Source: Telmatactis stephensoni
Lineage: Eukaryota; Cnidaria; Anthozoa; Actiniaria; Isophelliidae
Assembly (NCBI GenBank): GCA_029948255.1
Contig: JALIZF010000942.1
Location: 47,925-111,924 of the forward strand
Length of the DNA stretch: 64,000 nucleotides
Direction: 5' to 3'
Position numbers and translations under genes: made by a program
In this document: piece after piece, positions 1 to 64,000 of the stretch
Layout: every line of letters begins with the position of its first letter
How positions within the stretch are numbered: the first letter of the stretch is position 1
The notes under the pieces: generated by a model
What the model was told of the DNA's origin: nothing
Databases searched by the model: none
Seen by the model: only the letters and a program-made list of their open reading frames with translations

Positions 1-1830
1 TGAGCCCTCATCTGAACAATGATGTCAATGATATCACTCTAAAGCTTTACTTAAATTCAATTCACAATATTTAAATGTTACCTCAAGGCGGAAACTGGAT
101 CTCAAGAAAATTCCCCCCCCCCCCCTTTTGTTCAGGCCTCGCTATGCTCCTGCATTCATTTATTTGATATGTTGATATGTAATAAATACTTGTGAATAAA
201 GGAATGTCAGTCATGATTAATGTTTTATAATAATGAATAATTATATTTAAGGTACAAATTAATAACCTTTAGTTAGGTACGCCATACTGAATTTGGCAAC
301 AGGATATTTTTTTAGGAGGGGGGGGGGGGTTCCTGATGTTATTCGGTCTTTGTTGGTGTTGCAGGATATGTATTGTATTCAGAGTTACAGTTCTTTGTAT
401 TGTAAGTTCTTTGTATTGTAAGTTCTAACTTGTGTTTGGCTATTGTTCAGTATTGTCTTCATGGCTCAGGTGTCTCACAACACCAAGAAAAAGCCAATGA
501 ATTATTTTGCTCTTAGCTCATTTTGGCAAGGCTGTTATAATGAAAGGCATATACTAACTAAAAACATTGTATGTGCACTATGTACTACAAAGCATTTTGA
601 AAGAGTCTGTAAATATGACTTCTTTTAAGCATGGCATATTTGAGTAAAATATACTTATGGCTCCAATAGCAAGAATTATCATTTCCAATATAAATTGCAT
701 TTCAAGTGAATGGTCTTCATTTAAGCACCCTTTAACCCAGAAATATATCAAACTTCAATAAACCTTATATCTATCAGAGTAATGCCAACAGCTTTGGACA
801 AAAGAACAAATTAAGGATCAACAACCAGATGATCTGTTTTATGGAATGTTAATTTTATACCTTTATAATTAATTACTGAAAATTTTTATTGTGGACTTAT
901 GCAGACGAAATGTCAGACATTCCAATTCAACAGGGTGTTAAAAATTAAATCAGATGTGGTACAATGTGAGAATGAAAAATAGATGACACATATATCACCC
1001 ATTTTGTTATTTCCATGAGAACATCTCCATGACCAACAACACCAACCTTATGTTCAGTTCAGTTTACCTGTTTTCACATTCCCTTCAGAAGGTCAGTGAT
1101 ATCAACAGCCATTTTGAAAACCATCCCAAAGAACCCTTCAGGAGTATTGTTGTGTTACTTATTTATTGCTTCTAGATCAAATGAAGGGTTCCCTGTGAAA
1201 ACGACCTTAGTGACTTTTTGATGGATGTCCAGAGATTGATTTTTCAGCATAGGAAAGTTATTGATATAATTTTATACCATGAAAGAAACCATCAAAAATC
1301 ACTTAAGCCATTTTCATAGGGAACCCTTCAAATATCCCTTGGAATGATGTCTTAATTGTAGAACTATAATGCTCCTTTTCTCATTTCTGATTGGTTGGTC
1401 TTGAAATAGGTCATCCAAAAGACAAAAACCATTACAATACTGCCATAATCAATTTTTCTTTCCACAACAAGTTCTACACAAGAGACAAGTTTCTCTGGGG
1501 TATTTTCTCTAAGAGCGAGAAACAAGTGACAGTATGATGTCCCAGGGTTGCCAACGATGAGTCAGAACACACAGCGTTCTTTTTCATAACATGTTGTATA
1601 GGCAAAATCTTAATGATAACACACTGTTTTAGGTCGCTGCCTTATAATGTTGCATCTGATATGGACTTGCTTCAAGGCTGTGCTGTACCTCACATATCTG
1701 CAACTGGTGCCCTGAGGGAGGGCCCTTTGGACAAGTCATCCAAGCACAAAAGTTCATCACCTCAGACACCAGGGCACTGCTAATGCACAGCCTAGCTTGT
1801 GCTTTATTATGAACACACTAACTTACTCAC
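1..1830. other. Non-coding, probably intron 1 of the ceramide synthase gene
   Basis: No open reading frame here looks like a real exon. Because the ceramide synthase first coding exon ends at 1831 with a splice donor, this stretch is best read as its first intron running off the window. It holds a run of 13 C (113-125), a run of 12 G (318-329), and a weak inverted pair around the motif AAGGGTTCCCT (about 1130-1340). I could not find the second coding exon. Confidence 0.5.
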
Positions 1831-2015
1831 CGTTCAAATATAAAGCGGAAAAACATCAGAAATACTGTGACAGGAATACACAGATACAGCCCACCTAAGG
1901 ATTCAGTAATGGGTAATCTGTTGGCTTTCAATTCCTTCCATGTTATTATCTTAGGAAGCCAAATACTTTCATCCCAGAACCAATCATAGAATTCTTGGTA
2001 GCTACTCCAAACCAT
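1831..2015 (-). CDS. Ceramide synthase, first coding exon (partial gene)
   Basis: Ceramide synthases are ER membrane enzymes that join fatty acyl-CoA to a sphingoid base. This exon encodes 61 residues plus two bases of the next codon. Start ATG is at 2015 and the donor GTGAGT follows 1831. The peptide has the family N-terminus: a short head with WFWDESIWLP and ITWKEL, an acidic spacer, then a first membrane helix (about residues 42-58, LYLCIPVTVFLMFFRFIF) followed by ER. Vertebrate enzymes start the same way (WFW..ERFWLP..VTW..L, then a helix ending in FER). A possible acceptor (ATTAG) lies about 25 bases upstream of the ATG, so a separate 5' UTR exon is likely. The Homeobox-like and TLC (Lag1) domains are outside the window, so the paralogue cannot be named and integrity cannot be judged. 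Confidence 0.85.
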
Positions 2016-3639
2016 CTTCTTGGGAGTTTAGATTGCTAATTGATAACCTGTAAAATAATTATAAAATACTACTTTAATAGAGCATTTAGCACATTGTCTC
2101 AAAGCAAATACAGAGGTTGTAAATTAATACTACAAATGAAGTACTTTTAGACCAACTACGTATACACTGAAGAAGCCTAGGAGGATTAAAATAGCTTACA
2201 AGTAAAAATAGCTTGTATAATCATAGTTAATAGAGGGGTCCCCTCTATCAACTATGATATAATTAAGCAATTATGCAAACATTTTGAAAGGTCAGTTAAC
2301 CGTAGCTTAATGAATGACAAAAGAATGACATTTGAGTATTTTTCGCGTGAGTTTGTGTTGCATGGCATAATTAATAAAGCGAATATAGTTCTCTCATTGT
2401 TATAGTCACTATGGGTGCAATTGATGCGTGAATTATTCACGTTTTTTGTTCACAAACACAATACTGTCAAATAGATTAGCTTTATGTAATAACTGACTCT
2501 AAGATATAGACTTAACTGTCGCTAAAAATAATTTAAAAATTCAAATTTTTACTTCAGCAGCATCAATGCCCTGGCTCCATTCGAAGTTAAGTTTTTTGTT
2601 TGGTTGACTGAACTAGTACTCTTCGCCTTCAAAGTCACACGTGTAAGGCATCAATAGAAGTACTGAGAACTCCACAATCCGCCTCCTGTCTAAAAGAATA
2701 AATAATTCTTGTTGTACTGACTACATGCAGACTCAAAAAAGCAGACAGCTCGTGCACGATATTGATCGGATACGAAGGACAGGACAGCCACGTTTACACA
2801 GTGCTTCGATAGTTTGAGTAATTTCACAACAATTTCGGTTTACTATAACACTCAACTAAGAGATACAGGTCTTCTTTACGGCACTGTGTTTACCTGTACC
2901 TATAGCTTGCTTAGGCAAACTTGACTTTAGAGAAACCCGCCTTCGAAACCATCGAAAGTTAAACCAGACATGTCCATCACAAATGCTGAATGAGTTAAAA
3001 CAGTAAGTATAAAGCTATTAGTACGATCTACCAAAATACTCACTCAAAATTCACTAAATCTTAAAGTTATTTTCCACTATTCTGCGAAAACATTCCTGGA
3101 TAGCCTCTATGAACGTGAAGCTTCCCGTCGAGCTGGACACGCTTACGTAAGACAACGGTTTACTGGAACGTGCTGCAAATCCGTCGCTCCAGCATGCAAT
3201 CAAAGACCATCAAACATCTGCTCGCGCAGATTCGGGATCATCTCTCTGATGACATGTAGTATGTCTCGAAACGTCTTTATGCATTTTTAATATTTTTTGT
3301 CTAGTCTACCATAAAATACAAAAATACTTTAGGTCAAGTTTATGTAATCAAGTGAAAATCAGTTCCAAATTGATCATCTAAATTCGCAACCCCCACCCCC
3401 CCCCCCCCCCCCACTCCCCCCGCTCTCTCCAAAGTTCAGCCAGGAGTCCATGGTTCGGCATCGGTTTTAATATTGCAGAATGTTTCCTCGATCCTTTTTG
3501 GCTTTCATACGACACTACAACACTATGGACCACTAATTCCAGGAAGACAGTTATGTTTCTTTTTCTTTTTCTTTTACACAATCTGAGTTCTCCCCTAGCG
3601 GAGCGAGGTAAGAGGCCTGGGTCTGGTCTAATGGTAACT
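2016..3639. other. Upstream region of the ceramide synthase gene
   Basis: No coding exon is visible. It contains a short perfect palindrome centred near 2238 (ATCATAGTTAATAGAGGGG and its complement) and a run of 17 C (3396-3412). A non-coding first exon and promoter of the ceramide synthase gene probably lie here, but I cannot place them. Confidence 0.4.
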
Positions 3640-4441
3640 GATGATGATGATAACACAGGCTTACCAGTCTCTGCATGAGTGGAGGGAGTAGTGTGGGCTT
3701 CCTGTGTTATCTGAATGACCGTTAATTTGCTTATTGAACTACGATCGAATTTCTCCTCTAGATTCCTCTTTCCTTTGACTTTTTGTGTATTTTTTTTTTC
3801 AATAATAATACAGATCATGAGTTAAAGATGGGTTTGTGTTGTGTATTTTGCCCTAAAAGCCTCAATAATAGCGGTTTTAGGCCTTCTACTTTCGGGAGGT
3901 CATTTCATGTCACGGGCTTAGTGAAGAAAGGAGTAAAAAACACAAAAAGTCAAAGGAAAGAGGAATCTAGAGGAGAAATTCGATCGTAGTTCAATTTAAC
4001 AAATTGAAGATAGTTTTCCATTGTCAGTACTCTTATTAATCATGGATGACGTCAAAAAATGTTCAAAACTAAAGTGGAACCACGAGCGCAGCGAGTGGTT
4101 TCACTGCTAAGTTTTGGACATTTTTTGACGTCATCCATGATTAATAAGAGTACTGACAATGGAAAACTATCTTCAATTTGTTTTTTACAACATTATCTTA
4201 GATCTTTTCCGTCCAAATCTGTTTGAAAAACTGTTCCAAACGTTTTTCTGTAAGGACGAGCGTGACATGTTGGCGTCAGCTATTGTCAGTACTCTTATTA
4301 ACAATGGCTCTCGGCCAATCAGATTGCAAGATTTTAGTCAAATGTTGTAAAAAAGCAAATTAACGGTCATTCAGATAACACAGGAAGCCCACACTACTCC
4401 CTCCACTCATGCAGAGATTGGTAAGCCTGTGATGATAACAA
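3640..4441. mobile_element. Nested fold-back element, about 800 bp
   Basis: The ends are inverted copies: the segment with ACACAGGCTTACCAGTCTC, GGGAGTAGTGTGGGCTTCC and CCGTTAATTTGC (about 3651-3732) returns as its complement at 4351-4441. Inside it, TCAAAGGAAAGAGGAATC and flank (3943-3996) is the complement of 3720-3785. A second inner pair flanks 4080, built around TGACGTCATCCATGATTAA. No transposase frame is present. It resembles a non-autonomous fold-back transposon or MITE; the 146-codon minus-strand frame across its left half is a by-product of the repeat. Confidence 0.75.
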
Positions 4442-4589
4442 TGCGACGTCATTCATTTTTGATAGAAAGAAAGGCTGGTTTCAGCTGGTTTCAACATTTC
4501 TGATAGTTTCGCATTACTGACTCGGAAAAGAAGGGGAAAAACATATTGACTTCAAAATAATTATTATGTGCAATTTACAGTTTTCATCA

Positions 4590-4765
4590 TGTAATGAAAA
4601 TAAAATAAATAAATAAATAAACAAACAAGCAAAACAAACAAACAAGTAAATAAATAAACAGATAAATCAATCAATTGAATAAATGAATAAATAAAAATAA
4701 AACAAAAACAAAAACAAAACAAACAAATAAATAAATAAAAAACACATAAATAAACATTTTAAGCC
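4590..4765. repeat. A-rich (AAAT)/(AAAC) degenerate microsatellite
   Basis: About 175 bases of interrupted AAAT, AAAC and AAAAC units on the plus strand, low complexity, with no coding potential. Confidence 0.85.
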
Positions 4766-4979
4766 AAAGCCGAAAAGAGAAAGAAGCAGCAGCTGCCCAT
4801 ACTGCTTTTCGGTCTCAGGGATCGAAATTTTTGGAACTTTTAACTAGAGTCCCGTAAATAACAGTCTTTTATCTGCAATAGACTGAAAGAGACCAGAAAT
4901 CCAATTAATAAATCAGTTTAATTCACTTACGATTCAGATCTGACACTAGTGCTAAAGCGAGTAAAGGAAGGTCCGATAT

Positions 4980-5235
4980 AGACTGAAAAAAATGTTTGCA
5001 TGAACGATCAAAGGAAGTCTCAATGAATGACCGAAATTTGAATGATAAAAAAGTCTGAATGAATGACTGATAGTGAAAGAGAGTTTGAATGAATGACAAA
5101 GAAAAGTCTGAACGAAGGACCGATGGAAAAAAGTTTGAATGAATGATCAAAGAAAGTCTGAATGGATGACCGAAAGACTGAAAAGGTTTTATGAATAATC
5201 AAAAAAATGTCTGAATGAATGATCTCTGAATATGA
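4980..5235. repeat. Degenerate tandem repeat with a TGAATGAATGA core
   Basis: About eight diverged units of roughly 30 bases, each with TGAATGAATGA(C/T) followed by an A/G-rich stretch with AAAGTCTGAA. The frames that cross it (repeated IHS.F/FIQT peptides on the minus strand) are repeat artefacts. Confidence 0.8.
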
Positions 5236-5432
5236 TACGCCGAAAAAAAAAGATCGAATGTTCAAAGTTTTTCCAGTTCATTATAAGTTATATTTACTTT
5301 AATATTTAATATATAATATATGATATTTTTAAAATATACTTAAACACGTACCAGTTTGTGTGGAGCGAGGGTCGCCGGATAGCACGCGTTCCGTCCGCCA
5401 TAAAAATCATCATGGATTGATGGACAGTTGGA

Positions 5433-5509
5433 TGGGTGTTTGGATGGATGGATGGATGGATGGATGGGTGGATGGATGGATGGATGGATGGGTGGATGGA
5501 TGGATGGTT
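5433..5509. repeat. (TGGA)n microsatellite
   Basis: Near-perfect TGGA/TGGG tetranucleotide array of about 70 bases. It produces artificial WMDG and IHPS reading frames on the two strands. Confidence 0.95.
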
Positions 5510-5699
5510 AATACTAATAATGACCATTATACACCTTACAACAGAACATCATGGCATCCTTCACCAAGCAATCCATCTGCAACATCATCTACATCTCATA
5601 CCAGGTATCAGCAACTTTTGAATGACACTTTTATATAGATCAGTGTACTAGTTATGCATTAAAGTGCAATAAAATGTTTCCATTTTCATGCACATATCT

Positions 5700-6972
5700 T
5701 ATTCGCTATTAAAAAGGTATATCGGGATCAGCTGGGATCGGCTGGGATCAGGGATCAAAATAAGAGAACATTTTGGATCAAGGATCAGAAGTTTTGTCCA
5801 AAAAAACGGGATCACGTGTGAAAAAACGTACCATGTCACGACCCTGAAGTCGTCACCTATTTATTCCTTCTCTTCGCAATTGAATACGTGAATGCGGTTA
5901 ATGCACACACTTTGTTACGATTGCAGATTTGGGATTCCTGTGGGAATTAATCGCGATCACTTTCCTAAAGCTTATGTATTCGCCCTGGCACGTTCCCAGT
6001 CGGGGACGAAATATGTAGTTACCTGTATGGATGTGTGTGCATATGGCACATAGTGCTATCATACATATACATATATATACGGCGTATAGCTATATAAATA
6101 TTGTTGATATTGTATAACTTTTTTGGCCTAACATTCAGCTGAGACTTCCTTTGATCATTCAATTCAAAGTTGTTGTTTTTTTCTATCGGTCCTTCATTCA
6201 GACTTTCTTTGATCACAATTCATGCATATTAACACTAATTTTTCGCGGAAAAAAAAACAGTCTCGTTTACCAGTATGAAAGGGTACGGCTGATACCGGAA
6301 ATATACAATTCCATGCAGCCCTAGAATCGATAGATCTAGACACTGTTCTTCTCATAAAAACTCCATTATTGGCTTTTGAGAACATGTCAGTGCTTGTGCT
6401 TACACATTCTGAAATGAATAAGGCTAGGGTTGGGTCAGGATAATAATATCCACTTTAGTCACCTACAGTGACTACCTGCCTGTCGCCGCGAAACAAATGG
6501 TCGAACGGTCGAACGATTATTCATATCCCTTTGAGTGGTTGCTTACCGGAGAAAAAAATACAAAAGAATGTGTCAAATTTGGTCGCGGTGGCTAAGAAAT
6601 ATTATCAGTGCTTGCTTGCAGAAACAACACGGTTATTTGCGGCCGTCGCTTGTGGGAGGAAGTCAGGATCTCTAACGAGAACTAGGTGGTCGTCGCTAGG
6701 AAAGAGAGTTCAGGCTCATAACATGGTATATTTTCGTGTCACTGATCCCAGGTTTTTACGGAAATTTTGGTCCCCGAGCCCATATTTTTAGAAATTTTTG
6801 ATTCCTGATCCTTGGTGCAAAAAACTGAGCTGATCCCTGATCCTGACCCAATGTACCTGATCCTCGATCCCTACCATTTGATCCCTGAGCCCTGCATGGC
6901 CTCTGATCCCTGATCCTGGCCATAATTTGGGGCTTGATCCATCTATCCATGATCCCATATACCATGTTACGA
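5700..6972. mobile_element. Diverged fold-back element rich in GGGATCA / TGATCCC
   Basis: Left part (5715-5865) repeats GGGATCAGCTGGGATC-like units and ends with ACGGGATCACGTGTG and CATGTCACGACCCTGA. The right part (6715-6972) carries the complement in the same order: AACATGGTATATTTTCGTG, then many TGATCCCTGATCC units. The arms are diverged, so the element is old. The central 6000-6700 stretch shows nothing I recognise. Confidence 0.6.
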
Positions 6973-6979
6973 GCCTGAG

Positions 6980-8530
6980 GGTTGGTATGTACTAGTATCT
7001 TCGATCTGAAAATCGCGTCGAAAACTACACATATCAGACTTGAGACGGTGTCAGCGGGGACGGTACCCTATTCTGACTTGTTTATCACAAAACGCGACAT
7101 GTATACAGGTATCAGTTACCGAAAATGCAACGATTAGAGCGGTCACCGCACGGTACGGTTACACGTACGGTACGGTTACGGCAGAATTTTCGAATGGTTT
7201 TATAGAAATTAATTAAATTACGCGGTACTGACACGGTCACGGTACGGACCGTACCATTTAATTTCCCACTCTATATATATACTGAAATCCGCTCTTTTTC
7301 ATTTGCGGCGGTGAAATGCAGTAAATCACGACTCAGGAGATTCCATATAATACATGCGCGAAATTAACCATCTAATTAAGGCACGAGTCCTTAGTAAATT
7401 GGCGCCAGAGATCATCCTTACTATCATAAATTAATCATTTCTTAAAAGTTCAATTCACTGCAGGATAAGCAGGTGGGCTGGATCATGTCATGAACGGCAC
7501 CATACTCAATGTTGAGATTATATACGGGATTCCCGAAAATCGACCCGCAATTAGATTTTGAACTGATAAACTGGTAATTCGTCGATGTATATTCCGAATT
7601 AATATGAATCGTTTTAAAATATAAGCTCGATTCGATCTAAAACTATGATAATTTATTCTATTTTTACTATTTTTATTTTCTGGTTATTATTTAATTGGAC
7701 GTAGCAATAGACTGAATGGGACGTTAAAATTTAAATAATACGAATAGGTTGACATATCGCATAGATGAAAGAAACGCCGTCTTATTTGAATTGATACTGC
7801 CTAAAACTGATCATATGTTATCGATATCCAAAGCCAATAGTCAGTAAGACCTTTAATAAGGACCGATTAAACACTGTTGATTAATAAACGAAATTGAAAT
7901 GTCAAATTAAACTAAAATACTGAATTGAATAAACAAACAAATTAACCAACCTTGATTTCAGTTTAAGCAAATCAAATCAATTCACAGCTATTCGCCTTCC
8001 GTGTAGATTGTGCTGCCTCTTCGCTGTTTGTTCAGTGACCCACCACGATATCGAAGTAGACGGCGTGTTGTCGACAAGAAAGATACACCTGTATCTCGTT
8101 CACCAGTTTTGACCAGCACTATAGTTCGAAGTTCTAAGCCTTGATTTGACGTGGAATCATAATATTTTGGAGTAAAAATTGATCATAATTTGAAAAACAA
8201 GTGAAGTGTTTTCAGAATACGTATAAGAAAATTATGAAGCTGAACTTACTATTCTTCTTCTTGTAGTGCCGTCGTTTTGTTCTTTTGCCTCTAGATTTTG
8301 GCTTGGGTACAAAAATTGGGATCAGCGACCGAAAACAGTGCCGCCAATTTTGTTTAAACTAGGAAACCAAATTTTGACCGGATAGTCGAAGAAGAATCTG
8401 CTTTTCGTCCAAACACTCGGATATTATATAAGCGGAATCGCCTAGTACGCTCGTTGCGGCTTGAAACGCTTCTTTTCAGTTATAGGGTTGGCCGGATGGG
8501 TTTTCTGTTTTTCTGTTAAAGTATTGTTCA
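6980..8530. other. Non-coding stretch with CGGTACGG-type repeats
   Basis: No supported gene. At 7130-7260 there is a small cluster of CGGTACGG / CGGTACGGTTAC units in both orientations. A TATA-like string ATTATATAAG lies at 8424-8433, about 100 bases before the weak plus-strand exon candidate at 8534. Otherwise nothing stands out. Confidence 0.4.
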
Positions 8531-8533
8531 AAC

Positions 8534-8767
8534 ATGGACGCACATCTGTCTACCGAAAAAAAATCCTTTCAAATCCCCCGGAACTCAATAACTGGCCAAC
8601 GAAATTCCTATTATGTAAACCAAATAGATCCGTTAGCTCGAGTGAGCCTCGATTTAAATGATAAAACAATTTGCCAAGTACAAACTTCTAGGGCTTTTAG
8701 GAGCCCAAACAAGGCCTATTCAAGCGTCAGTAAAATAAGTAAAGGCCGGATTGATGGACAAAACAGG
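8534..8767 (+). CDS. Weak candidate first exon, unknown protein
   Basis: An ATG-started frame of 78 codons ends exactly at a plausible donor (AACAGG|GTATGC) in phase 0. The peptide is polar and not repetitive (contains YYVNQIDPLARVSLDLNDK). A TATA-like ATTATATAAG sits about 100 bases upstream. I do not recognise the family. I found only a doubtful next exon (acceptor TTTCAG at 8817-8822, reading TASGINYVPFSW), which runs into a palindromic element. It may be a chance frame or the remnant of a gene. Confidence 0.2.
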
Positions 8768-8860
8768 GTATGCGCTTAAATTATTTTATAATGGTATTCA
8801 TCAATTACTGAAGAGCTTTCAGACAGCTTCTGGAATAAATTACGTTCCATTCTCTTGGTA

Positions 8861-8930
8861 CCATCCTCGTTCCCAGGCCCTTCTCCAAAAAAATCGAAAG
8901 CTAAGAAGGGCCTGGGAACGAGGATGTCTT
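8861..8930. repeat. Short hairpin element (CCTCGTTCCCAGG family)
   Basis: TCCTCGTTCCCAGGCCCTTCT pairs with AGAAGGGCCTGGGAACGAGGA across a loop of about 20 bases. A related hairpin with the same CTCGTTCCCAGG arm occurs at 46673-46726, so this is a small dispersed family. Confidence 0.8.
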
Positions 8931-9653
8931 GGTACAAGAACATCAATACGGATTATTTCAGTCCAAGAAACTTGACCCTTGGTCCTGCAATTTTCAAAGA
9001 AAATAATACCTTTCCCAGGAAATTAAATTTTTTATTTGCTTAGAAAAAAAAAAAAAAAAGAGGAAGAGGACATGGGTAAAATATCTCAAATTTGGAGGAA
9101 TTGCAAGGGAGTAGAGCATGCAAAATTTACTACCGACAATGTTGAGGTTATGGCGGTTAATTTTTTCCTTCATTGGAATTGACGGTAAAAAATCATAGCG
9201 TTTGACGACTGACGATTGACCCATTGAGACGCTCTAAAAAACCCGGAATTTCAAGGAACGAATTTGAAGTGTTGCAATATTTCATGTTGGATTTCCGTGG
9301 GATCAAGACAGACCTCCTCGTCGGATTTATTTTAGAATGGCCAAAGTTGTTCCAGCTTGTACTGTTTACTGTACCGCGTGCTGTAGCTGAGCCTGGATAA
9401 ACTCTTTTCACTTCGAATGTATACTAAAAGTAGGACGTACAAACTATAATCTTTTAACGTATCGGTCGGTCGGTTGGTCACGATTGAAAACATAACTTCT
9501 TAGTCCCTGCCCAGGCCAAAGGTACAAAAATATACATAGGAAGCGATTTTGATATCCCATTCTCGCTGCCTAGCTCCGCTCACACCCAAAATATCGACTA
9601 GAAACGACTAGAAACGAATGTTTTCACTCATTTTTTGCCATTCCGAAAGCAAG

Positions 9654-9704
9654 TTTATTTAGTCATACATTTGAGTTAGAAGAAATATAGTTTTACATTT
9701 TATT
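9654..9704 (-). promoter_or_regulatory. Polyadenylation signals of the RRS1-type gene
   Basis: Two AATAAA hexamers on the minus strand lie 11 bases (9704-9699) and 56 bases (9659-9654) past the stop codon. The second is at the more usual distance. Confidence 0.55.
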
Positions 9705-9714
9705 GTTTCAAATG

Positions 9715-12700
9715 TCAAGTCTTTCTTCCCTTTTTCCCGCCTTTTCGTCCTGATTGTCTTCCTTGTTTCGACGTTGAGGATTTCTTGCCTGTTCCTTTCT
9801 TCCCGCCTTTCTTTTTCTCACTACCTTTTTTCTTGTTCCTCTCAGCGGCGCTATAAAACAAAAAGTATGTTTACAGTGCGTGTAGATATTACGTTTACCT
9901 TTACGTTTGCGGTACGTTTACGTTTACAGTTACGTTTACGACAAGAGTAGTTTTTACCCGGGACAATGTCACAAACTTCTTTTCGTGCCAAGATAAAATG
10001 AACTATCGCGTTTCGAATAGTCGTTCCGGTGTTGAAGCCGGATAAATTATCGTCAGGTCGAAAAGGTCTCAACTAAAAATCATGTGAACAGCAAGAAAGC
10101 AATGACCAGACCACCAAGGTGAAATTCGTCGTTCACTTGGACCGGCCATTTTGGGCCGTTTGGAACGGAAGCTTAGCGTCTAAAATACTTTAACGCGCTG
10201 TAAATATAGACTACTTCAAACAGGAAAGTTTGAATAATAAAAAAATACCACTGAAAAAAAAAAAGGAATGGCAATTTTTAATCCGTTGTAGGGTCTATCT
10301 GAGCTTGTTACCAAAAAGTGAAAAGGGTCAATTACGTTTCCGGTACAGGTTCTAACTTGCTTTTTTTTGCATTAAAAAAATCCAGTGTATAATCATTCAG
10401 CAGGATATCCTGCGAGCAGGGTATCAGCAAGATGGTCTTTTAGTTTAGAAACGTGCCCAACGTACATCAACAACACCGCATACAGTGTGTAATGGGTTCC
10501 GTCAAACGGGTATATCCCCTATTTTACCTACTTCCCTCAGAGGGTATAGTGTCGGTTTGAAAATGAATATTAAACTTTTCTATACTGTATGGGTCTGGTA
10601 ATGGGTCTGGTTTTCAATTGTGCTTACACAAAGCTAAATATAAAGATGCGGGGTCATGATGCAATTTGTCTTGCTGTTGGGTACAATATCAGAATTATAC
10701 ACCGTGTGTCCAGCCCTGCAAATATTGCGTGCGCATTACGTTGTGAGCACCAGTTTTACATCTGGGGCCCGTTTCTCGAAAGATCCGATAACTCTACGGG
10801 TGTTTCTCGAAGCACACGTTATGTTCAATTGCTATGATTTACAGGCAAGCTTACGGGTGCTCGCGCACTCCCGTAATTTTTCCGCGTAAATTAGTGAATG
10901 GCCCGTAAAGTTATCGCGTCTTTCGAGAAAGGGGCTCCTGGTTCTGCATTGTTGCGCACAACAAACTGTATCGTGGTAGATGTATGTACTTCTGATCGTG
11001 AGCGAAGTAAGAAGTGATCTTGGTACTAACATTTATATATCTTTGTAAACTTGGCTGCACATACTGACATTTCAGGAAAATTAGCATTGTGTGACACACC
11101 CAAAACTATTTTATTATACGCAACGTCACAAGAAATGTTGTTTCGTGTGTGTCTGGTCCTTACCAGAAAAATAATCACTTCTTAAGGCGCATTACACAGT
11201 GCGATTTTTTCTGTAAATTTGTCTCGCAATAAATTTGCCATATAAGTTATACGAACCATTGGAGGGATGTTACACGTCACAATGCCAAAAATGTTACTGC
11301 AATCGTTTCCAATTTAAATATTGTTTGGTACTGCAATGGTTCGTGCAACTTGTTTCCCAACGCCATTTCGAGACAAGTAGCAGTGCAGCAGGTAACAACA
11401 CCTTTCAAGAAGTTGAAAATGACCTATTTTGGTGGGAGTGAAACAGTTCGGGAATTCGGCTCAAGTTTACCCCAAAAATTTACCACCATCCTAAATCTGC
11501 ATTAATTTTACAATAATTCTCTTTTTATCATACAATACCTTTGTTGTATCTGTGTTAGATGCTGTCCAACAGCCTACAGACAAAAACATTTCATAATCAA
11601 ACTTTCATTTCCACTATCAAATTCAATATGACTCTTTAAAAAGGTGTATAATGGAAGATCATCACATGTACACATCCACCATGGCACTCAATTTTGTCTA
11701 CACAGAAGCTCATCTCTGCAAGACCCCTCTCTTGTACAAACAACGACCAAAGGCAGATCAACCCCAAAACAGACTTTTTAGAGCAATTAATTGCTGGTGC
11801 ATTTATCATAACATTAGTAACAGTTGTAGTGAAACTAAACAAGTACAATAATGTTTGTCGACTGTAGTGTAGTAGCTTCTACCACAAAGGGGGTGGGTGC
11901 AACTCCTATCCCAACTTTATCCCAGAAAAGCTGATATTGATTATTACAACTGGGTAGTCTCATATTGCCAAAGGTTCAACCACAAGGGTAGGGGAGGGTA
12001 CCACTCCTATCCCAACTTTACCCCAGCAATTCCAGTACTCGTTTATACAGCTGAGTAGTCTCATATTCCCAAAGGTTCAACCACAAGGATATGGGTAATT
12101 GCCACTCCTTTACCCCAGCAATGCTGGTGCTCATTTATCTCATATTCCCAAAGGTTCAACCACAAGGGTAGGGGTGGGTACCACTCCTATCCCAACTTTA
12201 CCCCAGCAATTCCAGTACTCATTTATACAGCTGAGTAGTCTCATATTCCCAAAGGTTCAACCACAAGGATATGGGTAATTGCCACTCCTTTACCCCAGCA
12301 ATGCTGGTGCTCATTTATCTCATATTCCCAAAGGTTCAACCACAAGGGTAGGGGTGGGTACCACTCCTATCCCAACTTTACCCCAGCAATTCCAGTACTC
12401 ATTTATACAGCTGAGTAGTCTCATATTCCCAAAGGTCCTATCACTAGCCAGGGTAGAAGTGGGTTCCACTCCTACATGTATATCCCAACTTCACACCAGC
12501 AATGCTAGTACTCATTTATACAGCTGAGTAGACTGAAGTAAAATCACATAAAACGTTATACTCAACGACACAAACACAGTGATATGTACCAGGCAGTCTG
12601 TCAACCTAACTACTAGGCTGGCCACTGTCACTTACACAAACAAGTTTTTAGATTAAAGTAAATAATACCATGATCACCTCGGGATCTATTGTTTTTGGAG

Positions 12701-15700
12701 GGACGTTTAATCGCTAACATCCCTCCCTCATGAATAGAAAGAGGGAAAATTAGTTCTAATATCTCCTCATTAATTATGAATGAGGGATGATTAGAACTAA
12801 TCGTCCCTCATCCATAATTAATGAGGGACGATTAGAACTAATCGTCCCTCATGTTATTCATGAGTGGTTGTCCCTCATTTAACGCAATCATCGGGACAAT
12901 CAGGACATCTTTGCACGCTGTCCCGAAACTCTGTAACTTTCTAACGCACCGATACCTCTTACCACTGCACACTCTTACGCGTGTGGGATCTATGCATTCT
13001 ATTTTGCGCATGAGCATAACGAAGCAAAGAAAGCATCATGAAAAACAATTTAGCTTTCGAATTGATTAACAACCTATAAATAAATCACTTAATCATGACT
13101 CCCACATGCAAACCAACATTAAACCTATAAATACTTGTTCATTGTAAGTATATAACAAAGAAATCTATTTTCGAAAGTCCCCAGAGAACAGGGTTACGCA
13201 CAATTGGTAAAAGAATCATTATAATATTTTCAAGTTTTGGATGAACAAACAGCGAAGTATATTTTCGTTTATTTCCTCGGTGATCATGGTATTACAAAGT
13301 AATACCATGACTTCTTCGGGATATTAGTGATTAAATGTCCCCTCAGCCTTGGGAGGTTTAGTAAAAGTCCCTCGGCCTACGGCCTCGGGACTTCCACTAA
13401 ACCTCCCTCGGCTTCGGGGACATTTAATCACTAATATCCCTCAGGGTCATGGTATTACTTATAATAATTGTACCTTATTGACATCCAGTCTTGGTGTCTT
13501 TTTGAAAATCTTGTCAACCATTTCTAAACTTTTACTTTTTTCACTAGAAAATCCACCAGCAACTTTATCAAACTAGGGAAAAGACAGGAAATGAGAAAAA
13601 TTCAACATGATTATTCACATGATAATGATGTAATATAAGAAACTCAGCAAAGTAACAACATGTCAAATGTACCTTTCTTTTTCTTCCCTCTGGATTTTTA
13701 GGTACTTTTTCTTTGGGCTATAAATATATTTACAGATTATATTGAATAAACTGACAAAATCAATTTGAAAAAGATGGAACAAAAAATATCTGTTAACAAA
13801 TACAAGCATGTAGAGTATAACATTTGTCATGCATACCAGTGTTTCAGTAAATTTTCCAATGGAAGCATTAGCCTTTCTTGAGACATTGATATTAGCTTGG
13901 AGCTGAAGATAAAAAGAATACTAACTGTATTATATTGTAAAACAGAGAAAAATAATGATCTCTAACAAGAAACTAGGGTTTATAAACCCTAGTTTCTTGT
14001 TAGAGATCATTATTTTTCTCTGTTTTACAATATAATAGTCACAATTTAAAAAGATACATGTAATTCCCAGTGATGTATCACAAGACATTTTGCCTAGCTT
14101 TTACAGGTCTTTTACCCTGGTCCCAGAGGCTTTCTATTTGTATTTTTTTTACGATTGTAAATGTCGTAAAAGAAATCGTAAAAAAATACAAAGAAAGCCT
14201 CTGGGACCAGGGTAACCATGAACATGAATAGGCTGAAAAACAGAACGCAAATAATTGTGAGTAATGTACAGAATCATCATAAACAATAGAATGATTTCAC
14301 TGACGTCATTGAGAAAAATAAAGTCGGTTTCAGAGCATCAAATAAAATAAAAATACTTATACCTCAAAGAACAACTAAATCTTTGCAACTCTAGAAAATA
14401 TTGAGTCAAAAGAGCTTTTCACCACGAAGATACGAATGTTTGAATGTGGGCTTGTTGTTGGTAAGAATGTATGGGGCCGCCATATTGGTGTACCTTTCTG
14501 GTACACCAATATGGCGACCATAAATACCAAGCATCGAAATGATATTAAAAATACATTTATAATTTGTTCATTTTATTGATTATATATATATATAGAAAAT
14601 GACAATTAAGTTCATTGCCAAAGCAAATGAGGTGAAATTTGTCGCAAATTGATGTGTTCTTACGTCGTTTGAAAATGCGTGACTGCATGGCGTGACACAA
14701 TTTTGGTGCCGATAATTTGCCAAGCGATGAACAGAATCAGACCAAATTTCCAGAGACGACTTCTTTTCATGATACATACAAAATATCAGGCAATCAGCTT
14801 TCTCCGAATTTTAGTTTAGATTTTAGTCCTCTCGTGACATCATGTCAAATCGATCTATATGATGTTTCAAGCTTTTTGAATCAGTAGTCCTGAACTGGTC
14901 TAAAATGGCCCCCTAATACATCTACAGACTATAATAGATCTTGGTACAGTAGAAGTGTCAGAAATTTATGTACTCTAACCTGTTCTTTAGATACATTTTT
15001 TGAAGGTTGAAGGTTTTTATCTGGAACTAAAAAACAACAATTTGTTCACATTTTAATAAGGGCTAAATGTAACTTACACTGACTGTAGGCAAAGTTAAAC
15101 TAGAAACATCCACCTAAAGGGGCAGTAAATATACTTTTCTATCCATAGATCTCTATTCCATTTATTGATTATTGTACATCAAAGCAGGTTAGTAGACCAC
15201 TGTGGAACTACTGTACATGTATTCATTGCCCTACCCACTCCTCCCTTAATGAATACAGTGGGTATCATCCAGGGACAAGTGTTTCCACTAAATGGTCAGT
15301 AGGAGAGGTGCTGGGTGGTGGACTGTAGCTTGTTTTTTATGGTTACCTCAACAACTAGAAACTTGGATTGACAAGGACAATCCCCCTTCCCAGCACCAAC
15401 CCTGTGCTTTTCTGATGGTGATAAGACAAAATAAAGGCATTATGATACAGGGTGCTATCAGCATAAAATCTTTACAAGTCAAAACTTACTTTTCACATTC
15501 TTGTTTTTAGCGATATTTCTTAGTCTTTGGTATTCATTTTTAGCTACATTCTCCTTCTTTTTCTGGTTACGCTTTTCAAACTGGTCTTCATATGGATCTG
15601 TGATACATATCAAAACTTTAATTAATATTATGATACATGTAAGGTTTAAGACAAAGCTACACTAGTGTACACATTAATTGGAGATCATAAGAGGACATAC

Positions 15701-18700
15701 TGTGTACTTATTGAGTGGCAGGGCCAAACAGGAAAATACCCTGGGGGGGACTCCATTGTAAAAGGATCGGGTATGCCTCTTAGGGGTAAAAATCAGCGAT
15801 TTGGTATCTTTTAGGGTGTTAAAATTGAAGCTTAGAGTTTTAGCATTTCCAGGTATCTTTAAGGGTATCAAAACTGCCCATCGCTTATTATCTTGTTCTC
15901 AAATGGAAGAAATTTGGGTTTCATTTTAGAGAGATGAAGTGACAGTCACACCTCTGAAATGACAGGTAATGTACAATGTATATGCTGTAAAGACAGGCAG
16001 AAATAATGAAGTGACAGGACATCATACACAGACAGTTGAAGAAAGTTAATAATATACTGTATACTGTACAGACAGTTGGATGAATACAAGTGAGAGGTAC
16101 ACAATACAGAATGAGACAGACAAACAAAATGAATCATTGGTACATGTAGGAGAAAAACAAGCAGAACAAACAGAACTTAGACATGTACAGATAGAGAAAA
16201 TTACATCCTCAGGAACCCAGGAGTATTGTTTTGTCACTTGTGTTTCACTCCCCAGTGACAAAACTGGAACACTATCAGTTAGAACTTGTTCCCAAAGTCA
16301 AAATTCATTGCGACATCATTTTAATGGTTGTTGTAATTTGTCGATATATATACTAGATGCTGATTGGACAACCCGGTGTGATTAAGGGGTATAGAATGGT
16401 GTCTAAAAAATAAAGAGGCTCGCAAAAATTTGGTCAAGGCTCGGAAGCTCGGCGTTAAATCAATGGGAGCTCGGATTTGATTTTTGTAGAGGCTCGGAGG
16501 CTCGGATTTTTCGAGATATTAGGGGCTCGGAATTTTCAAATGCTGGGGTCGGAAGCTCGGATTTTGGATTTTACACGTCGGCTAATGAAAGCATCGGAGT
16601 AATAAAAACAATGGCAAAATAGAATGAAGAGTGATGTTCATCATATTTTTTTTGCACTTTCGACATCGTACTATTTTTATTGCCAAAACAATGGAGATAT
16701 ATTGTAGTGACAATATCACGTTAATTATAGAACATTTTTTCATATGAGACTTTTGAATGACAATTTTCATACGATTTTTAGTTCTGGGCTCGAATTTTTA
16801 AAACACAGAGGCTCGGGCTCGGATTTTGATTTTAGCCAAAGGCTCGGGCTCGGATTTTAAAACAAGGGGCTCGCAGGCTTGCGAGGCTCGGATTTTACCA
16901 TTCTATACCCCTTGATTAGGTAGACCAATCAGAAATGAGAGAAAACGTACCTTCCAGAACAAATTCTAACAGACAATATAATGTTCCCGGGTTTTTTTTC
17001 TGAGACATGTAACAAAATAAAGTTGATAAATGAGAAAGTAAACTGTGCCATCTAACCTGCATTTTGTGGGACTTCTGCCACCCAATCTTGAGTGTCATCC
17101 TTTGTTCTTTTATAGCCATATCGAGGTAAATATTTCTAAAATCAAATAATACTTAGTATGCCATAACATGTACAGTAAGTTGGGTGACTGTTGTTTAAAA
17201 ATGTTCACACCAAAAATCTAAAAAAACTGTTGGTTTAAACCACAATACATGTACAAGACTTTGTACCTGTAGACACAAAGAATATTTTTTACACAATAGA
17301 CGTATTCATTTGAAGATTCCAAAATGAAAACATCCTAAGTGCCCTTTGGACAAGTTTTCAAGTTTTTACCAAACTTGAAACTTGGTTCCAAGTGGTTAAA
17401 AAAGATGCTGGTGGACTTCTCTAAGCCTAAATATCAGATTTCACAGGCCAGTGGTCTGTTGTTAAGGTAAGACCATTGCTATTGACAGAATAAGTTCTAG
17501 CTCCTGCACAGCTGGGAGATGTTGTGTGGCACTTCCAGTTCCCTTCATTACCCTAATAATGTCTTCTCAGATTTGAACAAGTCCTTTCTACATTGTTTTC
17601 TATTAGTCAATTGAATTAATGTAATATTTAAATTTTTTAAATGATAATGATTTCCATGCCAACCACTGAGAAAATTCACAAAACATCTTCATTTCTTTAA
17701 TTATTTTGTATAATTAAGTTATCGAGCCATTTAAGGCCCTTCTTTGGGAATACTGAATTCATTAATGTGCAGGAAATCTAAGAATCTCAGGCTTTCTTGA
17801 AGTTTATTGCTAAAACACTGTAGACACTGCAGCAAGCTGAATCAGTCTGTTGAAGAATAGTATCACAGCAGAAACTGAACTGTGCCGTCTTCACCGAATG
17901 GTACATGTATCTGAATAGTACTTACTCCCTTTGCTTCATCCCATATTTTCCTCTCTCTCTTTCTCTTTTTGATTCCCTGTTGGATGAATATCATAACAAA
18001 CAATTATTGTAGAACATTGTGTGAACTAAAAACTATATGTTGTATAGTCTCGGTTTAATGCCGATGAGAATGGAAATTAAATCATGTCTGCAAAAGGCTC
18101 TTTATAGAAGCCAACAACCAACTTCCTGAGTTTGTCTAGTATTACTTAGGCATATAGCTACCAATGTTCACATTTGTATGTCTAGTATGAGAACCCTGTC
18201 TACAATAATTTAATTTACAAATGGCACAGCTCTCACCTTTTGTTTTGCAAATTCCTGCCATTTGGTTAAAGGTTTAGGTTTTGGTATCTGAAAATACAAA
18301 GTCATTTTTAATTAATAAGGTACACAGTTGTAGTAGATTGTACATTTACTAAAAGTTATTTCTGATCAGTTTTTCTGCTAGGATTTTTTTACTTTTAATT
18401 AGGACATTTGTCCTATTTAGGGGCATTTACATGCAGTTTGAAATTCAGACATTTTGATACTGGGTGGCTTTTACAGTCATGTACTACATGAAAAGTTACA
18501 TCCCTTGACATGGAGACAAATTTCTTTGTTTTCACTAAACTGTTCCATTTTGTACAATTGGAAATGAAGGGGAAGATACTACAGTGAATGCGAAATATGA
18601 AAATGTGACTTACAGGCTTTTCTCTTGGAATAACTGTTGTTGGTTCTGGAAGCTACAGATTAGAAAATGAACAGATTTTGTAAAAGAGGAAAGACTTACA

Positions 18701-20859
18701 TAATTATGTAGTAAGTTTGAGTTCAAGTTCTGTATCATGCTACATGTATACCTCAGTCATGGTGTGATAATTAAATACAATGTGTCATACAATAACTAAA
18801 TACAATATGTGTACATCCTAGTTTCTCTCAAAATCTGCTCGGTTTTACTGGTCAGTGCTTTAAATCCCATTTCAGGAAAACAAGGGTGACCAAGCAATGA
18901 GAGCACCAGTCTGTCACCTTAGTTTAGGGTTCAATTCCTAGACAGGCTAATGTTTCAGTGTTATTTGAATGAGTTTTTTGGTATATTCTCTTCTTTGCTT
19001 TGAGGGTTTTCTCCAGACCATCCTCTGGTTTCCTTCCTCAGAAAAAATGAACTAGTGTTCAAACCAAGAGTTGTGTGCATAGAATATTGGAATGCAGTGG
19101 TAGTGGATGAGAGTACAGTGTCCCCGGTTTACAATAAGTACACAAGCACTAGAAGATACTGCACACTTATTAAAATAAATACTCAACACAGGGTTCTCAA
19201 TAGAAGCCGGCAGCCTACAAAAATTGCCAGTTACATCTTAGTTAATCACCGGTCACTTACAAAATCATTTGCAAAATATTTGGCAGTTAATACTTTATAA
19301 ACCCCTCCATGGAACTCTCTCTGGCTACTTTTTAAATCCTGCTGTTTACTCCAATTTCTATTGGGAACCCTGTGGACAAGTGTGTTTTTGGAACATACTG
19401 TACAAATGTCTCCCTCAACTATTAAATTAGTTGAGCTTGGCATTCATTTTTGATAACATGATCTGCAAAAACTTTCATTGATTTTACTAAATACCCACCC
19501 CCTGTACAATATTGCAGTTTCTTATAGTGGCCACAAGGTCTGTCAACCTGATATACATATAGCATACCAAGTCCCAAAATTTTTACAATATTGTTCATAG
19601 GGAAATGGAGTGGGGATGAGCACCTCCTTAAACTACATTTCACATACAACACAATACATCAAGTTGTGCCAAGTATTTTGACAATGACTGTAATTTTATA
19701 TATATTTCCTATTTTCAGGATCACTATATTGCTGCAGTGTTTTCCAGATAACCATACAGTGTCTCAATCACCAGACACTTAGGACACTTAGGAGTCTTGA
19801 TGGCTACAGTTTACTGTACTTCAAATTGGAATGGCCTACTTTACAAACTCTGAACAACACTGACTTCTTCCTACTTGTTTAAAACTCTTGGTAGATGTAC
19901 ACTTACTTGAGCTAGCAAAACGTTTTCAAATCTTTCCACAGGAAGCTGAAAAATATTGTGGAGAGTTATTTTAACAATTCAATAATGACAACAGCAGCTA
20001 CAGTGCATTCATTTGTTCCTCTTTACAATAGCCAGTGTTTCCCAGTACCACCATTACATAAGATAGAACATGTTGTGTCATGCTGTGCTGTTCTGTGCCT
20101 CATCATTTTGATTGGTCAGTGTTGATGTCTTAACCAATCAGATCAACACTTCAATACGATACAGCACAACACAGCATGAAACTTTTTCATACTCATACGA
20201 AATCTGGTCTAATCCAGTATAGATATTGAAACTCAATGTTTGACTCTAACTTATAGAACACGAAATTCTCAGTCTATTTAAGCTTACATACAGTGGAGTA
20301 AGAATTATTTCTAGTACATACCTTCCATAGTTCATTGAAGAGCAGTTGTGTATTGTCTCTAGCAAGGTTTGTCAAAAAGTCATCTCTATTTTTCCTGCAT
20401 AACCAAATCATATGTATCTTAACTTTGTAAGTCATCAAGGAAATTAGCTTTCAAAAAGTAACAAATTGCTTCCACAGGCTGGATGAAATAATTATTTAAG
20501 TATGCAGCTTCAACTCTCCAACTCAGAATTTCTTGAAATTCTTAGCTGGATAATTATCATGATGAAGGATTCTACAATCATACTGAGCTTGTAGCATAAC
20601 ATAAGAACAACCATATTGTAAAGGAAGCATCAGAATTGATTACAATTATTGCGCAATAAAACTAACTCATAACCACGTGTAACGTAAAAACACTCTCTAA
20701 ACTTTACCTAAATAACTCCATATTAACTGGTTGTAAGTCATTCAACAACATGTTTCCTACATCTAACTCTGGGTCTACTTCTTTAGATACTTCAGTGGTT
20801 TTAAACCGAGATTTCGCCTCGTTTAGCACTGCATCAACATTCACTGTTTCGTCCGCCAT
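9715..20859 (-). CDS. RRS1: RRS1-type ribosome biogenesis regulator, 14 exons, 339 aa
   Basis: RRS1 acts in the nucleolus with Rpf2 to load the 5S RNP into the pre-60S ribosome. Exons: 20859-20708, 20394-20322, 19945-19907, 18652-18614, 18287-18237, 17976-17926, 17135-17057, 15597-15490, 15026-14980, 13902-13837, 13717-13673, 13572-13474, 11573-11539, 9850-9715. Phase closes at every junction (1020 bases including stop). The order of conserved blocks matches animal RRS1: LDVGNMLLNDLQP, NLARDNTQLLFNELW, LPVERFENVLL, LPEPTTVIPREKP, KPLTKWQEFAK, KDDTQDWVAEVP, DPYEDQFEKRNQKKKENVAK, then a C-terminal Lys/Gly/Arg tail. Start: AAAATGGCGGAC, giving MADE. An in-frame ATG at 20922 would add 21 residues with no family support. 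Exon 13 is only 35 bases and was placed by splice sites and phase, so it is less certain. Human RRS1 (365 aa) has no coding introns, so this 14-exon structure is notable. Introns carry several MITEs and tandem repeats. Confidence 0.93.
9885..9945. repeat. Degenerate TTTACG repeat
   Basis: A short array of ACGTTTAC/TTTACG hexamers inside the last intron of the RRS1-type gene. Similar CGGTAC/GGTTAC clusters occur at 7130-7260. Confidence 0.6.
10765..10935. mobile_element. Small inverted-repeat element with TTTCTCGAAAG ends
   Basis: Left end GGGGCCCGTTTCTCGAAAGA pairs with right end CTTTCGAGAAAGGGGCTCC; inner parts include ACTCTACGGG and CCCGTAA. A diverged relative (CTTTCGAGAAACGGTCCC, with GCGCGCGCATTCC) lies at 51565-51710. 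It is in the last intron of the RRS1-type gene. Confidence 0.65.
11885..12535. repeat. 180-bp tandem repeat (about 3.5 units)
   Basis: The string CCACTCCTATCCCAACTTTA recurs at 12001, 12181 and 12361, giving a period of exactly 180 bases. Each unit is itself two related half units that begin CCCAAAGGTTCAACCACAAG. The middle units are almost identical, and the outer ones are diverged, as expected for a minisatellite that grows from its centre. It lies in intron 12 of the RRS1-type gene. Confidence 0.93.
12690..12870. mobile_element. Palindromic element with GAGGGACGATTAGAACTAAT arms
   Basis: GAGGGACGATTAGAACTAAT is followed directly by its complement ATTAGTTCTAATCGTCCCTC-type sequence two to three times, bordered by diverged arms (ATCCCTCCCTCATGAATAGA, CATGTTATTCATGAG). 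This is a compact set of nested hairpins in intron 12 of the RRS1-type gene. Confidence 0.75.
13255..13460. mobile_element. Nested hairpin element beside RRS1 exon 12
   Basis: GATCATGGTATTACAAAGTAATACCATGAC forms one hairpin. Next, TTAGTGATTAAATGTCCCC, GGAGGTTTAGTAAAAGTCC and CCTCGG are mirrored as GGACTTCCACTAAACCTCC and GGGGACATTTAATCACTAA. A third copy of TCATGGTATTACT follows. The element ends about 15 bases from the splice donor of exon 12 (13474). Confidence 0.8.
13928..14037. repeat. 110-bp perfect palindrome
   Basis: The sequence is its own reverse complement, with no spacer, from TATTATATTGTAAAACAGAG through the centre AGGGTTTA|TAAACCCT. It is in intron 9 of the RRS1-type gene, only 26 bases upstream of the acceptor of exon 10 (13902) in the direction of transcription. 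Confidence 0.95.
14113..14214. mobile_element. 102-bp hairpin element (TACCCTGGTCCCAGAGGC)
   Basis: Ends TACCCTGGTCCCAGAGGCTTTC and the exact complement GAAAGCCTCTGGGACCAGGGTA surround an AT-rich middle whose arms also pair imperfectly (TACGATT / AATCGTA). It is in intron 9 of the RRS1-type gene. Confidence 0.85.
14478..14515. repeat. Short hairpin GCCATATTGGTGTACC
   Basis: CGCCATATTGGTGTACC, five unpaired bases, then GGTACACCAATATGGCG. It could be a solo palindromic insertion; it is in an RRS1 intron. Confidence 0.8.
16385..16912. mobile_element. 528-bp TIR element built from GGCTCGGATTTT repeats
   Basis: Perfect 16-base terminal inverted repeats (AGGGGTATAGAATGGT at 16385-16400 and its complement at 16897-16912) are flanked by a direct 6-base repeat TGATTA (16379-16384 and 16913-16918), a typical target-site duplication. 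The interior holds many GGCTCGGA/GCTCGGATTTT units near both ends and an AT-rich centre. There is no coding frame. It sits in intron 7 of the RRS1-type gene and is a non-autonomous DNA transposon (MITE) of a family I cannot name. Confidence 0.9.
18895..19175 (+). mobile_element. Old, diverged tRNA-derived SINE copy
   Basis: Compared with the better SINE copies (for example 52038-52342), this stretch keeps in order GAGAGCACCAGTCTGTCACC, GGGTTCAATTCC, a TTTTCTCCAGACCATCCTCTGG-like body, TCCTTCCTCAG, GTGGTAGTGGATGAGAGTACA and GTGTCCCC..AAGCACTAGAAGA. Many differences show it is an old insertion. It lies in intron 3 of the RRS1-type gene. Confidence 0.65.
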
Positions 20860-20930
20860 TTTGAATTTTGAGAATATTGCGGGGTATTGTGGGAAATCAA
20901 CCCCCACACACAGGAATCCCAAACTTAGTT

Positions 20931-21523
20931 GTTTTGTTTTGTTTTGTTTTGTTTTGTTTTGTTTTGTTTTGTTTTGTTTTGTTTTGTTTTGTTTTGTTTT
21001 GTTTTGTTTTGTTTTGTTTTGTTTTGTTTTGTTTTGTTTTGTTTTGTTTTGTTTTGTTTTGTTTTGTTTTGTTTTGTTTTGTTTTGTTTTGTTTTGTTTT
21101 GTTTTGTTTTGTTTTGTTTTGTTTTGTTTTGTTTTGTTTTGTTTTGTTTTGTTTTGTTTTGTTTTGTTTTGTTTTGTTTTGTTTGTTTTGTTTTGTTTTG
21201 TTTTGTTTTGTTTTGTTTTGTTTTGTTTTGTTTTGTTTTGTTTTGTTTTGTTTTGTTTTGTTTTGTTTTGTTTTGTTTTGTTTTGTTTTGTTTTGTTTTG
21301 TTTTGTTTTGTTTTGTTTTGTTTTGTTTTGTTTTGTTTTGTTTTGTTTTGTTTTGTTTTGTTTTGTTTTGTTTTGTTTTGTTTTGTTTTGTTTTGTTTTG
21401 TTTTGTTTTGTTTTGTTTTGTTTTGTTTTGTTTTGTTTTGTTTTGTTTGTTTTGTTTTGTTTTGTTTTGTTTTGTTTTGTTTTGTTTTGTTTTGTTTTGT
21501 TTTGTTTTGTTTTGTTTTGTTTT
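20931..21523. repeat. 593-bp (TTTTG)n pentanucleotide array
   Basis: Counting by position: 50 GTTTT units, one four-base GTTT, 52 GTTTT units, a second GTTT, then 15 GTTTT units (117 five-base units in all). The array starts 72 bases upstream of the RRS1 start codon, so on the sense strand it is (AAAAC)n in the proximal promoter or 5' UTR. It yields long artificial FVLFC and TKQNK frames on both strands. Confidence 0.98.
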
Positions 21524-21525
21524 GT

Positions 21526-23152
21526 TAATTCCAGCTTTCAATTGTCATTTACTTTTAGGTTAGTCAGTTATCGTACTTCACAACTACACTTCCCGGCAAA
21601 TTGTACTACCGGATCTTATCGCCACGTAGCCAAACGACCCCCAATCCCCTTGGAATCCCTCCCATGCCACGTACAATAATACACAGGTAACAAGTAATAA
21701 ATGAAAATTTATTTCATTTCAGTAGCTTTCCTGTTCCTGATCTAAGTATAAGACCTGATTACCACAAGTGTGATGCTGCACAATGGCTTATCTGGCAAAA
21801 GTTTTATAGAATCCATAGCGTATCGTGTCATATCAGGGAATTATGAAATAACCATCATATAACGCGCGCTCTCATTGGCCGAAGGACGCGTATACTGCGA
21901 CCTCTAAATATGCACACAGCACGCGCGTGCGTACTTTTTCAAACTTTAAGTCAGTGTAAATGAATACTGAATATGCTTGAAAATAATGTTGTATTTTATA
22001 AAAGAAATAGAAAACCTACCCGCTGTTCTTTGTGCAGATTTAGAGCACTTAGGCATTGATCAGAACACTTGAGAAGCATGTTCTGATCAATCCCCGCGTG
22101 CTCTAAATCTGCACGCAGCACGCGCGCGCGTTTTCTATTTCTTCATTTCAGCATCTAGGATGAGAATTTTATTCGCTGGTTTTGGTATCAGGATTCAGGC
22201 TACTGCAGTTCACTACAATCCCGATAATTTTGAAAACGCACATTTTTTGCTATGGTTAGGCCTTCCTCACCACATAAAAACGTTTCTCTTTTGTGTAAGG
22301 TAAACGGAGAAAAAATATGCGTTTTCAACACCCGGACTAGTGTGAATGTAGCCTCAGATTCAGGAGGGAAAACTACGGAAGCAAGCTGGACAAATATCAA
22401 TTGTTGGACAAGGGTCCGCTTTAGTATAAAGAAGTATGTACAGCGTCTTCGAAGCAAAAAGTTCATTGACGCCCTTATTCTTATTGCACCCTCTGATAAT
22501 TTTATATACAATTTTAACTCAAGAAAAACATCGATTAGAAAGGAAATAAAGGAAACTAAAGGAAAATTCGGTTAATTTAAAATAATAATCATAAAGCAAG
22601 GTGGTGACAGAATTGAGGAGCAAGTAGTACAAATGGTATGAGCGAGGCATTTTTCTTAGATATGGGGGCGCGGTTAAGTGGAGGGGTGCAGGGGGTCAGT
22701 ACACCCTCTTGAGACAACTTTGAATTCTTTTCTTATCGACACTTTCCCAAAATATCCTCTTTGATCCTCTATAGATTAGTATCAATAGACACTTAATTCT
22801 TTCTCGTGTGGAATTATTACAAGTTTTCAAAAGAATTCTTTCTGGATGGAAGCTCATGAAAGCAGGTTTGCACCCCAGTGAAACGCAGATAATAAAATGC
22901 ATAGACTTTTAACAGTTGAGTTGATAGCAACCTATAGAGGGTTTGTGATTTCTGTAAGCTGCACCACCAACTGAAAAATTCACATATGAAGGTCCACGAC
23001 CAGTACCAGGGTCAGCTAAGTGTTTGGGCTTTCACGAGTCACGAAGCGAATTTGAGATCGAGGATTGACCCGTCACCACCCTGTACACAAAAATATTGAA
23101 ACATTTTCGCATCGCAGAAGGATGCCATCTTTCATCATTCTTAATATCGTCT

Positions 23153-23155
<3 letters not shown>
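21526..23155. other. Intergenic stretch between the RRS1-type gene and the channel gene
   Basis: No supported exon. 22001-22144 is a fold-back element (AAAGAAATAGAAAAC and TGCAGATTTAGAGCAC paired with their complements). 22235-22385 includes GTTTTCAACACCCGGACTAGTGTGAATG, the look of a DNA-transposon terminal repeat; the 107-codon frames there on both strands are not convincing. 22655-22880 resembles the degenerate GGGGGTGCA/CACCCTC element seen again at 61980-62135. The 3' UTR of the channel gene should lie near 22.9-23.2 kb, but I cannot place its poly(A) signal. Confidence 0.5.
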
Positions 23156-23191
<36 letters not shown>

Positions 23192-23192
23192 G
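23155..23192. repeat. (CAT)n microsatellite
   Basis: About 12 uninterrupted CAT units, 20 bases past the stop codon of the channel gene, probably in its 3' UTR. Confidence 0.95.
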
Positions 23193-23210
23193 GACAACAT
23201 TTGTTAAGTA

Positions 23211-26200
23211 TTATAACGCTTCAGTTTCTTCTCTATTTTTGCTTTTTGCTTTGAAAAAGTTCTTGGAGGGAAGTATGTCGCTCATATTGGGTAGAAGTTG
23301 AGAAGATTGTCCTGCTTTGTTCTCGGAGGATATCAATCGTTCTTGTCGCTGTTGGCCTTCTCTCTCGTAGATTCCCTCAACTGTACTGCAGCAGCTTTCG
23401 CATAGATTTTGGACTTCAGAGTTTGTCATAATGTACTTCAAATTTCTCTCCTCCAACTCTTTTTCATCTGAAATGAAAAAATATGCGCTTTTTGGTTTCT
23501 TATATTGTTTCATATATTGTAAAGTTCTTATGATTTCGTAGTAGTGTGCGTGAATTGTTGGTAGATTTTTCAGATATGAAGGCCAGATGCAGATTGAGAA
23601 CAACCGACGCCATCCACTTTACTCAATTCGGGTTGAACCGTCAGTCTTTCGTGCAGGGGCCGCCACTATTAAGAAAGATTAAGGAGATCCCGGTGTATGT
23701 TACAACACTACAAGGCCCACAGCAATAGAAGATATCTGGTCATAAATATGTCTGCCTTAGAGGGAGTTCGTGTGCATTACAAAGCACCTATTTCTTGCGG
23801 ATACGCCTATACGCAGCCATTCTAACTTACCGTAATTAATACGACTTCCCTTTTGATTTTTGCAAAATCTTATGAGATAAAATTACCTTCACTGTCGATT
23901 TGATTTTTCTTGATTAAGTTTGGCCTGTAGTAAAAGTACTCCCAGACCACACCAACTCCTGTCATGACGCTGAATAAAGCAATCAAAATAATGAAGAATT
24001 CCGCATCTTCAAATAGGCTTCTTCCCTGTACGACTTCATCTTTGGATATGGTTGCGTTTGATAAAACCTAAAACAAACAAAAAATCTTATGTTTCCACTA
24101 GCTGGCTACAAATATCTTATGTTACCACTAGCCTACCTACAAAGTGAGAGGTGAGGATTCATTTAGACGGAGGGAGAGGAATTTCCTGTGAAAATTCCGA
24201 GGCGAGAAGATTTGACATGAAATGGGGAAGAGAAAAATGACGCTTCTCTGACGTTCTCTTTTTTCCCTCCCTAGTAGTCCCTAGTCTCTTTCTCTTCCAA
24301 TTTTACAAAGGAAACTCCAACCTAATGGGTTATCTACGAAAGCCAGAGAAAAACACGAAGAAAAAAAAAGCTTTTTCCCCTTGACAATGTCATCCATCCT
24401 CAGGGACCCAGGGCGAAAGGGGAGGGGAGGGAAAAGGACGGAAGGACCGGAAGGACCGGAGGAGGAGGGGGAAGGAAAGGGAAAGGGGAAAAGGACGTCC
24501 TTTTCCCCTTTCCCTTTCCTTCCCCCTCCCCCTCCCCCTTCGGTCCTTCGGTCCTTTCCCCTCCCCCTCCCCTTTCGCCCTGGGTCCCCGAGGATGAATG
24601 TCATCAGGAAAGAAAATTTCTTAGTTCATTCATCCTTCAATACATATGTCGTAGCGACATGAATTTTAACACTAACATAAACAATCTCAAGCCTAGGTTA
24701 ATTCTAAAAAATCAAATCTTTTCATCACTGAAAATATGTTTCCATATCGTGGCCGAAACTGAAAAAATCACTGTAACTGAAAACAAAAATCCCATCACTG
24801 AAAAATTTGGCCATCTTATGGCTAATAATATAATCTACAGTGGTCCTCGAGGTACAGTACATAGGGAGAAGCTCAATACAGTTGTCTTCGAGTTGGACTC
24901 CATGCCATGTCGGATAGTCGGGATGGAGTTACCTGCGGTGCTCATCATTTCTACAAGTATAAGCCAGGATTTTGTCGACTTTGGAAAACTTTACACATCT
25001 CAAAGTAAGCTTTTTCAGTATGCTCTATATATGTATCCGTATTCGGCTTTGTATAAAAATGATTTGCGGTAACTAGAAATAACCAAACTTGGTTACCTAC
25101 TTGGTACTTAAATTAAGAACCATATATTCTCATAATGCAATATTGTACTATATGTGTGCGAGGAAGGGGCTACTCTGTTGACTGACCTGAAGTAAGATGT
25201 CTTTAAAAGGGTTTCCGTTAACAAGCTCTTCCATGCAGCCTTTGACAGGGACACACATTTCAGGTTTCTCCATAAGAAGTCTTATTCCCCAGTTGAATCC
25301 ATAGTCGATCATTTTGCCAATCTCTAGCGAGTCATCGTCAATGATTTTATAATCACTGACCACTACGTGTTTATCGATTAAGAAGCCTTCAACTTTCTTG
25401 TGTCGAAGCGCTTCAATGATGTCCTCTAATTTGTTGAATTCTATTCGTTATTGTAAAGTAAAAAGATATAAAAGACATGATAAACAGTGCATGACTGGCT
25501 TTACTACCAAAAACACCGACGGCACGTTTTCTTATATGCGAGCGCAGTCGTTTTCAAAGCCGTATTAGGACGTGAGAAAACTTCAAATGCATGAAATTCT
25601 AACACCAACTACGGCGGACTTGAAAAACTCATGACGTTCTCATCGTTATTACCTAATTTGGGGGATGGGAGAAGGTAGGAGGAGGTGTCCTCTCAAGGAA
25701 ACGGAGGTTTGAGATTGTAGATTCTTAATGAAATCCTCCAAGCAACCAAATTCAAGTTTACGGATAGAATTAGTACTTCAGAAGTCCAAGAAACTGTGCT
25801 TGTTGCCCCTAGCTTTGACTGTGATTTTTAAAGTGCCTATAACGTCTACGAGATTAGTATATATTTTGAATATTTTATATGTTGAAAATTACTCTTCAAA
25901 TAAATTTCGTCAATCGGCCGTATATCTTCTGAGATATGAAAGTTTGAAATGTCAAAATGCAAATAAAGTGACGTCATTTACGGGATAATTTATTATACAA
26001 AAACATTAGAGTGCAAACTACTTAAATTTTGACATTTGCAACTCATTTCCATAAATGAAACATATGGTTTAGTAAAGATTTTGGTTATTTAGTCTAAGAG
26101 CACTTGCTGTAAACGTAACAAGCATTTAGGTCAAATCCCGTAAATGACGTCATCTCATTTGCATTTTGAAATTTCAAACCTTCATATCTCAGAAAATATA

Positions 26201-29200
26201 CGGCCGATAGACGAAATTTTATTTGAAGGGTTATTTTCAACACACAAAGATTCAAAATATATACTAATCTCGTAGACGTTATTCTTGGGTTGCATGTGAC
26301 GTCACGGCAGCCATCTTGGATGAACTTCAACAAAAGATTTCTCATTAGCGTCTTTTGTTTGTTCATCCAACTTGGCTACCCCTTCATTGTCTTTTGATTC
26401 CCAAAGGAATGGATGAAACCCAGCAATAGGGACTTTAATTTTTTTTACAAGCAACTTACCCAAAAACTTTCCACCGACATCTACAGCAACCTGACGGTCA
26501 ATACTTCCTTTGAGAACTGCAATCTGTGGAAGACAACACCATAAACTACCATAAAACGACTGTTAGATAACAAAGTTAGCGATGTTAGCATGCAGGGAGA
26601 TTCAAAAGTTCCTGCTCACCATTTTTACCTTTTTGTTGAACAAATTCAGGTCGGTCTCGATCTCACGTGCCAGCGATGAAGTAAAGTTTGCTGTGAGTAC
26701 AGAGAATGCTACAAGGCCAAGCAACATCCATAAGATGCTGAACATTCGTGCGGGGACTGATTTTGGTGCAAGATCTCCATATCTGGTAGAAGAGAAGAAA
26801 GATTAAAATTGTTATACACTTACGGTGTGCATGCATCGATCGAGTTCGAGCTGCACGTGGGATATTGCTTAGCACCAAAGAAGCGAAGGAGTCACACGGG
26901 GCATAGGGGTAGTCGTACGTGTTACGGGACTAGTCCGAGATCACTTTGACCACGACATTATTCCATACCTTTGAGTTTAACAAACTTTGTATTTTAAATT
27001 CCTTTGACTCGTACAATAGCAAACAACTACTAACAACAACTATTATAGACTACAAGGCTTATTACAGACGGAAGTATTTCTGGCAATCGGTAGAGCCACA
27101 GTCCATGCAAACCAGGCTTATGTTACACTGTTAAACATTACCATTTAAGGGTGTACTGACATACAACAATTGCCCAATCGCCCATTGGAAAATGCTCTAA
27201 AATGCCTCTAAATTGTCAAAACCCTTTTACATTTTATAGTTTGTCTTCCTTGAGGAGAGTTTAACATTTTGTGACGTCATTGCGTGAAGTTATCATACTA
27301 CGTCATAGTTACAGAAAAAAGCTATGATTTTCTTTAGCAATGTACATTGGAGAATTGTAAATACATTAACTAAATTTTAAGATCAAGGTGAATAATGCCA
27401 AGCATGCATGCGTTTTAAGAATGGTCTCCAAATAAATTTAATATGATTTGTTAAATGTTTAAATTGAGCGAATAATGCAAATATCTTTCGTATTTCTTGA
27501 TTTTTCGTAAATCCTATGCTTAACGTTGACGAAAAAGCTGTAAATGAAATCATGGATCTTTTTAAGATCCATGATGAAATAAATATTGAAGAAACACTTA
27601 GTTCTGACAAAAAACCGTCGAAGACCATAGCTTTTTAAAGAAACCGGAAGTAAAGTGTCCCGCGCATGTGCAATAAAAACGAAAATGAGTTCTTTTTGTC
27701 AGGTGTGCGTGGCTCTACCAGAAGTCAAATGATTCCCGCCAAAAACGCGCGTGCGCCTATTCAATTTGGCCGGCCAAACAAGACCCTATTTTGCATACAA
27801 CCGTTGCACAGCAACGACATATGCATAAACATCTCCACAAGCATCTCCAGATCTAGTATGATCCCGAGCTGACCGATGAAACTTTTCCGCACAACCTTGA
27901 CCATGGAGTCTTATTTGTACTATAGACTCTAGCTGCATACTAAACGTCAACCTTGCTTAAGTTTCCATCACATAATGCAACTATATGCATGTAGTTGTGC
28001 AAAAACTGGGTTGTACACTGAAATTCGCCCAATATATATAAACATGTTCATCCCATAAAACATAAACGATTCTATAATGAAACCTGGAAGTATTTGTGGA
28101 TCTTACGAATCTAGAACTAAGATGAAATGCATAATGTAGCACAACCTTGGATAACCCTAGGGTATCTATATGCGGTTGGTCCTGCCCCCAGTGTGAGGTC
28201 CAACAACTAGCCATAACAAAGCAACCCAAGACTGTCTCAAAAATCTATGTCACGAAAAGTCCCTAGCAAAAATTATTAATAGACTACACAAAATTATTGC
28301 AAATATAAAATGCATAAAAAAGTGTTGCGTAACAGTCGAGGTCAGTCTATACTAGCTTCGTGAATGTTTACCAACCAAACAAGTACCAGTGCACCAACTC
28401 AAGTATGTTAAGGCCTGGGTTGAAGGCCAATTACGGCTAAAATCGATTTATTTTTCTTCTGACTTCGTTTTTTGCCCAGTCCTCACCAAAATTTGCATGG
28501 ATGCATAACTTCATGACCTTAACATTTTAGGATGAAAAGTTTGGGGATTTGGTGGTCACGTGACCCTGAAAATCACTTCGATGCACCCTCAAAACGTGAA
28601 CTAAAATGGGGTGATGGCTATCACCTGTACTTGAAATGTTGTAGCATTTTTTAACTTCTCCCTCTAAGAGGTATATGAATCTGCCTTAACACCTGAACCA
28701 CCATTGCTCATTTAGGAGATATTATGCAAAATAGGTCACGTGACCTGCTTGTTCAATCAAACATTTTCAAATACCTCCTAAATGAGCAATGGTGGTTCAG
28801 GTGTTAAGGCAGATTCATATACCTCTTAGAGGGAGAACTGAAAATATACCACAATGTTTCAAGTACAGATGATAACCATCACCCCATTTTAATTCAAAAT
28901 CAAGGTGAGGTTCAAAGTCACGTGACCACCAAATCCCCAAACTTTTCACCCTAAAATCTTAAGGTCGTGAAGTTACATGCCCATGCCAATTTTTGTACGT
29001 TTTAAAACGTAAACGACATCAGAACAAAAATAAATTGATTTTAGACCCCCCACAAAGAATTCCCAGGCCTTAACATACTTGAGAAAAACTCGATAGATGC
29101 ACGCTAAGTGTGTATAAATCCTTTTATAACAAAGGCAGTTGAATAGAAAAGGCACATATTTTCGACTACGCGTACGGGTACGAGGTTTGAACGCGCGCGC

Positions 29201-32200
29201 AATTTCATCATTAATTAAAAAAGCCTGCAATATATCGTCTAATAGCGCAAGTTATCCATTTTTGCAATTATTTTAATAGTGTCAGGTTGCTTAGTGCATT
29301 ATTAGGCCAGATCGTGACAGAGTAGACAAAAGTGTCAAAATTTGAAAAACGTTGTGAATTTTATATAAATTTTAGACACAAAAACGTCGACAGCAAAGTC
29401 ATTCAACACAGGAAGCCCAATCTACGATTTTTTAACAATCTTTGACACCGAAAAAAATCGCTTACAAGAAAGAATTGCGGTGGGCACCGGCCCCAATATT
29501 GATTGTCCTGCGTGTACTAGTATTCTACATTCATGCAAATTTTTGCACTTTAGTCCGCTCTGTCAAGATCTTTTCCTTTATCTGCCTGACTATGTAATGA
29601 AAAAGGGAACTGATTCTTTGTAGTTTTCACATTTGACTACAAAGTTTAGCGATAACATGTTAAGTCGACGACATTTCGACGTTGTTCAAACGTCATTATC
29701 AAACTTTGTAGTAAAATGTTTGAACAAGAATCTACTTATTCGTATTTTCACATAATAGGCCCTTTGCAGCATATCATGTTGGAATGCAGCTCAATTTAGA
29801 GGGCAAAATAAAAAGAATTTCAATGTCCTATTGGCTGGAAACCATTGTTTTTGCCCTCCAAAATGCACTCATTCGCACGTGCTGCAAAGGGCCTATTTGC
29901 GAGCGCAATTAATCAGGGGACCAGTACAATGGATATTAAGACTGTATTGCCGTTGGAGGAATCAAAGAGTGGATGACGCGAAATGTTACTTTTTTAATTT
30001 ATCTAGATGTTGAATTGATTCAATTTTCTGGGCTATTTTTCTCAGACTGCTTTGTCGTCTTACCCCACGGTTGTCATGGTAACAAACGCCCACCAAAATC
30101 CCTGCCATGAGCCACGAATGAAAGGAGCTGGAAAGTCCACTGGATTTCTGCGTCGATCCTTAAACGATATCATAAAGTGAGCGGACACGAAAACCCATAC
30201 AATCCCGGACGTCAAAACTTCTTAGGACTTTCTCTGTTTCTAAAGATTTTTTGGATTGCTAAAGGAATTTAAATACAACATTTCTCAAAGAATATACCGC
30301 CTGACCCCCTCACCCCTTTTCAGCGTTGAGTCGGAAGGTTGTTATTGTGTTTGCAAGCCCTTTAACAACCTTTACAACATTGTATGGGCTGGGAAGGGTA
30401 AGGGAGAACGCCCAATTAAACAGAATATTCTAAGGGTCTGATTATATGAAGTGGGCTGGCCCGTTTAATCGGGCTGAATCGGCCGGGGTACGGTGGCTCT
30501 TTTCCAATGTCATCGCACCGACCGAATTATGTGTGGTTTATAGACAGCCAGTGTACTGACCCAGCTAGCCCGATTAACCAGGCCAGCCCGCTTCATATAA
30601 TCAAGCCCTATGCCAAAAAGTCCCTAGGGTTTTTGTCTGAAACTGTAGATATCTAAAACGGATATCCTTCGCTATGATAGGCATCTCTTGCTATGACATG
30701 CCTTCAGAAAAGCTATATGACACAACCCGAGTCTATTATAATCTTTAAGCATATATAACAAATTACTTGCGTGAATTACACATATTGGGCATGAAAATAT
30801 AGAAATCTTCGCAAATGTAACGCAGGAGATTAGTAAGTAAAGCGGTGTTTTGCTCAAAACTCTCAAGTGTTGTCCGGACGAACTTGAGGTGCGCGCGAAA
30901 TATCTGGATCAGCAAAAGTTATCGGAGAAACTGAATCCTTTATTGAGGAGCGCTATATTACTAACACGAGATTTATTCACGCGTTCATTATCAGCCGACA
31001 AGGAAAATTTTAGTCGGATAAAGAGGTTGTGCACTGTACAGGACAGGAGTTGCCCATAGACACTTTCATGATCAAATGATCGGAAACAGAGCACCAATTT
31101 ACAAAACACCAGTTTAACTGATGTAATATTAATCAGTATGTTGTCCAAGGCAGGTGGCAAAATAATTTCCAATCCATACCGCCCATAATATAAATTATTC
31201 TGGTTTTCAATCACACCAAAACTTACCAAAAGCCACATACAGATACCAGCAATGCCTGTTAATATGAGAGTGAGCCCAATAACTTGACCACCATTGATAA
31301 AAGACCCTGCTAGTTGATTAAGCGGTTTCTTGACATTTCGTCGCACCTGAAACCAATTAAAATATAGGGATTTTGTATACACATTGTCTTGTGATTGAGT
31401 TTCATGAACCACTTAGGCCTACGGTTTAACATCCTCCTGGTTAGAGCGATAACACTAAAACCGTGAAATAACTTAGCAACTAAATAGAGACAAATAGTAG
31501 CAAAACCCTTTGTTTTCTATTGTTTCATTAGTACTATTTGTACTTTTTAGTTAGTACTTGTTTCACGGTTTTAGTGTTATCGCTCTAGCCAGGAAGCTCT
31601 ATTTTTAGTGTCGTCCCCAGAGAAAAGGAAACAAAAGAGCTTTCCCAATTACAAGGGACAATTTGCTTTCATCTAAATTGCCTCTAAGGCCTAGTTCAAA
31701 CACCGCACCAGCCACTTTACAGGTGGTATGGTTGGCCTAGTGGTGAGAGCACTGGCCATTCAACGCTGTGGTCCAGGTCCGGGTAATGGTCTGTGGTTCG
31801 AGTTCCAGCTTGGGCGTTGGATTATATGTGAACTGAGTTTGTTGGTGTGTTGCTCTATACCACGTCAAGAGGTTTTTTCTCCTGGTTTTAATTCTCTTTT
31901 TTCCTCCCGTCAGCAAAAATCAGTGAGTTGAGGGTTGTTTGTAAAATATTGAATGTAGAGGTAGTGAGTGTGAGTGCCAGTAGATGAAGGACCACTATGT
32001 GGATATGCTGCTGCGAAAAGATTATTTGTTTTATTTATTATTTATATTTGGGGTCTGCTGCAGGTTCGATCTAGAATGGGCTAAAGACATTCATTACACC
32101 AGAACCAGTCGAACAACATGGCTCTCACAGGGCCGTAGCCACCATTTAAACATATTGGTACGGTTCTTAAAAGTTGGTCCGGTTTTTTCGCTTTTCTACA

Positions 32201-35200
32201 CGAATTCATGCTTTTAAAACTGTGAAAACAATGGTTCCAACGGTAAAAGTTGGTCCGGTTGAAACCTGACTAACCGTACCGGTGGCTTTGGCCCTGTCAT
32301 TGACTAAAATGAGAACGGACATGAAAGATGAGGTGTCTGAACTGGGCCTCAGACGAGACAATCGACGCTAATTGTTTCACAACAAAAACATTGGCAGAGA
32401 ATTCTGGTACTGGTAGCGTATGACACTATGACGCAAATGACCTATAGAAGGATATTAAGTTATTATTTTATAGTGAGTTTTTGAAATTGAATTTGAAGAA
32501 AGTCCAAAGTCCAGTCCATGTTTTAGTACATGCCACGAGTCCTGAGTATATCTGTGGACATATTTCATCTCTCAAAAACAAACAAGTGGGACGCTATTCA
32601 TTCATGAATTCAAAGTCTTCAAATCCATGACTCTTTCAATTCTGTCACTAAACACACTGCATCATGATTGACCATTTCTTGTAAATTATGCAGGGAGGAT
32701 TTTATAAAATATATCTAATATTACAAGAAGGTAAACAAAGCTATTTTAGCGGCACTAAATTGTTGTGTCTAAGAACTTCTATATCATTGATAAAAATTTC
32801 TAGAGCTGAAAGCTATAAATTGAAAAATTGCGAATTTGAAAATCCGATATCACTGAGCGTTATGTGAGAAATGGACCGCCTCAGTATACAGGGTGTGTCA
32901 AACGTTCGCGTCTTTTCTGGATAGAAAAGCTTGCATTGTAGTACGTAATAAAATATTAAATAATAAATAAATGATATTTTCACAGCAGCATATCTACATA
33001 GTGGTTCTTCATCTTCTGGCACTCACATGATGAGTTTTGCTGAGGGAGGAAAAACCGAAGAACCCGGAGAAAAAACCCTCGTGGCATGGTAGAGAACAAT
33101 ACATCAAACAAACTCAGTTCACGTATGATCCAGCGCCCGACCTGGGACTTGAACCCGGACCACAGCGGTGAATGACCAAAGCTCTCACCACTAGGCCAAC
33201 CATGCCACCCGTACGAATCAAATGTGGTAATTTTTCATACCTCCAAGAGTTATTACAATTAATGTCGCGGTTGGTAAATGAAGAAATAAAAATAAAAGAG
33301 GTCACGTAGGCTAGGTCTTCACCTCAATAGTGGACACAACATAGAAGAACCTTTGCGACCGGGGTAATTCGGCGCTTCAGTAGACCTCAGTAATAAAAAG
33401 TTATTCTAGATAAAAACGAGGACACGGACTTTTGAATCACCCTGTGTTGCGCGGGAGCATCTCTTTATGGATACCTCAATTAATGATGAAGAAACCTCCC
33501 TACAACTGACAGCTCTGATCCTGCTAGCTGGAAATCCATCCAGGAAGCAATATATTGTCATTTATGTTGTAAGAAATCAGTTACAAGAGAGTTACTTTGA
33601 CTAAAGGAGGTCAATGAAGGATTTTTTTGTGGTGAAGAAGGGGGCTGGAAGAATCAAAATAGGGACTTCGACTTTCAATATCCATAATGAAAAGACTCAA
33701 TTATATCTATAATCTATTTTATCTTTTGCGCTTTTCGAATGAAAGTAAGATAAAAAGACTGGTTTTTAAGGAATTGTTGAACATTGATAAAGAAAAATAG
33801 GTTTCAACCGCAAAAATAAGAAGAATGGTGATATATCTCTAGTCACTTGAAGTAAATTGGATGTATTGACCCCTCGAAGTCTAAAAGGTTTACGTACAAC
33901 ATATCAACTGAAGTCAATAATTAATGGAAGTAGACCGCATGGGGTACATTTCTAATGGAACAGATAGCTTTACGATAAATGCACTGAGTATATAATTGCA
34001 TCTCTCAAATATTCTTGGTATATCGTGGGCATTAAGAGGACCAGGGTAATATTCCCAATTCCCAAAACAATATATAGTCAATATCTAATGAATATAGAGA
34101 AATTACAATACACTGGAAAGCATATATAGAGCGCCCGCTGTAAGCCTAAGGTTATCTTAATGTATATATGTCTATATATTTTTTTAGTCAACGTGGTGGC
34201 ATCGAAGACGTTGATTACATGAAAATGAGTAGCTTGTAGTACTTAAGCTGGCGTTGGGCTTTCCGTATCAACGCGTACGCATCTGTAACTACTGAGAACA
34301 ACAGACGGCAAAGAAGATCACATAACCTGCTTTTCTCGCGCCTGGTGCGTTGAGCGTTAGGCGTTAAGTTAAGTGCGATGGTAACTTTTTTGGTTTACGG
34401 CAAATTACTTACCGCGTTTACGGCTACAACAGACGTACGCGAATTAAAACGCATCACGTGATTCGCGTCACGTGACTGTCTTGGCGTCTGCCGTTTCCCG
34501 CGCACAAGTACGACTAAACTACTTCACAAAATCATTTGATTTACGGTTTAACCCCAGGTTTAACGCGCTTCTTGAAAAACGATTTAGTAAAGTGGCATAA
34601 ATATTGGCCTTTGAGTGAACTCTGACCGGTCAGCTCGAGCACCTGTTGTTCTCTACATATACTGACCGCCCGGTTGGCTCAGTTGGTTGAGCGTCGGTCT
34701 CTCGTGCGGGAGGTCGGGGTTCGAATCCCGGCCGGACCAACACTCAGGGTCTTTAAATAATTGAGGAGAAGGTGCTGCCTTTGTAGTTACATCTGCAAAT
34801 GGTTAGACCTTCACGTCTTCTCGGATAAGGACGTTAAACCGTAGGCCCCGTCTGCTTTCACTCTGACCCTGCTTGTATAGTGGACGTAAAAGATCCTGTT
34901 GTACTGTTTGCAAAGAGTAGGGGATTGTTGCCCGGTACAACAGTCTGCATGCATGTCCTTACTTCTAACAAACTCTAAGCGCATTTGATTATATACATAT
35001 AGATATTTGCGCTATATAAATGCAAAAATTTCATCTTTTCATTTACTGAGAACAATTAAGCGAAAGAGTTGCACCTTTTCGGCATTTTTGAGACAAGAAA
35101 TCGCTTTTTCCAATAATTATTTCTGGTATTGAAATATAAATAAGGCTAGCAGTTCTCAACCTATATACCAGCCTCAAGCATTTTACACAATTTCATACCA

Positions 35201-37819
35201 GCGAAAAATATATTTTTTGGCGCCATCTATTACGCAGGGTTTCTTGTGATTGGTTAGTCTAAAATAAGGCATTTTTTTAAACTGTTTATTTAAGTGTCCA
35301 AGTCTTCTATAGCGCTTGCGCACTAATTGGGGGACACTGTACTCACACACACACACACACTACCTCTACATTAATTATTTTGCAAATAATCACTCGACTC
35401 ACATGTTGATTTTTGCTGAGGGAGGAAAAACCGGAGAACCCGGAGAAAAAACCCTTGAGAACAACACATCAAACAAACTTAATTTCACATATGATCCAGG
35501 CGCTCGAGCTGGGACTCGAACCCGGACCACAGCGGTGAAAGGGCAGCGCTCTAACCGCTCGGCCAACCATGCCACCCATTTCCCTGGCAATCAAATAGAG
35601 ATGTCAGTATGTAGTCCTTACCACATAAGCCAGTCCTGTGGACTCGTACACTTTGACCTTGCATGGGTCTTTGTCATTTGCATGAAAGACAATAGGTAGT
35701 GCGATTTTATTGGCTGATGTACTATCGATGGTTTTGACTTTGGATTGGTTTAGGATTGTCATAAATTCACTTGCTTTTCTGGGCCATTTTAGCTTCAGAG
35801 ATGTTGCAGTGTTTAAATGTTCAGTTAGCAGATTAAACAAGCCTAGAAAAAAAGATAAAATAAATCAGAAGATCCATAATAATGTGAAAGCAACAACTCA
35901 TAAGTTATTATTTCAGTGACAAAAAATGAAAATCCATATATCGATTATGAGAACACTTTTATGATCCATAATAAAATTCCAGCTATAATGCGCACCGTAA
36001 CCGCTTTTGGCTGTGCAGCTGTATCTGGGAATGGGGAAGGGGGGGGGGGGGGGGGAATTGAGGGGGGCCTGAGGAGGAGGAATGAGGTCTGCTTCTCCTC
36101 TCTTTCCCCTTCCAGCGGAGCCCAAGCCTTTGAGAGTCATATCCAACGTACAAATGCACAGCAATTACGACCTTAAGTAGTCATTTACGACAAAGTTACA
36201 CTTTAATTAAAATTTTTGCAAGGACAGACGTGGTCTCGATGAAAATGCTATCAAAGTTTTATCTATTGTTAACAATCCTCATCAATTTTCCTAAATATGT
36301 TCTAATTAAAAATTAAAATGTCATTATCCAATGACTATGACAAGTAATGAATGATATCAGAACAGTTCTTCTCCAGTTACTAATGCTACTGGACTTACTA
36401 GCTGCTCAGTAGTGGCTAAGGGTGTGGCTGTGGTATTCGATTGCTAAACCTCCTAATTAAAATAGATTCAAATGATAAAACGAAACGGATTGACTGAAAC
36501 ATTTGATAATAACTATAAGTCCAATGACAAGTGATTTCTGACACTTAGCTTTCTATATGTATGTTCTGTCATTATATTTGGCGCCAGAGGAGGACGTCGC
36601 GGTGACATCGAAACGTTTCTCGCTCGTTATGTCTTTAATATGTATTAGTCTATCTATTTGTTTACGGCGTCGCAAAAGATTAGCATTTGGTAGCTATTGA
36701 TATTTTCGGTGACCAAGGAAATGATCTTCGCAGGTCAATCCGTAGTCATTTGTAGCAAAAAATATTGCAAAGTATTAATTTCTCAAAGCTTGATAAATAC
36801 CAGAATCGAACTTTTTCCATGTAAGGTCCACTTAATTTTAACAATTTTTTACCCTTTTCTTTTGAATGCGAGGAAAACATTTTGCTTGCCCAAATATCTA
36901 AACTCATTTCCACTTTTCATGGCCACTTTCTGGCACCCAAGTGGCCATTCAAAACTATTTATACTCATTTAGCTCCAAGCACTGGCGAGTGAACTCAACA
37001 GCTGCTGTGGTGTGCAGAACAAGCTTAATTCTAGCATTTACAAAATTTCGCTTCACTTTGGGGAAAAACAATAATTAAAGATTAACGTAAAGTAACCGAC
37101 AGCTCCTTGAAAAACCAATTCTGGTGCATATGTGCATGACGGAATCAAAGAAAATCACTGAAACTCCTTTGTTTACTTTACGTCGCTATGGTAACACGGG
37201 TGGAATGTGCTTGTGACTTGGTACAGTGAGCCAAGAAATAAGCAAATGATAAGCAGAAATGTCAAAGACGAGAATAGGCTCTTAATATGCATTGTTTAAA
37301 ATTCTTGAAGAATCTGCCGGATATCTCATAGAAATTGTGGTATAACTTTGCATGATTATTCAGAGATACAGATGCCTTGCAAAATGTGATGCTTTTGGGT
37401 GTGAGCGAAGTGGCAGTAAACACATTTTTGTCAGAAACTTTTTCACAGAATGTCACGAGAATCTCGGAAGTTTTCCAATCTCTCAAGGAACCATGACAAA
37501 CAGAAGAACTTCAGTAATATTTTGAGCACCTCCGGGACAACATGTGCGTTTTTTTTGTCCTTTATTTTTCATCAAAGTCGAATTTTAATTTACAAGAATT
37601 TTGTAATAATTCCAAAAAATACGAAAGCTTACCTTTTGCCTGATGCTTGTGTTCTGTAGAATTACCCGTTGAATAAGGAAAAATCTCCCAAAAGTCGATG
37701 TCAAAATCGGTCTGATTTTGAAGAATATTCCGACATTTTGAAGCACCAGATAGAGTGTAAACACTGCAAGCAATGAAGATTACCAGAGTACACTTGCAAA
37801 AAGTAGTCTGCAAGGCCAT
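23211..37819 (-). CDS. GluR0-like ionotropic glutamate receptor with K+-channel filter, 510 aa
   Basis: Predicted ligand-gated channel subunit of the plasma membrane. Exons: 37819-37633, 35842-35622, 31346-31227, 30158-30064, 26782-26629, 26523-26460, 25440-25187, 24067-23887, 23467-23211. All junctions are GT/AG and in phase (1533 bases including stop). Layout: signal peptide (about 1-26, hydrophobic LVIFIACSVYTL), short S1 ligand lobe (to about 150), M1 (155-176), re-entrant pore loop GFWWAFVTMTTVGYGD (196-211), M3 (221-246, with SVLTANFTSSL matching the receptor SYTANLAAFL motif), S2 lobe (260-385), M4 (389-408), polar cytoplasmic tail. The filter TTVGYGD (205-211) is the potassium-channel signature, as in bacterial GluR0. 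There is no amino-terminal domain. In S2, FLID aligns with the conserved acidic ligand residue; the usual S1 Arg is not evident. The split codon GG|A inside the filter joins exons 4 and 5. Exon 4 uses the acceptor AAG|GATCG, because the nearer CAG|AAATCC breaks phase. Confidence 0.92.
24395..24597. mobile_element. G-rich/C-rich fold-back element
   Basis: CCTCAGGGACCCAGGGCGAAAGGGGAGG on the left is mirrored by CCCCTTTCGCCCTGGGTCCCCGAGG on the right, with a centre AAAAGGACGTCCTTTT. It lies in intron 7 of the channel gene and makes proline- and glycine-rich frames on both strands that are not genes. Confidence 0.85.
25843..26280. mobile_element. Fold-back element with 140-bp arms
   Basis: The left arm from ACGTCTACGAGATTAGTATA to TGACGTCATTTACGGG (25843-25983) returns as its complement at 26139-26280 with scattered differences. 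The middle (about 150 bases) is unpaired. It is in the intron between channel exons 6 and 7. The matching reading frames on opposite strands (each with RLVYILN) reflect the repeat. Confidence 0.85.
28405..29090. mobile_element. Long fold-back element, about 680 bp
   Basis: CTCAAGTATGTTAAGGCCTGGG on the left pairs with CCAGGCCTTAACATACTTGAG on the right. Inner segments also pair: GGTGGTCACGTGACC with its complement, CACCTGAACCACCATTGCTC with GAGCAATGGTGGTTCAGGTG, and TAAGAGGTATATGAATCTGC with its complement. The loop around 28735 is short. It is in the intron between channel exons 4 and 5. Confidence 0.88.
29750..29900. mobile_element. Inverted-repeat element with TAGGCCCTTTGCAGCA ends
   Basis: TAATAGGCCCTTTGCAGCA and the complement TGCTGCAAAGGGCCTATTTG flank about 115 bases. 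Inner arms GGCTGG..CCATTG are not clearly paired. It is in the intron between channel exons 4 and 5. Confidence 0.75.
30433..30610. mobile_element. 178-bp inverted-repeat element (GGGCTGATTATATGAAG)
   Basis: AGGGTCTGATTATATGAAGTGGGCTGGCC on the left matches the complement of GGCCAGCCCGCTTCATATAATCAAGCCCT on the right; CCGATTAA/TTAATCGG arms continue inward. It lies in channel intron 3, about 275 bases upstream of exon 4 in the sense direction. Confidence 0.85.
31436..31600. mobile_element. 165-bp inverted-repeat element (GAGCGATAACACTAAAACCG)
   Basis: CCTGGTTAGAGCGATAACACTAAAACCGTGAAA on the left and its complement TTTCACGGTTTTAGTGTTATCGCTCTAGCCAGG on the right, with a loop of about 95 bases. 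It lies 90 bases upstream of channel exon 3 in the sense direction. Confidence 0.9.
31722..32045 (+). mobile_element. tRNA-derived SINE, family A (variant tail)
   Basis: It begins GGTGGTATGGTTGGCCTAGTGGTGAGAGC (A-box-like) and has GGTTCGAGTTCC (B box), then the family body (AGTTTGTTGGTGTGTTGCTCT, TTTTCTCC, TCAGCAAAAATCA). Its 3' end differs from the main family: TGAGTGCCAGTAGATGAAGGACC, CTATGTGGATATGCTGCTG and a T/A-rich tail. The same tail occurs in the opposite orientation at 32935-33208. Confidence 0.85.
32127..32300. mobile_element. Inverted-repeat element (ACAGGGCCGTAGCCACC)
   Basis: ACAGGGCCGTAGCCACC pairs with GGTGGCTTTGGCCCTGT, and the inner GGTACGG..AAAAGTTGGTCCGG and CCGTACC segments are also related. 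About 174 bases, in channel intron 2. Confidence 0.75.
32935..33208 (-). mobile_element. tRNA-derived SINE, family A (variant tail), minus copy
   Basis: Read on the minus strand it starts GGGTGGCATGGTTGGCCTAGTGG, has GTCATTCACCGCTGTGG-type sequence, a GGTTCAAGTCCC B box, the TTTTTTCTCCGGGTTCTTCGG body and the CAGAAGATGAAGAACCACTATG tail of the 31.7-kb copy. The two copies form an inverted pair about 0.9 kb apart inside channel intron 2. Confidence 0.85.
33310..34660. other. Intronic stretch without recognised elements
   Basis: This is part of channel intron 2. It contains only AT-rich unique-looking sequence and, at 34250-34520, a GC-richer patch with CGTACGC, TCACGTGA and paired GACGGCAAAG/TGGCGTCTGCCG words, perhaps a decayed inverted repeat. 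No exon is seen. Confidence 0.4.
34662..35035 (+). mobile_element. tRNA-derived SINE, family B
   Basis: Head: CCCGGTTGGCTCAGTTGGTTGAGCG (A box) and GGTCGGGGTTCGAATCCCGG (B box). The body includes CTTCACGTCTTCTCGGATAAG, GACGTTAAACCGTAGGCCCCG, and AAAGATCCTGTTGTACTG; the tail is TTTGCGCTATATAAATGCAAA. About 370 bases, with both Pol III boxes intact. A partial relative is at 49145-49395 on the minus strand. It lies in channel intron 2. Confidence 0.88.
35281..35578 (-). mobile_element. tRNA-derived SINE, family A
   Basis: On the minus strand it runs from GGGTGGCATGGTTGGCCGAG (A box) through GGTTCGAGTCCCAGCTCGAGC (B box), TTTTTTCTCCGGG, TCCTCCCTCAGCAAAAATCAAC, GTAGAGGTAG, a (GT)n stretch, CAGTGTCCCCCAATTAGTGCG and GACACTTAAATAAACAGT. 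Full-length copy, ending 44 bases from channel exon 2 (35622). Confidence 0.92.
36030..36060. repeat. Run of 17 G in a G-rich patch
   Basis: A homopolymer of 17 G (36039-36055) lies between GGGAATGGGGAA and GGGGGGCCTGAGGAGG. It is in channel intron 1. Confidence 0.9.
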
Positions 37820-39400
37820 TTTGAGGGAGCTGAAGTAGTTTAATCCTATGACATTATAGGAGCAACTTGCGAGAGCTGAGCCACAACATTTTATGCTATT
37901 ATCGTCTGCTAAGCTGATTACAAATGCAAACCCACAAAGAGCTATAGAAACTGTTATTAGTGTGGATTGTTAATAATTCAGTACTCAAAATTTGGTTTGA
38001 TTAGTAAAGTATAAACTGATAGATAAATCAGCCTGTAGCCATAGCATAACCAGCAAAAAATAAGGGATTAAATTCCTCGCAAGCAAGAGGTAAAATTAAA
38101 AGAAAAAAATCTCTAAATTGACACTGTAATCATAGCCCTCAAATGGCGCTCAAAAACTGTGGAGTAGACTTTTAAATTATCATATCTTCGCTTCCCAAGA
38201 ATCAAGTAGTATTCTATGAATAATTAAATGCTACCTATTTTGACTGGTACCGAAGGCCTGCCAGAATTTTTTCGCGCACACGAATTTTTTTTTTCAATCA
38301 ATATGCTAACATCGTCAGAACGTTGTTGCTAATTTATAAGTAGAATATATCCCTAGCGGTATTTCTTCATTTTTCAACCGGAATCTAAACAACAGTAAAC
38401 ATTTTTCTTTCCTTGTCCAGAAAACCATCTCAATGCTACGAAAAGCGTCTTCGCGCTGCTATCTGTTGACGCACAGAAATGATTGATATGCGAAACGATA
38501 TATCAACTAGAATGTTGGCATTGGGACTTATCGCGCTTGGAGATAAGCTAAATTCAATCGCGGACAGTTGTCGGGTAGTCCAAAACAGGTGTTTTCTTTC
38601 ATGATCTCATATTTGTTTTCATGTAACATATGCTGTTTTGCTACAATATTCGTCTTCAGTATTTTCCTGGTTGCTCTTCTCTTTGTCAAGGTCGATGCGG
38701 CTTCTGATTCAAATAAAAATGCCAATTTCATCATCCATTTTACTACTTGAATTCAAATGAAAACCACTGACAATTGTCTTTACTTTTCGCTAATTGTAAA
38801 CATTGGTTTTTGTTTTGTTTGATTTTTTTCTGGCTGTCATCGAAACCAATGGAAGACAAGCTATCAAAATTTACGAGATTTTAAGTTGCCATTCCTGTAG
38901 ATATAGTTTGAATAAAAGTTTGAAAGTGCCAAAATATCATCTTCCAAATATCACGGCCAAAAAGAGTTCAAAGGCTCAAAATCAACGAAAAAAATATTTA
39001 CGTGGGAACCGCCTTTTGATCATGTACAAACTCAATTTATCATCGGGCCACCCCGATGTTTTCTCATTAAAGCATCTAAAACTTTGTCATGGAGGTGATG
39101 ATATCGCTTTTGGAACACCCGGCCAACGGACCTCTAACAATTACACAAACTTTAACTACTCACACTTTTTTCTTGAATTCTAAAGGCGAATTAAGACATT
39201 TATTTCTCTGCGAGGGTATTTTCCTTTAGACACCATTTTTTCTTCACTTTACTGTTAATTGAGGGAAAGCTACGCAGGTGAAACTGGAAATGACATCCAA
39301 TCTTGTTCGTAACAAATTTTCGATGATTCATTATGAGCTGAATCGCAATTTCCATTAAAAAAATATATAAAAAAACAGATAAAAAAGATTTAAAAAAATC
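37820..39400. other. Upstream region of the channel gene
   Basis: It should contain the promoter of the channel gene, but no clear element is visible. Two plus-strand frames (38568-38750 with a hydrophobic stretch, and 38803-39183 of 126 codons) are AT-rich, unrecognised and lack convincing splice partners. I do not call them genes. Confidence 0.4.
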
Positions 39401-39402
39401 AA

Positions 39403-39680
39403 TTACAGTGGACAAATGGATGTTTTTCTGTCTCGGCAGCTGAACTGTCTGGCTCAAAGGCTTTTATTTTTCAAACTTTAAAAGGCTTTCTTGTATTAAA
39501 CTTTTCAGTTAAGCAAAGTTTAAAAAAAGATAAAGAAGACAAAAAAGAATCACTTACAGTGGACTAATGGATGTTTTTTTGTCTCGGTAGCTGAAAGTCT
39601 GTCTCAATTCAAAGGCTTTTATTTTTGAGACTTTAAAAGGCTTTCTTTTATTGAACTTTTATTAAGCAAAGTTTAAACTT
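39403..39680. repeat. Tandem duplication, period about 151 bp
   Basis: TTACAGTGGACAAATGGATG at 39403 recurs as TTACAGTGGACTAATGGATG at 39554, each followed by TTTTTCTGTCTCGG, AAGGCTTTTATTTTT, ACTTTAAAAGGCTTTCTT and AAGCAAAGTTTAAA. Two copies, about 85-90 percent alike by eye. Confidence 0.85.
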
Positions 39681-40054
39681 TTATAAAGTACACTTCCTGT
39701 CAAATGCGTGCCAGTATTGTCAACGTAATAAAAACAACAAAAACACAAGATTATAACTGATTTCTTCATTGTTTATTAATCCTCCAAAGTTTACATACAA
39801 GGATTGGTAAACCATTTGGTTGTAGATGTGTTGATCCTGAAACAAACAAATACAACAGAAATCGATGGATGAAGTATTCAATAACAAATGATAAACAACA
39901 CCTATAAATGCTGTTTTGAAATTGCAGCCACGTTTTGTATGACAAATGCAAATGGAACGAATCCTACTCTTTACACTGATATTTATGATATTTAGTTGCT
40001 CATCTCGCCCTGCTGCATTAATTCCCAAGTGCGTGGGAAATATTAAAAAATATA

Positions 40055-40409
40055 AGCTTGCCTGTAGTAAGTGTAGTATCTGTAGCACCTGTAGTAGGTG
40101 AAGTAGACCTAGTACAGTACTTCTCATAGCATAGGCTGTGTAAACGTAGTAGGTGTAGTATTTGTAGTAGGTGTAGTGGTTGTAGTTGGTGTAGCACCAC
40201 TAGTAGATGTTGTAGTACTTGTAGTAGGTGTAGTTTCTGTAGTTCGTGTAGTACCTGTAGTATCTATAGAACGTGTAGTACCTGTAGCACCTGTAGTAAG
40301 AAGGCTGTGTACACGTAGTGGGTGTAGTATTTGTAGTAGGTGTAGTGGTTGTAGTTGGTGTAGCACACATGGTAAGCGTAGTAGCAGTAGTATCTGTAGT
40401 ACCTATAGA
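40055..40409. repeat. Degenerate GTAGTA minisatellite, left block
   Basis: Short units of 6, 9 and 15 bases made from GTAGTA, CCTGTAGTA and GGTGTAGTA-type words. One strand reads as Val-rich, the other as Thr-rich (TTGTT, TTPTT), in several frames. No splice sites suggest an exon. The array is interrupted at 40410 by a LINE fragment and resumes at about 40785. Confidence 0.85.
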
Positions 40410-40787
40410 CAACTACGTTCCTGTAACCGATCACTCCTTGTCATCCCCACTGTCAGAACAAGTACCTATGGTCATCGCACATTCTCCTATGCAGCATCTA
40501 AATTATGGAATGATCTGCCTGAATCTATAAAAGCTTCACCTTCAGTGGCATCCTTTAAATCAAACATTAAGACATTTTTATTTAAAAAAACTTATTTTCC
40601 CCATGACACTTAGCGTAACTTATTTTATTTATTTATATTACTATAAATAATCTCAATTTTATTCATGAAATTTAGCACAATTTATTTATCTACGGATTAA
40701 TTACTTTTATTTATACACATATGTAAGCGCATTGAGCCATGTTAAATGCGCACTAAGTACATTAGTATTATTATTATTATTAGTGTA
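40410..40787 (+). mobile_element. LINE 3' fragment (end of reverse transcriptase ORF and 3' UTR)
   Basis: The frame ending at 40613 has the typical C-terminal tail of non-LTR retrotransposon ORF2 proteins: TVRTSTYGHRTFSYAAS, KLWNDLPESIK, SPSVASFKSNIKTFLFKK, then stop. The 3' UTR follows, ending GCGCACTAAGTACATTAGTATT and (TTA)n. It is severely 5'-truncated and has no catalytic domain left. The tail style resembles CR1/L2-type LINEs. It is inserted in the GTAGTA minisatellite. Confidence 0.85.
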
Positions 40788-41225
40788 GTACCAGTAGTAA
40801 ATGTAGCTGTAGTCAGTGTAGTACATGTGGTACCTGTAGTCAATGTAGTATCTGTAGTAGGGTGTAGTAGGTGTAGTATATATGCAGTATATATATGCAG
40901 CACCTGTAGGAGAAGGTATCTGTATTGCAGTTCCATTAGTAGGTGTAGTACATGTAGTAATTGTAGTCAGTGTAGTATCTGTAGCACCTGTTGTATGGTG
41001 TAGTATTTATAGTATCTGTAGTGCCTGTAGTAGGTGTTACACCTGTTGTGTAGTTCCAGTAGTAAGTGTAGTACATGTAGTACCTGTAGTCAGTGTAGTA
41101 TCTGTAGAACCTGTTGTAGGGTGTAGTATCTATAGTATACGTAGTACCTGTAGTAGGTGTTATTACCTGTAGTATATAGTACAAGTAGTAGGTGTAGTAC
41201 ATGTCTTACCTATAACTGTAGTATG
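40785..41225. repeat. Degenerate GTAGTA minisatellite, right block
   Basis: Continuation of the array on the far side of the LINE fragment, with GTAGTACATGTAGTACCTGTAGT-like units and some TATATGCAG variation. The translated frames (VVPVVSVV; YYTYY; TTGTT) are artefacts. Confidence 0.85.
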
Positions 41226-44200
41226 TGGCAACTCGTCTTATCTATGTAAGTTGAATTCTTTCATTAGAAAGACTCGATTCATTTAGTTCAACTTTAGGAG
41301 ATGGAGACTCTGAATATTTCTATTAAGAATTTGAATAAGAAAATCTTACAGACATATGCTTTAAAAGCTCGTGTCGGCTTTGGCCCTGGCACAGGTTCTT
41401 TATCACTACGGGATTCCCTACTAGCAGAGACTCAGCAGATTAGGGTTACGGTTTTACGAGATTTTCGTGTTCTCTTGTTCACCTAGACTTGAAAATACAA
41501 CTGATGAAACCCTAAGTGATAAAGTTTATTAAATCTCTAAATGTACAACTTTCAGTTAAGATATTTGTAAACGAGATACTTAACTTTGCTGACATTTCAA
41601 ATCTTCGCCCTTTGGATAATCATCGAGATCTGCTTTAGGATTACTCTTAAATAGCAAATGTGATTACCAGTTCCAAACCTTCATCCAGCACGTAGAAAAT
41701 AAAGATCCATACTAAAATACAGCATAACGTCTTCACGTTACAAAGGAGCTCAATTGACCTAAAATGCATATTGCTAACGCAACTTTGTTGATCTTTCTTC
41801 AAAATACTCGATTTTGATTGGTTCCTCTATGTCCCCAAGGATGTGGGACAAACATATTAGCATCATAATGAAACTTCGCCGAATAGACTACCCCAATTAG
41901 ACATTAAATTTATTAAGTGTCTAGGTAGCGCAGCGGTCTAAGGTGATATCTAAAGGTATGGATTAGGGTCCGGATATCGTCTCCCTCCCTGGCCTTCGGG
42001 CTAAGACAACTGTTTTATGTAGCACCGGGATAGCGTGGATGGGGCCGAAATCTTCATCCGTAACGTAAGTCGATTCGATGTCTCAGCTTCCTTGAATGTC
42101 TCGGGAGAATCGTCCCAAAATTTAATTTTTCTTTTTTTCGTTCGAGTCGTGTCGGGGGCGAATCCTTTTTCTATTTTCTTTTTTTCACTCTAGTTCTATA
42201 ACTTTTTCTTTTTTTGCCTGAATATCCTGACTACGTATTGTCTTGCTACAGATACTGATGTTTTTACCTAACTTTTTAAATTAGTTTTGGATCGTTCATA
42301 AATATATTGAGATTGATTAATATTCATGATTATTAATATATGGATATCGTTTAATTTCTCTATATTTCTTAAATGTGCGATCGAATATCGTGCGTTTTTT
42401 ATGCGTTTTGCAATTGCCCCGCTAAACAATCGCCAAGTTAATCAAGACATACTATTTTTCAAAGTTTAATTTCAAGCAAAAGGTATATTTGTGGCTTGTG
42501 TGTAATGTATAAACTGTTCATCCAGCTGGGTAAACAGTCGCACGAAACTCCTGGCTACTCCCCTGATAGACCTGGATTCCCCTCACTCTTTTTGGGAACT
42601 TTTACGGAAACGGAACTTAGGGTAATGGCTACTCAAAATGTAATAATAACTCAAATAAAGGTTTGGTTGGGAGGAGTGAGAATGCGAACGCGCTTGCGCA
42701 AAGGTCGGCAGGCAAAGAGAGAGAAAAAGCCTCTATAGGTCGAATATATGGATCTATTTTGTTTTGGATTTTCTTTACTCTTCTTCTTTGGCCATAATCC
42801 CTCCGATAGAGTAACGTCTTCCATTTCGGTAAAACGCTATACATTTCGACAATTTAAAAGGTTAAGAGAAAGCACAATATTTAGGGTCTGTAGTTTCTCC
42901 AGCTAGTTAAGCTTGTTACGTTTCCCAGGAAGCCGACGGTGCGCTCTTTACCCCTCTAGCTCCATCAGTGCTCAATTTTAAGGGTATTTGAAGCTACTTA
43001 AAGCTACACGGAATGGAAAGAAGTCGAAACAAGTGTGAGATATTTGGGAATCGTACCCGTGGTGATCATGAAACTATTGCAGCTATCCGCAATGCATTGC
43101 AGATCACTTGGGAAAGGTCGCGGGCTCAAAACACAGGAAACCCGTCAATGAGAGGATCATTCGATAGAAAACGAAGTACGAAGGGTGCATAGCGCCATCC
43201 AGCGGATAAATCCTTATCCAGCGGATAAAATCTATACAAAATCTATACAGTGGATAACTCTTATCCGGTGGATAACTTTATCTAATCTTACAACCGGGTC
43301 CAGGACAATACAAGTTGTCCTTACTAAGTATAGCCGGTTGTGAGGACACTACGCGACGGACTATGACATACCCCTATAAACCTCAGGACATTAGAAGTTG
43401 TCCTTATATGGAGTCGTTACCCGGTATGGAAGGTAACTGATTAGAGGGACGTTTGGACGTCAGATGACATCAGTATAGGTGGATCTAGATCTTTGTTTAC
43501 AATTTTTGCTCATTAGCATAGGCATTTCTCTTTTTAATCAAATAAAACACCAAATCACCTCTGATTATTTAAAGGGCATGGCCAAACTAGTTTCTTTGGA
43601 AATTTGAGCTTGACACAAGCAATAGTTTTTGCGTGATGTGGTTTTGAAAACTCTAAATTTTACAGAGAATGTATGGGCTCATTAGCGCTTTTGCCACCCA
43701 GAAAATTGAAAGCAAATTGGACGCTGATATCTCGCATAATATTGCATACAAAGAGCTGAAAATCTCGTATATTACTTAAATTAAAAAGCTCTTAAAAGTT
43801 TTGGACTCAGTTTGTAATTTTATTGATTTTTAACCGTATACTAATGAAGAAAAATGTAAACACTGACATCAGCAGAGATCCTCCTATGTCGTTAGATTTA
43901 CTCGACCAACTATATTTATAGCTCGGCAACCCTAAACATTGGCACGCGCTCCAATTAATTTGGGTACGGCACCCCTGTCAGACCACCAATTTTCTGATCA
44001 CACGATGATAATCAATCGTGCCAAAATCAACAGGTCTTCGTGCTCTGATTTAGGAGTGTCGTGTAAATCGGGCCTTATATTATGTAGAAAAGGGCGCCGA
44101 TTTTGAAAATCGAGCTTAAAAGAAAGGCACAAGAAATGGACAAGCGTATTTGTTTGTTTGTTTAGACACATAACTGACAAATTGCAGTGATAAGAAAAAA

Positions 44201-44405
44201 TGAATAAGAAAACTAAGAAAGAAAGTAAGATGCAAACATGAATTATGGGATGTACACAGCAATGTCTACAGCAAGGCAAACTACAGGGTAATCATTCAGT
44301 GTTTTAATCTCATTCAGTACGTGTTTTTAGTCTCATGTAAATTCCATTCTTCAATGCATATGTTCATCCTGTATAAAAAGAATAAAGAATAGTTTAGACA
44401 TTTTG
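41226..44405. other. Gene-poor stretch downstream of the first metalloproteinase gene
   Basis: No supported exon. 41925-42120 begins GGTAGCGCAGCGGTCTAAGGTG, like a tRNA-Leu A box, and may be a decayed SINE. 43190-43285 has four diverged TCCAGCGGATAA units. 43300-43440 has paired AGGACAATACAAGTTGTCCTT words, probably a small inverted element. Confidence 0.4.
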
Positions 44406-44425
44406 TCCTCTAAAATTTCATTTAT
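44180..44425. repeat. Segment shared with 50780-50985 (duplicated 3' flank)
   Basis: Shared words in the same order include GGATGT(A/G)CACAGCA, GGTAATCATTCA(G/A)TGTTTTAAT, GT(T/A)GATCCTGTATAAAA-type sequence, AGAATAAAGAAT and ATATTTTGTC/ACATTTTGTC. The two segments lie about 1.1 kb and 0.8 kb downstream of the two metalloproteinase stop codons, so they look like parts of the tandem duplication. Confidence 0.65.
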
Positions 44426-44531
44426 TATAAATTGTTGTCGTCATCGACGCTGTTTATTTGTTTAATGTGGTCCTTTCTATAAGGGATTATGTAGGATTCA
44501 AAGTGTCTCGGTCCGATATTCGAGCGAGCAG

Positions 44532-44604
44532 GCCGAGCCGAGCCGAGCCGAGCCGAGCCGAGCCGAGCCGAGCCGAGCCGAGCCGAGCCGAGCCGAGCCG
44601 AGCC
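44532..44604. repeat. (GAGCC)n pentanucleotide array
   Basis: About 14 uninterrupted GAGCC/CCGAG units, GC-rich in an AT-rich setting. Confidence 0.97.
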
Positions 44605-45541
44605 TCATATACCCCTCAGAAACGGACCCAAAGCTCCCCTGACACTGAGAACTTGTACAAAACTCCAGCTAGGCTCAATAAACGCTAAATATCGACAAGC
44701 CTAACTATAGACTACTGAAGGCCGTGTTTACACTAGAGCGTTAGCCTTGGTTGTTAATAACAAATTTGGCGTTGTTTCAAAGTATCTAATTTACTGTAGG
44801 TTGCATGAATCTTAATCAAAAACTTAAGTCTAAACACGGCTTAAGGCTACAGTCAATGCCAAAACTGTTCTGCCGTGTGTAATTAATTTCATGTGCTTCA
44901 AGATCCACCCTACAGCCTTAATTAAATCAATGTTGAGATGGAATCTAAGGCCCAAGACACCTTTGTGTTTTACTTAGAAATCGCAACATTGAAGCAATCA
45001 TGCGAGATACCCCAAAAATGAATTAGCAAAATATTATCATGCCAAGTAATTTTGGCAATTTACTTCATCGTACACTTATACGGATAAATGTGAAAAAGCA
45101 TTTGTTTTTGCTAGCTAGCCCAGCACACTTCTCGTCCACTCTAAAATGACGTTTATCTTAACTTTTTTTGCCTTTAGATGGATAGCAAAAATGGAAAAAA
45201 GACGTTTTTTGATATTTATCCGTATCCGATGTAGATCTAGCTACATCGACCAAGGAAAACGACTGAAGAACCAATATATAATTGAACAATGTGTCAAAAA
45301 AGTTATAAATGAACTGCAGCTCACGAAACTATTTTGGATTAAATATCAGTCCATCAATGCCCACTTGTAGCACAGAGAAGGGGAGGGGAAGAGGAACCTC
45401 AAGGATGCGCTCACTACCCACCTCCCCCCCCCCTCTTAGCTACCAACAAAGTGGCCCCAAATGTGTGAAACCTACTACTAAAAGACCATTTCAGGGATCA
45501 CGTAATGACATGAGGCATCTAAAGTTAATTTACGACGCACC

Positions 45542-48500
45542 TTAACATCGCCTACAGGTTTTCAAGCAATTCTTCTTGACATAATCGTTAGTATCACAGT
45601 AGCTCTGCCAATAACGGCATTTTTGGTCTTTGTCTTCACAAGACCCTGGAAACAAATTTTCATGCAAATTATAAATCAATCAAATTGTCCCGTAAAGTTG
45701 TATCCTGTGCTAAACAAGAGGTGACTGCATGTGTTTTATACGACTCTGAACGAGTTGCTGGTTCATCTTTCTGTTTTTGTTTTGCTCTTTCTTAGTGTTG
45801 CAGGGCATCTGAGGCATGAAGATGAACAATAAATCAATAAGAACTTGAAATGAAACAGTACTCAGCAATACAAGAGCTCAAACACAAAATTCAATACAGA
45901 ATACAACTTATAATTCAGTTTTTGACCTCCATTTAGTACGCTCTCAGCTCAGTCGACAATTGTTATGCTCTCTACATCTTTTCGATATCAAGGTTATATT
46001 ACAGTTAGATTTCGCCTACCTCCTCCTCCACCTCCTCCACCTCCTCCGCCTCCGCCCCCTCCTCCTCCATTCCTTCCTGAAATTAAGAAGGAACAAATAT
46101 TTTACAAATAATAATATTAATAATAATAATAATAATGATGATGATGATGACGACGATGATGATGATAATAATTTTACAATTTGATACACTAAAACACACC
46201 CTATCTATATAATTCAGAAACTGTTGCTTAGACATTGTCCGCAACTAGTACTAGTTTCAAAAAATTGTATATGAAAAATTATCAATAAAACCGACCATAA
46301 TAATAATAAAAAATTTGGGAAGCCAGTAAAATGCTTGAAAAGTCTTTTCTCTTTTGGAAGGTAGTGTCTGTCTTTTTCTCTAACACACTGAAATAACTGG
46401 TAAATTGTCTTTGAACAAGTGAAGTGTTTAAAGATTACCAGTACCAGGTGCTGCGTTAAATTAAAGCAGTACGAATGCTATTAAAAATGAACAATTTCCG
46501 CGATAAGTATGTTCTCGCATGCATTTATGTTAGCCAGTGAAATGCTGTGAAGAAAGCCAGCCTGCGTCAAAGTGCCGAGCGAAATCAATATACAAAGACA
46601 CAGCAAAATTGTTTCCTATAATCATGTTCTTCGTGTTCTAGCTAGTATAAACCGGCCCGTTGCAGTCAACAACCTCGTTCCCAGGATATCGAGAGGGCGC
46701 GCGAGAGGGCCCTGGGAACAAGGTTGTTGCAGTCAATACCCTTTCGTGTTCAATTTGGAGGAAAATAAAGAAATATTTTCAACTTCCATTCCAAGGAAAG
46801 AGGAATTTTGGGTTGGCATACAACAGAGCGCGAAATAATCATGAGTATACAACCTACCGTAATGAGCTTGAATGCCATTGATATCATCCTGTTGGAGCCT
46901 AAAGTTGGGAACATATCCAGTGTAGTATGGATACATAACAGCGTTTCTGACATCACTATGATGTAATCCAAGGGAGTGGCCAAACTCGTGGGTAGCGACC
47001 CATAAGAGGTTCGTGCCGTCTCTTGTTCCATCAGTGTAGCGTTCATCTTCATCAAAGTGAGCTCGTCCATCGCTGGGGAAGAAAGCATGAGCTAAAACTT
47101 TTCCAGGTCCATCGAATGGATAGGCACATCGTCGTTCGCTCTTTCCACCGTGGCTTCTATAGCCAAAGCTGAAAGGAAATATTGATTTTCGATGCTTGAA
47201 TAGTAATTATCTTTTGGTTTGGTTTGTTTGTTTGTTTGTTTGTTTGTTTTTGTTTTTGTTTTCTAGCGTAATTGTGTTTCTAGCGAGGAATTGTCATAAG
47301 GCAAGATCCTTGTTTGAATGTTCACTCGACGAGTTTCGAATCTCCTCGGCTGAATATATTCTGAAGCGACCTGTCTGCATTTGGCAGACGACGACAAAGC
47401 CCGCCGAGTATAACAGATCGAACGTATTTCAGCATGTCAAGTTTCACGTTCGCATGCTTAGCTGTTCTGATATAAATGAGTAGCCACTGCAAGACATAGA
47501 TAATTATGGCGGGTGGCATGGTTGCCGAGCGGTTACGGAGCGCTGGCCTTTCACCGGTATGGTCCGGGTTCGAGTCCCGGCCAGTTCGAGCACCTGGATC
47601 ATATGTGAATAGAGTTTGTTTGATGTGTTGTTTTCTACCATGCCACGAGGGTTTTTTCTCCGGTTTCTCCGGTTTTTCCTCCCTCAGCAAAAATCAACAT
47701 GTGAGCTGAGAGTTGTATGCTTAAAATCAGTGCAATGTAGAGGTAGTGTGTGTGAGATTACAGTGTCCCCCAATTAGTGCGCAAGCGCTAAAAGACTTGG
47801 ACACTTAAATAAACAGTTATTTAATTTTAATTTATAGCATTAACAAACTTTGAGGAGATGCTAAAAGCAAAGATGAAAAGTAAAACTAGACATTGCATAC
47901 GTACCTGATTTTAAGATCAGCTGAACTTGCCCTTGAAGCTCTTGAAAAACTCAATCCTGACACATCAGCCCAGTATTTAAGGGCTCTGGCAAAGATTCTG
48001 TCTTGTAAACTTTGGCTTAAATCGCGTCCATGCTCAACAAAGTAGGTCAGGTGTTTCTTACTCCACTTACTGCCTAGTTTATACCTTGGGAAAATACATT
48101 GAAGCATTATTTATAACACAAATATAATGAACGCAGAGCTAGGAAGAGCAAACCGAGGTGAATTATAAGGTCGTCTATGATAAATATCAGCTAAAATTTA
48201 GAATAAAGAGAATTAAGTCATGCAATGCAATCAGGGTGATTTGATGGAAGCATTAATGATTCTGTGAGTTTACCTTCGAATACGTGTTCCATCGCCGTCA
48301 ACGTCAGGCATTCCACATCTTGGTTTCTTCATTTGACGCACAGTGGCCTCATCAACTTCACCAGTAACTGGAAGACCAGCAAACCTTTGGAAGTTTTCAA
48401 TGGCGGTTTTAACATCGTGGTTTCCAGATCGTGATGGTGAGATGTAGTGGTACTGGCTAAGGTAATTCTGTGAAAAGAAAACGAAATAAGAAAAATACAA

Positions 48501-48633
48501 GGAAATGAAATGAAGTGTAAAGGGAAAATGTTCCAAAAGCCGCAACACTTACCAACGCCATTGACTCATCATCGTCTTCTGCAAAAGCAACAACCACGAA
48601 GGCCAACAAACCTAACAAAATCAGCGACTTCAT
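45542..48633 (-). CDS. Secreted matrix metalloproteinase with one C-terminal ShKT domain, 308 aa
   Basis: Zinc endopeptidase expected to act outside the cell on matrix proteins. Exons: 48633-48553, 48467-48274, 48084-47905, 47168-46858, 46076-46020, 45645-45542; all GT/AG and in phase (927 bases with stop). Domains: signal peptide (about 1-18), peptidoglycan-binding-like propeptide, cysteine switch PRCGMPDV (76-83; Cys78), a basic RIRR site (89-92), catalytic domain with [12 protein letters not shown] calcium/zinc region (188-199), HEFGHSLGLHH (212-222; His212, Glu213, His216, His222), Met-turn Met230, poly-Gly linker from a 57-base exon (about 256-275), then a six-cysteine ShKT domain (Cys277, 284, 291, 301, 305, 308). 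All residues needed for zinc binding and latency are present. There is no hemopexin domain. ShKT domains also occur in MMP23 and in anemone channel-blocking peptides; here the context argues for a matrix enzyme. Neighbour 51763-57561 is a tandem paralogue. Confidence 0.95.
46110..46172. repeat. (AAT)n and (GAT)n microsatellite
   Basis: AATAATAAT units followed by GATGATGACGACGATGATGAT, in metalloproteinase intron 4, about 40 bases upstream of the poly-Gly exon in the sense direction. Confidence 0.9.
46673..46726. repeat. Hairpin of the CTCGTTCCCAGG family
   Basis: CAACCTCGTTCCCAGG and CCTGGGAACAAGGTTG enclose GAGAGGGCGCGCGAGAGGGC. Same family as 8861-8930. Confidence 0.8.
47505..47822 (+). 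mobile_element. tRNA-derived SINE, family A
   Basis: Starts GGCGGGTGGCATGGTTGCCGAGCGG, with GGTTCGAGTCCCGGCC (B box), TTTTTTCTCCGG, TCAGCAAAAATCAACATGTGAG, GTAGAGGTAGTGTGTGTGAG and GTGTCCCCCAATTAGTGCGC. Full length, in intron 3 of the one-ShKT metalloproteinase. Confidence 0.92.
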
Positions 48634-48830
48634 CCTTGTTAGATGTTCTAGTGAACACTAGTCGAGATAAGGGCATACAAGAAACTTTTAAAATCGAGCA
48701 AAGTCGACAAGTTCGTCACACAAACTACATGTTCTGCCCAACTGTATTTGATCAGACACGGCCTTGGAAAATGAAAAACAATTTTATGAAATCAGCTGAA
48801 AGATTGTGTTTTGATCTTTAATGAAAATAA
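48634..48830 (-). promoter_or_regulatory. Metalloproteinase promoter region (copy 1)
   Basis: A TATA-like TTTTAAAA lies at 48686-48693, about 55 bases before the ATG. The block 48730-48825 (AACTGTATTTGATCAGACA, CCTTGGAAAATGAAAA, TCAGCTGAA) is closely shared with 57646-57745 upstream of the paralogue, so it was copied in the duplication and has been kept. Confidence 0.6.
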
Positions 48831-50280
48831 ACTAGTGATGATGATGTGATGACTGGCACGTTAACGGTTCTGTTTTGATAACCTGCAGAGTGATAAATGA
48901 TGAAATATTTGAACCAGGGTGGGTAAGGTACGTAGCAAGGGTATCGTAGTTTTCGGTCTTCTCTGTAATAAACCCACTATTCCATTCCTATGATATGATA
49001 GAGTAACTTTTAACTCTCCCATCAGAAAGTGTAAAGGACTGTAAAGTGATTTCAGACTTAAGATCTCTCAAGGAAAACCTTCTTTTACAGCACATGAATA
49101 AACCTGATGAACAGCCATGCCCTAATGTTAGTTTTCTGAATAGTGATGTAGGGTCTGCTTTTACGTCCCTCCAAGTCCTGCACGCAATGCAGGATTAATG
49201 TATCTTGTTTTGGGGGAAACTGGACCTACAGTTGAACGTCCTTATCCGAGAAGACGCGAAGATCTAACTATTTGCCGATGTAATTACCAAGGCAGTAGGT
49301 CCTGTCTGGTCAAGGCTCGAACAGTGTCTACCCACTATAGAACAAGCGAACTTCAACCAAATGAGCCAAACGTACCAAGCAATCAAACAAGGAATGTTTG
49401 TGGGCTTTTAATTTGATATCACTAAGTAGTATTGCGCTAAGGAAAAAAACTTTACACTAACATATGAGATTGTAGGGAGTGGATCAAGCAATCGTCTCAA
49501 GATTTATTTATTACTTATCACATGAGGCTAAGAACTTTCTTCTTTTCATGCAAAAGTTCTTAGCCTGATACCTGGGCGTAACCCCAACCCTCCCCTCTCT
49601 CTTCTCTCTCGTCCTCCCTTACCATTCCCTCTTGTCTGTACAACAGCGTCTAAAAGCAAAGGAGACGAAGCCTCAAACAAAAAAGACTTCTATTATCAGA
49701 TATTACATGATATATGTTAGTATTGCAATATTTTCATTAAAGTATTCGAAGGGACACTTGTTCAGCTGATCTCACAGAGTTTGGTTTCTCATTTATCTAT
49801 TTGTTCAAGACGTTGTTTGTCTAAACAGTTGTCCATGGACTCACGTCACAAAGTTTATCTTTTGTGACTTAGCGGAGTATTCGATAGTAAATCTAAAAAA
49901 ACGTACTCGGTTTCTCCAAGGATTTACAACTATTTTAGCCTATTTTATAAGCCAGCATGCTTCTTAGTGCTGTATACCTTTCCCCTTATTTAGCCGAGTA
50001 AATTTGAATGAATTTTCTTCATGGTATAAAGAATTTGTGACATAGGAATTTGTGCAAATTTGATGGAATATATTTTTTGGATTTGGTCTCAGATAGGGTA
50101 CATCATTAAGATAAGAGGATCATAAAACAGGAATTAACTTTTTTGCGTTTTCAAGTTATAGAACTGTGAAGTGGCTTTTTTGCCGCAAGTGATTTACGCA
50201 TGCGTTTTTGGCTAGTCATGGAATTGGTGGCAGTTACTCTTTGAAATTAGTCCCAGATACCGGATTATTTAGATTTATGT
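48831..50280. other. Intergenic stretch between the two metalloproteinase genes
   Basis: No supported gene. 49145-49395 is a decayed minus-strand family-B SINE fragment (GTCCTTATCCGAGAAGACGCGAAGATCTAAC is the complement of that family's body). 49515-49575 has paired AAGAACTT/AAGTTCTT words. The rest is AT-rich with no recognised element. Confidence 0.5.
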
Positions 50281-50284
50281 TGGT

Positions 50285-50288
<4 letters not shown>

Positions 50289-50318
<30 letters not shown>
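50289..50318. repeat. (CT)n microsatellite
   Basis: Fourteen CT units or so, uninterrupted. Confidence 0.95.
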
Positions 50319-50320
<2 letters not shown>

Positions 50321-50361
50321 GTAATTTTCTTAGACGAGATCAGGGGTTTGGAGATCTCAGC

Positions 50362-50438
50362 GACACTAGTCTCCTACGCAGCCGCAGTTTGTTGTCACGC
50401 TAGGGCTTAGACTGCGGCTGCGTAGGAGACTAGAGTGA
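50362..50438. mobile_element. Hairpin element (AGTCTCCTACGCAGCCGCAGT)
   Basis: ACTAGTCTCCTACGCAGCCGCAGT pairs with ACTGCGGCTGCGTAGGAGACTAG, loop about 25 bases with GTTGTCACGC. A related but broken copy (AGTCTCCTACG, GTTGTCACGCAACGC, ACTGCGGCTGCGTAA) lies at 54531-54611. Confidence 0.85.
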
Positions 50439-50989
50439 CACATGCTCATCAAAACCTGCCAAAGTATCCAACCGAGCTACTCTTCAGGTAGCACACAATG
50501 AGGGACAACTTAAAAATTATCCGAATAAACAGGGAGCAAAAAAGCGATTTTTCTATCGAGTCTATCGATCTAGTTTGGGTTCTAGAGGAAGTAGGTTTTG
50601 TTTTCACCGTATTCTGATGGCATCAGAACAACAAACGAACAAGTGGGCTTCTTTTAAGTCCACAAAAAAACTTGGATCTGCCCAGTTTAAAAAGTGAGAT
50701 ATGCAAGGAAAAGCACCAGAAGAATGATTTCTTTAGTATATACATAAATTTGGCTAGAAAATGAAAAAAGGGGGAAGAAAGCTGAAGAAACTACATTGCA
50801 AAAAACATTTTAGGATGTGCACAGCAGTGTTTACAAGCAGTCAAAATACGAGGTAATCATTCAATGTTTTAATTCGTTAACCATTGTAAATATTTTGGCT
50901 TTTAAACATCTTCACTATGTATGTTGATCCTGTATAAAAGAATAAAGAATGTTTTAAATATTTTGTCACTCGGATTTCTTAATTCGTTT

Positions 50990-50993
<4 letters not shown>

Positions 50994-51035
<42 letters not shown>

Positions 51036-51036
51036 A
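50994..51036. repeat. (GTT)n microsatellite
   Basis: About 14 GTT units; the poly-Thr minus-strand frame across it is an artefact. Confidence 0.95.
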
Positions 51037-51134
51037 GTTGCTTTCTATTTAGTGTACTGGTATAGCCGTTGCATAAGTAGCTCGATTTCCAGACGGTCAG
51101 GGGTGGTCCGCCCCAGAGAAAAAGGCGTAACTCT

Positions 51135-51303
51135 AAAGCCTGGTTCACATTAGCGACATAAGCATAAGCATAAGCAACATACGCAGATTCAGTATGGCAA
51201 TGCTCATTAGCAGTGCTTGTCTTTTCTCTTACCTATGTAACAAAAGCAATACTGAGTATGCTGCTTATACTTATGCTTATGTCGCTAGTGTGAACCAGGC
51301 TTA
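51135..51303. mobile_element. 169-bp inverted-repeat element (AAGCCTGGTTCACATTAGCG)
   Basis: AAGCCTGGTTCACATTAGCGACATAAGCATAAG on the left is mirrored by CTTATGCTTATGTCGCTAGTGTGAACCAGGCTT on the right. It is a typical short MITE without coding capacity. Confidence 0.88.
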
Positions 51304-51762
51304 AGCTGTCTCAAAATCAGGCTCATGCAGCAGTTGGTTTATTCTTGTTGTTATCGTTCCTGACGTTGTTGTTGCTGTTGTGCTCGGTGTCAATTTTGTC
51401 ATCTGTTATGTCTACCTGTTATGTCTTTCAGCAGGAAACTTTCTTTAAAAATAATGACCCTAATTTGGAAATTTTAGTCTAGAAACTTTAGTCTAGAAAC
51501 TCAAGTTACAGGCCCGCTAACTAGTTTATGGAGGTTTATTGAGGCGAAGGTTATTTTCTATGACCTTACAGGCACGTTTATGAGTGCGCGCGCATTCCTC
51601 TAATTTTTCCCTTATATTAACGGGCCCGTCATCGGATTGTCGTGTCGGTTATCGGGTTATCAGGCCGGTTATCGGATCGGTTATCGGGTCTTTCGAGAAA
51701 CGGTCCCCAGGCTACAATAATTGTTCCGTTACACAGGAAGCCCAAGTCAATCGACAGTTACC

Positions 51763-54700
51763 TTAACATTTTCCACAGGTTTTGTCACAATTCTTTTTGA
51801 CGTAATCGTGTGATTTACATAAATACTTCCAGAGGTGACAGTTCTTGTTATTATCTTTGCAATCTGAAAAGAACAATTATTAAATATCTAGCTTTACAGC
51901 ACTGTAAAAACACACAGGTTTTAAACAGGCTTGTAGATATGATAACCAGACAGGATATAACAAACATGATGTACCGATCTTGCCTCACGCATCACATGAC
52001 GGATTTTGGCGCAATTACGCATCATGCAGCCTGCATCGTGGGTGGCATGGTTGGCCGAGCGGTTAGAGCGCTGGCCTTTCACCGCTGTGGTCTGGGTTCG
52101 AGTCCCAGCTCGAGCGCCTGAATCATATGTGAATTGAGTTTGTTTGATGTGTTGTTCTCTACCATGCCACGAGGGTTTTTTCTCCGGGTCCTCCGGTTTT
52201 TCCTCCCTCAGCAAAAATCAATATGTGAGTTGAGTGATTATTTGCAAAATATTTAATGTAGAGGTAGTGTGTGTGAGAGTACAGTGTCCCCCAATTAGTG
52301 CGCAAGCGCTAGAAGACTTGGACACTTAAATAAACAGTTATTATTATCGTATCTTCAAAACTCTCATTTAGTCCGTCTGCGTGACTTGCCATTTGATATT
52401 TCTATGACAACAGTCCCTCACGTAATGTTGGCGCGAAAGTACACCCAATAAGAAAAATCGCTAGAATGACCTTCACAATTTAGCCAATCACAACCGTCTT
52501 TTCGAAGCCAAAAAAAAAACATTTGGGGTCAAGAACACGATTCATGTCGCTGTTACGCAGACTAAATAAACGAGAGCTTTTTTTTCCGTATGTGACGCAG
52601 CCAAATTACGCAGCAGATTTTGACGTAATCACGCTGACACTTTTAAAATCACGCATCACACGCGAGCTTATTCACAGATCACGCGCTATTTTTGGCTCGA
52701 ATAATGCGTCAATCAGGCGAACCAATTTGCCAAAACCAAACCATTATTACCAAACCAAACCAAAACATTATTACAAATGATCATCTCATAAATTGAAACT
52801 TTGCGCGGCATTTTTGCATTGTAATTTTAGAAATCCAACAAAAGCTAGACTTCATTACAAAGTCTTGATAAATGCAAAACGCGTAGCGAATTATTTGTTC
52901 AAATCATATAGCTGGACAATGGCCAGATAATTTTAACTTCTTACGACAGATATAGATTAATCGTGTATTAGTTATATATCTTACTGCCTCCTCCACCACC
53001 ACTACTACTACTACCACCACATCTTCCACAGGTCTTGTGACAGTTCTTTTTGACGTAATCATTCGAGTTACATAAACGTTTCCAGAAGTGACAGTCTTTG
53101 TTATTATCTTTGCAGTCTGAAAAGAACGATTGCTCTGCTCGATCAGAGACTCACAAACTTTGATGCATTAAAGAAAAACACATGAATCTTCAAGCAGGTG
53201 CTGTTATCGCTGATTTTTGTTTTGTGTCTGATGTCGTCTGATCTTGCAAAACGAAGTTGATGCAACAATTGCAACACCTTTTGAATGAATTATTTAGATC
53301 TCCGCAATTACGCCACTGAAAGATTAGTTGCCAAAAATAGCCACAGGGCTTTTAGTAAGACATTACAAGTAATCATGAGTATGATCGGTAACAACCACTG
53401 AATAATTTACAGCCAGAATTGTTGTAGTTTTATAAAAACGCGATAAGACAAATAATTTGGAGATAAAAGTGCGACAAAACAAACAAATAAACAAACAAAC
53501 AAGCAAACAAACAAACTGAACAAACCAAACCAAACCAAACCAACAAAAAACGCCTTTAATCAAACGTTAAAAAACAGCATTTCATCAAGATATTATGAAT
53601 AGGAACACCTTCAGCCTCATCCGCAGGCTACTCCTAGTTCACTGGGTGCCCTGTGGTAATGAGGGGAATTAAGAGGGCAGGAGAACACAGGGAAACAGAG
53701 AATGCTTTCATGCCACAGGAAACCCAAAGACTAGAAAAGAGTTAGCCGTGGAAAAGGCTAAACGGATAGCTAGACTGTAATGTATCAACTTACTGCCTCC
53801 GCCGCCGCCACCACCAGGGGGTCCTGTAAACAAAATATTCAAAGTCACCCATTGAACCTGGCAATAACTCTAATATTATTTCATTCTAAGCCACCTAAAT
53901 GCTTTCAAAACAAAGCCAGTCAAGTTGAGGTCTACGAAGAACTCCAATTCATTGATGAAGACAGCTAGTTCAAAAACTCAGCTAAACGACTTCAAATAGT
54001 CTAAATAGTTCGGGTTGATAGTTCTTGATATAAAGGGAGAAGAAAGAAAGAAAGCGCCAGCTGCATAGGCCTAAGAAAACCAATTAAATGCCTGAAGGAA
54101 GCCATTTACAATTGCTTGTTACCAATAGGCGTCACCTTAATATGACGTCAGCCACAAAAATAGAATATTAGGGCTCTATCAATGCCAAAAGTGGAAAGAG
54201 CATGTCAAACTTAGTGATCACTGAAAGTTTCAGATAACTATCTTAAAAATTAGAAAACTGGTGAATCTTACAAGCACTGTTTTTTACAAAGCATGTATGG
54301 GTAATTTTCACGAGGGCAGGTTTTGCCCCTCATTCGAAAAACACCACACATTCTTTGTAAAAAAGTCAATGCTTCCAAAATTCACCATTTTCAATTTTTA
54401 AGATGATAACCCAAAACTTTCAGTGATTACTAAGTTTGACATGCTCTTTCAATTTCTGGCATTCATAGAACCCTAAGGATAATATTTGTGATTGATATAT
54501 AAAGGGTGATGCCTACTGATAGCAAGCAATAGTCTCCTACGTTTGTGTTGTCACGCAACGCTTATTTTCGGGAATGAAGCGTTGCGTAATGACGTAAACT
54601 GCGGCTGCGTAAAGCTTTAACACAACTAATGGTTTATTAGTCATTTCATGATCACCGTAATGAGCACGAATGCCATTGATGTCGTCCTGTTGAAGTCTCA

Positions 54701-57561
54701 AGTTAGGAACATATCCAGTGTAGTAGGGGTACATAACAGCGTTTCTGACGTCAGTATGGTGTAATCCAAGGGCGTGGCCAAACTCGTGGGTAGCGACCCA
54801 TAAGAGGTTTGTACCGGAACTTGTTCCATCAGTGTAGCGTTCATCTTCATCAAAGTGAGCTCGTCCATCGCTGGGGAAGAAAGCATGGGCTAAAACTTTT
54901 CCAGGTCCATCGAATGGATAGGCACATCGTCTTTCGCTGCTTCCACCGTGGCTTTTGCTTCCAAAGCTGTGTAACGAGAAATGAAAGGAAACGATAATCA
55001 GGTATCAGTGATCAATAAACAGGTGCTGGTTCACAATTTAGTGCGTGTCCCTTTTGACGAATACATTCAATTCATATGTAAAAGATTATTCCCATTGCCC
55101 ATGCACCGTCATCACCATCCCACTCCCTCTATTCCGTCCTACAGGTATTTAAAGCGACATTGAGCTATACAGATTAGAGAAAAGTATAAAAGATGATATG
55201 AAAATTGTATGACCACGGGCGTCGAACCGTTAAAGACCCTTCATCACTTCCGGTGATGCTGTACGTTTTTAGTAACGGTTGACGAGCTACACATACACAA
55301 ATTATTCGATCTCGAATGGCTGTTCATCATTACAATCAAAGGCAAAGAAATATTCAGCAAATTCGCCGTGGTAATTTTTCTCAAAACCTGTTAAGCTTTT
55401 CTTCTCAATTCCATTGTTGGTAAACCTGATAAAGGACCAGCTCATGTATGTTCCCAAACACTTAAAATATAACTTGCTATATCGATTTACTAGTAGTACA
55501 GTCTAGAAACACTTTGTTCACGATGAAAATGGATTTTTCCGAATAAAAAATCTAATATTCAAAAGGGCGTTTTTGCTTCAACCTTAAGTCTAGAACGACG
55601 GCAGTGCATCACGGGAAGTGACGAAGTGTCTTTAATCTCCCGCTCAGAAGTTCTCGCACTAACTAACAACGCGATCGTTGCTCCTAGACCCATCAACTAG
55701 ACAATGCACAAGAAAACATAAGCTTTGATAGACGACTTTCAAAAATGGCGGGCTCATTGTTCACCAGAACGAGGCCAGAAAGGCCTCCAAAATCATTATG
55801 ACATCAAATGATTCAGTATATCCTGTAAAATGCACGGAAAATAGGTATTTGAAAAGGAAGAGGAACACATCGTCTTTGATAGCAATAGAGTGTCGCCACG
55901 CTTATTTTCTGGTACTCGTTCTCATGTACTTGGCCGCCATTTTTGAAAGTCGTCTATAGGGCAGCACAAATAATTAAATCATTATTAATAGAATAACTTA
56001 GTCAAATTCATACCTGATCTTAATATCAGCCGATCTTGCATTTGAAGCTCTTGAAAAACTCAACCCTGATGCATCCTGCCAGTGCTGAAAAGCTTTGGCA
56101 AAGATTCTGTCTTGATCAGCTCGGCTTAAGTCGCGTCCATACTCAACAAAGTAGGTCAGGTGTTTCTTACTCCATTTTCTGCCAAGCTTATACCTAAAAA
56201 CGTTTTTGAATTACAGATCTAAATAGCTAAATATCTGAGTCTTAGTCTAAACCTAAGGTCTTTACATAAACAGCGGCAAATGTTTAGTTCTCGCCAAAAG
56301 ACATCACTAAAAACTGCCATACAGTCCCAGAATAGGGTGGGGTGGGGTGGGGGTGTTGCGGGAGGGAAATGTTGCCTTTTATGAACTTTGGCACCTTTTT
56401 CAAAAGTTTATTGGGATAAGGATTTCACCAATTGTAGAATTCATAGAATGGTGGTAGGATGCGTTTGATGTGTTTGGATGCGTTTTACAATATTTTCGGA
56501 TGAGACTTTAACAAGAAGACCGGGACAAGAATCTATGCACGTTAACATGATTTTTTCTTACAGGATGTATGTCTTTTCGTCTCAGGCTAAAACTTTCCCG
56601 TAACGATCTCAGCCGGCATGCACGAAATCACCCACATAAATGTATCGTTATTAGAAAGGGCTGTCATTTTCTACGAAAGACAGAACAGCCCGCGGGGCCT
56701 AGCGTTTCTCCCTAAATGGTATATTTGGTATAAATGGTAAATGACATGGAAGGGTAAGATTTTGGACCTCCAGACGGAGACTCTCTCGCCCAACCTCATT
56801 TATCAATAACCCGGGCTCACTGTTTGTTTTGTTAGGTATCGATATGCAATAACCAATCAAAGGAAATTTGTAACACCGTGAAAAAAGAGAAATATACTTA
56901 ACTTTACTGACGTTTCGAGCTTTCGCCCTTCGTCGGAGTAAAAGGCTTTACTCCGACGAAGGGCCAAAGTTCGAAACGTCAGTAAAGTTAAGTATATTTC
57001 TCTTTTTTTCACGGTGTTAAAGATTCCTTTTATTGGTTATTGTATTTATTACACACCGACGCAGCCTATACTAGTTTACTCGCTAGTTTCCATTTATGTG
57101 AAGCAAATAGCCAAAAATACGATGCTCAATAACAAAGGGCGTTGGCTTCCTTTTAACACACCACTAGCCTCAGCTCGCTCATGATTTACCTTCGAATACG
57201 TGTTCCATCGTCGTCAACATCAGGCATTCCACATCTTGGTTTCTTCATTTGACGCACAGTGGCCTCATCAACTTCACCAGTAACTGGAAGACCAGCAAAC
57301 CTTTGGAAGTTCTCAATGGCGGTTTTAACGTCGTGGTTTCCAGATCGTGATGGTGAGATGTAGTGGTACTGGCTAAGGTAATTCTGTGAAAAGAAAAAGA
57401 AATAAGAAAAATACAAGGAAATGGAATAAAAAAATATAGGGAAAAAATGTTCCAGAAACCTTAACACTTACCAACGCCATTGACTCATCATCGTCTTCTG
57501 CAAAAGCAACAGCCACGAAGGCCAACAAACCTAACAAACCTAACAAACCTAGAGACCTCAT
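51763..57561 (-). CDS. Secreted matrix metalloproteinase with two ShKT domains, 345 aa
   Basis: Tandem paralogue of the 45542-48633 gene, same predicted job. Exons: 57561-57472, 57383-57190, 56193-56014, 54966-54656, 53823-53794, 53116-52985, 51863-51763; all GT/AG and in phase (1038 bases with stop). Signal peptide is longer by one GLL repeat (about 1-21). Cysteine switch PRCGMPDV has Cys81; RIRR site 92-95; zinc motif [11 protein letters not shown] (215-225); Met-turn follows. The linker exon is only 30 bases (PPGGGGGGG). Exon 6 encodes a first ShKT domain (Cys270, 277, 284, 294, 298, 301) plus a Gly/Ser spacer; exon 7 encodes the second (Cys314, 321, 328, 338, 342, 345) and the stop. Both ShKT exons start and end in the same phase, so exon duplication explains the second domain. 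Exons 2 and intron 1 are nearly identical to the other gene. No hemopexin domain. Confidence 0.95.
52038..52342 (+). mobile_element. tRNA-derived SINE, family A (best copy)
   Basis: GGGTGGCATGGTTGGCCGAGCGGTTAGAGCG (A box) resembles a tRNA-Leu/Ser head; GGTCTGGGTTCGAGTCCC is the B box. The body has TTGAGTTTGTTTGATGTGTTG, ACCATGCCACGAGGG, TTTTTCCTCCCTCAGC, and the 3' end GTGCGCAAGCGCTAGAAGACTTGG, CACTTAAATAAACAGTTATT. It is in intron 6 of the two-ShKT metalloproteinase. Confidence 0.93.
54165..54482. mobile_element. Fold-back element with 120-bp arms
   Basis: TTAGGGCTCTATCAATGCC, AAAGAGCATGTCAAACTTAG and TCACTGAAAGTTT on the left return as AAACTTTCAGTGATTAC, CTAAGTTTGACATGCTCTTT and GGCATTCATAGAACCCTAA on the right, with moderate divergence. 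In metalloproteinase intron 4. Confidence 0.85.
55232..55636. mobile_element. Inverted-repeat element (TAAAGAC..TTCATCACTTCC)
   Basis: TTAAAGACCCTTCATCACTTCCGGTGATGC and its diverged complement GCATCACGGGAAGTGACGAAGTGTCTTTAA bound about 400 bases, a typical size for a non-autonomous element. In metalloproteinase intron 3. Confidence 0.65.
55728..55958. mobile_element. 231-bp inverted-repeat element (TAGACGACTTTCAAAAATGGCGG)
   Basis: ATAGACGACTTTCAAAAATGGCGG and its complement CCGCCATTTTTGAAAGTCGTCTAT are the two ends; no coding frame inside. In metalloproteinase intron 3. Confidence 0.88.
56847..57042. mobile_element. 196-bp near-perfect fold-back element
   Basis: Outer arms CAATAACCAATCAAAGGAA and TTCCTTTTATTGGTTATTG are imperfect; inner arms ACACCGTGAAAAAAGAGAAATATACTTAACTTTACTGACGTTTCGA-type sequence and its complement are almost exact, down to CTTCGTCGGAGTAAA|AGGC|TTTACTCCGACGAAG. 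In metalloproteinase intron 2. Confidence 0.93.
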
Positions 57562-57745
57562 GATTAATAGATGTCGTGCTGGACACAAGCGTAGGAATAG
57601 AGGTATTCATTCCGCTTTTAAAGGTCATGAGGTTCTTCAGGTAAACATTTTGTCCTGGCCAACTGTATTTGAACAGACATGACCTTGGAAAATTGAAAAC
57701 AACTTTGTGAAGTCAGCTGAACGGGTGTAATTTGGTTTTTAATGA
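57562..57745 (-). promoter_or_regulatory. Metalloproteinase promoter region (copy 2)
   Basis: TATA-like TTTTAAA at 57616-57622, about 55 bases before the ATG, the same spacing as in the paralogue. Block 57646-57745 (AACTGTATTTGAACAGACA, CCTTGGAAAATTGAAAA, GTCAGCTGAA) matches 48730-48825. Confidence 0.6.
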
Positions 57746-57784
57746 GATTGTTGCAAAGAAAAGATTGACGCTTGCGATTGAAAT

Positions 57785-57985
57785 TGTGCACTATTCCTGA
57801 CTATTTTAAAATATACACTATTATTGTGCACTATTTTAAAATATACACTATTATATTGCACTATTTTAAAACATGCACTATTATCGTGCACTATTTTAAA
57901 ACATGCACTATTATCATGTACTGTTTTAAAATGGACTATTAACATGCACATATCATCATGCACTATTAACATGCACTATTAAACT
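57785..57985. repeat. 30-bp tandem repeat (CACTATTTTAAAA..CACTATTAT)
   Basis: CTATTTTAAA recurs at 57801, 57831, 57861 and 57891 (period exactly 30), then the array decays. AT-rich, about six units. Confidence 0.93.
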
Positions 57986-58044
57986 ACTATCATTACCTTT
58001 ACAATTCTCGAAATGTATGATGAATATTTTTGGTGTCCGTGCCT

Positions 58045-58260
58045 ATTGCCTCAGGGTTGGATCCAGGATTTTCAGGGAGGGTTGCACCCAGGAGTATTTT
58101 TTCAGGGTGGAGCTGTGTTATAAAAATTGGAAACTATCCAGAGGATATTTTGGAAAAAAATAGAGAAGAAAAGGGCCCAAAGTCATCTCAGGAGGGGGTG
58201 CGCACCCCCTGCACCCCTCCCCTGGAATCCCCCCTGTTGCCTGGGGAACACTGGCAATGC
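58045..58260. mobile_element. Degenerate element with GGATCCAGGATTTTCAGGGAGGG
   Basis: TTGGATCCAGGATT..GGGAGGG, GGGGGTGCGCACCCCCTGC and CTGGAATCCCCCCTG resemble the elements at 61980-62135 (GGATTTAGGAGAGG, GGTGCGCACGCCC, CACCCCCTCCTAAAGTTAATCCTGG) and 22655-22880. It is a dispersed non-autonomous family, each copy diverged. Confidence 0.6.
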
Positions 58261-58371
58261 AACACGTAACGTTCTCAATGTCCTGGACAACTGTGTTTAG
58301 ACACACAAGGTCTGAACAAATAAAGAATACAACTGTATAGGATCAGGTTTTCTGTGCCAAATGACCTCGAT

Positions 58372-58680
58372 TCAATATACACCTATTTCAAAAAAGGTTG
58401 TCACCGCTAAGAGCGATAGGCGATAGGTAATAGGTCATTCCAAGACCGCAAAGCACTATTGATTTCTTAATTAAGCCATCCTAAATCTTTCTTTACACTC
58501 TTCTATCAAATATTTGGCTATTCATATGTAAATCAATTAGAAATCAATAGTGCTTTGCGGTCTTGGAATGACCTATTACCTATCGCCTATCGCTCTTAGC
58601 GGTGACAACCTTTTTTGAAATAGGTGTATATTTAAGCAATAAACGATTGATTTCCGTGGTTTATCGGGGAAATAAACCAT
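58372..58680. mobile_element. Fold-back element with 95-bp near-perfect arms
   Basis: From ATATACACCTATTTCAAAAAAGG, CACCGCTAAGAGCGATAGG, GGTCATTCCAAGACCGCAAAG to TCAATAGTGCTTTGCGGTC and the matching complements; loop about 75 bases. It is followed by AATAAACGATTGATTTCCGTGG and GGGGAAATAAACCA. Its right 218 bases (58461-58678) recur at 60507-60724. Confidence 0.93.
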
Positions 58681-59382
58681 GTAGTTGATATGGAATATTA
58701 ATTGCGAGTGCGAAGCGCGAGCCGCTCAGCGCATACGTTTTGGAGTGTACATTTCAAAGATACCTAAGAATTGACGGCTCGCTCGATACATGTCAGCTTA
58801 GAACTGAAACAGTGCACTTTTTACACTAAATTCTGTAGCAATGTGTTATATATACGACATCTGAATATTGTATTCATTTAATATTTAAAACTTTAAATTT
58901 AAAAATTCAAAAATTGAAAAACCGTTGAAAAATTATTGGGGGGGCGAGCGAGCGCCCCCATTGCCCCTCCCCTTGCTATGGCCCTGGTACACAAATACTT
59001 TACGGAGAAGTGAAAGTTTACACAGATTAATGTGGTGCCTATGAGGGCAGTCTGAATCATCCTTCACTACTGCTTGTGTAATTTTGTCACAGGCATGCCA
59101 GACAAAAGTCTTGACCATGAATTTGAGCAATAGGCTATGAACTCTGCCTCTGGTTTTTGTAGCCTATCAACCAATACCCAGTCAAGATTTTTGTTTGTCA
59201 GGGCAAGTAATGATGTAAATAGTGATAATGTCAACTGTAAAGATGTTTGTACATTCAAATCTGTACAATTCTAAACACAAAGAGCACAGTAAGACACCTT
59301 ATTGATGGGCTTTTGGATTGCAAAAAAGGGTCATTGCAAGAATAACCAAACTGTCAATCTCAAATCAAAATTGAAATTAGGC
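58681..59382. other. Non-coding stretch
   Basis: No gene seen. 58930-58985 has GGGGGGGCGAGCGAGCGCCCCC and GCCCCTCCCCTTGCTATGGCCCTGG, probably the end of a transposon relic. The rest is AT-rich. Confidence 0.4.
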
Positions 59383-59672
59383 CTAGTTTCCACTAGTCAC
59401 ACACATATACAGTAAGCACAAACACAGACTCAATAGCACACTGTTCATTAGCTGTACAGTAGTTGTCTGCTTCCACACCTTTCTGATAAATACACTACTA
59501 AGTCTGTGTATGTTCTGCAAAGCTTGTAAGTTGCTCTTTGCGTCGATCAGATTTTTTTCCAATGACTTTTTCTCTTGACTCATTTTATGATAGCTCACCG
59601 TTAAGTCGTTCAGATCTGTGTATGCTCGTTGGAGATGACTCGTCATAATATCCAGATCTGGGATGTAGTTCT
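59383..59672 (-). CDS. Candidate last exon: coiled coil plus C-terminal membrane anchor
   Basis: From an acceptor (ATGCAG|AGAAC) the frame reads 96 codons to a stop. It starts ENYIPDLDIMTSHLQRAY, continues with charged heptads (SQEKKSLEKNLIDAKSNL) and ends with a hydrophobic stretch (SVLLSLCLCLLYMCV) and five more residues. This has the shape of a tail-anchored coiled-coil protein. A second reading uses the donor GACTTAACG|GTGAGC in another frame (ELHPRSGYYDESS..), so the exon could instead be internal. I found no partner exon with matching phase (one base carried over) and cannot name the family. Confidence 0.35.
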
Positions 59673-60500
59673 CTGCATGATAAACAGGAAAAATGTTATG
59701 TTAAGTTACATGCAACATTGCACGTTTGGACTTAACTACGTTCCATATCACAATTATACGAGCAAAGCTAAATGCAAAGCAAGGGAAAGTCCCGACGTAT
59801 GGGAAATCACCTACATAGAATAAGAAATACAAAAGATAATCCCATATATATAAATGTATTTAAATGTCAAAATCACGAATTCCGCCGGTGATAACTTAAG
59901 TTGCTATAACTGACCTACAAGTAAACAGGAATATCGCAGAACAAAATGCTAACTCTTTGGTTCATTTAACCCAAACAATTAATACGACAACGACATGATG
60001 TCATATTTCCGAATTTGAGTATTGTTAACATATTACTAAGTCTGAGAATATCGCTTGAGTAAGTATTAGTACTATTAAAATTGAGTAATGGCCCCGCAAT
60101 TCCTGAAACCCTCCTTTTACACAGTTTTGGAGAGTGCATGACAGTTTTGGAGTTTGCCAACCAGTTTTTCTAGTTTTGGAGAATGCGTGACTAGGTCAGT
60201 GCTATACTTGAAATGAACTTATAACTTCCGCGTCGCAAATTCAAACTGGAGCTATATTCCTATTCACTTTATTCAGTTTTTTTTTTCATCTTCCTTCGCT
60301 TTCATTCATTTCTCACTTTTTAGAAGTATAAGTGAAAAGCAGAGAAAGAACTTGCGTGCATAAACTATGCATAAAACTACGCAAAGAAGAGAAAAAGTAA
60401 AATAAGAATGCGAGTACGACTTCACCATCAACATAAAGAATACTAAATCAAATAAAGCCTTCAAGTGAAAAATTACCTTCCTGTACAATTCTTTATCAAG
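59673..60500. other. Non-coding or intronic stretch
   Basis: No clear exon. A short open stretch ending at a donor (TTGTACAGGAAG|GTAATT near 60476, minus strand) could be exon-like, but the repeat at 60507 begins right beside it and its phase does not fit the 59383-59672 exon. Confidence 0.35.
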
Positions 60501-60506
60501 CGTGAT

Positions 60507-60860
60507 TTCTTAATTAAGCCATCCTAAATCTTTCTTTACACTCTTCTATCAAATATTTGGCTATTCATATGTAAATCAATTAGAAATCAATAGTGCTTTG
60601 CGGTCTTGGAATGACCTATTACCTATCGCCTATCGCTCTTAGCGGTGACAACCTTTTTTGAAATAGGTGTATATTTAAGCAATAAACGATTGATTTCCGT
60701 GGTTTATCGGGGAAATAAACCACGCGGGATGTTGGGAGAACACGAGAAAAGGCCTAAAAAATCACGAGCCGTAGGCCTTTTCGAGTGTTCTCCCAACATC
60801 CCAAGTGGTTTATTTCCCCGATAAACCACGGAAATCTATCGTTTATTGCTTTTATAATAT
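60507..60860. mobile_element. Composite of a truncated fold-back copy and a palindrome
   Basis: 60507-60724 is a near-identical copy of 58461-58678 without that element's left arm. It runs directly into a palindrome: GATTTCCGTGGTTTATCGGG, AAATAAACCAC, GGGATGTTGGGAGAACACGAG and AAAAGGCCTA on the left are mirrored to 60850, centre near 60765. So the CCGTGGTTTATC motif is shared by both parts. Confidence 0.88.
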
Positions 60861-61050
60861 AGCGGAAAATAATTATAAGCAAAAAACTAACATTTAAAAC
60901 CAAATTTCGCAGATGAAAATATCAATTCTCCTAAGAATCATGAGAGAGCCAATAAGATTGCTCATTACTTCGAGATTGAGATACAACGAGCGTTGTGATT
61001 GGCTTGATTTTGAAAATGACGTCATCGACGTCCTTTGCGAAGAGACAAAA

Positions 61051-61106
61051 ATGGCGTTGAAGAAGGTTGACATGAAAGTTATGGACAACAAATTTGCTCT
61101 TTTGAG
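61051..61106 (+). CDS. Weak candidate first exon, unknown protein
   Basis: AAAATGGCG is a good start context; 18 codons plus two bases follow (MALKKVDMKVMDNKF..) to a donor GAG|GTACTT. Upstream are CCAATAAGA and TGACGTCATCGACGTC, a CRE-like site, within 100 bases. I found no second exon, so this may be chance. Confidence 0.15.
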
Positions 61107-62585
61107 GTACTTTTCTTTACTTTCTTGTGTCTAAGCATACATGTTTTCACTGAAAAAAATTTTTTCTTGTATGTGCAAAAATTTTTAAGCGGATTAAGTC
61201 CTTTTTACAGACTTTTTTAAGCTTTAAAGCTTTGCCGTAATTTCGATGCTCTGAAAGTGAATGCTTTGAAGCATAAATTTGCCTTTTTACTCCTCGTGTT
61301 TTTATTGGCTTATTTGTACATGTGTACGTTTTGTTCACAGAAAAAAATATGTCAGAATTGCAGATATTTCAAAGGCAATTGAGTAAATTTAACGGCCTTC
61401 AACTATCACTTGTATAAAGTTTGAGAGTTTTTCCACGCTGTTGCTCTCTTGCTTGTTGTCATCAAAGCTGTAATAACAGTCTGCTGAATTGAAAGGAACT
61501 ATATTTTATCAAGGAAAGTAACTTGTTAATACAAATATTGTTAATAAACTTATTGTTCTTATAATACTGCCTGAATTTTTGAGTTATTTGTTTTGTGAAA
61601 AACTATCCAAAGTTTCATACACGATTTCAGGTTTGCTCTAGCTTATCAGTCGCTTTTCATTGCAAAACATCAGGTTCTAGTGAAAGTCGTGAACTGTGAC
61701 TTGCTAATATATCAGAAAACAATAAAAAACGTATTTTATATTGAACATTCTTTTGGTTTTTATCTTTTTTTTTACGGCAGAAAGAAGTGTTGAGCCGTGC
61801 CTGTGGTTTATGGGGGAAATATACCACGGGTTTCAAGCGCTTTTTAGCCAATCAGAGCGCTCGTTAGAAAAAAGCTATATTATAAATGAGTATATTAAAG
61901 TGTGTTATCGTTTGATTAAAAACCAACAGTAGCATTTCAACTACAGAACTAAGTACACGAGGAAAGTTAAGTGATTGAACAGGGGCGGATTTAGGAGAGG
62001 GGTGTAGAGGGTGCGCACGCCCTCCTGAGACGACTTTAAGTCTTTTTTCTCAATCTTACTAAAACATCCTCTGTGCAGTTTCCAATTTATATGATGGTGC
62101 ACCCCCTCCTAAAGTTAATCCTGGATTCGCTCCTGTTGAAGGCACAGCTCAAGTTGAATCAACTCGTAAAAAGCTGACATTATAGAGTCGTTACATTGAG
62201 GCTAGGAGCAAGGTAACAAGCCCAGTAGAATGCCAGGGTACGTACCTAGCAAAAGAGCTTTTCCGTAACACGTTAGCTGCGTGATCCGTGAATAGATCCA
62301 CGCATGATACGTGAGTTGATCGTTAATCTTGATCTCTAAGATGTTTCAGCGTGAAAATGTGCTGCGTGATCATTATTTCCTCTTTGCAAACCTAATATGC
62401 TAGTATAATATCATCTGAATTGATGTTTGTGCTTTAATGAAATTGACTAGATTTGTTTAATGAATACGACACGGCTCTACACAGCTAATTCCACAATGTG
62501 AAGAGGCCATAATCGCAAAATTTGCACAGCTGACGTTATGCGATTATCCAATTATGATCAAGGTCAACGACATCTATTACAACAC
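61107..62585. other. Non-coding stretch at the right end
   Basis: No supported gene. 61795-61835 (GTGGTTTATGGGGGAAATATACCACGG) is another relative of the GTGGTTTATC motif at 58.6 and 60.7 kb. 61980-62135 is the degenerate element described at 58045. 62280-62320 has paired GCGTGATCCGTGA/TCCACGCATGATACG words. Confidence 0.45.
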
Positions 62586-62587
62586 AT

Positions 62588-62822
62588 TTAGGGGGTGTTT
62601 ACATGATACTAGGATCATCCTATAGCAGGCGAATCATCCTACCTGCTATACATTTACTGCATTCTGGTTAGTAGGATTATCCTAGTACCCGAAGTGAAGA
62701 CACAGATTTCCATGTAAACAGAATGAAGTAAATGTATAGCAGGTAGGATGATTCGCCTGCTAGGATGATCCTAGTGCTAAGAATAAAGATGATCCTAGTG
62801 CCATGTAAACACCCCCTTAAAC
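62588..62822. mobile_element. 235-bp inverted-repeat element (TTAGGGGGTGTTTACATG)
   Basis: TTTAGGGGGTGTTTACATGATACTAGGATCATCCTA and CAGGCGAATCATCCTACCTGCTATACATTTACT are mirrored on the right, ending CCATGTAAACACCCCCTTAAA. Typical MITE. Confidence 0.92.
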
Positions 62823-63006
62823 TGATTTCAAATCAGTGGAAAGGCCGTCACCTATTTTCAGTTCAAAACAACCAGGCGTGACTTTACTTTTTTCAGCATG
62901 TTAGGCCAACGCCCACGTTGATGTTTTTGTTTTTGTTTTGTCTTTTAGTTTAGTTTTGTTGTTTTTGCTTTGTTTGTTTTTTTTGGTTGGTTGGTTTCTT
63001 TTTTTT

Positions 63007-63026
63007 TGGGGGGGGGGGGGGGGAGG
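63007..63026. repeat. Run of 16 G
   Basis: Homopolymer 63008-63023 after a T run, bordered by GGTTGGTTGG units. Confidence 0.95.
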
Positions 63027-63299
63027 GTGGTTGGTTGGTTTGTGCAAATTTTTTAAATGTAATGCTCAACATTTACTGGTCCCCTTTACAGAAAACATAA
63101 TTTATACTGCCCTCCCCTCAACACACGTACTCAATATTCATCTCTATTCGTACCAGCCCCAACTACCCTGTAAATCGTGAAAACGACTGAGGCCGTTCAT
63201 GTCAAATTAACTCTCAATAAACCTTTCTGTTGAACTATATCAAAAATATATCGTCTTTTCCTGAATGTATGGATTTACAATTGATCGATATGGGTTTCA

Positions 63300-63976
63300 C
63301 GGGGTATCACCACAGGCTTCCCATGCTCTGTGTTAGTACGGGAGTAGTATGAGTTGGGGTCGTTGGGCTGCTTGTGGTAACGATCTCAACGGTCTTCCAC
63401 ATGTATGAATTGAAGATATTTGATGTTGAAATTTCAAAAATGGCAAATAAATAAAGTTTAATAGTTATTGAACACTTCTAGCGTGGTTGCTTTCCATTTT
63501 GCTGCCGTTTTAGTGGGTTTTGGAGCTTTGAGTTTTGACCCTTCTCTCTTCAGTATTTAAAGGGATGAAAATAGGTCAAAATTGGAAAGTGGTTAATTCC
63601 TAAGTTGACGTCAATTAACGACCAATATAGATAAATATAAAATCTACTATCACAAAAATTCTGCATCTTAATCATATTATCACCAAGAAATTTTGGTTTA
63701 AGATCGAAAAGAACAATAGGCTTGTACTTATGACGTCATAGATACACAATGTAGATGCTAAAATACGTGATAACTTTTTATCTGTACCTTTGGAATTTGA
63801 TGAAAATATATTGCTTGCTGACCATTGGTCACATATAGATACATTGAACCAAGTTTCAAGTCATTTAAAATTTTATCGATTTTCATCCAAGTACCCCTTT
63901 AAATAGCAGCGTCAAAACTCAAAGCTCCCAAAACCCACCAAGCATGGAGCATGGGAAGCCTGTGGGTAAGCGATGC
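63300..63976. mobile_element. Fold-back element at the right edge, about 675 bp
   Basis: ACAGGCTTCCCATGCTC (63313) pairs with GAGCATGGGAAGCCTGT (63945-63962). Further in, TAGTGGGTTTTGGAGCTTTGAGTTTTGAC, then ATTTAAAGGG, is mirrored by CCCTTTAAAT, then GTCAAAACTCAAAGCTCCCAAAACCCACCA. The interior is AT-rich without a coding frame. Confidence 0.85.
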
Positions 63977-64000
63977 CATTTGTTGCATGCAATATTGCAG

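What the first reader, a model, noticed from the sequence alone, without database searches (positions are those of the whole stretch)
26629..30158. Animal glutamate-receptor-like channel with a potassium selectivity filter TTVGYGD
Exons 4 and 5 of the 23.2-37.8 kb gene join to give [16 protein letters not shown] between M1 and M3, with the receptor-type SVLTANFTSSL after it. Ordinary animal ionotropic glutamate receptors lack this signature. It is known from prokaryotic GluR0, and from memory it has been reported in a rotifer receptor. A complete, in-phase cnidarian-type gene suggests a ligand-gated K+ channel that would inhibit rather than excite.
Basis: partly seen in the sequence, partly recalled or inferred. 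Interest (0 to 1): 0.88.

Follow-up and report, generated by a model that had tools for sequence, protein, structure and literature searches.

The report
Sea-anemone receptor-like potassium channel gene
This sea-anemone-type gene encodes a channel built like the brain's glutamate receptors but carrying the pore of a potassium channel; it belongs to a wide and apparently undescribed animal family that probably quiets cells when a still unknown chemical binds.

Summary

It is not a modified ordinary receptor. Relatives span cnidarians, hemichordates, annelids and a brachiopod, and form a 100/100 clade apart from ordinary receptors of the same genome. The arginine that grips an amino acid's carboxylate is missing in this protein; the acid that grips the amine is kept. 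Best reading: an extracellularly gated K+ channel, hence inhibitory, whose ligand is probably not glutamate. Selectivity and gating are untested. Ten literature searches listed no description; GluR0 and rotifer AvGluR1 are the known precedents.

The parts
37633..37819 (-). Exon 1: start codon, signal peptide and start of lobe S1
   Evidence: hydrophobic N-terminus; aligns with Nematostella N-terminus
35622..35842 (-). Exon 2: rest of lobe S1; the stretch that holds the amino-acid-gripping Arg in GluR0-type proteins is missing or altered
31227..31346 (-). Exon 3: end of S1, pre-M1 and M1 (GGQVIGLTLILTGIAGICMWLL)
30064..30158 (-). Exon 4: M1-P linker (DRRRNP) and pore helix [12 protein letters not shown]
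26629..26782 (-). Exon 5: GYGD of the selectivity filter and M3 with SVLTANFTSSL
26460..26523 (-). Exon 6: start of lobe S2 (IAVLKGS...)
25187..25440 (-). Exon 7: main part of lobe S2, with the conserved amine-site acid D303 (GFLIDKHV)
23887..24067 (-). Exon 8: end of S2 and M4 (FFIILIALFSVMTGVGVVWEYFYY)
23211..23467 (-). Exon 9: cytoplasmic tail with a CxxC motif, stop codon

Best explanation
The gene encodes one subunit of a (presumably tetrameric) plasma-membrane K+ channel of the GluR0/iGluR architecture. Two extracellular lobes, S1 and S2, form a clamshell; ligand closing the clamshell pulls on M3 and opens a pore whose TTVGYGD filter passes K+, so the cell hyperpolarises. The ligand is unknown. 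It is probably not a plain alpha-amino acid, because the carboxylate-binding arginine is absent while the amine-binding acid is kept; an amine or another small metabolite is the first guess. It belongs to a family present in cnidarians and bilaterians that is separate from AMPA/kainate/delta/NMDA-type receptors. Shown: gene structure, filter, topology, fold of the lobes (by prediction, on two relatives), separate clade. Inferred: tetramer, K+ selectivity, ligand gating, inhibitory effect, ligand class.
Confidence: 0.66

Rival explanations
1. A K+ channel whose clamshell has lost small-ligand binding: a constitutive or otherwise regulated (pH, redox, partner protein) background K+ channel with an iGluR-shaped ectodomain.
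For: S1 Arg absent in the window and no R in that column in 82 of 89 aligned family members; lobes diverge fast while the pore is nearly frozen. Some relatives carry CUB, Ig or EGF domains in front, which suggests protein contacts.
Against: The S2 acid is kept in 85 of 89, and the clamshell fold is predicted; loss of the Arg with kept function is known, from memory, in insect ionotropic receptors.
Confidence: 0.2
2. An obligate partner subunit: it works only in heteromers with its paralogs or with ordinary iGluRs and sets the K+ selectivity of the mixed channel.
For: Several paralogs per species, e.g. six Nematostella rows at different positions in the tree; ordinary iGluRs exist in the same genome.
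Against: No expression data; nothing in the sequence demands a partner. Mixing with ordinary iGluR subunits would break a four-fold K+ filter.
Confidence: 0.1
3. An ordinary voltage-gated or two-pore K+ channel misread as a receptor.
For: PDB sequence matches and public names such as 'Potassium voltage-gated channel'.
Against: Only M1, M3 and M4 peaks after the signal peptide, one pore loop, no voltage sensor; lobes homologous to GluR0.
Confidence: 0.02
4. A degenerate gene or a chance exon join.
For: No transcript data for this species; long introns that hold repeats.
Against: Nine intact exons, canonical sites, orthologs conserved end to end; four unnamed orthologs of 519-533 aa (P0004, P0005, P0008, P0009) come from contigs of at most 2.2-4.0 kb, which look like transcripts (inference).
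Confidence: 0.02

Closest known systems
GluR0 (Synechocystis) and bacterial GluR0-like K+-selective glutamate receptors
   Different: Eukaryotic gene with introns, signal peptide, added M4 and cytoplasmic tail; S1 Arg absent; separate 100/100 clade
[quoted passage not shown] 2011; seen only as cited in PMC12332018 and PMC3483616)
   Different: AvGluR1's lobe is solved with glutamate, serine and phenylalanine (titles), so it takes amino acids; the window protein lacks the Arg. Full AvGluR1 sequence was not obtained, so kinship is untested.
Ordinary animal iGluRs (AMPA, kainate, delta, NMDA, epsilon, lambda)
   Same: Overall topology incl. M4; all 50 Foldseek rows shown
   Different: K+ filter; SYTANLAAF 3 of 9; no amino-terminal domain; separate clade from the nine ordinary rows tested. 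Epsilon and lambda receptors were not knowingly included in my trees.
Insect ionotropic receptors (IRs) (recalled, no call)
   Same: iGluR fold with loss of the amino-acid-gripping Arg, fast-evolving lobes
   Different: IRs are non-selective cation channels derived from ordinary iGluRs

Membership tests
iGluR/GluR0 superfamily | Two-lobed ligand-binding domain split by the pore (S1 before M1, S2 after M3) | tested here: met
   hhalign lobes only with reversed controls; AF2 + VIA of two relatives
iGluR/GluR0 superfamily | M1, re-entrant pore loop, M3 | tested here: met
   hydropathy and alignment; membrane orientation itself inferred from the signal peptide
Ordinary (SYTANLAAF) animal iGluRs | SYTANLAAF in M3 | tested here: not met
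   window VLTANFTSS, 3 of 9; 0 of 89 family members reach 4
Ordinary (SYTANLAAF) animal iGluRs | S1 Arg for the alpha-carboxylate | tested here: not met
   gap in the window; R in 7 of 89 animal-type rows against 55 of 56 bacterial
Ordinary (SYTANLAAF) animal iGluRs | S2 acidic residue for the alpha-amine | tested here: met
   D303; D/E in 85 of 89
Ordinary (SYTANLAAF) animal iGluRs | M4 after S2 | tested here: met
   peak at 389-407, helix in the model of the ortholog
Ordinary (SYTANLAAF) animal iGluRs | Groups with them in a tree | tested here: not met
   9 ordinary receptors (7 of the same genome, 2 of rat) form one clade 100/100, the 21 K-type rows another 100/100; whether the two are sisters is open (AU p 0.36-0.44)
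Ordinary (SYTANLAAF) animal iGluRs | Pfam Lig_chan over its cut-off | tested here: inconclusive
   30.5 against 30.8 bits with the 525-aa draft; of four other members scanned, P0062 and P0027 pass, P0019 and P0040 do not
GluR0-type K+ glutamate receptors | TxVGYG filter | tested here: met
   TTVGYGD
GluR0-type K+ glutamate receptors | Only two membrane segments, no M4 | tested here: not met
   M4 present
GluR0-type K+ glutamate receptors | Glutamate-gated K+ current | not testable with these tools
   needs expression
AvGluR1-type rotifer receptors | Sequence kinship with AvGluR1 | not tested
   AvGluR1 full sequence was not obtained; only its lobe structures appear
Voltage-gated K+ channels | Four-helix voltage sensor before the pore | tested here: not met
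   only a signal peptide and M1 before the pore
Two-pore (K2P) channels | Two pore loops per chain | tested here: not met
   one filter motif in the protein (draft model)

The most novel reading that the evidence does not exclude
[quoted passage not shown] It is a fast inhibitory mechanism that needs neither chloride nor a G protein. It stayed hidden because its M3 motif fails the SYTANLAAF rule used in a major receptor survey, it lacks the voltage sensor that defines the voltage-gated K+ channels surveyed, and some public names call members 'voltage-gated potassium channel'.
Probability: 0.5. Interest if true: 0.9.

Novelty: new variant of a known kind. Interest (0 to 1): 0.8.

Why it matters
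Textbook fast inhibition in animals uses chloride channels; direct ligand-gated K+ channels of the receptor type are known, in what I could read, from bacteria and one rotifer. A family spread over Cnidaria, hemichordates, annelids and a brachiopod would add a whole receptor class to early nervous systems, provide living intermediates between GluR0 and ordinary glutamate receptors (K+ filter together with M4), and supply testable genes in Nematostella, a tractable laboratory animal. It also suggests a blind spot: these genes fall between a survey of glutamate receptors and a survey of voltage-gated K+ channels.

Tried and rejected
The draft, not the final model, went into; the error lies between M1 and the pore and does not touch the filter or the lobes.

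I looked for missing S1 exons between 31.4 and 35.6 kb, thinking S1 too short; the family alignment shows S1 is complete in exons 1-3.

Plain K+ channel, K2P, pseudogene and chance join were considered and rejected (see rivals). Whether the K-type clade is sister to ordinary iGluRs or to some bacterial branch could not be settled: AU p 0.43 and 0.437 and 0.363. In one search the bootstrap had not settled (0.981), and rows L006-L008 are long branches (L007 and L008 meet). In one search one of 22 bacterial ids (P0113) was dropped for lack of a recognisable filter.

A count of the K-type paralogs in the window's own genome failed: the tool was busy at every protein or pattern request. The searches for relatives lean towards the pore words, so members without the K+ filter would be under-found; the near-universal filter in my lists is partly a result of that.

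Literature: ten searches of the open-licence PMC library. I saw their listings, which were capped (20 of 21; 25 of 28; 30 of 49; 15 of 51), and passages of six papers. None of this describes the family; two searches found 0 papers. Subscription papers and preprints are mostly not held, so a report elsewhere is possible.
Full report
WHAT IS THERE. The finding is real. On the minus strand the window holds a nine-exon gene from 37819 to 23211. Exons (high to low): 37819-37633, 35842-35622, 31346-31227, 30158-30064, 26782-26629, 26523-26460, 25440-25187, 24067-23887, 23467-23211. All introns begin GT and end AG, phases match, and the product is 510 aa with one stop. The filter TTV-GYGD is split by the 3.3 kb intron between 30064 and 26782, and TTVGYG exists nowhere in the window unspliced. 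Of 24 GT-AG joins around that intron, two stay open in frame and one gives the filter.

CONSERVATION. The protein is 70% identical to an Actinostola protein over 449 aligned columns, 63% to Actinia over 460 and 51% to Nematostella over 478. Identity is uneven: linker plus pore 38 of 39 and M3 29 of 30 against Actinostola, but S1 50 of 79, S2 79 of 125 and tail 53 of 93. The window is therefore from a sea anemone or a close relative (inference). Its assembly, G000, has 483.5 Mb in 1782 contigs.

THE FAMILY. The first search gave 139 proteins (120 listed): anthozoan proteins of 32-67% identity, then remoter cnidarian (hydrozoans and a scyphozoan included), hemichordate (Glandiceps, Saccoglossus, Ptychodera) and annelid (Dimorphilus, Owenia) proteins, then bacterial GluR0-like ones. 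A profile search gave 749 (120 listed) and added the brachiopod Lingula, with bacterial GluR0-like proteins from about 1e-43. A third gave 128 (120 listed) and a protein of the green alga Tetraselmis astigmatica with the filter. Where sources give names they include 'uncharacterized', 'hypothetical' and 'potassium voltage-gated channel'. Some members carry CUB and Ig domains or EGF repeats in front. TTVGYGD is exact in 116 of 121 animal-type hits, a set that includes many unlabelled proteins; of the other five, P0015 lacks the pore segment, three read STVGYGD and P0140 reads GTVGYGD. These searches favour proteins with the pore words, so this fraction is biased upward.

NOT AN ORDINARY RECEPTOR. 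The Pfam ligand-gated-channel family finds 50 exon matches in the same genome, 41 over its cut-off, none of them on the window's contig C1012. The eight best, L001-L008, are ordinary receptors with a YTANLAA or YTANLTA M3 and no K+ filter in the pore segments printed; a six-frame scan of those loci finds the four letters VGYG once in L003 and once in L008, outside the printed segments, not followed up. In a tree of 44 rows, seven of them (L005 dropped as the same exon as L004) with rat GluA2 and GluN1 form one clade at 100/100, and 21 K-type rows including the window form another at 100/100; the bootstrap of that run had not fully settled, and L006-L008 are long branches. A 43-row tree gives the K-type clade 100/100 with and without the filter columns. 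In a wider 65-row tree the window sits in a clade of nine rows (seven named anthozoans, the window and one unnamed) at 100/100, and six named bilaterian rows plus one unnamed form a clade at 100/96. So the gene family appears to predate the cnidarian-bilaterian split (inference). Whether it is sister to ordinary iGluRs is open (AU p 0.43, 0.437, 0.363).

THE LIGAND POCKET. eLife 2018 (PMC6307864, passages seen) names Arg485 and the acid at 705 as the residues that hold the amino-acid backbone. In the joint alignment the S1 arginine is present in 55 of 56 bacterial rows, absent (gap) in the window, and R in 7 of 89 animal-type rows in a gappy stretch; 5 of these 7 read DRxY and 4 of the 5 are CUB/Ig proteins, where an equivalent may survive. 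The S2 acid is D in 56 of 56 bacterial rows and D or E in 85 of 89 animal-type rows, D303 in the window. Hence a ligand with an amine but no alpha-carboxylate is a reasonable first guess, not a result. The 89 rows were chosen from my candidate list for having a recognisable filter and at least 120 residues before it.

MECHANISM. Best reading: ligand closes the clamshell, M3 opens, K+ leaves, the cell hyperpolarises. The filter, topology and fold are shown by sequence or prediction; tetramer, selectivity, gating and effect are inferred from GluR0, K+ channels and iGluRs. The main rival is a K+ channel whose clamshell no longer binds a small ligand. The tail has a CxxC motif in the window and in P0001-P0016 (17 of 18 examined; P0017, a 369-aa protein, lacks it); its role is unknown.

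WHAT IS KNOWN. PMC12332018 (passages) describes GluR0 as a bacterial glutamate-activated K+-selective channel with TXVGYG, and AvGluR1 of the rotifer Adineta vaga as having the architecture of eukaryotic iGluRs with the K+ signature; PMC3483616 (figure legend) marks the motif in both. PLoS One 2010 (PMC2950845, passages) reports prokaryotic groups with and without the K+ filter. PMC12226733 (12 of 13 passages) gives a broad eukaryotic iGluR phylogeny and mentions the K+ filter for GluR0. The original AvGluR1 paper is not held. The eLife survey set aside iGluR sequences with fewer than four residues of SYTANLAAF; the window has three, and none of the 89 family members reaches four, so that survey would have missed them (inference). 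A survey of cnidarian voltage-gated K+ channels describes its families by voltage sensors and does not contain the word glutamate (PMC9989356, term search and one passage). Ten searches of the library listed no description of this family; some listings were capped (see Tried and rejected).

VERDICT. Observation confirmed. Structural interpretation supported; inhibitory ligand gating plausible and untested; glutamate unlikely. New variant of a known kind (K+-filter receptors), with an unexpectedly wide animal distribution. Interest 0.8.

Noticed in passing
window 46733-47206 and 54537-55004, minus strand: Two closely similar open stretches with matrixin (Peptidase_M10) catalytic domains, E 3.6e-35 and 9.2e-34: probably neighbouring matrix-metalloproteinase genes on the 5' side of the channel gene.
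   Followed up: partly
window 20929-21526: A 598-base array of the pentamer TTGTT, 120 copies, 99% matches; it makes long spurious open frames on both strands.
   Followed up: no
window 23153-23191: A perfect ATC run of 13 copies just beyond the channel gene's stop codon, probably in its 3' untranslated region.
   Followed up: no
window 34667-34739, plus strand: A tRNA-Glu(CTC)-like gene lies in intron 2 of the channel gene, on the opposite strand; other repeats in these introns look tRNA-derived (by eye).
   Followed up: no
window 40113-40613, plus strand: Open stretch ending in a segment that resembles the end of LINE reverse-transcriptase proteins (from memory; no Pfam hit).
   Followed up: no
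P0198 (Tetraselmis astigmatica, green alga) and P0189, P0191, P0195, P0197 (unnamed): Further Lig_chan-type proteins with the TTVGYGD filter outside the named animal groups; they may show that K+-filter receptors are widespread in eukaryotes.
   Followed up: partly
exon 9 tail, window 23211-23467: A CxxC motif (LCESC) in the cytoplasmic tail is kept in the window and P0001-P0016, 17 of 18 examined; possible metal or lipid site, unexplained.
   Followed up: partly
L004 and L005 (G000 contigs C50 and C442): The same iGluR exon appears on two contigs, and contig pairs C529/C549 and C2/C776 repeat matches, suggesting uncollapsed haplotypes in the assembly.
   Followed up: no
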